The notes beneath the pieces were generated by a model that saw only the letters and a program-made list of their open reading frames with translations, did not search any database and was not told where the DNA came from. DNA of 64,000 bases, from assembly GCF_003846135.1 (NCBI RefSeq), contig NZ_RHHM01000001.1:1-64000 (forward strand), read 5' to 3'. A program made the translations under genes and the position numbers. This DNA is from Erwinia psidii. GTDB lineage: Bacteria > Pseudomonadota > Gammaproteobacteria > Enterobacterales > Enterobacteriaceae. Below, piece after piece: positions 1 to 64,000 of the stretch (positions are counted from its first letter, which is position 1; each line of letters starts with the position of its first letter).

Positions 1-205
1 CATGGCACTAATGAGGACAGAGAGTACGGATGTTCATCGGGGCTCACGAAGCCGGATATATGTGTGTGGCTACTTTGTCAGAAAGAGACCTGCCGGTGCT
101 TGCATCGGAGAGGTGTCCATATAGCTATTTAGCTACGTAAGCAACCAACAGTGACCTTTAAAACTCACCATTTTTATCCTGAGAATAAGTGTGAGCTACC
201 CCACG

Positions 206-466
206 TTATTGCTTATCACAACGCGCTGTGAATTCTCTCCCAATCCATTTTATAACAGGGACAATCATCGAATTACCCAGTAAGTGATATCTGTGTAATG
301 TATTCCCCAGTTCGGTATAGCCAACAGGAAAACCCTGCCACTTTTCAAACTCCCCAGACGTAAACCTTCCCGCTCTGAGCGGATTGTTTTCAACAATAAT
401 CCCGCCAGGCATAACCCGATCCCGGCTGCTTTGTGTGGACAGTCCAGTAACAGTACTGAAAGTTGA
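206..466 (-). pseudogene. C5-cytosine DNA methyltransferase, C-terminal remnant
   Basis: The open frame lacks an upstream start region (a stop lies at 467-469) and carries only the end of a cytosine-5 methyltransferase: an EKWQGFPVGYT block (motif IX region) followed by LLGNSMIVPVIKWIG (motif X, GNS-x-x-x-PV). The catalytic PC motif and the S-adenosylmethionine-binding motifs are absent, so it cannot be active. With the integrase fragment just upstream it marks a decayed prophage or genomic island. The motif X match makes the family assignment fairly safe. Confidence 0.6.
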
Positions 467-572
467 TCACTCCGCGAGCAGTGCTCCTCACCCTGTCTGA
501 ATCTGTTATTTCAGGTGTGTGGGAATATGGTTTACCATAGATGGCATGAAGACTTGTGTCGCTGATAGCCAT
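390..572 (-). pseudogene. Phage-type tyrosine integrase, N-terminal remnant
   Basis: The 60-codon reading frame starts MAISDTSLHAIYGKPY and continues with PEITDSD and ARGVINFQY. This pattern resembles the N-terminal arm-binding domain of P4-like integrases (MA-x-x-D-T, then GKPY, a TD-x-D turn and an x-G-x-I-x-FQYRYR strand). It breaks off after about 45 recognisable residues; a full integrase is about 400 residues and no core catalytic domain follows. It runs into the methyltransferase remnant in another frame. The family assignment is by remembered resemblance and is moderately sure. No tRNA attachment target is visible upstream (573-745). Confidence 0.5.
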
Positions 573-745
573 ACTAATATTTTGTACTCGCCGGATTATG
601 TCTTCACCGTGTACTCAATTTGCCATGTACTGGCGAAGGCACCCACCGTCACCGATCTACAAAAAGAAGCAAAAATCACCCGTTAAGAATATTTTTCCTA
701 TTCAAAACATGAAGATAATTTATCAACCGTGGATACTTTACTACC

Positions 746-2173
746 GTGAAAGACCAGCCAGTACAGCCAACATTCCTCTTCCACGATTATGAAACTTTCG
801 GTCAGAGTCCCTCGCTGGACCGCCCTGCCCAGTTTGCTGCTATCCGTACCGATATGGATTTCAACGTCATTGGTGAACCGGAGGTGTTTTACTGTCAGCC
901 AGCGGATGACTATCTTCCCCAGCCACAGGCGGTGATGATCACCGGCATTACGCCGCAGGAAGCGCGGTCAAAAGGCATCAACGAAGCCGCGTTCACCCGA
1001 CGTATCCACCAGCTGTTCAGTGAACCGGGCACCTGCGTTGTCGGCTATAACAATGTTCGCTTCGATGATGAAGTTACCCGCAATCTGATGTATCGCAATT
1101 TTTACGATCCCTATGGCTGGAGCTGGCAGCACGGCAACAGTCGCTGGGACCTGCTGGATGTGATGCGTGCCTGCTATGCACTGCGTCCCGACGGCATTGC
1201 ATGGCCGGAAAATGAGGAGGGTTTCCCCAGTTTTCGTCTGGAGCATCTGACCAAAGCCAACGGCGTTGCGCATCAGAACGCGCACGATGCCCTCTGCGAT
1301 GTCCGGGCCACTATTTCTGTGGCAAAGCTGGTGAAAGAGAAGCAGCCACGCCTCTATGAGTTTCTGTTCAGCCATCGCAACAAGCAAAAAATCATGTCGT
1401 TAATCGATATTCCGCAGATGAAGCCGCTGGTGCATATCTCCGGTATGTTCGGCGCATGTCGTGGTAATACCAGCTGGATTGCGCCACTGGCCTGGCATCC
1501 GGTGAACAAAAACGCGCTGATTACCTGCGATTTAGCCGGTGATATGACACCGTTACTTGAGCTGGATGCCGATCGGCTGCGAACACGTCTTTATACCCGG
1601 CGTGAAGATCTTGCAGACGCCTCTCCGGTGCCGGTCAAGCTGGTACATATCAATAAATGTCCGGTAGTGGCACCTGCCAGTACCCTGCGCCCGGAAGAGG
1701 CTGAGCGACTGGGGATAGAGCGTCAGCGCTGTCTGGATAACCTTTCTTTGCTACGTCAGCACCCGGAGATCCGTGAAAAGGTGGTGGCGCTGTTTGCCGG
1801 TGCAGAACCTTTCACCCCTTCTGATGATGTCGATGCACAGCTCTATGACGGTTTTTTCAGCGATGCCGATCGCACGGCGATGAATATCATTCAGCAAACG
1901 GCACCGGAGCACTTACCGGCGCTGGATTTGACCTTTAACGATCGTCGCATAGCAAAGCTACTTTTCCGCTATCGGGCGCGAAATTTCCCGGGTACGCTGG
2001 ATGAAGCTGAGCAGAATCGCTGGTTACAGCACCGCCGCGACGCGCTTAACCCTGAGCGGATACAGGACTATGTGCAGCAGCTGGAAGATCTGTTGATGCA
2101 GTATGAAGGCGATCAAACCCGGCAGGGTCAGTTGAAGGCGTTGTTTGAGTATGCCAGAGAGCTGCTTTCCTGA
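746..2173 (+). CDS. sbcB: Exodeoxyribonuclease I
   Basis: Exonuclease I degrades single-stranded DNA 3' to 5' in recombination and mismatch repair. The 475 residues equal the E. coli length, and the sequence follows E. coli SbcB throughout. The N-terminal DEDDh exonuclease domain begins with FHDYETFG (the D-x-E metal ligands), has the VVGYNNVRFDDE block, and ends with HNAHDALCDV (catalytic H and D). The SH3-like and C-terminal helical parts follow, including NYRARNFPGT-type sequence near residue 410. The chosen start is a GTG at 746; it has only a weak ribosome-binding site but places the first strand as in E. coli. The gene is followed by a hairpin and faces puuP. Confidence 0.96.
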   Translation: MKDQPVQPTFLFHDYETFGQSPSLDRPAQFAAIRTDMDFNVIGEPEVFYCQPADDYLPQPQAVMITGITPQEARSKGINEAAFTRRIHQLFSEPGTCVVGYNNVRFDDEVTRNLMYRNFYDPYGWSWQHGNSRWDLLDVMRACYALRPDGIAWPENEEGFPSFRLEHLTKANGVAHQNAHDALCDVRATISVAKLVKEKQPRLYEFLFSHRNKQKIMSLIDIPQMKPLVHISGMFGACRGNTSWIAPLAWHPVNKNALITCDLAGDMTPLLELDADRLRTRLYTRREDLADASPVPVKLVHINKCPVVAPASTLRPEEAERLGIERQRCLDNLSLLRQHPEIREKVVALFAGAEPFTPSDDVDAQLYDGFFSDADRTAMNIIQQTAPEHLPALDLTFNDRRIAKLLFRYRARNFPGTLDEAEQNRWLQHRRDALNPERIQDYVQQLEDLLMQYEGDQTRQGQLKALFEYARELLS

Positions 2174-2181
2174 GCTTAAAA

Positions 2182-2206
2182 ACTGCCCCGGTTTTTACGG
2201 GGCAGT
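2182..2206. terminator. Hairpin between convergent sbcB and puuP
   Basis: An eight-base stem (ACTGCCCC at 2182-2189 with GGGGCAGT at 2199-2206) closes a short loop that contains five T. It sits 9 bases after the sbcB stop and 12 bases beyond the puuP stop, so it probably ends transcripts from both sides, although no long T-run follows it. Confidence 0.65.
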
Positions 2207-2218
2207 CAGGCAGGTGAC

Positions 2219-3586
2219 CTACATTGGTTCTTCAGTGCACTGCGGCACAGGATTGCGGAAACTGCGGGTAACAAAAGCCAGATAAATCAACCCAATTGCG
2301 GCCCAAATCAGACCAAGGGTCATGGAGCTTTCCTCAAGGTTTACCCACAGCGCACCGACCGTCAACGCGCCACACAGCGGCAGCAACAGGAAATTGACGT
2401 TATCTTTCAGCGTCCGGTTTCGGCCCTCGCGGATCCAGAACTGAGAAATCACCGACAGATTAACAAAGGTGAAGGCCACCAGTGCGCCAAAGTTAATCAG
2501 CGCGGTTGCGGTAACCAGATCGAAGGTGATGGCGCTGAGGGCAATCACCCCCACCAGCAACACATTCAGCGCCGGAGTACGCCACGCCGGATGAATGTAG
2601 CCAAAAAAACGCGCCGGGAACACGCCATCACGCCCCATCACATACATCAGTCGGGAGACACCAGCATGTGCCGCCATCCCGGAAGCCAGTACGGTGACGC
2701 AGGAGAAAATCAGAATGCCAAACTGGAAAGCCTTGCCCGCGACGTAAAGCATGATTTCCGGCTGTGATGCATCCGGGTTTTTAAAACGGGAAATATCAGG
2801 AAAGTACAGTTGCAGGAAATAAGACACGACGACAAAGATAACGCCCCCGATCAAGGCGGTCAGAAAGATAGCTTTTGGAATAACCCGCCCGGCATCTTTG
2901 GTTTCTTCTGACAGTGAACTGATACCGTCAAAACCAAGAAACGAGAAGCAGAGGATAGTGGCTCCGGTGATCATCGGCACCACATGGGCGTTTTCAGACC
3001 AGAATGGCTTGCTGCTGACCAGGGTTCCGGCCCCTTCACCGTGGGCAACGCCGTCAATCACCATCACCATGATCGCCACCATCACCACCACCTGCAACAC
3101 CACGATAACGCTGTTGAAGTTGGCAACGGTTTTAATGCCTTTCAGGTTGGAAAGCGTCATAAAGCCCACCAACAGCACCACAAAGATCCACGACGGAATG
3201 CCGGGAACCAGGGCTTCAAAATAGATTTTTGCCAGCAGGATATTGATCATCGGCATGAACAGGTAATCCAGCAGCGATGACCAGCCAACCATAAAACCAA
3301 CGTGCGGGCTGATGGCTTTCTGCGCATAAGTATAGGCGGAGCCAGCGGATGGGAAGCGGCGAACCAGCTTGCCATAGCTCAGTGCAGTAAACAGGATAGC
3401 GATCAGCGCAAAAACATACGCAGTGGCCACATGACCATCGGTCAGGCCAGAGACAATCCCAAAGGTATCAAACAGGGTCATTGGCTGCATATAAGCCAGG
3501 CCAATCATTACCACAGGTAACAGCGTCAGTGATTTTTTAAGCTTAGCGCGCGGCACAGCGGCAGACGTCTGAGGATTAAGCGACAT
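2219..3586 (-). CDS. puuP: Putrescine importer PuuP (APC family)
   Basis: This inner-membrane amino acid-polyamine permease imports putrescine for the gamma-glutamylation pathway. The 455 residues compare with 461 in E. coli PuuP. About twelve hydrophobic segments are visible, the first beginning with [21 protein letters not shown], and the APC-type [14 protein letters not shown] stretch follows near residue 215. A good ribosome-binding site (GGGAGG) precedes the ATG. The start overlaps a short upstream frame (3576-3773) by 11 bases. It lies downstream of puuA on the same strand, as expected for putrescine utilisation genes. Confidence 0.93.
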
Positions 3587-3773
3587 GATTCAGCCTCCCG
3601 TGAGCTTCAACCTTTAGCGGTTGAACCACAGGGAAACTTCGCGTCAGGCGAGCGTTTTTCTTGGTTAAAAACATAGGCGGGCAGGTGGCGCTGAAGGTCA
3701 AACCGGCTGCGGCGCCGTAGTCGTCACGAAGATGCTTACCGGCGGCTGCCGGAGTAATAAAATGTTGTCCCAT
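3576..3773 (-). CDS. Possible small protein or leader peptide upstream of puuP
   Basis: This 65-codon frame starts [20 protein letters not shown] and ends in LNHVA. Its ATG is preceded at good spacing by GAGGAAAAAAAG, a convincing ribosome-binding site, and its stop codon lies 11 bases inside puuP, a layout typical of translational coupling. I do not recognise a family, and there is no signal peptide or membrane segment. It may be a genuine small protein, a regulatory leader for puuP, or chance. It is not an antisense shadow, since no gene opposes it over most of its length. Confidence 0.35.
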
Positions 3774-4005
3774 CTTTTTTTCCTCAAAGACACAAAGGTG
3801 TGTTTAACGTGGCTATCCGCCCTGCGTCGGGCCGGCATGACAAATCATCGGCAAAAAAATAACCGACGCAATCAGTTAGCATCGGTTACGGATATCTGTT
3901 TTGCAGGGGGCATATTTTGCATCAATCGCGGGCAGGAAGACAAGCGCTTCCCCCCAGTAGTTATTTGCCAGCCGATGGATGAGGCAGAAATGACAGGCGG
4001 TTGCT

Positions 4006-5424
4006 TCAGGCGTTTTTCAGCATCCAGTCAATTTCAGTGGCGGTGATAAGCCGCTCAAAATGCATCAGCTCATGGTGTTTGCAACTGTGCCAGACAAAGC
4101 CAAAGCGCTCACCCAGCAGCTTTTGCAGCGGATAACTTTGCTCAAATTCGTACAGTGCATCACTCTGGCGGGTCGGCAGAGGGTTGCCATCCAGTTCATG
4201 ACCGTTGCCTTTGACGGCAGGTGGCAGTGAAAGTTGATTATCCAGGCCATGCAGTATCCCGGCAAGCACCGTAGCCACCACCAGATAAGGATTGGCATCT
4301 GCTCCGGCCACGCGGTATTCCACGCGATGATTGTCAGGATCGCCACAGGGGATACGCAGCGCCACGGTACGGTTGTTATGCCCCCAGGAAGCCTGTAACG
4401 GTACAAAAGCGTCAGGCAGAAAGCGCCGGAAAGCGTTAACGTTCGGTGCCAACAGCGCCATTGATGCAGGCATCAGGTCAATCATCCCGGCCAGCGCCCG
4501 TTTCAGCAGCGGCGAGTTGCTGCCGTCATCATTAATAAAGGCATTGTGATCGGCGGCATCCAGCATACTGACGTGAATATGCATTCCGCTCCCGGCATAT
4601 TCTTCATAGGGTTTGGCCATAAAGGTGGCGTTCATCCCATGTTTTTCAGCGACCTGCCGTACCAGACGTTTGAGCTGAACCGCGTGATCGCAGGCGCTGA
4701 GCACGTTCTGGGTATGATGCAGGTTAATTTCAAACTGTCCGGGAGAGGCTTCCGCCAGCGCACCATCGGCAGGTATGCCCTGCTTTCCTGCCAGTTCATC
4801 TATCTCCTTCAGTACCGCGGAGAAGTGGTCCAGATTATCGACCGAGTAAACCTGGCTCTGCATGTTGCGTTCGTCGCTGCCCGGCGTACAGGGTGGCTGA
4901 ATGTAGCCTTCTGCGTCTCGCTGTTTGTCCACCAGATAGAACTCCAGCTCTACCGCTACCACCGGAAACAGACCTCTGTTACGCAGCTGTTGCCAGAGTC
5001 GGTTCAGTACGTTCCGGGGTTCAACGTCAAAGGGAGTACCATCTTGGTTGCGCATGGTCAGCAGAAGCTGAGCCAGATGCTGTGGGTCGGCGGCAGAGGG
5101 AACAAGAGAGCCTTCAACAGGAATACAGATATTATCAGGTTCGCCCAGCGTCTGGCCTAAGCCGGCCTCTTCCACCGTGTTACCAAGGATGTCCATAGCG
5201 AAAACCGAAGCGGGAAAATAACAGCCTTTTTCCAGTTTGAGCAGATTTGAGACAGGGATGCGTTTACCGCGAAAGACACCATTTAAGTCATTGAGGAGGA
5301 TATCAACATGCCGGGTTTCGGGATGGCGTTCCAGATAAGCGTTAACTTCATGCTGGAACGCGCTGGTTCGTTTCTCTTCACTGTGCCTCGTGAAATCTTC
5401 TACTTCGACAAGATTGGTCATCAT
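4006..5424 (-). CDS. puuA: Gamma-glutamylputrescine synthetase
   Basis: PuuA is a glutamine-synthetase-fold enzyme that joins glutamate to putrescine with ATP, the first step of the Puu pathway. It has 472 residues, the same as E. coli. Diagnostic blocks are GKRIPVSNLLKLEKG near the start, FPVVAVELEFYL (catalytic glutamate strand), EASPGQFEINL, GSGMHIHVS (GS metal/ATP signature) and NRTVALRIPCGD. The C-terminus ERLITATEIDWMLKNA matches the E. coli end. The start is ATGATG with a weak GGGTGAG upstream. It is divergent from puuD across a shared regulatory region. The 232 bases between puuA and the next frame (3774-4005) hold no gene. Confidence 0.95.
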   Translation of the reverse strand: MMTNLVEVEDFTRHSEEKRTSAFQHEVNAYLERHPETRHVDILLNDLNGVFRGKRIPVSNLLKLEKGCYFPASVFAMDILGNTVEEAGLGQTLGEPDNICIPVEGSLVPSAADPQHLAQLLLTMRNQDGTPFDVEPRNVLNRLWQQLRNRGLFPVVAVELEFYLVDKQRDAEGYIQPPCTPGSDERNMQSQVYSVDNLDHFSAVLKEIDELAGKQGIPADGALAEASPGQFEINLHHTQNVLSACDHAVQLKRLVRQVAEKHGMNATFMAKPYEEYAGSGMHIHVSMLDAADHNAFINDDGSNSPLLKRALAGMIDLMPASMALLAPNVNAFRRFLPDAFVPLQASWGHNNRTVALRIPCGDPDNHRVEYRVAGADANPYLVVATVLAGILHGLDNQLSLPPAVKGNGHELDGNPLPTRQSDALYEFEQSYPLQKLLGERFGFVWHSCKHHELMHFERLITATEIDWMLKNA

Positions 5425-5646
5425 CTCACCCGCCTGTTTTAGTTATCAGTCCTGCTCAAAATAACAGCCACTCACATAACATAGCGCTAACACAAAAAGT
5501 GTGCAAATGTTACACCGAGCTTTATTTTGCCAGTAAAACCGTTTAAATATTGTTCTGTCAAGACCAGGATTGACACAACTTTGCACAGAACAACACCAGG
5601 GGCACCTTTGCTGGTTGATATATTGAACAAGAAAGGAAGACGCGGC
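5425..5646. promoter_or_regulatory. Divergent puuA / puuD control region
   Basis: This 222-base intergenic stretch must contain both promoters and is the expected site of PuuR action. Two inverted copies of a seven-base word are visible: GTGCAAA at 5501-5507 (inside GTGTGCAAATGTTACAC, a partial palindrome) and TTTGCAC at 5580-5586. A TTGACA-like hexamer lies near 5570. Whether the repeats are PuuR or other operators cannot be decided from sequence alone. Confidence 0.4.
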
Positions 5647-6411
5647 GTGGACACTATTTTTAACAAGCCGTTGATTGGCGTGGTGATGTGCCAGATTAAC
5701 TATCAGGGACATCCCACACAGACGGTCCATAACAAGTATTCAGATGCTATTCTGCGGGCGGGCGGCGTTCCTCTGGCCCTGCCACACGGTCTTATGTCAT
5801 CACCCGAGCTGTTAAACAGCGCACTGGCGCCACTGAGTGGTATTTTATTGACCGGCAGCCCCAGTAATATCGAACCTCACCATTACGGTGAAGCCGGCAC
5901 CGAAATATACGCCGACCCAGGCCGCGACACGCTGGCTTTTGCGTTGATAAAGGCTGTCATGACCCGGCAACTTCCGTTGCTGGCTATCTGCCGGGGCCTG
6001 CAGGAGCTGGTGGTGGCCACCGGTGGAACATTACATCGTCAGCTGCATACGCAGGCTGGTTTTCAGGATCACCGTGAAGACGAATCGCTGCCCCTCGACC
6101 AGCAGTACGCACCCTCTCATGAAGTGTATGTCGAGCCGGGTGGGCTGCTGTCTCAACTGGTCACAGGCGGCGGGACACTCTGGGTTAACTCGCTCCATCA
6201 GCAGGGGATCCGCACCCTGGGCACCCCGCTACGCATTGAGGCTCTCGCGGCCGATGGGCTGATTGAGGCTGTCAGTCTGCAGCAACATCCTTTCGCGCTC
6301 GCGGTGCAATGGCACCCGGAATGGCAAAGCGATGCATCAGCCCTGTCACGCCAGCTGTTCGATGGGTTTATCCACGCCTGCGAGGGGCATCAAAAGGAAA
6401 CACGGCAATGA
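5647..6411 (+). CDS. puuD: Gamma-glutamyl-GABA hydrolase
   Basis: PuuD releases GABA from gamma-glutamyl-GABA. It is a class I glutamine amidotransferase-like hydrolase: the nucleophile elbow LAICRGLQEL holds the catalytic Cys, and the C-terminal VQWHPEWQ supplies the catalytic His and Glu. I chose a GTG start at 5647 because AAGGAAG lies seven bases upstream and it gives 254 residues, exactly the E. coli length; the frame stays open for another 40 codons upstream, which is unlikely to be translated. Its stop overlaps the puuR start by four bases (ATGA). Confidence 0.93.
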   Translation: MDTIFNKPLIGVVMCQINYQGHPTQTVHNKYSDAILRAGGVPLALPHGLMSSPELLNSALAPLSGILLTGSPSNIEPHHYGEAGTEIYADPGRDTLAFALIKAVMTRQLPLLAICRGLQELVVATGGTLHRQLHTQAGFQDHREDESLPLDQQYAPSHEVYVEPGGLLSQLVTGGGTLWVNSLHQQGIRTLGTPLRIEALAADGLIEAVSLQQHPFALAVQWHPEWQSDASALSRQLFDGFIHACEGHQKETRQ

Positions 6412-6965
6412 AAGAAGCCACTCATGCTCACGGAAGACGTTTAGCAGAAATTCGGCAGCAGCGGGGGTTGTCACAGCGGCGTGTCGCGGAACTTTCCGGG
6501 CTGACGCACGGTGCTATCAGCACTATCGAACAGGACAAAGTCAGTCCGGCAGTTAGCACCTTGCAGAAGTTACTGAAAGTCTACGATCTTTCCCTCTCCG
6601 AATTTTTCTCTGAAGCCGCCGGGGTTAACACGCCAAAGGTGGTGATCGATGAACAGGATTTGATTGATATCGGCAGTCAGGGAGTCTCATTGCGGTTAAT
6701 TCATAATGGCAATCCACAGCGTACGCTGGCCATGCTGCTGGAAACCTATCAACCTGGCACCACCACGGGTGAAAAAATCCGCCATCAGGGAGAAGAGACC
6801 GGTACGCTGCTGGAAGGGCAAATCACTCTTACCATCAGTGGTCAGAGCTATCATCTGAAAGCCGGGCAAAGCTACGTCATTGATACCGGCAATCCCCACA
6901 GTTTCTGCAATTCTTCGGCGTATCCGTGCCGGATTGTCAGTGCGCACACGCCAGCCAACTTTTGA
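6408..6965 (+). CDS. puuR: HTH-cupin transcriptional repressor of putrescine utilisation
   Basis: PuuR represses the puu genes until putrescine accumulates. The 185-residue product (E. coli length) has an N-terminal XRE-type helix-turn-helix around residues 10-65 (EIRQQRGLSQRRVAELSGLT, ISTIEQDKVSPAVSTLQKLL) and a C-terminal cupin domain (TTTGEKIRHQGEE, LEGQITLTISG, GNPHSF). The start at 6408 is preceded by AGGAAA and overlaps the puuD stop, so the two are translationally coupled. An upstream in-frame start exists within puuD but the homologous protein begins here. Confidence 0.95.
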   Translation: MKEATHAHGRRLAEIRQQRGLSQRRVAELSGLTHGAISTIEQDKVSPAVSTLQKLLKVYDLSLSEFFSEAAGVNTPKVVIDEQDLIDIGSQGVSLRLIHNGNPQRTLAMLLETYQPGTTTGEKIRHQGEETGTLLEGQITLTISGQSYHLKAGQSYVIDTGNPHSFCNSSAYPCRIVSAHTPANF

Positions 6966-6991
6966 GCTGAGGCACTCACCAGGAGGGAGTT

Positions 6992-8269
6992 ATGGATCAT
7001 GTGAAGAGTTACTACGCCGCGACCGCAAATCCACACGCGCCCTGGCCACAGCTTAACGACAGCATTCAGTGCGATGTCTGTATTATCGGCGGAGGCTTTA
7101 CTGGCCTTTCATCAGCGCTGTTTCTCACCGAAGCCGGTTATGATGTGGTGGTGCTGGAAGCCGCCAGAGTTGGCTTTGGTGCCAGCGGTCGCAATGGTGG
7201 CCAGGTGGTCAACTCCTACAGCCGTGATGTGGATGTGATTGAGCAGCGCTATGGCCGGGAGAGCGCCCGGCTGCTGGGTAACATGATGTTTGAAGGGGCG
7301 GCGATCATTCGTGATCGTATTGAGCGTTATGCCATCAGCTGTGATTACCGCGCCGGGGGGATTTTTGCCGCGCTGAATCAGCGTCAGCTACAGCATTTGA
7401 AAGCACAGCATAAAAGCTGGCAGCATTATGGCAATCACCAACTGGAGCTGCTTGATCGTGCCGCCATCAATCGCGAGATAGCCACCGGGCGCTACGTCGG
7501 GGGGCTGCTGGATCGCTGTGGCGGCCATCTGCATCCGCTGAACCTGGCACTGGGTGAAGCAGAAGCTATTCGTCGTCACGGCGGCCGCATCTATGAGCAT
7601 TCCGAAGTGACCGGCGTCAGCTACGACCATCCTCACCGGGTGAGCACCGCGCAGGGTAACGTTAGCGCAAAATATGTTATTTTCGCCGGGAATGCTTATC
7701 TGGCGCCCCATCTTGAGCCACGACTGGCAGGCAGGAGCATCCCCTGCGGCTCACAGATTGTCGCCAGTGAACCGCTCCCGGCCGACAGGGCCCTTGCACT
7801 GTTACCCAATAATTACTGCGTGGAAGACTGCAACTATCTGCTGGACTATTTCCGCCTGACGGCAGACAACCGCCTGCTCTATGGCGGCGGCGTGATTTAC
7901 GGCGCACGCGAACCACAGGATATTGTGTCGTTAATCAGGCCAAAGCTGCTGAAAACCTTCCCACAGCTGGCAGGGATTAAATTTGATTTTGCATGGAGCG
8001 GCAATTTCCTGCTGACGCTCTCAAGAATGCCGCAGATTGGCAGACTGGAAAATGGTGTGTTTTATATTCAGGGGGACAGTGGTCATGGTGTCACCTTCAC
8101 CCATCTGGCCGGAAAACTGGTGACCGAAGCGCTGAAGGGAGCGCCTCAGCGTTTCGATGCCTTTGCCAGACTGCCTCATCTGCCCTTCCCCGGTGGCCGA
8201 CGTTTTCGCGTCCCGTTGACGGCGATGGGTGCCGCCTGGTACTCGCTTCGTGACAGGTTCGGTGTCTGA
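6992..8269 (+). CDS. puuB: Gamma-glutamylputrescine oxidoreductase
   Basis: PuuB oxidises gamma-glutamylputrescine to the aldehyde with release of ammonia and peroxide. The 425 residues (426 in E. coli) start with a Rossmann FAD-binding motif, CIIGGGFTGLSSA, then VVLEAARVGFGASGRNGGQV, typical of DAO-family oxidases; the C-terminal QGDSGHGVTFTHLAG closes the FAD site. A perfect AGGAGG ribosome-binding site precedes the ATG. In E. coli puuC lies between puuR and puuB and puuE follows; here puuB follows puuR by 26 bases and a terminator ends the unit. Confidence 0.95.
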   Translation: MDHVKSYYAATANPHAPWPQLNDSIQCDVCIIGGGFTGLSSALFLTEAGYDVVVLEAARVGFGASGRNGGQVVNSYSRDVDVIEQRYGRESARLLGNMMFEGAAIIRDRIERYAISCDYRAGGIFAALNQRQLQHLKAQHKSWQHYGNHQLELLDRAAINREIATGRYVGGLLDRCGGHLHPLNLALGEAEAIRRHGGRIYEHSEVTGVSYDHPHRVSTAQGNVSAKYVIFAGNAYLAPHLEPRLAGRSIPCGSQIVASEPLPADRALALLPNNYCVEDCNYLLDYFRLTADNRLLYGGGVIYGAREPQDIVSLIRPKLLKTFPQLAGIKFDFAWSGNFLLTLSRMPQIGRLENGVFYIQGDSGHGVTFTHLAGKLVTEALKGAPQRFDAFARLPHLPFPGGRRFRVPLTAMGAAWYSLRDRFGV

Positions 8270-8273
8270 GACA

Positions 8274-8298
8274 GCAGCCCTGCAAGAGGGCTGCTTTT
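8274..8298 (+). terminator. Rho-independent terminator of puuDRB
   Basis: GCAGCCC (8274-8280) pairs with GGGCTGC (8288-8294) around a seven-base loop and is followed by TTTTGTTT. It lies five bases after the puuB stop. Confidence 0.85.
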
Positions 8299-8301
8299 GT
8301 T

Positions 8302-10557
8302 TCAGTGATAGTGGTAATTAATGTTGTCACAGCGGTAGAGTTTTTTATCTTTCAGCGCCACCAGACTCAGCACGTTGTCACCCGTTGTGGCGGGCAATGA
8401 GAACCAGGACTTATAGCCGGAGTTCTGTAACGCATTATTTTTGAAACTGTCCGCCACATCGCCCCGTGTTACCGTTTGTGTGGTGATAAAATACTCCTCT
8501 CCTCTGGCATCAGTACCACGAATAAACACCCGGTCGGGAGAGGACAACCCCGTTGCGGTGAGTGCCAGCCAGCCCTGTATCGAAACTTCAGGCTCGCCAT
8601 TCTCTGTGGACACTTTCGCAGAGTCGATAACACCCGTGCACAGATTTTTGGTTGCTTCACCCTCGTATTCAATATGGCTTAACCTTTCTCCTACCGAAGG
8701 TTCAATGTTAATTCCTTTTAGCGGAATATTATCCCACGCATAGCTGAAGTCCTTCGCAAAATAATTATCTGACGAAACGGTAAATTTTATTTTGCGCACT
8801 CGCTCTCCATGAAAAGGGAATGAATATAAGTGCGGTGAGGCGACCACACCACTGACAGAATTGAGTATATTCAGCCGGTATTGCTTTTCCTCGCCGTTGG
8901 CCATCAGGTAGTGCACGTACAGCGCGTCTCCCCGATAAAATGTATTTTTGAACCTGGCAAAAGCGGTCAGTTTAAACACCGGGAAAATTTTAACGAGGCT
9001 GTCGGCACTGTAGGGTATAGTAATCCACTGTCCGAAAGTGGCGCGATGGTTATCTTCAACAGGCGGCTGAAAAAAACGGGTATCGGTATTGCGTTGCAAT
9101 AACATGACCGGTTTATTGTTAACATAAAAATGCTTCACTACATGGTAATTCAGCATAACCGCCGTGCTGGTAAGAGGATCCTCATTAAGCGCATATTTAC
9201 GGTCGAAACCTTCGAAGCTGTTACAAGTCTGGCCCTGGCAAAATGTCGACGCATGCCATAATACAAAGTCAGGCTTATCCTCACTCTCGAAAAACGCCTG
9301 ATTCATTTTATCCAGCCGTGGGGTGAGCGTCATGAAGTTTTGAAAAAGTGGCCGGTGACGGTAATTGAGCTTATTCGCAAGCAGGAATTCATTATTATAG
9401 GGATAAACGTCGACAGATTTTGCACCAATCAGCTGAGTAACATCGTTGGGCAGCAGATAATCATGATATTTTTCAGCGGCTCTGTCTTCGGGTGAAACCA
9501 AAAAATTCTCATGGGTATAAAAAGGAACGGGAGGTAAAAAACCAGCAACAATCGGTACGCTTGATATATAAATCAGTGAGCAGATGGTAATGGCGAAAAC
9601 GCCGCGCCACCATTTTTGGTGATGGAAACAGGTGACCATTACCATGACGGAAACAGGTAAAACAAAATAACCCGGATAGTGATCGGCGCGGCCAAAACCC
9701 AGTTTAACAAGCACTAATAACAGGATATTAAAAGTCAACACCATTGCCGGGTAGTTGATAATTAAAAACAGATTGGTCACCGCAAAAATGACAAATATAG
9801 CTAACCAGACATTTCCTCCCAGTACATTATCAAATGTCATATCAACAGCATTACCAAAGCTGAGCTGAGAGTTGACAATGGCGTAATCTTTTATATTGTG
9901 GAAATGATGAAAAATTGACAGACCAAAGACAAAATAGGCTAATAAGGAAAACAACACGAAAAGGCATGTGGCTTTTATTTTCTTATCAATAACTGATTTA
10001 GAAAAAAGGTAAGCCCCAATGCTCAACATTGCGGTCATGCCATAGACAAACCTGATGTAAAACAGCATTCCCGTCACAACAGCAAGCAACACGACAGTGC
10101 GTGAATTCAGTACATTTTTCCGCACGCATTCATACCAGGCCACCAGCAGAAGAGGCGTGAGCATAAAAAAGTTTGTTGGAATGATAATCTGATAAAGATA
10201 GAGAAAAACAACCACAACAAACGGAAACCATGCTGAAAAGTACCCGCACAATCGCATCAGATAAAACCAGAACAGAGAGGCGACCAGACTCATAAATACC
10301 AGTGATATCCAGTACGAAAACTCACTGTACTGGGCAACGGTTCCACCTGTCATCCAGAACAGCGGGCCATAACTGAAAAGAAAATCATTCGTCCCCTGGA
10401 ACATATGGTTGGTCATATTCATCCATTGTTCCAGGGTCTGAAGGGTACTACCGTTAAATCCCGCCGGATGAAGATAGGCAAACATCACCCCAAAGATGAT
10501 AGCAAACAATTTGAGGTCGGTGATTTTATTATCGGAATGAATGATTGATTGTGACAT
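8302..10557 (-). CDS. Large membrane protein, probable GT-C-type glycosyltransferase
   Basis: The 751-residue product has roughly ten hydrophobic segments in residues 15-340 and then an unusual soluble C-terminal part of about 400 residues that probably lies in the periplasm. Early residues GTNDFLFSYGPLFWMTGG fit a first periplasmic loop as in GT-C enzymes. I do not recognise a named family. As the last gene of an island with two GT2 enzymes and an EamA flippase, it is likely to transfer a polyprenyl-phosphate-linked sugar onto a surface glycan (inference). It starts 3 bases after the upstream GT2 stop. The gene is more AT-rich than puu or his. Confidence 0.6.
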   Translation of the reverse strand: MSQSIIHSDNKITDLKLFAIIFGVMFAYLHPAGFNGSTLQTLEQWMNMTNHMFQGTNDFLFSYGPLFWMTGGTVAQYSEFSYWISLVFMSLVASLFWFYLMRLCGYFSAWFPFVVVVFLYLYQIIIPTNFFMLTPLLLVAWYECVRKNVLNSRTVVLLAVVTGMLFYIRFVYGMTAMLSIGAYLFSKSVIDKKIKATCLFVLFSLLAYFVFGLSIFHHFHNIKDYAIVNSQLSFGNAVDMTFDNVLGGNVWLAIFVIFAVTNLFLIINYPAMVLTFNILLLVLVKLGFGRADHYPGYFVLPVSVMVMVTCFHHQKWWRGVFAITICSLIYISSVPIVAGFLPPVPFYTHENFLVSPEDRAAEKYHDYLLPNDVTQLIGAKSVDVYPYNNEFLLANKLNYRHRPLFQNFMTLTPRLDKMNQAFFESEDKPDFVLWHASTFCQGQTCNSFEGFDRKYALNEDPLTSTAVMLNYHVVKHFYVNNKPVMLLQRNTDTRFFQPPVEDNHRATFGQWITIPYSADSLVKIFPVFKLTAFARFKNTFYRGDALYVHYLMANGEEKQYRLNILNSVSGVVASPHLYSFPFHGERVRKIKFTVSSDNYFAKDFSYAWDNIPLKGINIEPSVGERLSHIEYEGEATKNLCTGVIDSAKVSTENGEPEVSIQGWLALTATGLSSPDRVFIRGTDARGEEYFITTQTVTRGDVADSFKNNALQNSGYKSWFSLPATTGDNVLSLVALKDKKLYRCDNINYHYH

Positions 10558-10560
10558 TAT

Positions 10561-11367
10561 TTACTGTCCTTTCGGATTGTATTTTCCCAGGCAGGCAGAA
10601 AGCAATGTCTTAAACACCGCGTAATTTCCTCTGACGCTACTTATTTTTGTCGGAACTTCTCCTTTAGGGTATTTTCGCACCGTGGCTAATTCACCACATT
10701 GGTATCCCAGTTTTGGTGCCCGGTATGAGAGATAGGCCAGTAATTCATAGCTGTTAAAGATAGCGCGAAATGGAGCCACCCTCGGATCCGCTAACATTTT
10801 ACTGCTGTATGCGCGAAAGCCTTGTGTGGTGTCAGTCCACCTGAAACCCGATGCCAGAGAAAGCAATGGCGCATGGATCCAGCGGATAGCGAGATAGCGG
10901 GACAAGGGCGTATTTTCGGATACCCCCCCTTTAATAAAACGCGAGCCCTGTATAAAATCTTTTCCCTGTTGCAGGGCAGAAATTAAACGAGGTATCGCTT
11001 CAGGATCATCTTTGTCATTACCATCAATGGTAATGATCCCTTCATAACCCTGTTCAAGCGCATAGGCATAAGCACAACGAAGCTGTGCGCTTAATTTCCC
11101 CGGACCGGTTTTAATCAGTAAGGTACGGACATGATTATTAATTAATTTTTCTTCCGCCAGAGAACCATCATTACTGCCACCATCAATAATGATTATATCA
11201 GCAAGAGAGGCAATATTAATCGCCGTCATACGACTCAATAAACGGGTAATTCTTTCGCCTTCATTGATAACAGGGATAACAACGCAGCAGGAATGCCTTT
11301 TCTCCTGAAATAACTTCACCTGATAATCAGGCACCTGCCAGTTTTTATCGCAGATAATTTTTTCCAT
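10561..11367 (-). CDS. GT2 glycosyltransferase, dolichyl-phosphate-mannose-synthase-like
   Basis: The 268-residue protein carries the GT-A fold signatures: CCVVIPVINEGERI (strand 1), IIIIDGGSNDGS (nucleotide-binding aspartate), and ITIDGNDKDDPEAIP (the D-x-D region), followed by FIQGSRF and TDTTQGFRAY. No membrane segment follows the catalytic domain. Such enzymes load a sugar from a nucleotide onto undecaprenyl phosphate or a lipid acceptor. It lies between the EamA gene and the large membrane protein gene in the same minus-strand operon. The donor and acceptor are unknown. Confidence 0.8.
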   Translation of the reverse strand: MEKIICDKNWQVPDYQVKLFQEKRHSCCVVIPVINEGERITRLLSRMTAINIASLADIIIIDGGSNDGSLAEEKLINNHVRTLLIKTGPGKLSAQLRCAYAYALEQGYEGIITIDGNDKDDPEAIPRLISALQQGKDFIQGSRFIKGGVSENTPLSRYLAIRWIHAPLLSLASGFRWTDTTQGFRAYSSKMLADPRVAPFRAIFNSYELLAYLSYRAPKLGYQCGELATVRKYPKGEVPTKISSVRGNYAVFKTLLSACLGKYNPKGQ

Positions 11368-11375
11368 TTTATGCC

Positions 11376-11732
11376 TTATTTCACTTTAGTTGTTATCAAA
11401 ATAACTCCGGCGATTACCAGCATTATTCCGGCTGCCGTGGTCCAGTAGAAAGGTTCACGGAAGATCAGGAATGAGAGCAGGGCCACACATGCAACGGCAC
11501 CGGATGTCAAAACGGGGTGCGCCACATTTAACGGTAAAAAGGCGAGTGAGGCGGCATATAATACAAACGCCATGCCATACAGCCCCAAACCAAGCCAGAA
11601 AGGCCAGTTATGTAATGCCGCCATTGGCTCGCTGAGCGATGGGAATTTTCTCGGCGGTGTCATGGCCAGTTTAATGAGCACGCTGGCAGAACCATTAGAT
11701 GCAATACCCAGCAGCAGGATCAACCATTTCAT
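11376..11732 (-). CDS. EamA/SMR-type small transporter, possible lipid-sugar flippase subunit
   Basis: At 118 residues with four hydrophobic helices it is the size of a single EamA half such as ArnE/ArnF. It begins KWLILLLGIASNGSASVLIKLAM and has AHPVLTSGAVACVALLSFLIFREP, typical of this superfamily. By analogy with ArnEF (aminoarabinose-undecaprenyl phosphate flippase) it may flip the lipid-linked sugar made by the neighbouring GT2 enzymes. Its start overlaps the end of the upstream isomerase gene by four bases. Confidence 0.75.
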   Translation of the reverse strand: MKWLILLLGIASNGSASVLIKLAMTPPRKFPSLSEPMAALHNWPFWLGLGLYGMAFVLYAASLAFLPLNVAHPVLTSGAVACVALLSFLIFREPFYWTTAAGIMLVIAGVILITTKVK

Positions 11733-12553
11733 TTTGTTGCTCCATAATGCGGGCTTGCAAAAGCCAGTGCATTTTCAATCGATTGCAGATGGGGCTGGTC
11801 GTTGGTCGCCAGCATTTCGATGGTGGCATACTCAGAGGATAAATGACGACGAATTGCCTGACTGAAACGATCATGGTCGCCCTGCCCCGAACCCGGAGGA
11901 ACCAGCCCTGGTTCACTGATGTGAATATGGCCAATCAGTTCACCGTATTGCGCGAGCAGCTGAAAAGGATCTTCATTATTAATCGTCACAGCACCGGTAT
12001 CAAATTGCATACGCACAGCCGGATGGTTAACGGCCTGTACCACCTCAGCGGTTTCCGGCGTGGTGATCATAAAATTTGCACCATAACAGGCTGGGTTCGG
12101 CTCCAGACAAATAATAACCGAGTAATCGCTGGCGATATCGCCCAGAGCGCGAAAGAAATTAACCGCCGTTGCTGCCACTTCATGGTCAGACAGACTTTTT
12201 CTGTCTCTGTTTTTTGGTGAACCGAATACCAGGCGGGTGGCGCCAAGACCCGCGGCAATTCGGCAAACTGCCTCAAGATGATTTAACATCCGCTGGCGAA
12301 CGTCCACCGCGTCAAACAGATTAAGTCCCTGTGTGCCAAAAAGCAGAGACTGCATGCCGGCAACAGATATTCCCCGCTCACGCCACCAGCTAGCGGTGGC
12401 CTTTATTTGCTCAGTCGTGGCATTGACGACATCAGGAAAATATTTCCCTGGCGCAATATCAATGGCATCACATTGATACTGATTAAGCAGTGCGGCAACC
12501 TGATGATCTTCAGAGACATCCCAGGCTATATTCGAAAAAGATAATTTTGTCAC
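11729..12553 (-). CDS. Sugar-phosphate isomerase/epimerase family (TIM barrel)
   Basis: The 274-residue protein fits the xylose-isomerase-like/AP endonuclease 2 barrel. It begins KLSFSNIAWDVSEDHQVAALL, has FGSPKNRD, ICLEPNPACYGANF (metal-binding Glu), MQFDTGAVTINNED (Asp) and IGHIHISEPG (His), all expected metal ligands. Members isomerise or epimerise small sugars, inositols or keto-sugars. In this operon it probably makes or modifies the sugar transferred by the glycosyltransferases; the substrate cannot be read from the sequence. Confidence 0.8.
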   Translation of the reverse strand: MTKLSFSNIAWDVSEDHQVAALLNQYQCDAIDIAPGKYFPDVVNATTEQIKATASWWRERGISVAGMQSLLFGTQGLNLFDAVDVRQRMLNHLEAVCRIAAGLGATRLVFGSPKNRDRKSLSDHEVAATAVNFFRALGDIASDYSVIICLEPNPACYGANFMITTPETAEVVQAVNHPAVRMQFDTGAVTINNEDPFQLLAQYGELIGHIHISEPGLVPPGSGQGDHDRFSQAIRRHLSSEYATIEMLATNDQPHLQSIENALAFASPHYGATK

Positions 12554-12559
12554 CTCAGG

Positions 12560-13330
12560 TTATCCCTTTTTATTTTCCGACTGAGCGTATGCCCTCACCG
12601 CCATCAGCGTTTCGCGCTTGCTGTACTGATAATTGCCATTTTTCTCTGAAAATAAACGGGCATAGCGGCTTTGCATATTGTAATTAGCCGGTTTTCCACT
12701 CAGCTGAGTGGTACAATCCATACCAAATCCTGCTTTTGCAATTTCTGCTACCGAGAGCGGCTCAGCGGTAAGATGGAGTAGCTCAATCTTATTTTTCAAA
12801 GCGATTTCAATGTCATACCAGAGGTTTATCATCGGATAGAACTGAAAAGTACCCCGGCAGTCGATATTCCCGATATTATTATTATGATGGAAGTCAAATA
12901 TAATATTTTTTCGCAACCCCGGCCCGACCAGACCCGGTAATCTGACAATCAGTGACTGGTCAAAATGCGCTGCAACAAACTTTTCAAGCTCACGACGGTG
13001 CAAACCGTAAGGCTGTAATTGTTCCTCATCAACCGGGCTGTGTTCATCAATATTTTCCGGGTTTTTAAAAACATCAACGGTACTGATCAAAATAAACTGT
13101 TTGCACTTTACCGTTTTAATTTTTTCAATCAGCAAATCTATACAGGCACGATCATTTTCCGGTTGCTTATTGGCCAACCATTTTTGTCCGGGTGCACCGG
13201 CACAAACCACAGTGTCGAAAGACTGGCCACAAATATCAGCAATATTCGTCGAGCGGTATAATGCCTGAAACGTTTTTTGTTTCAGCAACGTTGCACCAAC
13301 AAACCCGGTAAATCCAATTAACGCATCCAC
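12560..13330 (-). CDS. Atypical SDR / NAD-dependent epimerase-like protein
   Basis: The 256 residues start IGFTGFVGATLLKQ, a shortened Rossmann motif (G-x-x-G-x-x-G), and contain FILISTVDVFKNP (active-site Ser/Thr region), YGLHRRELEKFV (Tyr position) and VRLPGLVGPG. The motif after the tyrosine is Y-x-x-x-R, where classical SDR enzymes have Y-x-x-x-K, so the catalysis may differ or the protein may only bind the cofactor. It is shorter than typical extended epimerases (about 310-340). It lies between the GtrB-like and isomerase genes. Confidence 0.7.
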   Translation of the reverse strand: MDALIGFTGFVGATLLKQKTFQALYRSTNIADICGQSFDTVVCAGAPGQKWLANKQPENDRACIDLLIEKIKTVKCKQFILISTVDVFKNPENIDEHSPVDEEQLQPYGLHRRELEKFVAAHFDQSLIVRLPGLVGPGLRKNIIFDFHHNNNIGNIDCRGTFQFYPMINLWYDIEIALKNKIELLHLTAEPLSVAEIAKAGFGMDCTTQLSGKPANYNMQSRYARLFSEKNGNYQYSKRETLMAVRAYAQSENKKG

Positions 13331-13344
13331 TTATCACCCCGAAC

Positions 13345-14346
13345 TTAATTGTTGCGGCCCGTTTGCACCCGATTATTTTCTGGCGAAACGGCCTCGCTTA
13401 ATACATTGACACGATCGGTATTCAGCATCACATCACTGTGGCGTTCATAAACCACCGCGTATTCGCTTTGGGCGCTGCTTTCATCCAGCAGTCGTCCCAG
13501 GTACTCACCAAAAAATGCCATCATAATGAACTGCAAATTGAAAAGCAGCGACATGAAGAACACCAGTGACGTCCATCCTTCAACAACATGACCATTCAGT
13601 AAATGGATAAGCACGCTGTAACTGGCAAATATGAATGCTGCCAGGCTGCCGCAAAAACCAATACCGGACATCCAGCGTAAAGGTCGGGATGAATTGAATA
13701 CCATCAGACGTAACAGACGCCGGATCGATGTTAATAATCCCAGCCCTTCTGCCTCACGAAGGGGAACATAGGTGTAAATGCCGACCGGATAACCTGTTTT
13801 CTGAATACGCAAAAAAAACTGGTGATGAAAACGTCCCACGCGGGTGACGGCATTTACCGCCCGGCGACTGAGGCAGCGCATACAGGTAGAGTTTTTGGGT
13901 AAATCATACCCTATGGCGTGCAGCGTTTTATTTGCCACCGTGCGGATGAAACGGTATGAAAGCGATTTTGCGCGAGTCGTTACCCCGATCACCACATCCT
14001 GACCGACACGACACTGGCTCACCATGCCCGGAATAGCATCCAGCGGATCGGAACAGGGATTCCATAACACGACGAAATCACCAATCGCATTTTCCAGGCC
14101 AGCAGCCAGAGCAACATCAATGCTGACTTCGGCTGAGAGATGGATAATACGCACACCGGGAATGTTTTTCAGGATCGCGTCTTCAGCCTGGGCGTTGGTG
14201 GAATGGAGCCCTGCAGCGATAATAACCATTTCAAAGTCGGTATAATGTTCGTCCAGAACCCGATACACCCCCAGTAAGGTGGGGTGTATCTCTTCTACAT
14301 CAGACTGGACCACAATCACTACTGATACGAAAGATTCACTTTTCAT
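13345..14346 (-). CDS. GtrB-like membrane-anchored GT2 glycosyltransferase
   Basis: The 333-residue protein has a GT-A catalytic domain in residues 1-225 (FVSVVIVVQSDVEEI, then a VVLWNPCSDP block at the D-x-D position) and two membrane helices near residues 235-285 (WMSGIGFCGSLAAFIFASY; FFMSLLFNLQFIMMAFFGEY), with FGEYLGRLLDE after them, the classic GtrB/ArnC/DPMS layout. Such enzymes make undecaprenyl-phosphate-sugar on the cytoplasmic face. Its start overlaps the upstream oxidoreductase stop by one base (TAATG). The first aspartate motif is less canonical than in ArnC. Confidence 0.85.
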   Translation of the reverse strand: MKSESFVSVVIVVQSDVEEIHPTLLGVYRVLDEHYTDFEMVIIAAGLHSTNAQAEDAILKNIPGVRIIHLSAEVSIDVALAAGLENAIGDFVVLWNPCSDPLDAIPGMVSQCRVGQDVVIGVTTRAKSLSYRFIRTVANKTLHAIGYDLPKNSTCMRCLSRRAVNAVTRVGRFHHQFFLRIQKTGYPVGIYTYVPLREAEGLGLLTSIRRLLRLMVFNSSRPLRWMSGIGFCGSLAAFIFASYSVLIHLLNGHVVEGWTSLVFFMSLLFNLQFIMMAFFGEYLGRLLDESSAQSEYAVVYERHSDVMLNTDRVNVLSEAVSPENNRVQTGRNN

Positions 14347-15470
14347 TAACTCAACCTTATCACCCGCTCAATTTCTGCAAGGGCATCATAGATGTTGTCT
14401 ATCTTCCCCCCCATGATGCAATGAAGGCCCTGCAATCCATGATTGGCTTTGAACAAAATCGGCCGTGAATCATCGGAGTCACTGCGTGGCAGCAGCGTTT
14501 TCACTTCCCAAATTGACTCTTTGTACTGACACTCACTGAGCGAAGGGATATAGCGCTGTGCATCGGCTATCATGTATCGCCACGCACTGGCTTTGTGGGA
14601 CGAATCATACTTCTGACGGGCATCATGATAAGGTGCGTTCGTCTGGTCTTCCCATTGATAGTGCGGCGTGTAACGCACATGACTGAATGAATGATAGTTT
14701 GTTGAGGGAAAAGGCATCACAGAAAAAAAGGGTCCGCACATTACGGTGAAGCCCATTTTTTTTAGCTCATCAGGCACGTCAACCAGACACATTTCGGTCA
14801 TTTCATGTCGGAACGGGATCAGCTCAATGGCAGAAGCGTCAAGCAAATAATTAATGCGGGAATAGGTGCAGTTGAAAAGATGATCGGCATACACTTCTTC
14901 CTCTTCGCTGCCGCGCGCAACCCTGACGGTCAGTCCATTACCGCGTTGCGTTACTTTCGTTACCACCGCTTCAGTCACCACATTTACGCTGGCTGCCTGT
15001 AAACGCTCCAACATCATGTCACGCAGTTTATGAGAATTAAACGCGTATTCGGTGGTGGTGTATACCGCATCAATCATAGCCGGATTAACAAGCCGCTGAA
15101 CTTTTGCTGGCGCATTTTCACAAAAGGCACCAATACGTGCGCAGAACTGCCTGAACTGTGATGCGCTGACCTTGCCCAGGTGACTGGAAATAAGATAATA
15201 CTTCCCGAAATCGCTTTCGATGCAATCTCTGAATTCGTTGACAAACTGAGGGAAAGAAATCCGGGACCGCAGGGCGGTCAGTACACTTCTGGGATAATGG
15301 TAACCATTATGAACACGAGCCTGGTTAACATATGACGCTCTCGACATTAGCGATTTCGCCATCTCATATAAGGTGACGTGACATCCTTTTAATGCCAGCT
15401 GTTCTGCAATATAAAGACCAAAAAAGCCCCCACCTGCAATAACAATGTTAGCGTGCTTGCTTACAGCCAT
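14346..15470 (-). CDS. FAD-dependent oxidoreductase (DAO type) of the glycan island
   Basis: The 374 residues begin with a dinucleotide-binding motif, IVIAGGGFFGLYIAEQLALKG, then VTLYEMAKSLMSRASYVNQA with RVHNGYHYPRS, as in FAD-dependent amine/sugar oxidoreductases. The C-terminal HGLQGLHCIMGGKIDNIYD would close the FAD site. It is the first gene of the minus-strand island (no gene lies for 1.2 kb upstream). An oxidase in a GtrB/EamA cluster is uncommon and suggests an oxidised or amino-modified sugar or side group. The substrate is unknown. Confidence 0.75.
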   Translation of the reverse strand: MAVSKHANIVIAGGGFFGLYIAEQLALKGCHVTLYEMAKSLMSRASYVNQARVHNGYHYPRSVLTALRSRISFPQFVNEFRDCIESDFGKYYLISSHLGKVSASQFRQFCARIGAFCENAPAKVQRLVNPAMIDAVYTTTEYAFNSHKLRDMMLERLQAASVNVVTEAVVTKVTQRGNGLTVRVARGSEEEEVYADHLFNCTYSRINYLLDASAIELIPFRHEMTEMCLVDVPDELKKMGFTVMCGPFFSVMPFPSTNYHSFSHVRYTPHYQWEDQTNAPYHDARQKYDSSHKASAWRYMIADAQRYIPSLSECQYKESIWEVKTLLPRSDSDDSRPILFKANHGLQGLHCIMGGKIDNIYDALAEIERVIRLS

Positions 15471-16648
15471 TGTTTGAAACTCATCGTGTCAAAGATAATC
15501 GTCAGGATTTATTAAAAAAATGCTTATCCAAAAGATTATAATCGTTATGATTTGAAAAGAGAATGTAAAGAAACATGGCATGCCAGCATTAGATAAGAAA
15601 AAAACCTAATACTTTGATTTATTTGGATTAAAAATATTCAGATCCGGCATAAGCAGCCGGAGAGCCCGTTCACCGGCAGAGGACTTAAAAGTCCGCCTGA
15701 AAAAGTATGCTCGCCCGGTTACATTTGGTCTCCGGTCTTATTTATTACTTTTTTGTCGTGATAGCGTCCAGGCCTGAAGCTGATTGCCACATTTTCAACT
15801 CATAAACTGACCGGTCCTGCTCTTTGCCGGAAGTGATTTTTACATAGCTTATATTTTTATCCTGTAACTGAATTGCATTAACCGTCCTGGCATCGTAACG
15901 TCTGGCTTTAACCCATTCACTCTGAACGCTGGCGACTTCTCCAGAAGAGGCAGAGGTTCTGTCCGCCGGTTACGCTCTGCCCCCCTGCCTTTATTCATCT
16001 GCTGATTAATACTGGAACCCCGTTAGCGAAATTGCCTTACAGGTTTTAACCTGCCTTCCGGCGTGCCAAAGGCCGTTTTTTACAGCCTGGGAGTAAAAAC
16101 AGAAATGGCGTGGGTTGATATTGACTCATAGCCTTTACTGATAACAAACCCAGGCAATATCTGGCATACGCGGACATTTTATGGATAAAGCCTCACAGGA
16201 AAGATTATCCTCTTCATAAAAGCACGTTTAAGGGGGATACTACACATTCAGCCGCCCGTTTCAGTCAGTGCAGGGCTTGTTGATATTTTCCAGATGCAGT
16301 TCAATGAAGGATTTAGCAATAAAACCCCTCCCGCTCACCGGCGTTTTTTTAACTCAGCATTACGCTGAGCATAATGGAAAAAGTAGATTGCCGTTAATTT
16401 GCAGGCGATACTGTTCCGGTTAAGAATAATTAACTGTTATTTATCTCAGAACAAAAAAACGATCTTAAGTCGGTAAGTTACTCAGCCAGGTACGCAAATT
16501 CAACTAAAGCCAGTCTGATATTTGCGCGCGGTTTACGCTCGCCAGCTGGCTGATTTTTCCATTCAGCTTAACGCTGTCAGCCACACCCCGCCTCATAGTG
16601 CAACCCTGGGCCAGTTGCAGGGCAGAGTGTCGCCCGGTGACCACGGGT
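15471..16648. other. Gene-poor, decayed interval
   Basis: This 1.18 kb holds no convincing complete gene. The part next to 15470 is AT-rich and should contain the promoter of the glycan island. Two short coding-like tails on the minus strand end at 15745 and 16504; the latter reads about 50 codons ending KISQLASVNRAQISDWL and is not recognised. A small hairpin (CTCAGC 16353-16358 with GCTGAG 16364-16369) follows a T-run. The rest shows nothing I can name. Confidence 0.5.
15745..15969 (-). pseudogene. C-terminal coding-like remnant, unknown family
   Basis: An open stretch of 74 codons before a TAA reads as plausible protein, for example KNISYVKITSGKEQDRS and YELKMWQSASGLDA, but it has no start codon and is closed by an in-frame stop upstream at 15970-15972. 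More fragments with broken frames continue upstream. The beta-strand-like pattern resembles a soluble C-terminal domain. No family was recognised. Confidence 0.3.
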
Positions 16649-17473
16649 TTACTGTAAAGGCATCATGGCAGGATCGGGATGCTGGTATTCAAACCCCAGC
16701 TCCCGACAAATTTTGCTGCCGTCGATGATTTTCCCGACTGTCGTTGCTTCTTGCACACAAAAGGTTGGCGCCGGTAATCCAAGCTGACGGGCCACCGCCG
16801 GATAGAACAGATTACGTGCCGGATGTTCTGCCGCACTGAGATTATAAATATGTCCGCCTTTAGGCGTTTGCAACAGCAGGGCAATGGCTTCGGTGACATC
16901 TTCCAGATGCACCAGATTGACCCCGTGGTTCCCCTCAGTCAGATCGGTTTTACCGGCCAGAAAGCGTCCCGGATGGCGGCCCGGTCCCACCAACCCGGAG
17001 AGCCGCAGGATATCCACCGAGGTACCCGGCAACTGATGCAACCAGGTTTCCAGCGCCTTCAGGGTTTTACCGGCTGCGGTAACCGGTTCCAGAGGGCTGT
17101 TCTCCTTCATCACCCCGCCATTGCCATAGACTGACGTGGAACTGGTAAAAACAATTCTGGGTATGCCATTCGCCAGCGCACTGTCAACAACCTGCTGGAC
17201 CGCCAGCAGATAAGCTTCCCCACCCTGAGCCGTTCGACTGGCCGGTAAGGTAATCACCAGCGCATCGGCGTTCAGCAATGTGTTCAGATCGTCGGCGTCA
17301 CAAATCAGTTCAGGTGTCAGCTTCAGGCAGCAGGCCTCAAGGCCACACATCCGTGCAGCCTCCACCCCTTCTGGTGTGGTTTTGCTACCGGTCACCTGCC
17401 AGCCACGCGCCATCAGAGACAATCCCAGTGGCATACCCAACCAGCCCAGACCGACTATCGCAATTCTCTTCAT
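16649..17473 (-). CDS. yeeZ: NAD(P)-binding SDR-like protein YeeZ
   Basis: The 274 residues (same as E. coli YeeZ) start with IAIVGLGWLGMPLGLSLMARG, a Rossmann glycine-rich loop, and include FTSSTSVYGNGG and LRLSGLVGPGRHPGRFLAGK, typical of extended SDR enzymes. Its substrate is not established. The position, divergent from the his leader, is the same as in E. coli. The interval to the his promoter is about 110 bases. Confidence 0.9.
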   Translation of the reverse strand: MKRIAIVGLGWLGMPLGLSLMARGWQVTGSKTTPEGVEAARMCGLEACCLKLTPELICDADDLNTLLNADALVITLPASRTAQGGEAYLLAVQQVVDSALANGIPRIVFTSSTSVYGNGGVMKENSPLEPVTAAGKTLKALETWLHQLPGTSVDILRLSGLVGPGRHPGRFLAGKTDLTEGNHGVNLVHLEDVTEAIALLLQTPKGGHIYNLSAAEHPARNLFYPAVARQLGLPAPTFCVQEATTVGKIIDGSKICRELGFEYQHPDPAMMPLQ

Positions 17474-17584
17474 ATTTTCCCGCTCCTGTGACTGTTTGCA
17501 TCGTCAAACGCCAAATTACGCCAGCCGATGGTCAGTGGCAATCAGCAGATGATGAGAGAATCTTTCATCGTTGACAAAAAAATG

Positions 17585-17613
17585 TTGCGTGAGGCACACA
17601 ATCTGGTTAGGTT
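17585..17613 (+). promoter_or_regulatory. his operon promoter
   Basis: A -35 TTGCGT (17585-17590) and a -10 TAGGTT (17608-17613) are separated by 17 bases. TAGGTT is the -10 hexamer I remember for the Salmonella his promoter. An additional TTGACA lies at 17571 but has no matching -10 at the correct distance. The leader peptide starts about 40 bases downstream. Confidence 0.7.
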
Positions 17614-17654
17614 ATCGGGCATGAAATGAATATTCATTCATCCAGGACAATTTT

Positions 17655-17702
17655 ATGACTCGCGTTCAGTTTAGCCACCATCATCACCATCACCCTGACT
17701 AG
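17655..17702 (+). CDS. hisL: his operon leader peptide
   Basis: The 15-residue peptide MTRVQFSHHHHHHPD has six consecutive histidines (E. coli has seven). Ribosome stalling at these codons when charged histidyl-tRNA is scarce prevents formation of the downstream terminator and allows his transcription. A weak upstream AGGACA serves as the ribosome-binding site. Confidence 0.95.
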   Translation: MTRVQFSHHHHHHPD

Positions 17703-17764
17703 TCTTTCAGGCGATGCGTGCTGGAAGATATTCAGGATCTTCCAGTGGTGCAGAACGCAAGAGA

Positions 17765-17801
17765 AGCCCCCGGAAGATCACCTTCCGGGGGCTTTTTTTT
17801 T
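17765..17801 (+). terminator. his attenuator terminator
   Basis: An 11-base GC-rich stem (17765-17775 with 17783-17793) with a seven-base loop is followed by nine T. It lies 62 bases after the hisL stop and 72 bases before hisG, the expected place for the his attenuator. The stretch between hisL and this hairpin should provide the competing antiterminator arms. Confidence 0.92.
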
Positions 17802-17872
17802 GGACATCTGTCCGGCAAGGAATTGCTGAGCTGCTGAGCAAAACTGGTTACATGAAAAGAGGATAATTACCC

Positions 17873-18772
17873 ATGTTAGATAACACCCGTTTACGCATAG
17901 CTATGCAAAAATCTGGCCGTTTAAGCGATGATTCACGCGAAATGCTGGCCCGCTGCGGGATCAAGATTAATTTGCAACAGCAACGTCTGATTGCTTTCGC
18001 TGAAAACATGCCCATTGATATTCTGCGGGTGCGCGATGACGATATTCCGGGCCTGGTGATGGATGGCGTGGTTGATTTGGGCATTATCGGTGAGAACGTG
18101 CTGGAGGAAGAGCTGCTTACCCGCCGCGCTCAGGGTGAAGATCCCCGCTATTTTACCCTGCGTCGCCTCGATTTTGGTGGTTGCCGCCTCTCACTGGCGA
18201 TGTCGGTTGACGATAAATACACGGGACCACAATGTTTACAAAACGCCCGTATTGCCACCTCTTATCCTCACCTGTTGAAGAAGTATCTTGACAAACAGGG
18301 CGTGGCGTTCCGCTCTTGCCTGCTCAATGGCTCCGTTGAAGTGGCTCCCCGTGCCGGTCTGGCCGATGCAATTTGTGACCTGGTTTCGACCGGCGCGACG
18401 CTGGAAGCCAACGGCCTGCGTGAAGTGGAGGTGATTTACCGCTCCAAAGCCTGCCTGATCCAACGCGATGGCGAAATGCCCGCCGCGAAGCAGGAGCTGA
18501 TCGACAAACTGATGACCCGCATTCAGGGTGTTATCCAGGCGCGTGAGTCGAAATACATTATGCTCCACGCTCCGAGTGACCGTCTGGAGGACATCATTTC
18601 CCTGCTGCCCGGTGCTGAGCGCCCTACCGTGCTGCCGCTGGCGGGTGACAAAAGCCGTGTTGCCATCCATATGGTCAGCAGTGAAACCCTGTTCTGGGAA
18701 ACCATGGAAAAGCTGAAAACCCTGGGTGCCAGTTCCATTCTGGTGCTGCCGATTGAGAAGATGATGGAGTAA
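17873..18772 (+). CDS. hisG: ATP phosphoribosyltransferase
   Basis: HisG condenses ATP with PRPP, the first and feedback-inhibited step of histidine synthesis. The 299 residues equal the E. coli length and are of the long-form type with a C-terminal regulatory domain. Recognisable blocks are [13 protein letters not shown] at the start, [10 protein letters not shown], and [19 protein letters not shown] (the PRPP-binding loop region). The ribosome-binding site is AGAGGA. It is the first structural gene after the attenuator. Confidence 0.97.
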
Positions 18773-18775
18773 ATC

Positions 18776-24320
<5,545 letters not shown>

Positions 24321-24327
<7 letters not shown>

Positions 24328-24932
24328 CAGAACAACAGCTGGCCCGGCTCGACTGGGTAAAAACCGACGGTATGATGCCAGCCATCGTACAACATGCCAT
24401 TTCCGGTGAAGTACTGATGCACGGCTATATGAACCAGCAGGCGCTGAGCAGAACGCTGGAAAGCGGTCTGGTCACATTCTGGTCGCGCACCAAACAGCGC
24501 CTGTGGACCAAGGGTGAGACCTCTGAAAATGTCCTGAAGGTAGTCAGCATTACCCCGGACTGCGATAACGACACGCTGCTGGTGCTGGCGGATCCGGTTG
24601 GCCCGACCTGTCATCTGGGTACCTCCAGCTGTTTTTCCCCAGCCGCTTCCGACTGGACCTTTTTGTATCAGCTTGAGCAACTGCTGGCAGAACGGAAACA
24701 CGCCGATCCGAAAAGTTCGTACACCGCCAGCCTGTATGCCAGCGGCACCAAACGGATTGCGCAAAAGGTCGGTGAAGAAGGCGTGGAAACCGCGCTGGCC
24801 GCTACCGTCAACGATCGCGCTGAGCTGACCAACGAAGCCTCCGATCTGCTCTACCATCTGCTGGTACTGCTGCAGGATCAGGATCTGAACCTGAGCACCA
24901 TCATTGATAACCTGCGTCAGCGGCACAAATAA
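24321..24932 (+). CDS. hisI: Bifunctional phosphoribosyl-AMP cyclohydrolase / phosphoribosyl-ATP pyrophosphatase
   Basis: The 203-residue HisIE fusion performs steps two and three. The N-terminal cyclohydrolase carries [12 protein letters not shown] and [12 protein letters not shown] with [12 protein letters not shown] cysteines for zinc; the C-terminal MazG-like pyrophosphatase has [12 protein letters not shown] and [17 protein letters not shown]. It is the last his gene and is followed by a terminator. No wzz or ugd follows, unlike E. coli. Confidence 0.97.
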
Positions 24933-24958
24933 AGGTCGCACCGCGAATGACGCACACA

Positions 24959-24980
24959 AGGCCGGTGATCCCGGCCTTTT
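24959..24980 (+). terminator. his operon terminator
   Basis: AGGCCGG (24959-24965) pairs with CCGGCCT (24971-24977) around TGATC, followed by TTTTG. It lies 27 bases after the hisI stop. Confidence 0.85.
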
Positions 24981-24999
24981 TGCCTTTGGGAGGTTCCAT

Positions 25000-25476
25000 A
25001 TGCACACCTTTGAGAAACTGACGGCCCTGCTCGACAGCCATCACGCCCGTTATACGCTTCTGGAACATCACCCCACGGGAAAATGTGAGGAGGTGGCGGC
25101 CATTCGCGGCACATCTGTTGGCCAGGGCGCAAAAGCGCTGGTATGTCATGTTAAGGGAAACGGGATAAAACAGTATGTACTGGCGGTGCTGCCAGCCGAC
25201 CAACAGGCCGATTTGAGTAAGGTGGCCGCCGCCGTCGGGGGTTTACGTGCATCACTTGCCAGCCCGGCGGAGGTGGATCGTCTGACCGGCTGCGTGTTCG
25301 GTGCCATCCCCCCGTTCAGCTTTCATCAGGAACTGCGGGTGGTGGTTGATCCCACGCTGTGTCAGCGTAACCGTGAGATTGCGTTTAACGCCGGTCTGCT
25401 GGAAAAGTCGGTGTTACTCGACGTGCAGGACTATGAGCGAATTTGTACATTTATACAGGTGAATATTCTGAAATAG
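25000..25476 (+). CDS. YbaK/ProX-like aminoacyl-tRNA deacylase domain protein
   Basis: The 158-residue protein belongs to the YbaK/EbsC family of editing domains that hydrolyse mischarged tRNA. It begins HTFEKLTALLDSHHARYTLLEHHPTGKCEEVAAIRG and contains GQGAKALVCHV (family lysine) and GCVFGAIPPFSF (the G-x-x-P loop). GGGAGG lies just upstream of the chosen ATG; an earlier in-frame start overlaps hisI's terminator and is unlikely. It is a stand-alone gene between the his terminator and a transport gene. The tRNA specificity is unknown. Confidence 0.85.
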   Translation: MHTFEKLTALLDSHHARYTLLEHHPTGKCEEVAAIRGTSVGQGAKALVCHVKGNGIKQYVLAVLPADQQADLSKVAAAVGGLRASLASPAEVDRLTGCVFGAIPPFSFHQELRVVVDPTLCQRNREIAFNAGLLEKSVLLDVQDYERICTFIQVNILK

Positions 25477-25532
25477 TCATTCACAGGCCGGGGAGGAAAG
25501 GTTAATCTGTCAACTTGTGTAAAGCTACTGAG

Positions 25533-26342
25533 ATGAAAAGCATTATGGCAAAAATAACGCTCTCCACCTGTTTGCGGCAGGCCGCTGCACTTGCCCTGCT
25601 TACCGCCTGTGCCTTTGCTACCCAGGCTAAAATTGCGCAGGTTCGCTTTGCCGTTGACCCGACCTATCCCCCTTTTGAATCAAAAACGCCTCAGGGCAAG
25701 CTGGTCGGTTTTGATATCGATCTCGGCAACGCGCTTTGTGCGCAAATGCAGGCGAAGTGTGTCTGGGTCGAAAGCCAGTTTGACGGCATGATCCCGGCAC
25801 TGAAAGCGCGTAAGTTTGATGCCATTCTCTCTGATATGGGTATCACCGAAGAGCGCCTGAAGCAGATTGACTTTACCGTGCCGCTCTACGATACCAAAAC
25901 CCAGCTGATTGCAAGGAAAGGTGCTGGCCTGTTGCCCACGGCAGATTCGTTGAAAGGGAAAAACGTTGGCGTGGAACAGGGCACCGTTCAGGAACGTTAT
26001 GCCCGCGCCAAATGGCAGCCGCATGGCGTGAATGTGGTGCCCTATGGCGATCAGGCACAGGTTGAAAGTGACCTGGTTTCCGGGCGTCTTGATGCGGTAT
26101 TCACCGACGCCGCTCAGGCCGCGATGGGCTTTTTGAAACATCCGCAAGGCAAAGACTTTGAACTGGCCGGTCCCACCGTTGAGGACCCGATCATCGGCCC
26201 TGGCACCGCTATTGGCCTGCGTAAGGGCGATGCAGAACTGAAAACCGCGCTGGATAACGCTTTTGCTGAAATTCGCCGGAACGGCACCTTTGATCGCTTG
26301 CAGAAAAAATATTTTGCCAGCGATATCTCCATCAAACAGTAA
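25533..26342 (+). CDS. Periplasmic amino-acid-binding protein (ABC uptake)
   Basis: A SBP family 3 protein close to lysine/arginine/ornithine-binding proteins. A signal peptide (hydrophobic AAALALLTACAFATQA, probable cut before KIAQV) is followed by VRFAVDPTYPPFESKTPQGKLVGFDIDLGNALCAQM, the family signature, then FDGMIPALKARKFDAILSDM and a C-terminal IRRNGTFDRLQKKYF. About 263-270 residues. The start is uncertain among 25515 (TTG), 25533 and 25545; GGAGGAAAGG at 25491-25500 is nearest to the TTG. No permease or ATPase gene is adjacent. Confidence 0.88.
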   Translation: MKSIMAKITLSTCLRQAAALALLTACAFATQAKIAQVRFAVDPTYPPFESKTPQGKLVGFDIDLGNALCAQMQAKCVWVESQFDGMIPALKARKFDAILSDMGITEERLKQIDFTVPLYDTKTQLIARKGAGLLPTADSLKGKNVGVEQGTVQERYARAKWQPHGVNVVPYGDQAQVESDLVSGRLDAVFTDAAQAAMGFLKHPQGKDFELAGPTVEDPIIGPGTAIGLRKGDAELKTALDNAFAEIRRNGTFDRLQKKYFASDISIKQ

Positions 26343-26399
26343 TGCCACAGCCGTGCCCACGGGTACGGCGTTCTCTCGCCGCAGGTAAACTATCTGATT

Positions 26400-27515
26400 A
26401 TGCAACAACGCCACCATCCCCTGCTCAGTGCCTCACTGGGAACACAGCGTGAAATCATCAGCTATCATTTTGGTCAACCGTCAGTACGGCAGGTCTATAT
26501 TCAGGCGGCGCTGCATGGTGATGAACTGCCCGGCGTGGCCGTTGCCTGGTATCTGAAGAAAAAATTCCTCGCGCTGGAAAATGCCGATCGGCTGAATGCT
26601 CAGATTACGCTGGTGCCGGTGGCTAATCCGTTGGCGCTGGGACAACACTGGCATGGTAGCCATCTTGGCCGGTTTGATACCGCTTCTGGCCAGGATTTTA
26701 ACCGCCAGTTCCCGGCTCTCGGTCCGGCACTGGCGACTGCGCTCCCTGAGGTGCTGACCGACGAAGTTGAACACAACCGCCAGTGCATCCGTGATGCCAT
26801 CAACCACTATTTCACCACGCACAAAGCTCTCACCGAGCTGGAATCGCAGCGCCATACGCTGATGCGGATGGCCTGTCAGGCCGATCTGATGATCGATCTG
26901 CACTGTGACTGGGAAGCGATCCCCCATCTCTACACCACGCCACAGGCCTGGCGTGATATCGAACCGCTGGCACGCTACCTGGGCAGCGAAGTACAGCTTA
27001 TCGCTGAGGTATCAGGCGGTGATCCGTTTGATGAAGCCTGCTGTGAACCCTGGCAGTACCTGCTACGCACGCTGGGTGAGCGTTTTCCGCTGCCACAGGG
27101 GTTAAAACCGGTAACGCTGGAACTGCGTGGCGTGCGTGATGTCAGCCATTCACAGGCGGAAAGGGATGCAGAAGCGATTATCAGGGGTCTGATGCATGGG
27201 GGGTATATCAGTGGCGATGCCAGCGCATTACCCGCGCTGGCCGGTCCGGCAGTGCCGCTGGCAGCCTGCGAGTATCTCTCTGCACCGCACTCCGGTGTGG
27301 TTATGCACCGTCGGGAAACGGGGGAATGGATTAAACCGGGTGAGGTGGTCGCTGAGATCCTTGATCCGCTTACCGACCGACTGACGCCGCTGACAGCAAA
27401 GCATGGCGGGTTGTTGTATGCCCGCCACTGGGCGCGTTTTGCCACGGCCGGGATGTTGATAACCCGACTGGCAGGCCGTGAAGCGATCCGTGAAGGGAAT
27501 TTACTGGTGCCGTGA
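26400..27515 (+). CDS. Succinylglutamate desuccinylase/aspartoacylase family zinc hydrolase
   Basis: The 371-residue protein has the AstE/AspA zinc site: QAALHGDELPG (His and Glu ligands), DFNRQFP (Asn-Arg substrate binding), MIDLHCDW (second His) and VTLELRG (catalytic Glu region). A C-terminal beta domain (HSGVVMHRRETGEWIKPGEVVAEILDPL) is like those of M14-type deacylases such as DoeB. It hydrolyses an N-acyl amino acid or related amide; the substrate is unknown. It follows the binding protein by 57 bases, so the two may serve one amino-acid derivative (inference). No strong ribosome-binding site is seen. Confidence 0.85.
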   Translation: MQQRHHPLLSASLGTQREIISYHFGQPSVRQVYIQAALHGDELPGVAVAWYLKKKFLALENADRLNAQITLVPVANPLALGQHWHGSHLGRFDTASGQDFNRQFPALGPALATALPEVLTDEVEHNRQCIRDAINHYFTTHKALTELESQRHTLMRMACQADLMIDLHCDWEAIPHLYTTPQAWRDIEPLARYLGSEVQLIAEVSGGDPFDEACCEPWQYLLRTLGERFPLPQGLKPVTLELRGVRDVSHSQAERDAEAIIRGLMHGGYISGDASALPALAGPAVPLAACEYLSAPHSGVVMHRRETGEWIKPGEVVAEILDPLTDRLTPLTAKHGGLLYARHWARFATAGMLITRLAGREAIREGNLLVP

Positions 27516-27552
27516 ATTGAGCGGCATGGCTGGTTTTTTTCATTTCAGATTA

Positions 27553-27583
27553 CCAGCCAGCGTCAACAGCGGACGCTGGCTGG
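27553..27583. terminator. Inverted repeat between convergent genes
   Basis: A perfect 12-base stem (CCAGCCAGCGTC 27553-27564 with GACGCTGGCTGG 27572-27583) with a seven-base loop lies between convergent stops at 27515 and 27609. It lacks a following T-run on either strand, so it is a stable transcript end or Rho-type site rather than a canonical terminator. Confidence 0.5.
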
Positions 27584-27608
27584 CAACAGACAGGCTCAGA
27601 TGAACGGG

Positions 27609-29330
27609 TTAAAAGCCCATCCACACCACGCCAGAACCCTCGGCAGATAACGCGACTTCAACCGGCGCACTGAACTCCAGGGTGACTGAAGCAATATCTT
27701 TCATCGCAATCACATCCCTGCCGGTCAGCAAAATTAAGCCACCTGATGGCTTCAACGTTTTTGAACCGGAAAAATATCGGCTACTGCCATCAACCAGCTT
27801 GATGGTCATCCTGACCTCAGCCGTGTTTTTCCCGGATGAGAATGGTCTGACCATTACCGCTGCGGCAACAAGGTTTTTTCCTGACAGCGCGGCGGGTGGC
27901 GTTTCCTCAAGCGACAGTGAGCTGGTGAGCACTCTGGTGCCATTGGCCCAGGTCGGGGCCGGTTTGAGGAAATTACAGTTACGCTGATACATCCAGCCAA
28001 CAGGATCAACAGGAACGCAAAGCGGTGAAGTGGGCGAGTCTATGGCTTCAGCCATCTTCTGCCACTGGGAGTTATTCAGTGCCGGTGAGCCGGGTTCCCT
28101 GCTGATCTGACCTGCTGAAATGAGCCAGCCTGTGGCCATAAACCATACCAAAAACAGCACCGGGGCAGCGTGCCTGAGATAACGGTTACGCCCGTTACCG
28201 GACAACCGCTCGCTTACTTCAGCCAGCAGACCAGCGACCACCAGCACACAGCCAAAGAATCCAACAATAATATGTCGGTAAACCGGCAGCCCCTGTAGCC
28301 TGGACATATCCCGGTTCCACATGTCACTTAAGGCAAATGCATTAAGAAAGACATTAAAGAACAGCAATGCAAGCCCAACTAAAATCAGCGCCCTTGCCTT
28401 GCCTCTCCAGAACATTATTGCCATAGCACTGAGGATCAGAAACAGTAAGCCAACCAGCATTAACGGGTGGTTTGGCAAATGCGAGCTGTGCAGGATATAG
28501 CCGCCCAGAAAGCCAAAAAAGTACTCAACGGCGGCGATCACTTTAGAAAAAAGCGTAATATCGTTGCTTCTGAAGGGCATGGTTCCGGCGGTCGCACTCA
28601 GCGACATCTGGAAAATCTGTCCCAGACAGAAAACAACGGCCACAACGGTTATCCAGCGGAATCGGCTGCGACTGACCAGTGCGACAAGGAGCATCGCAGG
28701 GAATGCCGATAATACGGCCGGTTTTGAGATGATGAGCACCGGTATAAACCAGCTCCACCACGGCACCTCTTCTGTATCATCAACCAGTGCCAGCGCCGTC
28801 ACAATGGCAATGAAGAAGGCGGAAAAGTAGGTGAAATTGATATAGGTTCTGGTTTCAAAGTCAGCAACCATCAGCACGGTGATGGCAACAAGAAAACGCA
28901 GACCATCACTTCTGATGACTTTTCGGAATGCGGGAAGGCAGAATGAGCCAATCAGCATTCCGGTAAAAATGATGGCGGTTCCGGTGTAAACATAGGGTAC
29001 GGAGGCGGCAGGTATATTGAGCTGATTAACCACCAATCCAATAATGCGCTGCGGCACAGGAATATAGCCGGCGTCCGTGGAAAAGAGCTTGTCCAGCAGT
29101 GACGGTGCACTTGCATTGATAAAATAATTTGTGGCCATTTCTGCCCACATTTCACCCGACAGAACAAATCCCGGCTGCATGGTAAGTTGATAAACCACAT
29201 AAAACAGCACAGCAGCCCAGAAAAGAATAACGGCATGGGTTTTATTTCGCACAGGAACACCGGAATCGGCTACGCTGCTCTCAAAAAACCATTCACGTCG
29301 GGCTTTTAAATACGGCAATATATTCATCAC
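27609..29330 (-). CDS. Polytopic membrane protein, possible GtrC-like glycosyltransferase
   Basis: The 573 residues contain around ten hydrophobic segments up to about residue 415 and a soluble, beta-rich C-terminal part of about 155 residues with GSSRYFSGSKTLKPSGG. The first periplasmic loop region SGEMWAEMATNYFINA precedes SPSLLDKLFSTDAGYIPVPQR, an acidic loop as in GT-C enzymes. I do not recognise a family. It is the last gene of the eight-gene operon, 21 bases after the aldolase, and is a candidate for the final glycan transfer step outside the membrane (inference). Confidence 0.6.
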   Translation of the reverse strand: MMNILPYLKARREWFFESSVADSGVPVRNKTHAVILFWAAVLFYVVYQLTMQPGFVLSGEMWAEMATNYFINASAPSLLDKLFSTDAGYIPVPQRIIGLVVNQLNIPAASVPYVYTGTAIIFTGMLIGSFCLPAFRKVIRSDGLRFLVAITVLMVADFETRTYINFTYFSAFFIAIVTALALVDDTEEVPWWSWFIPVLIISKPAVLSAFPAMLLVALVSRSRFRWITVVAVVFCLGQIFQMSLSATAGTMPFRSNDITLFSKVIAAVEYFFGFLGGYILHSSHLPNHPLMLVGLLFLILSAMAIMFWRGKARALILVGLALLFFNVFLNAFALSDMWNRDMSRLQGLPVYRHIIVGFFGCVLVVAGLLAEVSERLSGNGRNRYLRHAAPVLFLVWFMATGWLISAGQISREPGSPALNNSQWQKMAEAIDSPTSPLCVPVDPVGWMYQRNCNFLKPAPTWANGTRVLTSSLSLEETPPAALSGKNLVAAAVMVRPFSSGKNTAEVRMTIKLVDGSSRYFSGSKTLKPSGGLILLTGRDVIAMKDIASVTLEFSAPVEVALSAEGSGVVWMGF

Positions 29331-29351
29331 AACAGCTCTTCAGTATGTGGA

Positions 29352-30380
29352 TTAAGATTTCACCGAAAGACTCATCCGGTATTGTTCCGCATCCCAGTTC
29401 AGTAACTCTGCAATTTGCTCGCCGGAAAGGGTTCTCAGTTTTTCGTCTGGTTTTTGGCGCACCAGCACATCAAAATAGCAACGCAGCTGAAGCTGTTTTG
29501 CCAGACTGAAAGCGGGATGAACAAAGACACCCTGGTCACGAATAAAAACCAGCTCAGGAAGCGGTTCTGACGCGGCAAAATCGTTGAGCGCTGCCCAGGA
29601 TGCAAAGACGAACGGTTTGGGGCCAAGAAAGACGACGTGATCGGGATAAAGCGCCCAGTCTGCACTCAAGCGGTTGACCAGGGCCGGATCGCGGGCCAGT
29701 CGGTGCACATCGGCATCCGCCAGCGGGATATAGTCGCCGTGGGCCGTTTCCGGTAGCGCGGCCACATCAGGCGTAACGGCTGCCGCCATCGGCGTTGTCT
29801 TCATGGTCTCAATCAGGATGGTGAGCAGATGATCAACCTGTTCAATCTGCTCCGCGCCGATCACCACGCCGTGGTTTTTCAGGAAAATAATGCTGGCGGA
29901 AGGCGCGTTCGCCACCCCGTCATGAATAGCGCGGGCAAGCTCCGCGCCGGGCTTGAAGTAGTCAACCACCACCACCGGCTTAACTTCTTCCGGCAACGCG
30001 ATAGCGCTGATGTCACAGCGTTCACGCACCAGATTCGCCAGCAGTTCAATAACATGCAGGTGGACCACAATCCTGTGCGGCATAAGGGCATGCATCAGGG
30101 TTTCAATGGAAGGTCTTAAGGTCGAATCACCCAGCACCTTTGGCGAAACGGCGAAATTACCGGCGGCAATTTCACTTCTGACGTGAGCGAGATCGACCGG
30201 AATAAAGACAGCCTCCTCCTCAGCGCGGGCAAGCCATGTACCGGAGGCTTTCACCCAGAGTACCTCCCCTTCTTTCCAGGAGACGTTGCCGCCTGCTCCC
30301 TGAACCAAAAGAGGATCTTTACCCAGACGGGCACAACAGGCTGTTACCTGGCTGGCGGTCATGTTACAGGGCTGATTCAT
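29352..30380 (-). CDS. Class II aldolase/adducin family protein
   Basis: The 342 residues match fuculose/rhamnulose-phosphate aldolases: QGAGGNVSWKEGEVLWVKASGTWL at the N-terminus (phosphate-binding region) and zinc ligands in IVVHLHVIE (H-x-H) and FLKNHGVVIG (third His). The family cleaves or forms C-C bonds with DHAP or related ketone phosphates, or epimerises ribulose phosphates. The C-terminal 120 residues are extra. Its start overlaps the HAD gene by four bases, so a phosphorylated intermediate shared with that phosphatase is likely. Confidence 0.85.
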   Translation of the reverse strand: MNQPCNMTASQVTACCARLGKDPLLVQGAGGNVSWKEGEVLWVKASGTWLARAEEEAVFIPVDLAHVRSEIAAGNFAVSPKVLGDSTLRPSIETLMHALMPHRIVVHLHVIELLANLVRERCDISAIALPEEVKPVVVVDYFKPGAELARAIHDGVANAPSASIIFLKNHGVVIGAEQIEQVDHLLTILIETMKTTPMAAAVTPDVAALPETAHGDYIPLADADVHRLARDPALVNRLSADWALYPDHVVFLGPKPFVFASWAALNDFAASEPLPELVFIRDQGVFVHPAFSLAKQLQLRCYFDVLVRQKPDEKLRTLSGEQIAELLNWDAEQYRMSLSVKS

Positions 30381-31126
30381 CGCTGAACTCCCAGTTTGGC
30401 AATCAGTTTTTGTAATGCGCTGAAGTCGTTAAATGTTGCATCCGGCGTATTCATCCCGGTGCCTTCCTCGACGCCGACATGCACTTTTTGCAGCGTCACC
30501 GCATTAATCTTCTCACGCGCTCCAAGGATGTCATTGACCGGGTTATCGCCAATCATCCAGATGCAGTTACCTTTCGGCCGCATTTTCTCCAGTGCAATCT
30601 GGAAAGGGGCTTCATGGGGCTTATCAAAACCGGCTTCTTCACTGGTAACAATGTAGTCAAAGTAGTGATCGAGTCCGAAGTAAACCACCTTCCTGAACTG
30701 GATCTGTGCCGTCAGATCGGTAACGATCGCCGTCGGTACCCCCAGCAGACGAAGGTCATCCAGCAGGTCCTTGACGCCATCAAACAGCACCGCATTGCTT
30801 AAAAAGGTTCGCCAGTATGTTTGTTCGAAATCCAGCGCCAGCAGCACCTGCGATCCCAGCCCCATGATTTCCAGCATACGCTGAAGATAAAGCAACCGGC
30901 TGTGGGAAGAGGCCGTGTGTTTCAGGCGATTTTTAACCTGATCTCTGGCCTGTTTAAATGCCCGGTCAAACTCATCAGGTGAGATGGAAAACATATTGAC
31001 CACTTTGTCCCGTACCGCCGCCTGGGCCGCTGCGTGCACCGGATCGTAAGGATAGAGCGTATTGTCGGTATCAAATAAAATCGCATCGGGTAGACGGGTG
31101 AAACACTCTGGATTATTTATTTTCAT
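30377..31126 (-). CDS. HAD-superfamily phosphatase
   Basis: The 249-residue enzyme has all four HAD motifs: ILFDTDNTLYP (motif I, both aspartates), AIVTDLT (motif II Thr), GFDKP (motif III Lys) and IWMIGDNPVNDILGA (motif IV). The cap of subfamily I lies between motif I and II. It would dephosphorylate a small phosphometabolite. It overlaps the upstream kinase-fusion gene and the downstream aldolase gene by four bases each. Confidence 0.85.
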   Translation of the reverse strand: MKINNPECFTRLPDAILFDTDNTLYPYDPVHAAAQAAVRDKVVNMFSISPDEFDRAFKQARDQVKNRLKHTASSHSRLLYLQRMLEIMGLGSQVLLALDFEQTYWRTFLSNAVLFDGVKDLLDDLRLLGVPTAIVTDLTAQIQFRKVVYFGLDHYFDYIVTSEEAGFDKPHEAPFQIALEKMRPKGNCIWMIGDNPVNDILGAREKINAVTLQKVHVGVEEGTGMNTPDATFNDFSALQKLIAKLGVQR

Positions 31127-33177
31127 TTTACAAATCGCTTAGTCATCGCCTGGCTGATATGAGAAAGAGTGATTAATTGCATCAGTCCAACCATGCCATC
31201 TTGCCAGGCAGGAGTAATATCTAAAAACTCGATTACGCTCGGACAAAGTATTTTTGCTGCCAGTTCTATATCTGCCGCTGAAGTTTCACCCTCGATGCTG
31301 ATTAGAATTTCAGCGCCATCATCACTGACCACGATATCGACATGTAAACCACAGACTCCCACCAGCACCCTGCTCAATGAAAGTTCATTAAAACCATGTC
31401 GCGTAGTGACAACCAGCTTCAGGCGCAATGGCTGCTTGCCGTCCAGATTCTCCAGCATCCGGGGATGGATCGGCTGTAACGAAAGCGCAAGATCGGCAAA
31501 GCCCAGCTGGGGCCGGATGAAACGCTCGGAATCTGACTCGCGCTTGTTAAACGACGTCAGTACTTTTTCCAGCGTGTGTCCGCGCTCGTGCACATCGCGT
31601 TTAATTTTCAGGTAACGCCGTAGCCCCTCATCGATATTGAGGTAAATTTTCAGGTTGTAGCAGTCCCTGAGGATCGGTAAATAGAGCGCGTGCAAACCGC
31701 TGGCGATGATAATGTCATTACTGGCGATACGGAAGGGCCGGCTCATTTTGCCCGTCTGATGATCGTAATGACGGGAATGAATAGACTTACCATCGGTCAA
31801 CGAGATTAAATCGCTGCAAAAGCCTTCCAGATCGTTAGCCATGGGATTGAGATGTGTCATCACCTGCCACATCGGTTTTTGTCGGTCCCACAGGTGATAA
31901 TCGTCCCCGGACAGTTTAACCACCGAGTGATTGCCAAAAAGCCCGCTTACCGCATCAGAAAGGGTATCTTTACCGGCACCGGAATCTCCGGCAATGCCAA
32001 CCACAAAAGGCCTGCGGCTGAGCCTGAAAAAATCGTTGCGGCTGATCTCTTCACGCCAGATGCGGATAGCCAGCACCACGCCAATGATCATCATTGATGT
32101 ATGCAGCAGTGATACAGCGTGATCGCCAGCAGCGCCGTCGACGTTAAACCGCTGGGCAAGATCTAAAATCTGCCCGTTAGATAACTGGACATTGCTCACC
32201 AACAGGGTGCTGAAGACGTAGATCAGCGAGAATACCGTGATGAAGATACCGGCGAGACGCCCACTTCGCGCCTGGTAAAGCAGCAGGAAAGGCATGCTCC
32301 ACACAAACCAGCCTGGCGAGGCTGGCGTCATCAGCACGATCAGCAAGAATGCCATTCCGGTGATAGTCTGAAACAGATCGAAGTTCAGACGCCTGACGCG
32401 CCATGCGCTGTACATCAGCACAAAATAGATCAGTGGAACGATATAGATGGAAAAATTCTCACCCAGATTCATTGCCACATTGTAGATCTTGCCCATCTCA
32501 GGATTGCCGAACAGCATTTCCAGACCGGCGGAGGAGAAGAGAAAAGGCAGCCCCAGGATCACCGCAGCGGCGGCTAAGCCTGACAAAAATTGCGTAATAA
32601 TCTGCCTTAATGCTTTGTTGTTATACAGATAAATAATAATAAAAGGCAGTGCAACAATCATGCTCAGTTTTGCTGAAATTGCCGCTGCACATAGCACACC
32701 GGCCGTTTTTAACTGCACGCGACGGACAGCAAATATTGACAGTACCAGCAACAATGCAGGAATGAGATCGTTCAGACCCAAAACATAGCTGGCAAGAATC
32801 ACCACCGGAGAGAGCCAGTAAATCACCAGCAGCAACCGTTTCCGGCCAGGCAACAGGCCGTTAAGCACCACCAGCATGCAAAAGTCAGCCACCAGCAACG
32901 TCAGCTCGTAGCCATAATGCAGAGGGGCACCGGCAAGCTTTGCCAGAAGCGTAAGCGGCAGGAATACCAGCCACATCGCGTAGCCATACGGGAAAGCTAA
33001 TGGTACACCACCCGCATGGATCCAGGACGTCCAGGGATCCAGCGTCAGTGAGGACAGACTGTTATCCAGAAAGGGAGCAAACCATTCCGTGACGGCCAAA
33101 GGCGCGATGAAAAAGATCAGCGCGACACGGATAGCAAGCCCGATAAAGAAATAGGGATGCCGGTACAATTTATTCAT
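31123..33177 (-). CDS. Fusion: membrane GT-C-like domain plus uridine-kinase-like domain
   Basis: The 684-residue product joins two parts. Residues 1-390 are highly hydrophobic, with around ten membrane segments and PYFFIGLAIRVALIFF at the start. Residues 394-684 form a P-loop kinase of the uridine kinase/phosphoribulokinase type: GIAGDSGAGKDTLS (Walker A), KLSGDDYHLWDR, a SRHYDHQTGK segment and IIASGLHALYLP. The start at 33177 overlaps the stop of the GDPD-like gene (ATGA); an upstream in-frame ATG is inside that gene and less likely. Kinases of this type are normally separate soluble proteins. Probably it phosphorylates a small sugar, polyol or nucleoside at the membrane and couples it to transfer (inference). 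Confidence 0.8.
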   Translation of the reverse strand: MNKLYRHPYFFIGLAIRVALIFFIAPLAVTEWFAPFLDNSLSSLTLDPWTSWIHAGGVPLAFPYGYAMWLVFLPLTLLAKLAGAPLHYGYELTLLVADFCMLVVLNGLLPGRKRLLLVIYWLSPVVILASYVLGLNDLIPALLLVLSIFAVRRVQLKTAGVLCAAAISAKLSMIVALPFIIIYLYNNKALRQIITQFLSGLAAAAVILGLPFLFSSAGLEMLFGNPEMGKIYNVAMNLGENFSIYIVPLIYFVLMYSAWRVRRLNFDLFQTITGMAFLLIVLMTPASPGWFVWSMPFLLLYQARSGRLAGIFITVFSLIYVFSTLLVSNVQLSNGQILDLAQRFNVDGAAGDHAVSLLHTSMMIIGVVLAIRIWREEISRNDFFRLSRRPFVVGIAGDSGAGKDTLSDAVSGLFGNHSVVKLSGDDYHLWDRQKPMWQVMTHLNPMANDLEGFCSDLISLTDGKSIHSRHYDHQTGKMSRPFRIASNDIIIASGLHALYLPILRDCYNLKIYLNIDEGLRRYLKIKRDVHERGHTLEKVLTSFNKRESDSERFIRPQLGFADLALSLQPIHPRMLENLDGKQPLRLKLVVTTRHGFNELSLSRVLVGVCGLHVDIVVSDDGAEILISIEGETSAADIELAAKILCPSVIEFLDITPAWQDGMVGLMQLITLSHISQAMTKRFVK

Positions 33178-33779
33178 TGAGTGAGTTCCGTTCCTTCCCA
33201 AAGATCGGGGCGTTTTGTGCAAACAGCGTCGTAATGGATATTTCTCGCTTTCATCAGCGCTGCCATCGCAGGTATCTCAACCCCGGCGTCACGACCCTGC
33301 AATTCAGGTGACACAATGCAAAGTTTAAACCCGGCATCTTTCAGACGTCGGGCATCCTCTTCGCTTAATGGAAATTGCGTGAAGCAATCCACCCAAACCC
33401 AGTTCACTTTGCCCGCCAGAGTTAGCGCTGTTTCGACTGATTCAAACTCCGAAACCCGCACAGCACAGCGTGACTCACCAAGATTTGACCACTTCACCAG
33501 AAACGGGAACGACTGATCGAGAAAGAAATAATCGTCAATCCCCTTCTCTGCCATCAGCGCAATCAGGCGGGCTTCAAGGCCTTCTTCTTTCACGTTGAGG
33601 ATCAGTGTCCCATGTTGGTAGGCATCAATCCATTCGTCAAACAGTGCGCCGCTGGCAAAGGGATCGTGACCGATGATCATCTGCTGCCCGTGACTACGAA
33701 TATCAACTTCAACGCCATATTTTCGATCGGTAGAAATCAGTTCACTAATGGTATTACGACGATGAGCAATCAGGTTCAT
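33174..33779 (-). CDS. GDPD-like phosphodiesterase domain protein
   Basis: A 201-residue, minimal glycerophosphodiester phosphodiesterase fold: LIAHRRNTI (catalytic His-Arg), GVEVDIRSHG (E-x-D metal ligands) and MIIGHDPF (second His), then DYFFLDQSF. Typical family members are 240-300 residues, so this one is short but has the active-site residues. No signal peptide is seen, so it should act in the cytoplasm. It overlaps the GT2 and kinase-fusion genes by four bases. In this operon it may act on a phosphodiester-linked intermediate. Confidence 0.75.
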   Translation of the reverse strand: MNLIAHRRNTISELISTDRKYGVEVDIRSHGQQMIIGHDPFASGALFDEWIDAYQHGTLILNVKEEGLEARLIALMAEKGIDDYFFLDQSFPFLVKWSNLGESRCAVRVSEFESVETALTLAGKVNWVWVDCFTQFPLSEEDARRLKDAGFKLCIVSPELQGRDAGVEIPAMAALMKARNIHYDAVCTKRPDLWEGTELTQ

Positions 33780-34474
33780 TTTGCCATGTTCTTTTTTAAT
33801 TGAAGGCTGAAATCGACAGTCCTTCGGATGAATTTTCGCTTCGCCGCCCAGTTAACATTCCAGTGGGAAACACCATGCGCCCGTTCGCCAAATTTGACCG
33901 GGAAACGATATACCTTCATGCCTTGCTGCTGCGCCTGATAATAGGCGAACAAATCAAGTGAAAAGTCATCCGGTGCTGCGCGCCAGGAATCAAAGAAAGC
34001 GCGGGAAAACAGCGTGGGCTGTGCGTTGATGTCCCACATAGGTTTTGCTAACAACAGGGTTTCGAACAGACTCATTCCAACGGTAAACACCACGTCCATC
34101 AATGGCCGACCGTAGCGCTTTCCTTTAACAAAAATAGCATCGCCATGCTTTTCAAACAGGTCAAAACCACGCAACGCATCCTGTGGATCGGTTTGCAGAT
34201 CGGCATGAGTCCAGCCCAACACGGCGCCAGTGGCGGCCTTAAGGCCGCTGACAATGCCAAAACCATATCCCTGGTTGACCTCCACACGGATACTGCGGCA
34301 TCCCGGATACTGTGGTAACAGTGCCTGCAAAACCTGCGGACTGTCGTCGGTGGAGCCGTTATCAACCAAAATCACTTCAACATCAGGCCGGGCGACGACG
34401 TGTTTACAACGCTCAAGCAACAGCGGCAGGTTTGCCGCTTCGTTATAACAGGGAATGACAAGTGAAAATCTCAT
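33776..34474 (-). CDS. GT2 glycosyltransferase, polyprenyl-phosphate type
   Basis: The 232 residues form a GT-A domain with FSLVIPCYNEAANLPLLLER, VDNGSTDDSP, and WTHADLQTDPQDAL (D-x-D region), like dolichyl-phosphate mannosyltransferases. It has no C-terminal membrane pair, unlike GtrB, but lies right after GtrA and overlaps its stop by four bases. It should load a nucleotide-activated sugar on undecaprenyl phosphate. Confidence 0.85.
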   Translation of the reverse strand: MRFSLVIPCYNEAANLPLLLERCKHVVARPDVEVILVDNGSTDDSPQVLQALLPQYPGCRSIRVEVNQGYGFGIVSGLKAATGAVLGWTHADLQTDPQDALRGFDLFEKHGDAIFVKGKRYGRPLMDVVFTVGMSLFETLLLAKPMWDINAQPTLFSRAFFDSWRAAPDDFSLDLFAYYQAQQQGMKVYRFPVKFGERAHGVSHWNVNWAAKRKFIRRTVDFSLQLKKNMAK

Positions 34475-34875
34475 TTCATCTCCACAGGATTATGTATTCT
34501 GAAAACAAAAAGCTTCATCCCCAGGAAATTAAGGCAGGCGGTTAATCCGGTAGCAACCAGAAAAGCCAGCTGAACGGGTGCAAAGGTATTTGCAAACAGT
34601 TTCAACGCCAGTGAATTGCACAACACATTGGTTCCAAGCGTCACGGCATAGAGGAGAATAAAACGCCATGCGCTGCCTGACTGGTGTGGTTTGTGACCGA
34701 ATGTCCAGAAGCGATTGGCGAAATAGGCAAACAGGGTTCCCGTCAGGAACCCCGCTGCTTTCGCTACATTCACCGTGAAAATATCCAGCCCCACCAGCAG
34801 TCGATAACTTGAAAAGTCGACCAGCACGGTCAGACTGCCAACGATCAGGAATATCGCTAACTCTTTTTTTATCAT
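34471..34875 (-). CDS. GtrA-family flippase
   Basis: The 134-residue protein has four membrane helices and the GtrA pattern FLIVGSLTVLVDFSSY, then AAGFLTGTLFAYFANRFWTFG and a C-terminal LGMKLFVFR. GtrA proteins are believed to flip undecaprenyl-phosphate-linked sugars. The start at 34875 overlaps the nucleotidyltransferase stop (ATGA); six further codons upstream are inside that gene. Confidence 0.9.
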   Translation of the reverse strand: MIKKELAIFLIVGSLTVLVDFSSYRLLVGLDIFTVNVAKAAGFLTGTLFAYFANRFWTFGHKPHQSGSAWRFILLYAVTLGTNVLCNSLALKLFANTFAPVQLAFLVATGLTACLNFLGMKLFVFRIHNPVEMK

Positions 34876-36542
34876 GCCTTCGCCTTCAGGCATTCAGGCA
34901 GCGTCTTTTGGTATTTCAACGTCAGCGTGCTGAGCTGGTCAGCAGGAACGCGCCCGTCGAGTTCCAACCGATAGGGATGACCATCCCATTTCGCAAAGCA
35001 GGACTGCCAGTATTCAAATGTGCGCAGATCGTTTGGTGTACCCCAGCACAGGTAACTGTCAACTTCGAAAAGTGCACAGCGCAAACCAAGCGCAATCGCG
35101 TCATCGATCAGTGAATCAATGTAGAATTCACCATTAATACGACCATCACGGGCAATCAGGCGCTCAAGCGCACGCCGGAAATCGTCCGCCTTACGGAAGG
35201 TGAAGGTTCCCAGCACCACAGGATCGGAGGCCGGATTTTCCAGCGGTGTTTTCACTGAAATTGAACGGATGACGCCATTTTCAGCATCGATCCAGCCGAA
35301 CATTTGTGGATGCCGTGCCGCGTTAGGATAGCCCCGCACACCCCAGACAATCACATCTGTCGCAGGGTCGTTCACCAACTGACTGAACGCATCGGCATCA
35401 TAAAGCGCACCGTGATCGCAGGTACCAATGGTAATCGGTCCTGAAACAGGCTTGCCCTCTTGCGCTAACGCATCAAAACCAATCAGCGCACTGCAGGCCT
35501 GGCCCTCGGTCACTTTGTCTATGGTCCTGATAATCGCGTTGGGATAGAGTGCTTTTAGCTCTGCTGCCACGTCCTGATAACCAGCCATATCCGCGCGCAG
35601 CACGAACACATGTTGTTCTGCGGCGGGCAGGTCATGCGCGGCCTGAGCCACCATCGAACGCCCTGAAACAGGGATCAATGGCTTGGTCAGAGTGTAACCC
35701 TCTTTACTGAAACGTTGTCCCAGTCCGGCCATAGGAATGACAATTGCGCCCTGCGGTGCGGGGGGCACACCAGCCGGTTCGATGGCTTTATGGAAGACAT
35801 TTGACCAGACATTGTATTCAGCAACGTCCTCTGGCGTACCCCATTGCATGAAATGCTGAATCGGGTATACCGCCACAGACTGTCCGCTGGCTAAAAGCGG
35901 CCGGTAGGCGAGGCTGACATAATACTCTCCACCGATATTTAAATTCTGTTCCATCATCATGGAAAATGCATCGGACATTACCTTCGCGGAGGCAAAATAA
36001 TAGGTGCCGCTTGATGCATATTCTTCCATGCGATTATCTGTGTAAGGCTGTTTTTCCTGAATGTCGTCCATCCAGCCTGCCGTTTCGCGGATGTAGGCGT
36101 AGTTGGTTTTGCCAAGCGTGTGCGGGTGAAAACCTTTATAAGCTGGCACCGCTCCTGCACAGGCGGTCTCTTTAACAAAACGTTTGAAATGATGCCAGTC
36201 CCAGTAGCAGGTAAAATCGCAATAATTAACCACCACAGGTTCTGACGGGTCAAGCATCGCTTCCACCTGACGCACCGCATGAACAGGGCCAAGTTTATGA
36301 GGCTTAATGCCTACCACGCGTCCTTCAGGGCAATACTGTTTCAGAATCGCTTCCATACGATAATCAGGGTTATCAAGGTGATCCTGATTGCAGATGAATA
36401 TAAAGCTGGATTCGCCGGGAAACATGTCGATGACATGAGCCACAATGGGCTTACCCTCAATTTCGATTAGTGGCTTAGGGACGTTATACCCTACGCGACG
36501 AAAACGCTCGCCAAAACCGGACATTGGAATAACAATCTGCAC
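34872..36542 (-). CDS. Tandem nucleotidyltransferase (two NTP-transferase domains)
   Basis: The 556-residue protein contains two copies of a sugar-nucleotidyltransferase domain: residues 1-260 start QIVIPMSGFGERFRRVGY with PKPLIEIEGKP, and residues 265-540 start AIVIPMAGLGQRFSKEGY with TKPLIPVSGR. Both keep the G-x-G-x-R nucleotide loop and the PKPL/TKPL lysine. Both halves also share the GEYY/GEFY and WGTP motifs. The best start is a GTG at 36542 (GAGG upstream); the frame is open further but the domain begins here. It leads the operon and should activate the product made by the kinase, aldolase and HAD enzymes. The nucleotide is unknown. Confidence 0.8.
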   Translation of the reverse strand: MQIVIPMSGFGERFRRVGYNVPKPLIEIEGKPIVAHVIDMFPGESSFIFICNQDHLDNPDYRMEAILKQYCPEGRVVGIKPHKLGPVHAVRQVEAMLDPSEPVVVNYCDFTCYWDWHHFKRFVKETACAGAVPAYKGFHPHTLGKTNYAYIRETAGWMDDIQEKQPYTDNRMEEYASSGTYYFASAKVMSDAFSMMMEQNLNIGGEYYVSLAYRPLLASGQSVAVYPIQHFMQWGTPEDVAEYNVWSNVFHKAIEPAGVPPAPQGAIVIPMAGLGQRFSKEGYTLTKPLIPVSGRSMVAQAAHDLPAAEQHVFVLRADMAGYQDVAAELKALYPNAIIRTIDKVTEGQACSALIGFDALAQEGKPVSGPITIGTCDHGALYDADAFSQLVNDPATDVIVWGVRGYPNAARHPQMFGWIDAENGVIRSISVKTPLENPASDPVVLGTFTFRKADDFRRALERLIARDGRINGEFYIDSLIDDAIALGLRCALFEVDSYLCWGTPNDLRTFEYWQSCFAKWDGHPYRLELDGRVPADQLSTLTLKYQKTLPECLKAKA

Positions 36543-36578
36543 GCTACCGTCCTCTGAATATTTAAGATAGTGACTGGT
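36540..36578 (-). promoter_or_regulatory. JUMPStart/ops-like RfaH element at the start of the island operon
   Basis: On the minus strand the sequence CAGAGGACGGTAGCGTG (36556-36540) differs from the JUMPStart end CAGGGGCGGTAGCGTG by one substitution and one extra base, and the ops core reads ACGGTAGCGT (consensus GGCGGTAGnnT). The element overlaps the GTG start of the nucleotidyltransferase. The 349 bases between this gene and gnd hold only this element, an AT-rich likely promoter region and the gnd terminator. Confidence 0.6.
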
Positions 36579-36847
36579 TTCAATCTGAATCAGCAAAAAA
36601 ACAACCTTTGCGGTCATTTTAATCTGCAAGGCGTGTGACGTCCACAAAGCGCCCCAAATAAGTAAGGATTTTCTTAACAATGGGCAGCAAATGAAATGAT
36701 GAATATAAGCGTGTTTATCAGAATGAGTAAAAATCGAACAGGTTACAATAACAGCGGAGAGATGAAAGGCAGGGGAATAACTCATTTAACGGTGAACAAA
36801 GCGGTCGGCGCATTAACACCAACAGCAGTCGAATGTGTTGGGTATCA

Positions 36848-36879
36848 ACAAAAAAGCTTCCCGAAGGAAGCTTTTTTAA
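36848..36879. terminator. gnd terminator, near-symmetric hairpin
   Basis: AAGCTTCC (36854-36861) and GGAAGCTT (36866-36873) pair around CGAA and are flanked by A-runs and T-runs on both sides, so it can act in both directions. It lies 19 bases beyond the gnd stop. Confidence 0.88.
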
Positions 36880-36891
36880 CAGCAGAAAAGG

Positions 36892-38298
36892 TTATTCCAG
36901 CCATTCGGTATGGAATACACCTTCTTTATCGGTACGTTTATAAGTATGCGCACCGAAATAATCACGCTGAGCCTGGATCAGGTTTGCTGGCAGAACCGCT
37001 GAACGGTAACTGTCATAATAAGCGATAGCGGCAGAGAAAGTTGGCGTTGGAATACCATTCTGTACCCCCCAGGACACAACGTCGCGCAGCGCCTGCTGAT
37101 ATTCGTCAGCGATATTCCTGAAATACGGTGCCAACAACAGATTGGCGATATCTGCATTATCTGCATAGGCGTCGGTAATTTTTTGCAGGAACTGGGCACG
37201 AATAATACAGCCGGCACGGAAGATTTTAGCGATCTCACCGTAATTCAGATCCCAGTTATTCTCGGCAGAAGCCGCCTTTAGCTGTGAGAATCCCTGCGCG
37301 TAGGAGACGATCTTACCCAGGTAAAGCGCACGACGCACTTTCTCAATGAACTCGCCTTTATCACCTGACAACGCCTTCACCTGTGGGCCGCTCAGTACCT
37401 GAGAAGCGGCCACACGCTGGGTTTTCAGCGAGGAAAGATAACGGGCAAACACCGACTCAGTGATCAATGACAGCGGTTCCCCGAGATCGAGTGAACTCTG
37501 ACTGGTCCACTTACCGGTGCCTTTGTTTGCGGCTTCATCCAGAATGACATCCACCAGATATTGGCCGTCTTCATCTTTTTTGACAAAAATATCTTTTGTG
37601 ATGTCAATGAGATAGCTGCTCAGCTCACCTTTATTCCACGCGGTGAAAGTCTTCGCCAGTTCTTCGTTATTCAGGTTCAACGCGTTCTTCAGCAGGGAAT
37701 AGGCTTCAGCGATTAACTGCATATCACCGTATTCGATACCATTATGAACCATCTTCACATAGTGACCAGCGCCGTCCGGGCCAATATAGGTGACACAGGC
37801 TTCACCTTCCGCGCGCGCCGCAATCTTATCAAGGATTGGGGCAACCAGCTCATAGGCTTCTTTCTGCCCACCAGGCATGATGGAAGGCCCTTTTAATGCC
37901 CCTTCTTCACCACCGGAAACGCCGGTGCCAATGAAGTTAAAGCCCTGGTCGGACAATTCACGATTACGACGAATGGTGTCTTTATAGAACGTATTACCGC
38001 CGTCGATCAGAATATCTCCCTTATCAAGATGGGGAGTCAGGGATGCAATGGTTTTGTCAGTCGCTTCACCAGCCTGAACCATCAGCAGGATACGACGCGG
38101 TTTCTCAAGAGAATCAACAAACTCTTCGATGTTGTAGTAAGGTGCCAGCTTTTTGCCCGCATTCCCGGCGATGACTTCATCCGTTTTTTCACGAGAGCGG
38201 TTAAAGATGGAGACGGTGTAACCCCGACTTTCAATGTTAAGAGCCAGGTTACGTCCCATTACTGCCATACCTACAACGCCGATCTGTTGCTTTGACAT
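36892..38298 (-). CDS. gnd: 6-phosphogluconate dehydrogenase (decarboxylating)
   Basis: Gnd is the NADP enzyme of the pentose phosphate pathway. The 468 residues begin [38 protein letters not shown], match the E. coli length, and end in [19 protein letters not shown]. The ATG at 38298 has CAGGAG upstream; an upstream start eight codons earlier is less likely. A hairpin (CGGCGTA 38326-38332 with TACGCCG 38340-38346) is in the 5' leader. gnd next to the O-antigen locus is the normal enterobacterial place. Confidence 0.97.
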
Positions 38299-38483
38299 TA
38301 CATACTCCTGTCTGAAGGGCACTCACGGCGTATGTCAGGTACGCCGCGTAATAAAGAGGAAAACATGTTAACCCAGGATAACCGATCAAAGGTAGTGATT
38401 GGTGCGATTGGTAATCTTTCTTGCAAAATAACAAGTTAGGGAACATTACCCCCTCTAATTACCAGGGTTATCTGTGCCGTTTT

Positions 38484-39248
38484 TTACACTAAATCAGCTT
38501 TACTTAAATTGGTTTTGAAATACAAGGGCAAAATATCTTCCGGCTTACCGTCCATTTTGACCGTACCATGTTCAAGCCAGAGGATCCTTGTACACACCTT
38601 GGCCATCAACTCATAGCTGTGGCTGGCAAGGATCAGAATTTTGGTGGCATTAATGATATTGCTCAGACGGGTTTCTGCTTTTTCTTTAAAACTTTCATCA
38701 CCCACGGATAACCATTCATCCATGAGCAAAATTTCGGGTGTGAAAATAGTTGAAACACTAAATCCCAGTCTCATCTGCATACCTGAAGAGTAGGTTCTGA
38801 CAGGCATATCGATGAAGTCACCTAAATCGGTGAAGTCGATAATTTCATCGATTTTTCCATCAATCTCTTTTTTGCGCAGCCCAAGTAGCGCGCCACGGAT
38901 ATAGATATTTTCTCGTCCGGTAAATTCAGGGTTGATTCCCAATGAAATAGAAATCAGCGATCCAATGTCACCCTCAATATTCACTTCGCCTGTTGTAGGG
39001 TGGTAAACCCGGCTGAACATACGTAACAGCGTGGTTTTTCCGGCGCCGTTATGGCCAATCAGCCCTACACGTTCGCCGTCATGAATTTCAAAATTGAGAT
39101 TATTCAGAGCAGAGACAACCACTTTACCGTTGTTTTCTCCAACCTTTCCACCGGTGGCAAAATTGATAAAATTCTTTTTAATAGACCGTGATGCCGCGTC
39201 AAATATGGGAAAGTCGATCCCGACGTTTTTAAATTTAATAATAGCCAT
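38484..39248 (-). CDS. wzt: O-antigen/polysaccharide export ABC transporter, ATP-binding protein
   Basis: The 254-residue ATPase has Walker A GLIGHNGAGKTTLL, signature YSSGMQMRLGF and Walker B ILLMDEW, with the long N-terminal spacer found in KpsT/Wzt proteins. It has no C-terminal carbohydrate-binding domain, so chain-end recognition as in E. coli O8/O9a Wzt is absent. It is the last gene of the minus-strand O-antigen operon; no clear terminator follows before gnd. A seven-base gap separates it from wzm. Confidence 0.9.
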   Translation of the reverse strand: MAIIKFKNVGIDFPIFDAASRSIKKNFINFATGGKVGENNGKVVVSALNNLNFEIHDGERVGLIGHNGAGKTTLLRMFSRVYHPTTGEVNIEGDIGSLISISLGINPEFTGRENIYIRGALLGLRKKEIDGKIDEIIDFTDLGDFIDMPVRTYSSGMQMRLGFSVSTIFTPEILLMDEWLSVGDESFKEKAETRLSNIINATKILILASHSYELMAKVCTRILWLEHGTVKMDGKPEDILPLYFKTNLSKADLV

Positions 39249-39255
39249 AACAATC

Positions 39256-40056
39256 CTAAACCCAGTAGGGAACGCGATATTTAAACTTACTGGTCATCAA
39301 CGTTGAGAATGCAATACCCACTACAGCCATTATTGCAGTAACCCACCAGCTCGTCGCCGAAGGCATCTCTCCCAACAATGGCGCACGCACCACCTCCATT
39401 AAATGATAAAATGGATTGAAATTAAGCAGCATGGTGCCAATTCTGTGGGAGAGAAGCTTCGGCATCCAGATTACCGGAGTCAGATAAAAAATAACCTGCA
39501 TAACACTCAGAATAATTTGGGTCATATCGCGAAAACGGGCGCAAATCAGAGACATCACCATCAACAGCCAGGAGACATTCAGCGTCAGCAGGATAAATCC
39601 GGGTACAACCAACAGGATATGCCAGTCTACCCCCTTCGATACGGCAAACAACACCAACGGGAATATAACGATGTTGTGCATAAAAATAATGGAATTTTTC
39701 CACACCACCCGCAGAACATGAACATGCAATGGTACTGGCAGCTGTTTGATAATACCTTCAGCAGAGATAAGAGCATCGCAGCCCTCTGTGATACAGCCAG
39801 ACAGAAAACCCCAGATAATCAGACCCAGGGTAAGATAAGGCAGAAAATCGTGTAACGGCGTTTTAAAAAGATTGGCAAAAACCAGCCCCATAGTGGTGAT
39901 CATCACCGCCATACTGATGGTTATCCAGAATGGCCCTAAACGTGAACGTTTATAACGTTGACGAATATCCTGGCTCCCCATTACCCTGACAACATGAAAG
40001 GACCTGATCGTGCTGAAAAGATCGTCAATACCTGGTGAATTTCGAAAGAAAGACAT
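39256..40056 (-). CDS. wzm: O-antigen/polysaccharide export ABC transporter, permease
   Basis: The 266 residues form a six-helix ABC-2 permease of the Wzm/KpsM type: RDIRQRYKRSRLGPFWITIS-like N-terminus (here SQDIRQRYKRSRLGPFWIT) and WDNPFYHL-type end (FNPFYHLMEVVRAPLLGE). With Wzt it moves a completed lipid-linked polymer across the inner membrane. Its start follows the RgpF-like gene stop directly. Confidence 0.92.
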   Translation of the reverse strand: MSFFRNSPGIDDLFSTIRSFHVVRVMGSQDIRQRYKRSRLGPFWITISMAVMITTMGLVFANLFKTPLHDFLPYLTLGLIIWGFLSGCITEGCDALISAEGIIKQLPVPLHVHVLRVVWKNSIIFMHNIVIFPLVLFAVSKGVDWHILLVVPGFILLTLNVSWLLMVMSLICARFRDMTQIILSVMQVIFYLTPVIWMPKLLSHRIGTMLLNFNPFYHLMEVVRAPLLGEMPSATSWWVTAIMAVVGIAFSTLMTSKFKYRVPYWV

Positions 40057-41346
40057 TTAAAGAATACCCCATTCAAACGCTTTTCGTTTTATACCAAACA
40101 GGAATTTACCACCTGAAAGTCGACTCATCATCAGTGCCATAAACTCATCCTGTTGTGACGCATCCATCTGGTCCTTAAGTTTTAACAAGTCATTAAAATT
40201 GCATACGCCGCGATAAATCAGATCAAGTTTAATTATCGGTAATCCGAGATAGTGCAAAGCAATACAATTATTATGGATTTGGGAGCCACGGGTAAAGTCG
40301 TCCAGGTAGATCCCCATCAGGCGCTGCTTCAACACAGTACCATGGGGAAGCATGTCAAAATCAACGCCAGACATAAATGTAGCAAAGCTCACAAAATCCA
40401 TTTTCTCTTCGACGATATCATCCTTATCTTTTCTTCTTCTGATGATTTCGATGTCATAACTCAGATTCTTTGCATCATCCAGATCCTTGAGATATTTCTT
40501 ATAATATGATTTTAAGACAAAATCAGACTCAAAATACTCACTGAGGAAACGCATTTGGGTCCAGTATTGACGATCGCCTTCACGGCGGAAATTAAAGTAG
40601 TTTTTGAACAGATTTTCATCCTGACTGAGTGCCCGCTCAAAGAAGTTAACATCATACAGCGCTTTAAAATTCTCTTCCGTACTGACTAGCGATCTCAGTA
40701 CCTGGCTGAGTTTAAATTCACCACGTTTAATAACAAAGGGTCTGACGTTGGATGATTTGTAGGATTTCCAGAAATTCTCAAATTTTTCTTTGCGAACAAT
40801 ATCACCAGCAACTGAAATACAAAACGAACCGAGGTGGTGAGAAATCTCACGGTTTTCAGTGGCACCCAGGACCTCAACCTGAGTATTATAAAGCTGAGAA
40901 ATAAAGTTCCTCAGCCCTATTTTGGAAAAGAAGATACTGTCATTGATAATCAACAGCCTTTCGCAGCTATCAGCAATCTTATTATCATAGAGGTATTTCA
41001 TACCAACCTGATAACTACCAAAGTCACGACCGAAATTATCGCGCTCAATGTAAGCATCGATCAGTTCAGGCACGTAGTTTTCAGGGGTTAATTTAAGTGT
41101 ATTGACAGCAACAATATAAACCCCTTGAGATTTAGCCTCTGTAAGTAGCGCCAGCGTATCATTTCTCAGTTCATTCTTTTCATACAAGGCAAGTAACATA
41201 ACCTTACCCTGAGAGAAATCAGTCTTGTGGACGAGGTTTTGGAATTTTTTTGTTTTTCTTTCGTCCCGAAAAGACAACATAGTATAGTAACTATAAAAAG
41301 CAATCTTCACAGCAAGATTATAAAAATATCTTACAATACCTTTCAT
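40057..41346 (-). CDS. RgpF-type rhamnan synthesis glycosyltransferase
   Basis: The 429-residue protein resembles the rhamnan synthesis F family: a central ERDNFGRDFGSYQVGMKYL block followed by RLLIINDSIFF is diagnostic, with SHHLGSFCISVAG afterwards. These enzymes add rhamnose or similar residues in the cytoplasm. The gene is AT-rich and follows the GT2 gene, which suggests transfer of this part of the locus. It has no ribosome-binding site of note. Confidence 0.8.
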   Translation of the reverse strand: MKGIVRYFYNLAVKIAFYSYYTMLSFRDERKTKKFQNLVHKTDFSQGKVMLLALYEKNELRNDTLALLTEAKSQGVYIVAVNTLKLTPENYVPELIDAYIERDNFGRDFGSYQVGMKYLYDNKIADSCERLLIINDSIFFSKIGLRNFISQLYNTQVEVLGATENREISHHLGSFCISVAGDIVRKEKFENFWKSYKSSNVRPFVIKRGEFKLSQVLRSLVSTEENFKALYDVNFFERALSQDENLFKNYFNFRREGDRQYWTQMRFLSEYFESDFVLKSYYKKYLKDLDDAKNLSYDIEIIRRRKDKDDIVEEKMDFVSFATFMSGVDFDMLPHGTVLKQRLMGIYLDDFTRGSQIHNNCIALHYLGLPIIKLDLIYRGVCNFNDLLKLKDQMDASQQDEFMALMMSRLSGGKFLFGIKRKAFEWGIL

Positions 41347-41375
41347 TTTTTCACCGTAGTAATGATTTGCATGGT

Positions 41376-42317
41376 TTAAAACAATTTTCCAAACGCATTC
41401 ATGATATAGAAAAAATAAGTTTCAATTACAGACTGGCGATAGCTCCGGCAGGCATGAAAGCATCGTATTCTGGTAAAGGCGCTTTTTTCTCTACAACTGT
41501 AGAAGTGGTCAAGAACGTTCTGATTCTCACGAGGCAGCTCACTGTAGTAAAAGTCCAAACTCAGCTGATTAATTTTGTTCCATTCAGCAAACTGTCCCTG
41601 ATATAAGCGCCGTAAACGTTCAACTTTTGAAAATAAACCCAGATTACTACCTACAATATTGTTCGAGTGTTGCCGATATAATATCTGAGGCTCAGGGTCG
41701 TAAATATTAATACCACCGAAAGCTGAACAGATAAGATAGAGGTACCAGTCGTGAGAAACGACAGGAATACCCTCAGGCAATTTTTCGATTTTCGACTTCA
41801 GAGCATGGCTGAATAACATCGTGTTACCGCCAGAAAAACTCTGTAGCAACGCATTTTCCAATTTAAATTCACGGTTAAACGTTGCTGAATGGCCAATGAT
41901 CTCCTCACGTTCATTAATCAGCGTTGTGCGCCCACCATACAGGATAAACTCGCTGGCATGACTTTTTTCAACCTGTTTTACAGCCCGTATTGCCACCTCA
42001 AGTTTGCTATCAAGCCAGATATCATCCTGATCGCTGAACGCATAGTAGCGGGACTGAATGTGGGGGTTTTTCAGCATTGAGAGAAAATTTTCAGCAAAAC
42101 CTTTTGCAGGGCCTTTGAGTAAAACCAGTTTATTCGCAGGCAATTTGTTCTGATATTCTCTGATAATGTCCAAAGTAGCATCAGTGGAACCATCGTCAGA
42201 TATATAAAGCGTCCAGTTTGTGTGGGTCTGTCTTATAATAGAGTCAAGCTGTTCTTTGAGATATTTTTCACCATTATAACTACAAAACAGGATACTAACA
42301 TCATCATCTTTTAACAT
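41376..42317 (-). CDS. GT2 rhamnosyltransferase-like glycosyltransferase
   Basis: The 313 residues begin DVSILFCSYNGEKYLKEQLDSIIRQTHTNWTLYISDDGSTD, and have YYAFSDQDDIWLDSKL with the D-x-D-like motif, typical of RfbF/RgpB rhamnosyltransferases. A 146-base gap separates it from rfbC, with a weak start context. The acceptor is unknown. Together with the RgpF-like protein it is one of only two polymerising glycosyltransferases in this operon. Confidence 0.85.
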   Translation of the reverse strand: MLKDDDVSILFCSYNGEKYLKEQLDSIIRQTHTNWTLYISDDGSTDATLDIIREYQNKLPANKLVLLKGPAKGFAENFLSMLKNPHIQSRYYAFSDQDDIWLDSKLEVAIRAVKQVEKSHASEFILYGGRTTLINEREEIIGHSATFNREFKLENALLQSFSGGNTMLFSHALKSKIEKLPEGIPVVSHDWYLYLICSAFGGINIYDPEPQILYRQHSNNIVGSNLGLFSKVERLRRLYQGQFAEWNKINQLSLDFYYSELPRENQNVLDHFYSCREKSAFTRIRCFHACRSYRQSVIETYFFYIMNAFGKLF

Positions 42318-42463
42318 TTCAGTGCCGCACTATACTGTCATTTGGGTCATGAAAAAGTTTTCAGAAAACGACTCTCAGGACCACAGTCTGATCCATCATA
42401 ATAAAAGTCATTATTAATTGATGATCCAGATAATACTATTACAGGATCATCAATTATTACATC

Positions 42464-43012
42464 TTATTTAAAATAAACGGCGTCAGAAAACGCTTTACCT
42501 GTACGATCTTTTGCTGAGAGCAGAGGCTCACTTCCAGGCACCAGAGGCCAGTCAATACCAATGGCAGGATCGTTCCAGAGTAACGTATGTTCATGACCAG
42601 GATTGTAGTAATCGGTACATTTATAAACAAATTCTGCTGATTCTGAGGTCACGTAAAATCCATGTGCAAAACCTTCAGGAACCCATAACTGCCGTTTATT
42701 ATCAGCAGATAACAGTACGCCAACCCACTGACCAAAGGTTGTTGATGATTTACGCATATCCACAGCGACATCAAAAACCTCACCGGCAACCACCCTGACC
42801 AGTTTTCCCTGGGTATTTTCAGTTTGATAGTGTAAGCCGCGCAGAATACCCTGTGCTGATTTTGAATGGTTATCCTGGACAAAAGATCGCCGGGCAACCA
42901 GCTCTTCGAATTTCTGTTGCTGCCAGGTTTCCATAAAGAAGCCACGCTCATCACCAAACACCGCAGGTTCGATAATCTTCACGTCAGGAATGGCCGTTTC
43001 AGTTACTTTCAT
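42464..43012 (-). CDS. rfbC: dTDP-4-dehydrorhamnose 3,5-epimerase
   Basis: RmlC performs the third step of dTDP-L-rhamnose synthesis. The 182 residues start KVTETAIPDVKIIEPAVFGDERGFF and have QDNHSKSAQGILRGLHYQ (catalytic His) and PEGFAHGFYV (second His). An upstream TTG is in frame, but GGGAGG spaced to the ATG at 43012 supports this start. It lies 2 bases after the rfbA stop. Confidence 0.95.
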   Translation of the reverse strand: MKVTETAIPDVKIIEPAVFGDERGFFMETWQQQKFEELVARRSFVQDNHSKSAQGILRGLHYQTENTQGKLVRVVAGEVFDVAVDMRKSSTTFGQWVGVLLSADNKRQLWVPEGFAHGFYVTSESAEFVYKCTDYYNPGHEHTLLWNDPAIGIDWPLVPGSEPLLSAKDRTGKAFSDAVYFK

Positions 43013-43014
43013 TA

Positions 43015-43896
43015 TCAAAGCCTCCCTTCCGCCAGCGCCAGCAGGTATTTACCATACTCGTTTTTACAAAGCGGTTTAGCGAGGTTACGCAGTTGATGCT
43101 CATCGATAAACTGCAGGCGGAAAGCAATCTCTTCAGGGCAACACACTTTCAGTCCCTGGCGGGTTTCGATGGTCTGGATAAAATTGTTGGCTTCCATCAT
43201 GCTCTGGTGGGTTCCGGTATCCAGCCAGGCGTGACCACGGCCCATGATTGAAACCGAGAGTAACCCTTTTTCCATATAAATACGGTTTACATCAGTGATT
43301 TCCAGCTCACCACGGGGTGAAGGTTTCAGTGATTTGGCGATTTCCACCACGCTGTTGTCGTAGAAATAAAGACCGGTGACGGCGTAATTACTCTTCGGAT
43401 GCGTCGGTTTTTCAACCAGCGAAATGGCTTTCCCCTGCTCATCGAATTCAACCACGCCATAGCGTTCCGGGTCCTGAACATGGTAAGCAAAAACCGTTGC
43501 GCCCTGCTTTTTCTTACAGGCTTCTTCAAGCTGACTGTTAAGATCGTTGCCGTAAAAAATATTGTCACCAAGGATCAGTGCACAAGGGTCTTCACCAATA
43601 AACTCTTCACCGAGAATAAAGGCCTGAGCCAGGCCGTCCGGGCTTTGCTGCACTTTATATTGAATGGACAATCCCCATTGCGAACCATCCCCCAACAGAC
43701 TTTCAAAACGCGGCGTATCCTGCGGAGTACTGATGATTAAAATATCGCGGATACCCGCCATCATCAGCGTGCTCAATGGGTAGTAGATCATTGGCTTGTC
43801 ATAAATAGGCAGCAGCTGTTTACTGACTGCCATTGTCACCGGGTACAGTCTTGTTCCCGAACCGCCCGCGAGAATGATACCTTTATTCTTTGTCAT
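43015..43896 (-). CDS. rfbA: Glucose-1-phosphate thymidylyltransferase
   Basis: RmlA makes dTDP-glucose. The 293 residues (E. coli length) start with [17 protein letters not shown], have [20 protein letters not shown] and [16 protein letters not shown] and end LALAEGRL. Four in-frame codons upstream are possible from a GTG at 43908. It follows rfbD with a 46-base gap. Confidence 0.96.
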
Positions 43897-43942
43897 AATG
43901 CTTTGCACCAGTTGAACAGCATTCGTCTATGCTGATAGTAAT

Positions 43943-44830
43943 TTAGCTAATGATTTCAGTGAGCATACGCTCAACACCAACTCGCCAGTCCGGCAGGGTA
44001 AGCCCGAAACGCTGCTGAAACTTGGTAATATCCAGACGGGAGTTAGCAGGCCGCTTGGCGGCAGTAGGAAATGCTGTGGTGGCAACAGCATTAATTTTAC
44101 TGACCTTCAGGGTGAGTCCTTTCTCCCGCCCGGCACTGATGACAAAAGACGCATACTCATGCCAGGTCGTGGTTCCACTCGCAATCAGATGATAAATACC
44201 CGAAAACTGCGGCTGGCCTTTAGCCTGACGGATAGCATGGGCAGTGCAATCAGCAATCAGGTCTGCGCCGGTTGGCGCACCAAACTGATCGCTGATGACC
44301 GAAAGTTCATCTCTGTCAGCCGCCAGCTTCAACATCGTCCTGGCAAAATTATTGCCTTTAGCGGCGTACACCCAACTGGTACGAAAGATAAGATAGTTGC
44401 TGCATGACGCGATAATCGCCTCTTCCCCATCGCGTTTGGTTTTGCCATAAACGCTCAGCGGGGCGGTGGCATCATCTTCAGACCACGGTGTTTCACCCTC
44501 GCCATTGAATACATAATCTGTCGAATAATGGATCAGCAGAGCGCCCACTTTTTCAGCAGCCTGAGCCATAGCAGCAACCGCGGTGGTATTCAGAACCGCC
44601 GCCATTTCCGGTTCCGATTCCGCTTTGTCCACTGCGGTATGAGCGGCAGCATTAACGATAACATCCGGTTTGATTGCATCGATTGTCGCGGCAATCCCAA
44701 CAGGGTTAGTTAAGTCACCACAGTAATCAACCGAATGGCGATCGAGGGCAATCAGAGTGCCAAGGGGTGCCAGCGACCGCTGTAACTCCCAGCCGACCTG
44801 GCCGTTTTTTCCCAGCAAAAGGATCTTCAT
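43943..44830 (-). CDS. rfbD: dTDP-4-dehydrorhamnose reductase
   Basis: RmlD performs the final step to dTDP-L-rhamnose. The 295-residue SDR starts KILLLGKNGQVGWELQRSL (G-x-x-G-x-x-G), contains VNAAAHTAVDKAE, HYSTDYVFNG and SVYGKTKRDGEE (Y-x-x-x-K). Its start overlaps the rfbB stop by one base. Confidence 0.96.
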   Translation of the reverse strand: MKILLLGKNGQVGWELQRSLAPLGTLIALDRHSVDYCGDLTNPVGIAATIDAIKPDVIVNAAAHTAVDKAESEPEMAAVLNTTAVAAMAQAAEKVGALLIHYSTDYVFNGEGETPWSEDDATAPLSVYGKTKRDGEEAIIASCSNYLIFRTSWVYAAKGNNFARTMLKLAADRDELSVISDQFGAPTGADLIADCTAHAIRQAKGQPQFSGIYHLIASGTTTWHEYASFVISAGREKGLTLKVSKINAVATTAFPTAAKRPANSRLDITKFQQRFGLTLPDWRVGVERMLTEIIS

Positions 44831-45909
44831 CAGTGGCGCTTCTCGTAATTTTGTTCAATCCAGCTTTGATAAGCACCGCTTTTCACGTTCTCAATCCATT
44901 CGCTGTTGTCCAGATACCACTTAACCGTCTTACGCAAACCACTCTCAAAGGTTTCCAGGGGTTTCCAACCCAGCTCCTGCTGAATTTTACCTGCATCAAT
45001 GGCATAACGACGATCGTGTCCCGGACGGTCATTAACGTAGGTAATTAAATCAGCATAACGTCCATCAGTGGGCTGCAATTCATCCAGTACGGCACAAACG
45101 GTTTTTACCACATCAATATTTTTCTTCTCATTGTGGCCACCGATGTTATAAGTAGTGCCAATTTTAGCTTCAGTGACAACCTTGTAAAGTGCCCGTGCAT
45201 GATCCTCAACATACAGCCAATCGCGGATCTGATCGCCTTTGCCGTAGACAGGAAGAGGCTTTTTCTCAAGCGCGTTAATGATAATGAGCGGGATTAATTT
45301 TTCAGGGAAATGGTAGGGGCCATAATTGTTGGAGCAGTTGGTAATGATAACCGGGAGCTTATAGGTACGGCCCCATGCTCTGACCAGATGGTCACTGGCT
45401 GCTTTCGTGGAAGAATAAGGACTGCTGGGGGCGTAAGGCGTTGTTTCGGTAAAAAGCGGAAGTTCACCTGTCATTTCATCAGGGTGAGGCAAGTCACCGT
45501 AAACTTCATCCGTTGAGATGTGATGAAAGCGGAACGCCTGCTTTTTATCATCACTCAGTGCATTCCAGTACTGACGCGTCGCTTCCAACAGGCTATAGGT
45601 TCCCACCACGTTGGTCTGAACAAAGTCAGCCGGGCCGGTGATTGAGCGGTCGACGTGGCTCTCAGCCGCCAGGTGCATGATGGCATCTGGCTGAAATTCG
45701 TTCATCACTTTGCTAAGGCCACTGGTGTCACAAATATCCAGCTGTACAAACTGATAACGTTCACTGTCACTGACGTCTTTAATGGATTCAAGATTGCCCG
45801 CGTAGGTCAATTTATCCACATTAATAACGGAATCCTGCGTGTTCTGGATGATATGCCTTACAACTGCTGAACCAATGAATCCAGCGCCACCAGTGATCAA
45901 AATCTTCAT
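44830..45909 (-). CDS. rfbB: dTDP-glucose 4,6-dehydratase
   Basis: RmlB is the second enzyme of dTDP-rhamnose synthesis. The 359 residues begin [20 protein letters not shown] and include [14 protein letters not shown] (catalytic Thr/Asp/Glu), [15 protein letters not shown] (Y-x-x-x-K family pattern) and [17 protein letters not shown]. It is the first gene of the O-antigen operon, about 87 bases after the ops element. Confidence 0.96.
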
Positions 45910-45994
45910 AGCAAGTCTCTAAAACAGAAGTGATTTGGAACAATAACCTTAGATTATTGGCTATTACCGGTATGTCGGTAGAATAAATTTCAGG

Positions 45995-46035
45995 CATGCT
46001 ACCGCCCCTGAGTAAGCGTCTCAGAGCGCATTCTG
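45995..46035 (-). promoter_or_regulatory. JUMPStart with ops element (RfaH recruitment site)
   Basis: On the minus strand a JUMPStart-like block begins CAG at 46035 and ends with CAGGGGCGGTAGCATG. The ops core GGCGGTAGCAT (45996-46006) fits the consensus GGCGGTAGnnT. RfaH loads onto paused RNA polymerase at such sites and allows readthrough of the downstream O-antigen operon (rfbB to wzt). Confidence 0.88.
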
Positions 46036-46806
46036 AAATTGAAGGTATCCTTACTTACACTTTATCCCGTGGTTATATGCAGCAGCCGTAACAACCTGAC
46101 GCCAAAACAATACCTGTTAATTAAGCAGATTTAAGTCACAAAATGCCACGATGTCATACTGTCTGATTCTAGCATTCAGCAATTATTAAAACTAATTAAA
46201 ATAAGCATTATCGGTGCAGTGAGCGTAAGGATAATCCTGGAGGAAGGTTAGCACAAACGCGCCCGGCAGGCAGGGCGCCGCCCCAGGATATTCTTAAATT
46301 CGCAGGCCGACAAGGATAATTCTTAACAGTACCATTGAAGATTTTCCTGGCAGCAGGAACAGCAGTTCGCTAACTGGATGAGCCGGTTCAGTGAAAAAAT
46401 CAGCGTCGACTGGCTTCATACTGACAGCAACATTCGCACAGCAGGACAGCTGCTCAACCCAGTTTACCGGGCCAGGAGCATGCCGAAATGGCTCGCTGCA
46501 CACCAGTCCCGCTCAGCACAATCACCTGAGCAGAAATCCCATGTCAGCAAAATTAATGCGACCAATGTTGTTGGATTTATCCATAAAAGACGGCATCAGC
46601 GATGACCTCAGCGGGCAACAGACCCGCCTGCGTCGTATTGCCCTGAGCGTCATACGCCTTTGCACCCCTGTGTCACGTCCACTGAACGGTAACGGCGAGT
46701 CGCCAGTTAAGACCGCGCAGCATGGCATCAGTAGAAGTACACTCTTGCAGGTGACCGTGCTTATGGTGAGACAATGGGTGTGCAGGCAACCGTCGTTACA
46801 AAAGAC
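46036..46806. other. Intergenic region between O-antigen operon and galE
   Basis: The part next to JUMPStart (about 46040-46210) is AT-rich and should contain the O-antigen promoter. From about 46290 to 46800 three overlapping frames are open for 75-157 codons but none has a recognisable family, a good ribosome-binding site or consistent codon use; this may be a decayed gene. Nothing can be named here. Confidence 0.4.
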
Positions 46807-46829
46807 ACCCCCTGCATTCAGCAGGGGGT
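46807..46829 (-). terminator. galE terminator hairpin
   Basis: A nine-base stem (ACCCCCTGC 46807-46815 with GCAGGGGGT 46821-46829) with an ATTCA loop lies 55 bases beyond the galE stop; on the minus strand it is followed by GTCTTTTG. Confidence 0.7.
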
Positions 46830-46884
46830 TCATCTTTGCTTTGTGCCCGATATTCGCAGGATAAATCAGGAAGTGCGTAATAAA

Positions 46885-47898
46885 TTACTTATATCCGTTT
46901 GGATTATGGCTCTGCCAGTTCCAGGTATCACGCATCATCTCATCGATGCCCCGCGACACACGCCAGTTCAGTTCTTTATCAGCCAGCGAGGCATCAGCCC
47001 AGAACGCGGCCAGATCGCCATCACGGCGTGGCGAAATTTGATACGCAACTGGGCGGCCGGAGGCTTTTTCAAACGCCTTCACCATTTCCAGTACAGAATA
47101 GCCTTCCCCTGCCCCAAGGTTATAAGCTTTATAACCACTGATAGCAGGCAGGTGATCCAACGCTTTCAGGTGCCCTTCAGCCAAATCCATCACGTGAATA
47201 TAGTCGCGGACTCCGGTGCCATCCTTTGTTGGATAGTCATCACCAAAAATACCCAGTTTCTCCAGCCGACCAATCGCAACCTGTGCGATGTAAGGCAAGA
47301 GGTTATTGGGAATACCGTTAGGATCTTCACCTATCTGACCGGACTCATGTGCTCCAACCGGGTTGAAATAGCGCAATGCAATCACTTTAAAATCGGGGTT
47401 GGCCTTCGCATAATCACGGAGGATAAACTCAACCATCAGTTTTGAAGTACCGTAAGGACTGGTTGTTCCACCAATCTGCGTGGTTTCAACATAGGGAACA
47501 GGCGCGTCAGCACCATAGACGGTCGCAGAGGAACTGAAGATAAACTGATTTACGCCCGCCGCACGCATCTCTTCCAACAATACTAATGTCCCTGTGACAT
47601 TGTTTTGATAATACTCCAGCGGCATACGGGTGGATTCACCAACCGCTTTCAGACCGGCAAAATGGATCACCGCCGTTATGTTGTGCTGTGCGAAGAGATC
47701 CCGCAGGCAGGCACGGTCGAGAATATCACCTTCAATAAAGGTCGTTTTTTTGCCCGTCAGCTGCTCCACTCTGTTGACAGACTCGGCGGAGGCATTGCTG
47801 AGATTATCCAGTACCACCACATCATCACCGCGTTCAAGCAGCGTCAGCACGGTGTGCGAACCAATGTAGCCTGCACCACCCGTTACTAAAATAGCCAT
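46885..47898 (-). CDS. galE: UDP-glucose 4-epimerase
   Basis: GalE interconverts UDP-glucose and UDP-galactose, supplying galactose for the EPS. The 337 residues begin [20 protein letters not shown], include [11 protein letters not shown] (Ser/Thr), [11 protein letters not shown] (Y-x-x-x-K) and [19 protein letters not shown] precedes the ATG. A 52-base gap separates it from galF, and both may be co-transcribed with the ams operon's end or from an own promoter. Confidence 0.96.
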
Positions 47899-47950
47899 GC
47901 TTTCTCCTCGCAGCCGCAGATCAACGTACGGCCATCATGATGATTGATAA

Positions 47951-48847
47951 TTATTTCGCCAGTATCTTTTGAATTTCTTCACGGAACGCAAGGCCCTGGG
48001 CGTTGTTTCTCAGTCCCCAGGAGACAAACGCTTTCATGTAGCCCAGCTTGCGTCCACAGTCAAAGCTGCCACCGGTGAGCAGATGCGCGTCAACCGGCTG
48101 CTTTTTGGCAAGGTTGGCGATGGCATCGGTCAGCTGATAGCGGCCCCACGCGCCTGGCTCAAGATTTTCGAGTTCAGTCCAGATGTCAGGGGAAAGAATG
48201 TAGCGACCCACCGCGGCAAGATCCGAACCCAACGTTGACGCATTTTCAGGTTTTTCAACAAAATCAACAATCTGGCTGGTCTGTCCGGGATTGTCCAGCA
48301 GTTCCTGAGTCTTAATCACCGAATATTCAGACAAATCGGCTTCAGACATATGATGCGCCAGTACCTGGCTGCGGCCTGTTTCTTCAAACCGGGCCACCAT
48401 CGCCGCCAGATTATAACGCAGCGGATCGGCTGTGGAGTCGTCCAACAGCACATCCGGCAGGATCACCACGAAAGCGTCGTCATGCAGCATGGGACGGGCA
48501 CAAAGGATGGAATTTGCCAGGCCAAGCGGCTGAGGCTGGCGCACGTTCATGATGGTAACACCAGGTGGACAAATAGACTGGACTTCACTCAGCAGCTGAC
48601 GTTTAACGCGCGCTTCAAGCAGCGCTTCCAGTTCATAAGAGGTGTCAAAATGGTTTTCAACCGCATTCTTGGATGCATGAGTGACCAGAACAATTTCCTT
48701 GATACCCGCTGCCACGCACTCATCGATGATGTACTGGATCATCGGCTTATCAACGACAGGCAGCATCTCTTTAGGAATGGCTTTTGTAGCAGGGAGCATG
48801 TGCATACCCAGACCCGCGACGGGGATAACTGCTTTAAGCTTGGTCAT
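47951..48847 (-). CDS. galF: UTP-glucose-1-phosphate uridylyltransferase-like protein GalF
   Basis: GalF is the GalU paralogue that modulates UDP-glucose formation. The 298 residues begin [28 protein letters not shown]; the GLGMHML variant, rather than GLGTRML of GalU, identifies it as GalF. Its site between the EPS cluster and galE is typical for Erwinia. The 200 bases to amsL hold a terminator only. Confidence 0.94.
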
Positions 48848-49002
48848 ATTTTTTCCATATAAATGAAGTAAAAAATGTTCAGTGATTATGCAATAAAGAG
48901 ATGATTAACAAGTATAATCTTAATCTGAAAATTTAGTAGCCGTTGGTCCGCAAATTACTTCACCCTCTTCAGCGCCGGTTAAACCGGGCTCATTGGCAGC
49001 GA

Positions 49003-49037
49003 CAAAAAAAAAGTGACCTGTTTAAAAGGTCACTTTT
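49003..49037 (-). terminator. Terminator at the end of the ams operon
   Basis: AAAAGTGACC (49009-49018) pairs with GGTCACTTTT (49028-49037). Read on the minus strand from amsL, the stem is followed by nine consecutive T, so it is a strong intrinsic terminator 16 bases beyond the amsL stop. A second small stem (GCCGGTT/AACCGGGC) lies just beyond. Confidence 0.9.
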
Positions 49038-49053
49038 AAATATCACCGGTGGC

Positions 49054-50394
49054 TTACCAAACGCCACTGAACCATTCAGGTCTTACAAACAGATTGTAAT
49101 AACTGACTAATCCGATTATTCCAACAAACACCACTGAAACTGAAATCCACTGGCGTGCATAAGGGATAAAACGAATACCGATCACCGGTTTGATAAAAAA
49201 CGGATGCGCAAAGGTGGAAATCAGTACCTGAGAGAGAGAAAGCGTCAGCGCTACGTACCAGACATTTGGATAAAACCAGGTCGTTGCCAGCACCACCACC
49301 ACAATAATACTCGCCACCACATTCCACCAGAACTCAACGTTGGTCTGTCCGTTCGCCTGGGATATTGCACCCGTCAGCCCTCCCATCGGTCTTAGCATGC
49401 CAAACAACAGCATCAGCGGGATCAGCTGAGCAACGGCCTCATGCGCGCTGCCGTAAAGCACCCGGACAATCACCGGCGAAAGGATACCAATTGCCAGATA
49501 CATCAGGCTACTGAACAGCATAATCATGAATGTCCCTTTCAGAAAAAGCTGTTGAAGCTGTTTGGGTTCATGCTGTTTTTCGGCAAAACGGGGAAGTGCC
49601 AGGCGGTTAATTACCGGCGTAACAAGTTTCAGTGGCTGCAACACCAGCTCTTTCGCCAGTGAGTATACTCCCAGCATATCCGCCCCCATTACTTTACCGA
49701 CAATAAGCGAATCGGCCTGAGTACGTAACTGGTTAATGGTCTGTGAGCCTAACTGATATACTCCATATCGTATTGAGCTGAAGAACGTCGCTTTATCAAA
49801 TTCAAACGTCGGACGCCATGATTTTTCACCAAGAAAAATCATCGATAAAATACGCAGTGCCGCGCTGACAAATAAACCAAGAATGACCGCAGAAACGGTG
49901 AGGGATGATAAATAAAGCAAACCGACGGTAAATAAAAAAGCCAGCAGCTTGGTAGCCATTTCTATTTTAGCCAGCACCACCACTCTTTTCGCTTTAATAA
50001 AATGCGCCTGATACTGAGACAACGAACCCAGCACTAAAAAGTTAAGGCTGGTCAGCATAATTAATCCGGTTAATTGCGCAATATGATAAAAATGTGCAAT
50101 CGGCCAGGCCAGCGCAATAAGTAATAAGCCGGTCAGTAAACTGAGCAAAACATTCACCCAGTAAATCGTGCTCTGTTCCCTGCGGGTGATGTTCTGGCGA
50201 TGAACAATATAACTGCTCATCCCCATATCCTGTAGCACCATGGCGACAGCGAGGATCGCATTGATGATAGCCAGTATTCCCAGCTCATGCGCTTCGAGCC
50301 TGCGCGCCAGCACGCTTAACTGCGCGACCTGCAATACCGCGGAAAAACAGGTGCCACCAAACAGCCATATGGCCTGAGATTTAAAACTACTCAC
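49054..50394 (-). CDS. amsL: Amylovoran-type repeat-unit flippase (Wzx)
   Basis: The 446-residue polytopic protein of the MOP/Wzx family flips lipid-linked EPS repeat units. Twelve or so hydrophobic segments are visible, and the first loop LARRLEAHELGILAIINAIL plus DMGMSSYIVHRQNITRRE is characteristic of Wzx-like proteins. E. amylovora AmsL is 444 residues. The start is GTG inside a GTGA overlap with the amsK stop. It is the last gene of the ams operon. Confidence 0.92.
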   Translation of the reverse strand: MSSFKSQAIWLFGGTCFSAVLQVAQLSVLARRLEAHELGILAIINAILAVAMVLQDMGMSSYIVHRQNITRREQSTIYWVNVLLSLLTGLLLIALAWPIAHFYHIAQLTGLIMLTSLNFLVLGSLSQYQAHFIKAKRVVVLAKIEMATKLLAFLFTVGLLYLSSLTVSAVILGLFVSAALRILSMIFLGEKSWRPTFEFDKATFFSSIRYGVYQLGSQTINQLRTQADSLIVGKVMGADMLGVYSLAKELVLQPLKLVTPVINRLALPRFAEKQHEPKQLQQLFLKGTFMIMLFSSLMYLAIGILSPVIVRVLYGSAHEAVAQLIPLMLLFGMLRPMGGLTGAISQANGQTNVEFWWNVVASIIVVVVLATTWFYPNVWYVALTLSLSQVLISTFAHPFFIKPVIGIRFIPYARQWISVSVVFVGIIGLVSYYNLFVRPEWFSGVW

Positions 50395-51614
50395 GCAAAT
50401 TGCTCCAGAAGCGTTGCCAGCTGACGCCAGGCAATATGCTGGTTAAATTCCGTTTCCACTTTTTGGCGTGCGGCTGCCACCACCGGCGCGATATCTACCT
50501 CGCTGTTGGCCAGTTTTAATAACAGCGCGCCCAGTGCCTGCGCATCGCCCTCCGGGGCCAACCACCCTGACACATTGTGTTCGACAAGCTCAGGGATACC
50601 GCTGTGATCGCTCGACACCACCGGCAGTCCGACGGCCATTGCCTCCATCAGCGCAACCGGAATACCTTCCATATCCCCATCTGCCGCCGTGAGCGAAGGC
50701 AGCAGGAAGATGTCTGCCTGGTCAAGATAACGTTTAATCTCTTCCTGTGGTTTGAAACCAACCATGTTAACGCAGTCGTCAAGATCGGCGGCCCGAATAC
50801 TGTCCCGCAGCGCCCCTTCCAGTTCGCCGCTGCCAATAATGGTGTACTCAAAACGGGCACCCTGCGCTTTGAGAAAACGGCAGGCTTCGACAGCAACGCC
50901 CAGGCCTTTTTTCTCGGTCAGACGCGCCACGGAGATAATCCGCAGCGGTGAATGCAGACCTTCTCTGGGCTGAAAATTGAATTTCTCTGGCTCAATTCCC
51001 ATGCGTGAAACCTGGATTTTGCCCGGTGGGCACCCCATCTCGATCAGCTTGTTTTCCCACAGGTGGCTGATTGGCAACAGCAGTTCAGTCTGACTGAACA
51101 GATTGCGGTAGTCCATCCTGTGCTCATCAAGAATATGACGGCGGGAAATATCGGCACCGTGAAACACCGTTGCCTGTTTGCCACAGAGCACATTCAGCTC
51201 ACGTAACTTATTTGCCAACGCACCGGCATAACCGAAGTGAACCAGAAACACATCCGCGGTAAAACGCTGTTTAGCGCGGGCAACAATCGCCGGCAGCAAC
51301 AGTTTGCTTGACTGCTGCCCGTAACGCCCGATATTGAGCGAACGCAAGGTACTGCCGCTGAACAGCTTCGGCAACACTATTTTCAGGCGCTGTTTAAGCT
51401 TGCCCGCATTTGAGGAAGTATCCTCAGGCAACAGATAGTGCGTTTTCTCTGCCAGATGATAGCGATCAAATGCGGCATGGCGGTTAGCAAAATCTCCCGG
51501 AAAGACAGAGATAATCTCCACGTCATAGCCCTGGTCGATGAAATACGTCACCTGATTGAGGACGAAAGTTTCAGACGATACCGGGAAACGCATGGTGAAA
51601 AAGGTTATTTTCAT
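50391..51614 (-). CDS. amsK: GT4 glycosyltransferase AmsK
   Basis: The 407 residues (same as E. amylovora AmsK) form a GT-B fold: HFGYAGALANKL and TVFHGADISRR in the N-terminal half, and the family signature FLLPSLTAADGDMEGIPVALMEAMAVGLPVVSS with EGIPVALMEAM near residue 320. It is close to WcaL of colanic acid. It lies four bases after the amsJ stop and adds a sugar of the EPS repeat unit. Confidence 0.93.
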   Translation of the reverse strand: MKITFFTMRFPVSSETFVLNQVTYFIDQGYDVEIISVFPGDFANRHAAFDRYHLAEKTHYLLPEDTSSNAGKLKQRLKIVLPKLFSGSTLRSLNIGRYGQQSSKLLLPAIVARAKQRFTADVFLVHFGYAGALANKLRELNVLCGKQATVFHGADISRRHILDEHRMDYRNLFSQTELLLPISHLWENKLIEMGCPPGKIQVSRMGIEPEKFNFQPREGLHSPLRIISVARLTEKKGLGVAVEACRFLKAQGARFEYTIIGSGELEGALRDSIRAADLDDCVNMVGFKPQEEIKRYLDQADIFLLPSLTAADGDMEGIPVALMEAMAVGLPVVSSDHSGIPELVEHNVSGWLAPEGDAQALGALLLKLANSEVDIAPVVAAARQKVETEFNQHIAWRQLATLLEQFA

Positions 51615-51618
51615 CTGT

Positions 51619-52866
51619 TCAACCTGTCGTCAGGACATCAGCGGTAATTTGGTTGCCACGCTGCTGCTCTTCAGCAACAGCATTATTAACCTGCTGTTTG
51701 ACCGCATCATAATTGTCGAGAATACCATTAACTTTGTTGATGATCGTGCCATCCATCAGGCTTTTCACATCGCTGGCCATATCAGGCAGACCCAGCTGAT
51801 TCATCACCCCCAGCGACTTGTGTTCATAATTTATTGCCACGGCGGGTGTGCCAAAGGTCATCGAAATAATGGCGGAATGCAGACGTGTACCAATGGTCAG
51901 ATGAGACTCTGCCAGCAGAACGCCCAATTCAAGATCGTTAAACTCATCCATCACCACATGATACTTATCTTTCTGTTTAACATGATCACGCAGTGTGATG
52001 GCGATCATGCGATCGTCGTTACCGTAGCTGTCAATGCCGGTGCAGGTAGACAGCGCCACCACCTGATAACCTCTGTCGATCATTGCATTGATCACTCTGG
52101 CAAAGGCCAGTTCATATTCGTGCTGAGTGACCCCAAGACGTTTATCAAAAGGTGCCAGCTTACGCACGGTAATGGCGATAGTTTTATTGCTGGCAATCAG
52201 CTGCTGCCAGTGCAGCAGATTGTGGCTGGGTTCTTCAACCTGGCGGGCGCGCACCAGAAAAGCGGTGTCAGAGCCGGCAACCACTTTTTCAGTGGTAATG
52301 CCGCCCTGCTTCATCATGTCAAGACTGACGCTTTCACGTAATATCAGGCTGTCCACGCGGGAAAAGACAAAGTTGGCAATCTCATTAAAACTTTTTTTCT
52401 GAAAAGGCCCGACGCTGTGACCAACCATATAAATTGGTTTTTTTGCCAGCAGGGCACACATTGAATGCTCAAACTGTAGCGGTCCATACAGATCCACAAA
52501 AAATGAACCGCCGACCTGAATCACCGCATCATAGGCTTGCAGCCTGTCGCTAAAATCCCGGAGGTACTTCGGCACGGGCAACATTTTGTGCCAGCCGCGA
52601 CCGCTGATGTGCGCCATGATAATTTTTGGCATCAGCCGACGTTTGACTTTATCAACCAGCTTGTTTTTTCCTTTCCTGAGCGCAAGGAAAAGCTCATCCG
52701 GCATGATATTTTGCCCAAGCAGATACCCGGAGCTGACCGGATAACGACTGATTATGTCAATCTCCAGATCGTTTCTGGCATGACTCAGTGAATCAATAAG
52801 GCCGCGCAAAATAGCACCATCACCACGGTTACCACAGGTATGGTTGCCGACTAATAAAATCTTCAT
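51619..52866 (-). CDS. amsJ: Polysaccharide pyruvyl transferase AmsJ
   Basis: A 415-residue protein with the pyruvyl transferase pattern: KILLVGNHTCGNRGDGAILRGLIDSL at the N-terminus (nucleotide/substrate loop) and VVMDEFNDLELGVLLAESHLTIGTRLHSAIISMTFGTPAVAINYEHK. It adds a ketal-linked pyruvate to the EPS, as in amylovoran. GGAG precedes the start by about nine bases; a 150-base non-coding gap separates it from amsF. Confidence 0.9.
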   Translation of the reverse strand: MKILLVGNHTCGNRGDGAILRGLIDSLSHARNDLEIDIISRYPVSSGYLLGQNIMPDELFLALRKGKNKLVDKVKRRLMPKIIMAHISGRGWHKMLPVPKYLRDFSDRLQAYDAVIQVGGSFFVDLYGPLQFEHSMCALLAKKPIYMVGHSVGPFQKKSFNEIANFVFSRVDSLILRESVSLDMMKQGGITTEKVVAGSDTAFLVRARQVEEPSHNLLHWQQLIASNKTIAITVRKLAPFDKRLGVTQHEYELAFARVINAMIDRGYQVVALSTCTGIDSYGNDDRMIAITLRDHVKQKDKYHVVMDEFNDLELGVLLAESHLTIGTRLHSAIISMTFGTPAVAINYEHKSLGVMNQLGLPDMASDVKSLMDGTIINKVNGILDNYDAVKQQVNNAVAEEQQRGNQITADVLTTG

Positions 52867-53016
52867 AAAACACTCCAGAAGCTGCTATACCGCAGGTAAG
52901 CAAAAAAATAAACAAATAATAAGAATATTAAAAAAACGATCTAAATCCGAAACGACAACGCAACCCTGCCAGACTGTATATGGTGGGGAACAGGCGCTGG
53001 CCTGCTCCCGTCGGCG
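52867..53016 (-). other. amsF-amsJ intergenic hairpin
   Basis: GGGAGCAGGC pairs with GCCTGTTCCC (one G-U pair) around CAGC on the minus strand at about 52986-53009, just after amsF. No T-run follows, so it is more likely an mRNA-stabilising structure than a terminator. The rest is A-rich, with GGAG of the amsJ ribosome-binding site. Confidence 0.45.
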
Positions 53017-55233
53017 TTATTTCTTCAGGGCAAAATAGGGCACAGCGACCTGCTGGCCGTTGATTACCATCGATACAAATCCCTGTGCCTGCGAAGTATC
53101 CACTTCACTGGCTTTCAGCGGACGCGACTGCATCAGCAGATCGCCCTGCTCATTGGCACCAATACCCGCCTTGCCATTGTGCAGCGTGAAACGCTGTACC
53201 AGGCGATGGCTGTTGGCGCCGGAAGGCTGGTCAGCTTCCTTCATTTTACTGTCAAAACGCGCACATTTACCGGTGGTAAACCGGTCCTTAGCCGTCGATT
53301 TCATCAGTACGCCGGCAGAAGCCAGCCAGCCTGCAAGCTTAACGTAAACCCGCGTATCGGTGTCATACGGTGTTTCTATCATCACATCCACCACCGGGCT
53401 GGCACCTTCTGCATGCCAGCTGCCCTCAGCACGATGGGCTTTGCGTTGCAGGCTGATAATGGCTCTACCGCCCGTGGTATTGCCGCCCACTACTTTTTGC
53501 AACACCGCTTTGTCCGTGCCGTTGTTGAAGGCCGCCTGACCGAAGATTTCAATCTCCCAGCTGTCACCCACATCAGGGGTAAAAATGTTGCCCAGCTCGT
53601 ACCACTTCTCCTGATTGGTGTTATTGATAATGCGGAAACGTGAAGTCAGGTAGTTGTACTTCATACTGCCATCAACGGCGACACCATAAGATTCAACTCT
53701 GGTCGACCCTCGTTCATAAGCAGAGAGCCAGGCACCTTCAGCCAGAGAGTTATCGATCCAGCTGCCCGCCTGCAAATTGGTCTGACGCATGTTCAGACGC
53801 GAGTTATGTGCAATAAGCGGATTTTTGCAGGTTTCAATGCTAAGGGCGTCGATAATCCACTGTCCGTTAGAAATGTTGCCGGGATTCTCTGAATGCTCGA
53901 TCCAGCCGTTATGAATAATTGACTGGCTGCAGCGATCCAGGTTCAGCACCATACCTTTTGTACAATACTGAGCATTGAAGTTGGAAAGCTCAATAGCGGT
54001 GCTGTGATCCCAGTTACCTCTCTTCTGCCCGGACCAGACGGCTTTAATCACATCACCGGTACATTTGCTGGCGTACCACTGATCTATCTTGCAATCCAGC
54101 GTATCCATAAGGTTGAGGGAAGTGCCTCCCATATTTTCAAAACGCAGGGACGCCCCCCGGAAGAACTGGCCACCGGGGCACTTGTTGTTGAAAAAACCCT
54201 GGCTGTTTGGCTGCTTGTCCGTGCGACCATTGACGATCAGATTGCTGATTTCAACCCAGCGGGAATTGACCTGGAAAATAAACTCCGACTGACCATCAGA
54301 GATAATGGTGGTGGCAGGAAAATAGCCAAAGTTGACCATTGCACCGGAAACACGGAAAAAACGGCTGGTTTCGGCAGAAAAATCACAGCCTTTGACAAAA
54401 AAAGTACCCGCAGGAAACTGCACGCAGATAGGCTGATTGGCTTTCACTGACCAGTTATACATGGCTTTAATAGCCGGAGCGGTATCGGTTTTACCATCAT
54501 CTCTGGCACCAAAATCAAACAGAGACAGGCGGTTAAAGTCATGGACAACACGACGCCAGTGGAAACCTTCGCCCGCGAAGTTAACGCCACCATCATCCGT
54601 GCCGCTGCTCAGGCTGCCGACAAATTCACCGCCACCAACCTCAAGGCCTTCATGCCAGCTACTGAGTTTCACTTTTGCGCCTTCAAACAGCGGTCTTGTC
54701 TTGCGTAGATCGTTCACCGACGCGATTTCACCAATCAGCTGGTAGCCGGCCGGCTGTGATAAGCGCTGACTGAAACTGGCGGCATCCGGCCTGCTGACGT
54801 CCGGGATGTTGAACAGCACGCTGCCGCCATCATCCACCACCGCCATAGAGTGGGCAGGATTAGCAATCAGCGCCGCATTATCGGCAATAAAATGCTGGAA
54901 ATTACCCTTGTTGAGGATAACCGGCTGCTCAATTTTTGACAGTTTACCGCTGGTATTCCGCAGAAACAGGTCGATAAGATTGCCCGGCTGAGTTGGATCG
55001 GTGCCAACCTTACCGACATAAAGTTTGCCACTAAAATTCTCCCAGAATCGGTCTGGCATGGCGTACACCGTTTCCGGTGTCATAATTGGTACATCCTCTT
55101 TCGGTACATCACCCGCCTGAACGTCCGTCAGACTGACAGAAGCGTCCTTTTTGGCGGCCTGGCTGGAAAACGAACTCACAGAGAGGGCTGCAAGAATCGA
55201 CGAGAACCCGGTAATTAATTCTCTTCTTTTCAT
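53017..55233 (-). CDS. amsF: AmsF/WceF-like EPS-processing beta-helix protein with tailspike-like N-terminus
   Basis: The 738-residue protein starts MKRRELITGFSSILAALSVSSF, a signal peptide with a possible twin-arginine motif and a cut after SQA. Residues 55-150 (KLYVGKVGTDPTQPGN, QPVILNKGNF, HSMAVVDDGGSVLF) resemble the P22-type tailspike head-binding domain. From residue 238 (LFDFGARDDGKTDTAPAI) a pectate-lyase-type right-handed beta-helix follows. AmsF is thought to process amylovoran chains in the periplasm, and the stewartan homologue WceF is described as a tailspike-like enzyme (from memory). An upstream in-frame start 33 codons earlier is unlikely. Confidence 0.88.
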   Translation of the reverse strand: MKRRELITGFSSILAALSVSSFSSQAAKKDASVSLTDVQAGDVPKEDVPIMTPETVYAMPDRFWENFSGKLYVGKVGTDPTQPGNLIDLFLRNTSGKLSKIEQPVILNKGNFQHFIADNAALIANPAHSMAVVDDGGSVLFNIPDVSRPDAASFSQRLSQPAGYQLIGEIASVNDLRKTRPLFEGAKVKLSSWHEGLEVGGGEFVGSLSSGTDDGGVNFAGEGFHWRRVVHDFNRLSLFDFGARDDGKTDTAPAIKAMYNWSVKANQPICVQFPAGTFFVKGCDFSAETSRFFRVSGAMVNFGYFPATTIISDGQSEFIFQVNSRWVEISNLIVNGRTDKQPNSQGFFNNKCPGGQFFRGASLRFENMGGTSLNLMDTLDCKIDQWYASKCTGDVIKAVWSGQKRGNWDHSTAIELSNFNAQYCTKGMVLNLDRCSQSIIHNGWIEHSENPGNISNGQWIIDALSIETCKNPLIAHNSRLNMRQTNLQAGSWIDNSLAEGAWLSAYERGSTRVESYGVAVDGSMKYNYLTSRFRIINNTNQEKWYELGNIFTPDVGDSWEIEIFGQAAFNNGTDKAVLQKVVGGNTTGGRAIISLQRKAHRAEGSWHAEGASPVVDVMIETPYDTDTRVYVKLAGWLASAGVLMKSTAKDRFTTGKCARFDSKMKEADQPSGANSHRLVQRFTLHNGKAGIGANEQGDLLMQSRPLKASEVDTSQAQGFVSMVINGQQVAVPYFALKK

Positions 55234-55427
55234 TGATATAATCCCATAGTAGTCATTGTGCCGATAGGCGTAAATGTGATTTCCAGAGGCGATCCCCTTC
55301 CTGATTATGGCCTGTGCGGCATGGTGTTCCACACTTCCCGACTCGCCTGCTAACGGACGCTTGTCAGGAAAATTGCGTCAGCCCCGGTGCATAAGCGATA
55401 AAAAATCAGGGGATCGGATTCGTTAAA

Positions 55428-56462
55428 CTAAATAAGTGAAAGCCAGGATTGTTGAATGACCTTGCCATCAAATTTCAGGGCGGTGGATTTGGTTTTTTCA
55501 CTCATGGCATGAAACAGGTCGTCGTTGTGAGCCAGCTGATTCATCTTCTCGATAAAGCCGACACGATCGTTCATGGCGACCAGAAAACCGTCTTCATTAT
55601 TGTTGATGATCTCCTGTGGGCCGGTTGGGCAATCGTAAGCAACCACCGGGAGTGACCAGGATTTTGCCTCCAGCAGCACCAGCGGCAAACCTTCGTAGCG
55701 CGAGGTCATTAACGCCATATCGCTGTCACGATAGTAATCATTAATGTTTGCCACTTTACCGACAAAAGCGACGCTATCGCTGATATTGAGTGAATTGGCC
55801 TTCGCGATCAGTTCATTTTTCAACTCGCCGTCACCGGCAATTACCAGCTTCCACTGAGGGTTAGTGGCGCTGAAATCCCGCCAGATATCCAGCAGCAGGT
55901 CGAAGCCTTTCTGAAAATCAAGCCGTCCCACCGCCAGCGCCTGATAGTTACGCGCGGTACGCTGGTAATTTTTGTACACCACGGGATTAGGAATTGTTTT
56001 GGCCGGAATGCCCCACTGCGTTAACACCTTTTCATCTTTTGCGGTGAGGACAATCACGCGGTCGTAATAGCGCAGGAAGAGATATTTAAGCAGCTTAATG
56101 GGTTTACTGAAGGAGTTTATGGCAATGTGTTCGCAGGCATAGCTTTTGGCTTTTTTCTTGCGCCGGGACAGAAGGCTGTACAGCGCAAACATGACGCTGA
56201 GACGTCCCATGCTAATTAAAAAGACCGCATCGAAGTCCTGCTGGCTGATACGCTGGACAGCACTGCGAATAGGATTTTTTTCACCCTCGAAGCTGACGAT
56301 CGCCTTCACCTTGTCAAAAGGGTAAAAAGGCTGCCCGGCGCCTTCCAGCGAGTAAATCACCACTTCATGTTCGTCGCCCAGACACTCGGACATGAAGTTA
56401 CAAATATTTTCAGTTCCGGCGTAGGAATAGGCATCTTTAATCACCAGCACTATTTTTTTCAT
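55428..56462 (-). CDS. amsD: GT4 glycosyltransferase, AmsD-like
   Basis: The 344-residue GT-B enzyme begins KKIVLVIKDAYSYAGTENICNFMSE and has LAVGRLDFQKGFDLLLDIW and the nucleotide-sugar site SRYEGLPLVLLEAKSWSLPVVAYDCPTGPQEII. By fold and by length it fits AmsD of amylovoran synthesis. Here it follows the GT2 gene, which is the reverse of the D-E order in E. amylovora as I recall. A 121-base gap with an inverted repeat lies upstream. Confidence 0.8.
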   Translation of the reverse strand: MKKIVLVIKDAYSYAGTENICNFMSECLGDEHEVVIYSLEGAGQPFYPFDKVKAIVSFEGEKNPIRSAVQRISQQDFDAVFLISMGRLSVMFALYSLLSRRKKKAKSYACEHIAINSFSKPIKLLKYLFLRYYDRVIVLTAKDEKVLTQWGIPAKTIPNPVVYKNYQRTARNYQALAVGRLDFQKGFDLLLDIWRDFSATNPQWKLVIAGDGELKNELIAKANSLNISDSVAFVGKVANINDYYRDSDMALMTSRYEGLPLVLLEAKSWSLPVVAYDCPTGPQEIINNNEDGFLVAMNDRVGFIEKMNQLAHNDDLFHAMSEKTKSTALKFDGKVIQQSWLSLI

Positions 56463-56498
56463 CGCGGACTCGCCACCTCAATCACTTCAATGTTAAAG

Positions 56499-56538
56499 CC
56501 TGTCCTGCGTCGCTTCAGACGCGCCTGTTCAGGACAGG
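56499..56538 (-). repeat. Inverted repeat upstream of amsD
   Basis: CCTGTCCTG (56499-56507) pairs with CAGGACAGG (56530-56538); a nested stem GCGTC (56507-56511) with GACGC (56518-56522) is inside. It lies 37 bases upstream of the amsD start in the minus direction, with no T-run after it, so it may affect mRNA stability or translation rather than end transcription. Confidence 0.5.
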
Positions 56539-56583
56539 TACGGCGTTTGTCATTGCAAGACTGAAACGTTTCAAGCCTGCAGA

Positions 56584-57336
56584 TTATCTGTGCTTTAAGG
56601 TGAACAGAACCCCATTAACCATGTACCAGGCATAATAGTAATACACTTTTAGCGGATTGTTTTTATAGATAAATCTTAATAACTCCAGATGCCATTTGGC
56701 CGCCTTATTTTTATTACGGGAGAGCGAATCGCTCAGTTCGTAATAGTTGACAAGGTTACGATCAATCACTCTTGCCTGTTTGTACTGCTCGAATAATTCA
56801 TACAGGAATAAAAAATCTTCGTGACCTTTTTTCCTGAACAGAATGTTGCGAGACGGACGACGGTAGCAAACGGATGAGAAGCAGATGCGGAACTGCTTCT
56901 TCACAAAACTCTCTTTCATCAGGTAAGGCTTACTCCAGCTGACGTCATAGGATTTGGTGCGTGACTTGTAGCCATAGTGGGAAATCACCAGATCGTCACC
57001 GGCTGCCAGTGCCTGAACCTGCAGCATCAGCTTATCTTTTTCCCATTCGTCATCACTGTCCAGAAAAGCAATAACCTTCTCGTTGGCCGCTTTCAACCCC
57101 ACATTGCGTGTTTCCGCCGCGCCAAGATTCACCTCGTTGCTGAGGATGGTAATCCGCGGATCGCGGCAGTGCTCCTGCACAAACGACAGTGAGTCATCGG
57201 TTGATTTATCGTTGATCAAATATATCCGCCAGTCCGTCCAGCTTTGATCAAGTACCGACTGTACCGCACGCAGCACGGTGCCACGTGCGTTGTACATAGG
57301 AATGACAATGCCAACTGTGCCGATTTGATTGTTCAT
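56584..57336 (-). CDS. amsE: GT2 glycosyltransferase, AmsE-like
   Basis: The 250-residue GT-A enzyme starts NNQIGTVGIVIPMYNARGTVLRAVQSVLDQSW and has LINDKSTDDSL and VIAFLDSDDEWEKDKL (D-x-D region). The chosen ATG at 57336 has AGGA at good spacing; an earlier in-frame ATG is six codons upstream. AmsE of E. amylovora is of this type. The assignment to AmsE rather than another GT2 is by position and family. Confidence 0.8.
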   Translation of the reverse strand: MNNQIGTVGIVIPMYNARGTVLRAVQSVLDQSWTDWRIYLINDKSTDDSLSFVQEHCRDPRITILSNEVNLGAAETRNVGLKAANEKVIAFLDSDDEWEKDKLMLQVQALAAGDDLVISHYGYKSRTKSYDVSWSKPYLMKESFVKKQFRICFSSVCYRRPSRNILFRKKGHEDFLFLYELFEQYKQARVIDRNLVNYYELSDSLSRNKNKAAKWHLELLRFIYKNNPLKVYYYYAWYMVNGVLFTLKHR

Positions 57337-57378
57337 CTGAGATCCTGCATGCATATCGTGGAAGGGCTTAATGTAAAA

Positions 57379-57399
57379 AAGGCCAGTAAACCTGGCCTC
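57379..57399 (-). terminator. Internal terminator-like hairpin after amsC
   Basis: GGCCAG (57392-57397 complement) pairs with CTGGCC (57381-57386) on the minus strand and is followed by TTTTTT, giving a compact intrinsic terminator between amsC and the next gene. The downstream genes amsE to amsL have no other visible promoter, so it may be a partial or RfaH-overridden terminator. Confidence 0.75.
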
Positions 57400-57403
57400 T
57401 GAA

Positions 57404-58531
57404 TCAGAAAAACTTAAAGATGGGAGAGATGCTGTAACCGTTTACCGACTGAACTGAAAGGAGGGTGTTGTAGGCCAGATAATAGGTCGTCATCCCCGCC
57501 AGCAGAACGAAATTAATAATGGGGTTACGGATGCGCGTCATCAAAAACGCCAGCAGCAGCGGCTCAGTATGTAAGAAAAGGTTCCCTACCCTGCCCCCCA
57601 GAATCGAGAAGTCAGAGAATATAATACGGATTGCCGCACCGGCCGAATAGGTAATTAACAGAATGTAGACCAGCCGATCTTTCTCTTCAATCAATGACTT
57701 ACGAAAATAGACCAGAGTAAAGAAAATAATGAAGGCAATATTTTTAAAATTCGCCAGACTGAATACCGGCAGCGCCGCATCAAACTCAGTCCCGCTGTAA
57801 GCCATTGCCCGATCGCCCAGATTAGGCACGATCCCAAGCGAGTCAAGGAACAGTTTCTTACCGCCAATCAGTCCAAGCGGAATTGCGGCAAACACCATCA
57901 TAATACCAAAGTATCTGCGCTCCCTGATAAACAGGAACGGTGCCACCACCACGGTCACAAAGCCGGTGGACTGCGACTGCGAACTTAACAACAAAAAGAC
58001 AAACGCCAGGAAATAACGCCGCCCCGCCGCTGTGCAGATGGCGGCCACCGCAAACGCACTGGACAGGCCAAAACGGATTTGGTTCATGTCCTTGTTAATG
58101 AACAGGTGCGCCGAGTAGAGGCAGAGCGAGCACAGGATCAGCGGCGAATACTTCTTAAATATCCAGGCGTTAGTCGAAACAGCGATAAAGGCGATAAACA
58201 GCAGGAAGTAATAGCTTTCATGCGTAAACCAGCTCAGTACCCAGGCCAGCAGCATAAACACGTTTTCATAGCGATAGACGTCCGCCACCGCAGCAAATCC
58301 ATCCATGCTGGTTTGCCGGGAGAAATCGTGGAAAAAACCCAGATATTGCCAGTCATCTACCCCTGAGTTGGGGCCACGCATTCCTGCCAGCAGGATAAGT
58401 ATGGTGATCCCGATAAAAAAGAAATAGGTGACGATAGTCTTTGTCTTGGGCTGTGTTAACTGGTTAATCGTGGCCAGTTCAAAAAAACAAAAAACAAGCA
58501 GTATGTAGCTTATTACCCAGTATATAGCCAT
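57404..58531 (-). CDS. amsC: EPS polymerase AmsC (Wzy-like)
   Basis: The 375-residue polytopic protein (same length as E. amylovora AmsC) has about ten membrane segments and a large periplasmic loop, with RGPNSGVDDWQYLGFF near residue 55, a pattern of EpsG/Wzy proteins. It links repeat units in the periplasm. GGGGAAG just before the ATG at 58531 supports this start. It lies 45 bases after the amsB stop. Confidence 0.9.
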   Translation of the reverse strand: MAIYWVISYILLVFCFFELATINQLTQPKTKTIVTYFFFIGITILILLAGMRGPNSGVDDWQYLGFFHDFSRQTSMDGFAAVADVYRYENVFMLLAWVLSWFTHESYYFLLFIAFIAVSTNAWIFKKYSPLILCSLCLYSAHLFINKDMNQIRFGLSSAFAVAAICTAAGRRYFLAFVFLLLSSQSQSTGFVTVVVAPFLFIRERRYFGIMMVFAAIPLGLIGGKKLFLDSLGIVPNLGDRAMAYSGTEFDAALPVFSLANFKNIAFIIFFTLVYFRKSLIEEKDRLVYILLITYSAGAAIRIIFSDFSILGGRVGNLFLHTEPLLLAFLMTRIRNPIINFVLLAGMTTYYLAYNTLLSVQSVNGYSISPIFKFF

Positions 58532-58575
58532 TTTCTTCCCCAAAAAAAATCAGTGCATTACAATGAACACTGACA

Positions 58576-59481
58576 CTATTTTCCGCCTAAACGCGTTCTG
58601 ATTTTATCCTTCAGACGATTGATAAAGTAAGTGCGGTTTTCTGCATTTGTTAAGAAGAAATAGCGGACGAAACTGAGCGTAGCCTTGACGGATTTTCCAT
58701 CCATTTTGTATCGTAACGGAAGCTTGTAAGCTTTGTAAGTGTTGATATCGCGCTGGGTAAGCCAGGGCTTCATGTTCTCCAGCCAGAAGAAAGAGTATTT
58801 TACCGATTCACCTTTATGTTTCGAACCAAAGTTGCTGACCAGATGGTAATCAGCCAGCGGCCTGTCAATCATCACGAACTCGTAGCCTTTTTTGTCAGCA
58901 CGAATACAGAAATCATAATCCTGATGGCGGATATATTTCGGATCGAACTGGATATCCAGCGCATATTCACGCTTGAGCACGATAGTGCTGGTCTGAATGA
59001 AGCCATAACAGCCAAACAGATATTCAGCCACGGTTTCAGTTTTTTTGACCGGCTGCATCGGCATCACTTTCAGGAACTGCCCGTCCTGAATGATGTTAAC
59101 CTGGCTGTAAATAATGGTCTTCTGCCTGCCCTGCGCCTCCAGCTCGATGATGGTATTCAGCGACTCCTTCAGCTTGTCCTGATGCCATTCGTCATCAGCA
59201 TCTAAAAAGCAAATGTAATCACCGGTCGCCAGTTTCACACCTTTATTACGGGCAGCGGAGCCAAACAGTTTTTCCTCGGAAAACACCAGCCGCATTTGCA
59301 GATGGCTGTATTTTTCTGCCTGTACCACTTCGGCGAGTTTGTCTGCATCAGAGGATTTATCATCAATGATGATAATTTCGAAATGTTGGTAAGTCTGCGC
59401 GGCCACACAATCCAGGGTGGTCGCGATCGATTCAGCCGCATTATAAGCCGGGATAACAATCGAGAAGAAAATATCCTTCAT
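58576..59481 (-). CDS. amsB: GT2 glycosyltransferase AmsB
   Basis: The 301-residue GT-A enzyme (same as E. amylovora AmsB) begins KDIFFSIVIPAYNAAESIATTLDCVAAQTYQHF and has IIIDDKSSDAD and YICFLDADDEWHQDKL (D-x-D). Its start at 59481 is 109 bases after the amsA stop; an open frame extends further upstream without homology. It adds one sugar in the cytoplasm. Confidence 0.92.
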   Translation of the reverse strand: MKDIFFSIVIPAYNAAESIATTLDCVAAQTYQHFEIIIIDDKSSDADKLAEVVQAEKYSHLQMRLVFSEEKLFGSAARNKGVKLATGDYICFLDADDEWHQDKLKESLNTIIELEAQGRQKTIIYSQVNIIQDGQFLKVMPMQPVKKTETVAEYLFGCYGFIQTSTIVLKREYALDIQFDPKYIRHQDYDFCIRADKKGYEFVMIDRPLADYHLVSNFGSKHKGESVKYSFFWLENMKPWLTQRDINTYKAYKLPLRYKMDGKSVKATLSFVRYFFLTNAENRTYFINRLKDKIRTRLGGK

Positions 59482-59539
59482 TCTCAGGTACCTTTTTTTT
59501 CGTCCAGACAAAGCGGCCCGGAAAACACGCGATTTCAAA

Positions 59540-59578
59540 AAAATAAATAAGAGCCCTTCGTCGTCAGATGAAAGGCTC
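59540..59578 (-). terminator. Internal terminator-like hairpin between amsA and amsB
   Basis: On the minus strand GAGCCTTTC (59578-59570) pairs with GAAGGGCTC (59559-59551, one G-U pair) and is followed by TTATTTATTTTTTT. It looks like an intrinsic terminator 12 bases after the amsA stop, yet amsB to amsL follow in the same direction. It could limit glycosyltransferase gene expression relative to amsH-I-A. Confidence 0.8.
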
Positions 59579-59589
59579 CTTTTAATTAG

Positions 59590-61770
59590 TTAACTTTTCG
59601 CATCCTGCTTATAGCTGTAATCATAATAATCATAACCATAGCTGAAAGCATTTGAGGCTTTACGCACCACAGCATTAAGAATAACACCTTTAATATCAAT
59701 ACCATTCTGCATAAAGCGGCGGTAACTGAACTCCACTTCTTTGAGCGTGTTGGTTTCAAAACGAACCACCATCAGCGCCGTTCCCGCCAGCTTACCAATG
59801 ATCGACGCGTCGGTGACCGCCAGGATAGGTGGTGTGTCGACCAGCACCAGATCGTAGTTGATACTGGCCCAGTGCAGTAACTCGTTCAGGCGGCTGTGCA
59901 TCAACAGTTCCGATGGGTTCGGTGGCACCTGCCCGCGGGGAATGAAATCAAATCCGTATTCACCCTGCTGAACAATCTCTTTGCCAAGGGCTGTTTTCCC
60001 AGACAGCACATCCGACAGGCCCACTTTGTTGTGCACACCCAATAACTCATGGGTGTAACCACGACGCATATCACCATCGATCAACAGCACTTTCTGATCG
60101 GCTTTGCCTACCAGGGCCGCAAGGTTAGAACAGATAAACGTTTTGCCAATACCCGGGCTTGCCCCGGTGATCATCAGAATATTGTTTTTCGCTTCCATCA
60201 TCGCGAAGTGCAGACTGGTACGCAGGCTGCGAATGGCTTCGATGGAGAGATCGGTAGGATTACCCAGCGCCAGCAGTGAATTAACCGGTTCAGACTTACT
60301 GTAAGGCGTGCGTCGTGCAATCAGATCGGTGTCCCGTTTACGCTGCCATTCTGACAGTGGCACGCTGGCATACACGTTAATGCCGCGTTCTTCCAGTTCA
60401 TCGGGACGCTCAATACCGTGGTGGAACAGTGCTTTCACCAGAATAATACCAACGGAAACCACCATGCCAAGGATCATACTGGCCAGCACTACGATCAGTT
60501 TCTTCGGAGCAACCGGCGCTGCTGCCGTTTCTGCCGGGTCAACAATGCGAACATCACCCACGGTACTGGCTTTACTGATATTCAGCTCCTGCTGACGATT
60601 CAGCAGCTGCATATAGATTTCCTGACCAGACTGCACGTCGCGTGTCAGTCGCACTATCTCCTGCTGGGTTTGCGGCATCTGACCGATTTTCTGGTTCAAA
60701 CGTTTTTGCTCGTCTTCCAGCGTCTGACGTTTCTCCAGCAATGCACGATAAGTGGGATGATCTTTAGTGAACAGCTGAGAGACTTCAGCCTCACGGAAGG
60801 TCAGCTCGTTTAACTGGCTCTGAATGTTCACCGAGGAGTCCAGGGCGGATTTCGCCTCCAGAGACATATCCACCGAGTCATTCTGACGACGGAAGATGTT
60901 CAGTTTATCTTCTGCGTCATCCAGTTTTGCGCGCACATCCGGCAGCCGTATTTTCAGAAACTCCAGACTTTTCTGCGCTTCTGCTGATTTGCGATCGATG
61001 TTCTGATCGACATAGTTGGTCACTATCTGGTTCAGCACCTTGCTTATCTGAACCGGATCTTCCCCCACATATTCCAGTCCCAGAACGCCGGTGTCTTTTC
61101 CTTTGTCCGCGACGGTCAGGTTATTGGTAACCATGCTGATGGCCTGCAAGTCAGTCAGTTTGGTTACCGTAAAGCTGGTGCCCGGCTGGACGTTTGCGAT
61201 ACTGACGTTCATCGATACGCCAGCATGGCTTTCAAGCTGTCCAACTTTGCCTTTAAATAATGCCGTGCCATCCTTGCTGACGCTGTAACTGTCAGGCCCT
61301 GTCACGTCAAGCACCAGCTCCGGTTTTTCCCAGTCAGACGGAATGGTCAACTGGGTGACGTTGAGCTGGCCGGGCTTATTGCCCATCAGACGGGATAAGC
61401 CTTTACCAATAACCGGCAGATAATTTTGTTGAACAAAGGCATCCAGCCCTAAATCCTTAACCGTTTTGCCAATCACCATCCGCGAAGTAATGATCTCCAC
61501 TTCCGTCGCTGACATAGGTTGCGCACTTGGCAACATCGACTGGATATCATTCAGAACCGTATTCGCATTTTTGTTTTCTACCTGCACCATCGCATCCGAA
61601 CTGTAGATAGGCGTGGCAAACAGGCTGTACAACGTGCCGAGCAGCATAAACAAAGCCGTAACAGCAACAATTATCCAACGATGATCAACAAGTTGTCCCA
61701 CAATATGCGTCAGGTCCCACCCGGTGGATTCCTCTTGCGACGCTGACGGTGTCTTACTCTTTATATTCAT
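59590..61770 (-). CDS. amsA: Tyrosine autokinase / EPS chain-length regulator (Wzc)
   Basis: The 726-residue protein (same as E. amylovora AmsA) has a cytoplasmic N-terminus, a Wzz-type periplasmic domain between two membrane segments (WIIVAVTALFMLLGTLY; ILGMVVSVGIILVKAL) and a C-terminal BY-kinase with GASPGIGKTF at residue 536, VLLIDGDMRRG (Walker A') and LVLVDTPP (Walker B). The C-terminal tail YGYDYYDYSYKQ is the tyrosine cluster. It controls polymerisation with the Wzb phosphatase. A start four codons upstream is possible. Confidence 0.95.
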   Translation of the reverse strand: MNIKSKTPSASQEESTGWDLTHIVGQLVDHRWIIVAVTALFMLLGTLYSLFATPIYSSDAMVQVENKNANTVLNDIQSMLPSAQPMSATEVEIITSRMVIGKTVKDLGLDAFVQQNYLPVIGKGLSRLMGNKPGQLNVTQLTIPSDWEKPELVLDVTGPDSYSVSKDGTALFKGKVGQLESHAGVSMNVSIANVQPGTSFTVTKLTDLQAISMVTNNLTVADKGKDTGVLGLEYVGEDPVQISKVLNQIVTNYVDQNIDRKSAEAQKSLEFLKIRLPDVRAKLDDAEDKLNIFRRQNDSVDMSLEAKSALDSSVNIQSQLNELTFREAEVSQLFTKDHPTYRALLEKRQTLEDEQKRLNQKIGQMPQTQQEIVRLTRDVQSGQEIYMQLLNRQQELNISKASTVGDVRIVDPAETAAAPVAPKKLIVVLASMILGMVVSVGIILVKALFHHGIERPDELEERGINVYASVPLSEWQRKRDTDLIARRTPYSKSEPVNSLLALGNPTDLSIEAIRSLRTSLHFAMMEAKNNILMITGASPGIGKTFICSNLAALVGKADQKVLLIDGDMRRGYTHELLGVHNKVGLSDVLSGKTALGKEIVQQGEYGFDFIPRGQVPPNPSELLMHSRLNELLHWASINYDLVLVDTPPILAVTDASIIGKLAGTALMVVRFETNTLKEVEFSYRRFMQNGIDIKGVILNAVVRKASNAFSYGYDYYDYSYKQDAKS

Positions 61771-61782
61771 GGATAATCCCAA

Positions 61783-62217
61783 CTATCGGCTTAATGCGTT
61801 GACCCATTTCTGGGCAGCGTTTTCAAGTAATCCGTACACGGCTTCATGGGCATCGCGGCTTTTCTTGTAGGGATCCGCTATTTCCTGTTGATTAAGCCAG
61901 TGGCCAAATAACATGGTTTTACCTCGTACGGATGGGTTGATGCGGTTGACCAGATCGATATGCGCCTTTTCCATCACCAGCAACAAATCGTACTCCCGAC
62001 ACATTGCCGAGGTCAGCTGGCGCGCGACATGGCCTTCCAGTGAAACACCATGCTCACTGGCAACGCTGCTGGCAGTAGCATCAGCCGCATGATCCACAAC
62101 AGCGTGAATGCCCGCAGAGGCGATTTTGATATCCGGTAACGCTGCTTTCAGCAGCCGTTCCCCTGTGGGAGAACGACATATGTTGCCAATGCAGACCACC
62201 AGGATTGAATTAATCAT
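61783..62217 (-). CDS. amsI: Low-molecular-weight protein tyrosine phosphatase (Wzb)
   Basis: The 144-residue phosphatase removes phosphate from AmsA/Wzc. It has the P-loop VVCIGNICRSPTGERLL (C-x5-R) near the start and the acid residue in ADPYKKS near the end. It lies 12 bases before amsA and 15 after amsH. Confidence 0.95.
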   Translation of the reverse strand: MINSILVVCIGNICRSPTGERLLKAALPDIKIASAGIHAVVDHAADATASSVASEHGVSLEGHVARQLTSAMCREYDLLLVMEKAHIDLVNRINPSVRGKTMLFGHWLNQQEIADPYKKSRDAHEAVYGLLENAAQKWVNALSR

Positions 62218-62232
62218 CAGCGTCTCCAGTGA

Positions 62233-63366
62233 TTACCAGTTATGAATAATCTGCGCATTATCGCTGGCGGTGTAGATGCTGGTAATAGTTGGAACAAGCT
62301 GGGAAACAACGCGGTTCCAACGTGTCAGCGGTGTCGCCGTGACGTAAACGATGTCATACGGTTGTAACTGGAATTCTGAACCCATCACCATTGCGGAAGC
62401 ATCCTTAACATTCAGCTGATAAATATTGGCGATTTTGCTGCGATTCTGACCTTTAACGGGACGAATAACGAACACGCCAGTCGCATCCGCCACCGCCTGA
62501 TCCATGCCCTGAGCGCTGCCCAGTGCTTCAGCAAGCGTCATGCCGCTGCGGTCCATTTTCAGGGTGGCCGGCTGTTTAACCTCGCCCATCACGAACACTT
62601 TCAGATCGTCATTGCGTGGAATATAGAGGATATCGCCAGGGTAAAGCAGATGGTTTTGCGACAGGTCGCCGTTTTGCATCAGCGCCTGAAGTGAAATAGG
62701 CATTTCGCGGCCATTATGGGTCAGCACCACATTGCGCCAGTCGGCCGTTGCCGTCAGACCACCCGCTGCGTTCACCGCATCAAGAATGGTCAAAGGAACG
62801 TTGGTGATAGGCTGCTGGCCAGAGGTGGTCACTTCACCGGTTACATAAACTTTTTGCGATTTGAACGAGGCAACGCTGACATCAACCTGTGGGCTTTCAA
62901 TGTATTGTGCCAGGCGTGAAGCAATTTCGCTACGCACTTCCTGAACGGTACGCCCTGCTACCGCAACACGTCCGATATAGGGATAGAAAATGGAGCCGTC
63001 GGAATGCACCCAGTTGCCCGTATCACTGGCACTACGATACTGCCCTGCCGGGGTGGTTAACTCCGGGTGATCCCAGATAACAACCGTCAAAACATCACCC
63101 ACACCGATACGATATTCGTAACGCTGCAATTCATTCTGCAGTCCCGGATTAGGCTTTGCGACCACAGGCTTCGCGCGAAGCTGCTCAACCAGGCCCGGCG
63201 TTAACGGAAAAACGTTAACGTATTTATCAATGTCAAAATCGCTATCCTGTTGTTTAACAACATCTTTTCCGCCAGTGGAAAGTGTCGAACCGGGCACAAC
63301 CGTACATCCGGAGAGAAGGGTAGCTGTAATCAATAGGGGTAATACTTTCGTTTTGATTGTAATCAT
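62233..63366 (-). CDS. amsH: Outer-membrane polysaccharide export lipoprotein (Wza)
   Basis: The 377-residue lipoprotein has a signal peptide ending in a lipobox LLSGC, the PES/SLBB pattern [20 protein letters not shown], and SLBB-type repeats, including [17 protein letters not shown] and [19 protein letters not shown]. It forms the outer-membrane export channel. It is the second gene of the operon, after amsG. The 258 bases between them contain no gene. Confidence 0.95.
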
Positions 63367-63624
63367 CTATCTCATCGCTATCAGTAATTTGATTGATAGT
63401 AGCGAATCCGCCGCAGTGTAGCGTCACGCAAAAGTAATAAGGTAAATCACCCGATCAGGCCTTCAAACTAACGGTCATTATCATCTATTCCCTCTTACTT
63501 TTTATGCCTTGCCGGTTTGATTAAAGCCGACGCCTAACATTCACCAAAACGTATCCCGCGTACATGTAGTCCGCTCCCGCCTGATGGCCGGTCACGGTCA
63601 CGTAAAAGCAGGAAACAGCCCGTC

Positions 63625-64000
63625 TTAATAGGCACCATCCCGCTTCAGTACAACGCCAACGGTCTTGAACAGGATGGCGATATCGTTCCACAGCGACCAG
63701 TTTTTCACATACCATGAGTCAAAGTAGACACGGGTTTCGTAGTCCACATCATTACGACCGCTCACCTGCCATAAGCCCGTCATCCCCGGTTTCGCCATGT
63801 AATAGTAATCGACATCACCGGCGTACCGTTCCAGCTCATCTTCGATAACCGGACGGGGACCAACCAGACTCATTTCTCCACGAATCACGTTCCACAGCTG
63901 CGGCAATTCATCAAGGCTGGTTTTGCGGATAAAATGCCCCACGCGGGTAATGCGGGGATCGTTCTTCAGTTTAAAATCTTTATCCCACTCAGCACGCGCA
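63625..64000 (-). CDS. amsG: Undecaprenyl-phosphate sugar-1-phosphate transferase, partial (C-terminal end)
   Basis: Only the last 124 codons lie in the window; the gene continues past 64000. The visible part has the bacterial sugar transferase core: [39 protein letters not shown], then [14 protein letters not shown] and a C-terminus [14 protein letters not shown] like WcaJ/AmsG. It starts repeat-unit assembly by loading galactose- or glucose-1-phosphate. The operon promoter and any JUMPStart lie outside the window. Confidence 0.93.

Follow-up and report, generated by a model that had tools for sequence, protein, structure and literature searches.

The eight genes at 27609-36542 on the minus strand of the window, the 64,000-nucleotide stretch of the Erwinia psidii contig NZ_RHHM01000001.1 analysed here, form a conserved mobile cassette with intact motifs, in which loss of the kinase motifs is associated with the presence of RuBisCO in the host. 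The reading that we favour, at about even chances, is that of a Gtr-type (serotype-conversion) surface-glycosylation cassette that carries its own donor-sugar pathway, leading from D-ribulose-5-phosphate (Ru5P) to a surface pentulofuranose. No description of this gene set was found in the open-access papers searched, in agreement with the view of an earlier note on this DNA that the pathway is uncharacterised, and no biosynthetic route to a pentulofuranose was found there either; a 2020 survey that covers 55 monosaccharide pathways uses neither xylulose nor ribulose as a word in its main text (PMC7725333). Pentulofuranose residues are also described in an account of chlorovirus glycans (PMC9614988). 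The cassette may provide candidate genes for the entire pentulofuranose route, with RuBP as the first substrate of interest, and it suggests a role for RuBP outside carbon fixation.

Gene content and organization

The layout proposed in the earlier note, eight genes of which seven overlap by four bases, was confirmed in its coordinates and in all six junctions. The minus strand carries the whole set, and between 29352 and 36542 seven of the genes are linked by ATGA overlaps of 4 bases each (nucleotidyltransferase/GtrA, 34872-34875; GtrA/GT2, 34471-34474; GT2/GDPD, 33776-33779; GDPD/kinase, 33174-33177; kinase/HAD, 31123-31126; HAD/aldolase, 30377-30380), while 21 bases separate the aldolase stop from the start of the eighth. 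The most likely start is 34875 for GtrA and 33177 for the kinase fusion (684 aa), rather than the upstream in-frame starts of the open reading frame list. Pfam matches above cut-off were obtained for NTP_transferase, GtrA_DPMS_TM, Glycos_transf_2, PRK, HAD and Aldolase_II, and none for the GDPD-like and GT-C-like proteins; these families agree with the earlier suggestion that the set makes, activates, loads onto lipid and transfers an unusual small sugar.

The first gene (34872..36542, GTG start) encodes a tandem nucleotidyltransferase of 556 aa (Pfam NTP_transf_3, 45.5 bits). GxGxR, K, D and WGTPxD motifs are present in both of its domains, which share 26.5% identity (E 2e-29), and the motif residues are conserved in nearly all of 37 aligned rows. 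It is followed by a GtrA / DPMS-type membrane protein (34471..34875; PF04138, 66.8 bits, cut-off 26.1), homologues of which were found at a coverage of at least 60% in 32 of 40 loci, and by a GT2 (33776..34474; PF00535, 88 bits). The latter appears to be of the polyprenyl-phosphate glycosyltransferase type (GtrB/Dpm1/ArnC-like), its putative acceptor being suggested by a similarity to the NCBIfam ArnC model (E 1e-12, 47.7 bits) that lies far under the cut-off of 529. The next three genes encode a GDPD/PLC-like phosphodiesterase candidate with a conserved motif layout (33174..33779), a fusion of a GT-C-like membrane domain, a phosphoribulokinase-like domain and a conserved C-terminal domain (31123..33177), and a HAD phosphatase nearest to RuBP 5-phosphatase (30377..31126). 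A class II aldolase/epimerase-family enzyme with an extra C-terminal domain follows (29352..30380; PF00596, 60.2 bits). The last gene (27609..29330) encodes a multi-spanning GT-C-like protein with about nine predicted membrane spans and no family in Pfam or NCBIfam, a candidate for a variable and perhaps acceptor-specific transferase. A homologue is found in 12 of the 40 cassettes, and 25 of the 28 other kinase-bearing loci have within 9 kb a different open reading frame with at least seven predicted spans, some of these being perhaps unrelated.

Distribution and mobility of the cassette

The nucleotidyltransferase, GT2, GDPD-like protein, kinase fusion, HAD and aldolase are all present together in 34 of 40 loci, a count that includes L038, in which some of the six genes are in pieces. 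Two of the six incomplete loci have one split gene, two are interrupted by contig ends and two lack members; in L032 and L065, two members each are missing within about 20 kb. The core co-occurs in gamma-, beta- and alphaproteobacteria and in one planctomycete bin, as well as on plasmids and two phage-like contigs, and its content is constant under changes of gene order and orientation. Recurrence of one and the same core in unrelated bacteria puts the gene arrangement far beyond chance, and the genes, found together in distant bacteria and not merely as scattered unrelated copies, constitute one system, as had been supposed.

In an E. coli plasmid the cassette is flanked on both sides by IS26, it is also carried by an IncR plasmid, and in the two viral contigs it adjoins phage portal/terminase and repressor/endolysin/spanin genes. 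The aldolase and the GDPD-like protein had no match in a collection of 50,697 phage records. Among 250 genomes of the order of the Nitrosomonas host the cassette was found in one, the query genome itself, and among 48 genomes of the class of G304 in three, all already known. Given its carriage on phage-like contigs and plasmids, the cassette would be a transferable surface-sugar module, and one that may alter phage and antibody recognition.

The Gtr serotype-conversion cassettes of temperate phages consist of gtrA, gtrB and a variable gtrC, and draw on a host NDP-sugar as donor. The present cassette is similar in its GtrA, its GT2, its variable multi-spanning transferase candidate and its carriage on phage-like contigs; it differs in five extra enzyme genes (kinase, HAD, aldolase, tandem nucleotidyltransferase and GDPD-like) that would supply its own donor.

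Proposed pathway

In the proposed pathway, the kinase domain would convert Ru5P to RuBP (step 1) and the HAD would take the 5-phosphate off RuBP to give D-ribulose-1-phosphate (Ru1P; step 2), so that O5 becomes free for a furanose ring. The ketose-1-phosphate would next be the substrate of the aldolase-family enzyme, in the simplest case a C4 epimerase/aldolase that yields L-xylulose-1-phosphate (step 3), and one nucleotidyltransferase domain would then form an NDP-1-pentulose (step 4). The GDPD-like enzyme would promote attack of O2 on phosphorus, expelling NMP and placing the phosphate on the anomeric C2 (step 5), and the second nucleotidyltransferase domain would produce an NDP-2-pentulofuranose (step 6). 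Loading on polyprenyl phosphate and flipping would fall to the GT2 and GtrA (step 7), and transfer of the pentulofuranose to a surface polysaccharide to the variable GT-C protein, perhaps jointly with the fusion's GT-C-like part (step 8). Gene families and the RuBisCO association point to steps 1-2, and family and context to steps 7-8; the stereochemistry of step 3 and steps 4-6 are put forward as a hypothesis. We infer that the final sugar is a pentulofuranose of the xylulofuranose type.

Proposed nucleotide activation and the GDPD-like enzyme

In the GDPD-like protein, H6, R7, E24, D26, H38, K64 and E65 are present in all 37 aligned rows, and D39 in 35 of these. The residue layout of the GDPD superfamily (HR...ExD...HD) is also present in five distant GDPD-like members that were aligned, and plasmid records label the protein as PI-PLC/GDPD family. 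It had no match to Pfam GDPD, gave hhalign probabilities of only 11% and 3% against the genome's own GDPD protein, and found no relative in the PDB at E 1, an alignment search reaching only chance level (best E 0.69). On the order of its motifs it is a candidate member of the GDPD superfamily. In a second type of cluster (L016-L018) the GDPD-like protein again accompanies nucleotidyltransferases, and it is therefore more likely to act on a nucleotide intermediate.

An unlikely alternative, if the best placed of those considered, is that an NDP-1-pentulose is made in the style of CDP-glycerol or CDP-6-fructose, and that the pentulose-phosphate is transferred through a phosphodiester, which the GDPD-like protein edits or recycles. 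This would fit the presence of nucleotidyltransferases beside a phosphodiesterase-like protein and a phosphorylated pentulose as the likely intermediate, but it gives no account of two intact nucleotidyltransferase domains, and a GT2 with GtrA and multi-spanning GT-C-like proteins would suggest glycosyl rather than phosphoglycosyl transfer. The phosphodiester-linked final group proposed earlier is likewise unneeded, given the pairing of the GDPD-like enzyme with nucleotidyltransferases in the second cluster type. With an NDP-2-pentulofuranose as the donor, we would propose, tentatively and at rather low confidence, a new mode of ketose activation, in which kinase and phosphatase walk the phosphate of Ru5P from C5 to C1, and an NDP-1-ketose and a GDPD-type 1,2-cyclic phosphate then carry it on to the anomeric C2 to yield an NDP-2-ketofuranose; this logic of nucleotidyltransferase, GDPD-like protein, nucleotidyltransferase and HAD would serve another ketose in L016-L018.

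The kinase fusion and host RuBisCO

Within the fusion, the GT-C-like region spans about residues 20-390 and the phosphoribulokinase-like region 402-595 (numbering of the 699-aa reading from 33222), with matches to PF00485 (114.5 bits) and ALG3 (25.7 bits, cut-off 23.6). PF00485 matches all 25 fusion members and ALG3 21 of the 25 at E 0.1 or better. The closest PDB match of the kinase is deposited as a uridine kinase (E 2e-37) and the next-best two as phosphoribulokinases (E 2e-36 and 3e-35); plasmid records use both labels, and the NCBIfam model PRK07429 scores 191 bits, under its cut-off of 236. As in the Calvin-cycle phosphoribulokinase, Ru5P and catalytic motifs are present, and the PRK-type and Ru5P motifs align to solved phosphoribulokinases. 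The cassette kinase differs in its fusion to a GT-C-like membrane domain and in lacking the Glu at the Walker-B position, which is Ser in 36 of 39 rows and Asn in three.

Seven key kinase residues, picked from 25 tabulated positions after the table had been seen and presumed to be the equivalents of known phosphoribulokinase residues, have suffered a loss in exactly four of 39 rows (L022, L023, L120 and L121). D441, altered in L036, L044, L066 and L120, was excluded from the seven, since the catalytic Asp corresponds to D440. Over all 25 positions, L121 has 4 changes, L022 and L120 9 each and L023 12, compared with 0-2 in the other rows. All four hosts possess RuBisCO and a separate phosphoribulokinase-like gene, and motif loss affects four of five such RuBisCO hosts and none of 28 other tested hosts, that is, those with no strong RuBisCO match, which make up most of the cassette hosts tested. 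Three of four trees place L121 outside the clade of L022, L023 and L120, and the losses are probably two independent events. The Calvin-cycle phosphoribulokinase of autotrophic hosts can apparently replace the function of the cassette kinase.

It is improbable that the kinase domains in these Nitrosomonas relatives were lost by chance drift and that the kinase substrate is unrelated to RuBP. The events are few, the five RuBisCO hosts are a single family and one of them, L122, keeps all seven residues, as drift would allow; however, the domains and genes that surround the kinase in these cassettes retain their conserved residues, and comparable loss is absent from the 28 hosts without a strong RuBisCO match. 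Against the favoured reading, four enterobacterial hosts, including that of the window, have a second PRK-family protein that scores like that of the autotrophs, yet their cassette kinase is intact.

The phosphatase and the aldolase

The best NCBIfam model for the window HAD is NF053830 (RuBP 5-phosphatase), at 170.4 bits over nearly the full length and short of the cut-off of 330; it matches all 25 HAD members. Catalytic residues D19, D21, T136 and K169 are present in 39 of 39 rows and D194 and D199 in 38. A phosphoribulokinase-like kinase together with a HAD nearest to RuBP 5-phosphatase makes it more likely that the pathway starts from Ru5P, with transfer of the phosphate from C5 to C1 preceding the aldolase step.

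The opposite order, that of the earlier note, with aldol assembly first and kinase and HAD adjustment, activation and transfer after it, is quite improbable; the aldolase would here build a ketose phosphate from DHAP and an aldehyde. In its favour, the zinc His and catalytic acid of the aldolase (E93, H107, H109, H170) are intact in all 39 rows and the relatives are of the DHAP aldolase type, but the affinities of kinase and HAD, and likewise the kinase motif loss in RuBisCO hosts, place these two enzymes upstream, on Ru5P and RuBP. Models of the rhamnulose-1-phosphate aldolase/dehydrogenase type match 27 of 27 aldolase members, under cut-off, an epimerase model matches 6 of the 27, and the Ru1P aldolase model gives 21 bits (cut-off 300). 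Against a reading as a plain AraD-type 4-epimerase, in which this position is presumably Asp, the aldolase-type Glu (E93) is retained.

In an account of halophilic archaea, a RuBP 5-phosphatase makes Ru1P in a non-carboxylating pentose bisphosphate pathway (PMC9700705). Both systems pair a class II aldolase with a HAD resembling RuBP 5-phosphatase, and Ru1P, the haloarchaeal intermediate, would also be that of the cassette. According to that account, ribose-1,5-bisphosphate isomerase supplies the haloarchaeal RuBP and Ru1P is degraded, whereas the phosphoribulokinase-like domain and nucleotidyltransferases of the cassette suggest biosynthesis. Least probable of all is that kinase, HAD and aldolase supply some other end product, either an aldose or a two- to three-carbon unit such as glycolaldehyde or DHAP, with the pentulose merely an intermediate: the haloarchaeal counterparts do split Ru1P into DHAP and glycolaldehyde (PMC9700705), but none of the Pfam or NCBIfam families matched in the cassette is known for glycolaldehyde use or ketose-to-aldose isomerisation, and the two nucleotidyltransferase domains require a phosphorylated substrate.

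Genomic context and the likely acceptor

The cassette adjoins a gene at 36892..38322 (minus strand) that we take to be gnd; in Erwinia mallotivora (L020) the cassette likewise has a 96.2% identical gene next to it. Beyond it, at 38484..45909 on the minus strand, a Pfam scan that covered the open reading frames outside 42464-43018 revealed wzt and wzm (an ABC-2 exporter pair), an RgpF rhamnan-synthesis protein, a GT2 and rml-type genes, the gene names being in part our own presumptive assignments. This region is likely an ABC-dependent L-rhamnan O-antigen locus, and the acceptor in the window host is probably an L-rhamnan O-antigen. E. coli O97 is xylulose-bearing; the wzt/wzm/RgpF region of the window had no match in E. 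coli. In the O-antigen of Yersinia enterocolitica O:10 a D-rhamnan carries an L-xylulofuranose side chain, and the description of its 11-gene locus names no enzyme for xylulose synthesis (PMC11380512). As described in that source, O:10 shares with the system proposed here an ABC-exported rhamnan that bears a pentulofuranose side chain.

Distribution of the cassette

The eight genes at 27609..36542 on the minus strand are present as the earlier note described them; six ATGA overlaps link seven of them, and the last starts 21 bases after the seventh. One flank holds a gene that we take to be gnd, 96% identical to the gene beside the cassette copy of Erwinia mallotivora, whose locus is laid out almost identically and likewise includes gnd, wzt and wzm; the genes on the other flank lie on the opposite strand. 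Upstream, read in the same direction, lie genes for an ABC-2 permease with its ATPase, for an RgpF protein and for a GT2, together with rml-type genes; they probably make up an O-antigen locus whose L-rhamnan is exported by the ABC system. The GDPD-like gene is single-copy in this genome. By eye, a run of plus-strand ORFs (17873-27515) resembles the his operon in sizes and order, and is followed by ORFs resembling a periplasmic amino-acid-binding protein and a succinylglutamate desuccinylase-like protein.

With the aldolase as bait, a single genome scan returned 23 loci in named genomes, with Erwinia, Solimicrobium, Nitrosomonas, Pseudomonas, Rugamonas and Acidovorax among the hosts, as well as bins assigned to Methylococcaceae, to Legionellaceae, to a planctomycete and to other groups; other baits added more loci. 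A table of 40 loci, the window among them, counts a gene as present when a single ORF spans 60% of its length. All six of the tandem nucleotidyltransferase (NT), GT2, GDPD-like protein, kinase fusion, HAD and aldolase are found in 34 of these loci; in one of the 34 (L038) the kinase, HAD and aldolase are in pieces. The incomplete loci comprise two with one split gene each (L024, L040), two cut by contig ends (L025, L026) and two with two members missing each within about 20 kb (L032, L065). Outside the table stand L041, a partial aldolase only, and L014, a degraded copy with several genes in pieces, from a 2.1-Mb genome that shares its genus with the L012 host.

Because many loci came via the aldolase, the other baits are the fair check of co-occurrence. 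The ten loci obtained with the kinase fusion (L043-L045, L062-L065, L120-L122) all possess the GT2, GDPD-like and HAD genes, and nine of ten the NT and likewise the aldolase, while the seven tabulated loci obtained with the GDPD-like protein (L012, L013, L060, L061, L066-L068) all possess the kinase fusion, HAD, aldolase, GT2 and NT. Gene order and strand differ between loci; thus, inheritance as a single fixed operon does not fully explain the co-occurrence.

Few genomes carry the cassette. The 295 genomes of the family yielded four close GDPD-like matches, counting the genome itself (10 at any strength), and the 369 of the class four close matches, again counting itself, with a fifth that is distant. 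The phylum scan (398 genomes) gave five full-length kinase fusions, own included, and four more matches to the kinase domain only. Among 5,426 E. coli genomes, two carry the cassette.

Mobility and the variable last gene

Both E. coli cassettes are borne on plasmids of about 33 kb; in strain ES3 the eight genes are flanked by IS26 on both sides, and the plasmid of S1-CAM-01-A is of replicon type IncR. Copies are also found on Azospirillum and Hirschia plasmids. On the E. coli plasmid, inside the IS26 pair, a frameshifted AIDA-repeat gene (L070:13045-14308) adjoins the cassette; its product may have been an acceptor, or the gene may be a bystander. Two IMG/VR contigs carry the cassette: in L060, where the contig end cuts the NT gene, a phage portal (E 1e-162) and terminase adjoin it, and in L061 it occurs with a CI-like repressor, an Rz-like spanin, an endolysin and a tail-fibre gene. 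A search of a phage record collection (50,697 records) for the aldolase and the GDPD-like protein gave no match. L061 also encodes an acyltransferase-like membrane protein, recognized by eye (14414-15538), which is possibly a second O-antigen modification gene; a PHROG search with it gave no match.

The last, GT-C-like gene has a homologue in 12 of 40 loci. Of the 28 other kinase-bearing loci, 25 have a different ORF with seven or more predicted membrane spans at a distance of up to 9 kb; some of these ORFs may have no connection with the cassette. In Gtr cassettes, which phage-like elements carry, the donor-making core stays constant and the last transferase changes. The present cassette resembles them in its constant core, varying last candidate transferase and phage-like carriage, but differs in supplying its own donor pathway. 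It is very probably a conserved mobile surface-glycosylation cassette.

Substrate of the kinase and phosphatase

The kinase domain aligns with solved phosphoribulokinases (PRKs) across the DDYHxxDR, YxHxTG and RDxxxRG motifs; its top structure match has the same motifs and is deposited as a uridine kinase. The best NCBIfam model for the window HAD, matched by 25 of 25 members tested, is haloarchaeal ribulose bisphosphate (RuBP) 5-phosphatase, which has been shown to remove the C5 phosphate to give ribulose-1-phosphate (Ru1P) and is paired with a class II aldolase (PMC9700705). None of the kinase, HAD and aldolase reaches the curated cut-off of the enzyme that its model names, so these proteins are relatives rather than proven members. 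RuBP and Ru1P are probably the intermediates.

Kinase decay in RuBisCO hosts bears on this reading. Seven residues, equivalent to D42, H45, R49, H100, R168, D169 and R173 of the R. sphaeroides PRK, lie at 440, 443, 447, 488, 542, 543 and 547 in the 699-aa reading of the window protein. All are kept in 35 of 39 kinase rows; L022 has lost five, L023 seven, L120 four and L121 three. The seven were picked after inspection of a 25-position table, in which the same four rows stand out (4 changes in L121, 9 in L022, 9 in L120 and 12 in L023, versus 0-2 elsewhere). Among 34 host genomes searched, strong RuBisCO matches (445-461 bits) are confined to the Nitrosomonadaceae-family hosts of these four loci and of L122, all five of which have a separate PRK-like gene (230-236 bits). 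Weaker RuBisCO-family matches occur in the Acidovorax host of L039 (223 bits), where a PRK-family search found none beyond the cassette, and in the Spirobacillus host of L028 (61 bits, with a stop), which has two other PRK-family matches of about 136 bits. With both counted as lacking RuBisCO, loss affects 4 of 5 RuBisCO hosts versus 0 of the 28 remaining hosts that were searched and have a kinase row (Fisher p 1.2e-4), and the number of independent loss events is small. Six of six rows from records or bins outside the host search (L025, L043-L045, L060, L061) keep all seven residues.

L022, L023 and L120 form one clade; L121 stands apart from them in the membrane-domain, GDPD-like and NT trees and groups weakly (0.54) in the HAD tree. 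In that clade similarity to the window is lower in the kinase than in the membrane domain, the opposite of every other row, and catalytic residues are conserved in the HAD, aldolase, NT and GDPD-like proteins. L121 likewise has lost kinase motif residues and kept catalytic residues in its other cassette proteins. The simplest reading is that the host Calvin-cycle kinase supplies the cassette kinase's product, RuBP. However, L122 retains its kinase in a RuBisCO host, and four enterobacterial genomes (G000, G069, G184, G1024), in which a RuBisCO search gave no match, keep theirs despite a further PRK-family protein of 237-255 bits.

The fusion (31126-33222) also has a conserved C-terminal domain at about residues 600-690 of the same reading, with CGLHVD and PxWQDGxxGLMQL; it is 68-71% identical to the window's in L022, L023 and L120 despite their decayed kinase domain.

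A possible product sugar and its proposed activation

The zinc-binding His residues and catalytic Glu of the aldolase are kept in 39 of 39 rows. Rhamnulose-1-P aldolase-type models match 27 of 27 members and lead by best E-value, ahead of FucA-type (26 members) and Ru1P-aldolase (19) models. In DHAP aldolase stereochemistry, the rhamnulose-1-P type acting on glycolaldehyde would give L-xylulose-1-phosphate, and epimerisation at C4 converts D-ribulose to L-xylulose. A known side chain of the Y. enterocolitica O:10 rhamnan O-antigen is L-xylulofuranose, for whose synthesis no enzyme is named in the O:10 locus (PMC11380512). A pentulofuranose is a plausible, if somewhat doubtful, final residue.

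Catalytic motifs are intact in both NT domains, which are only 26.5% alike; two such intact, dissimilar domains suggest two nucleotidyl transfers in the pathway. The GDPD-like protein has retained the characteristic residues of GDPD enzymes (HR, ExD, HD and K), but profile searches do not confirm the family. In GDPD-type enzymes a neighbouring hydroxyl attacks phosphorus. On an NDP-1-ketose this hydroxyl would be the anomeric one, and its attack would move the phosphate to C2 through a cyclic phosphate, after which the second NT domain could activate the resulting glycosyl phosphate. This route would give every cassette gene a role and is speculative, on balance unlikely.

Lipid-linked transfer of the Gtr type is an established framework; the donor pathway appears to be new. 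The open-access papers searched described neither the gene set nor how pentulofuranoses are made.

A distant group of the GDPD-like family (hhalign 99.5% for the L016 member) is found in a second cluster type, L015-L018, in genomes of the window's family. BLAST finds a single NT-like gene in L015 but two in each of the other three loci, L016, L017 and L018, and it places wzm with wzt in L015 and L017; this company of distant members ties the GDPD-like protein to NT chemistry. In L016, Pfam/NCBIfam models identify a sugar-phosphatase-like HAD along with a WavE-type glycosyltransferase, and in L015 they identify a HAD; the remaining such assignments are by eye. These clusters perhaps apply the same activation logic to another ketose.
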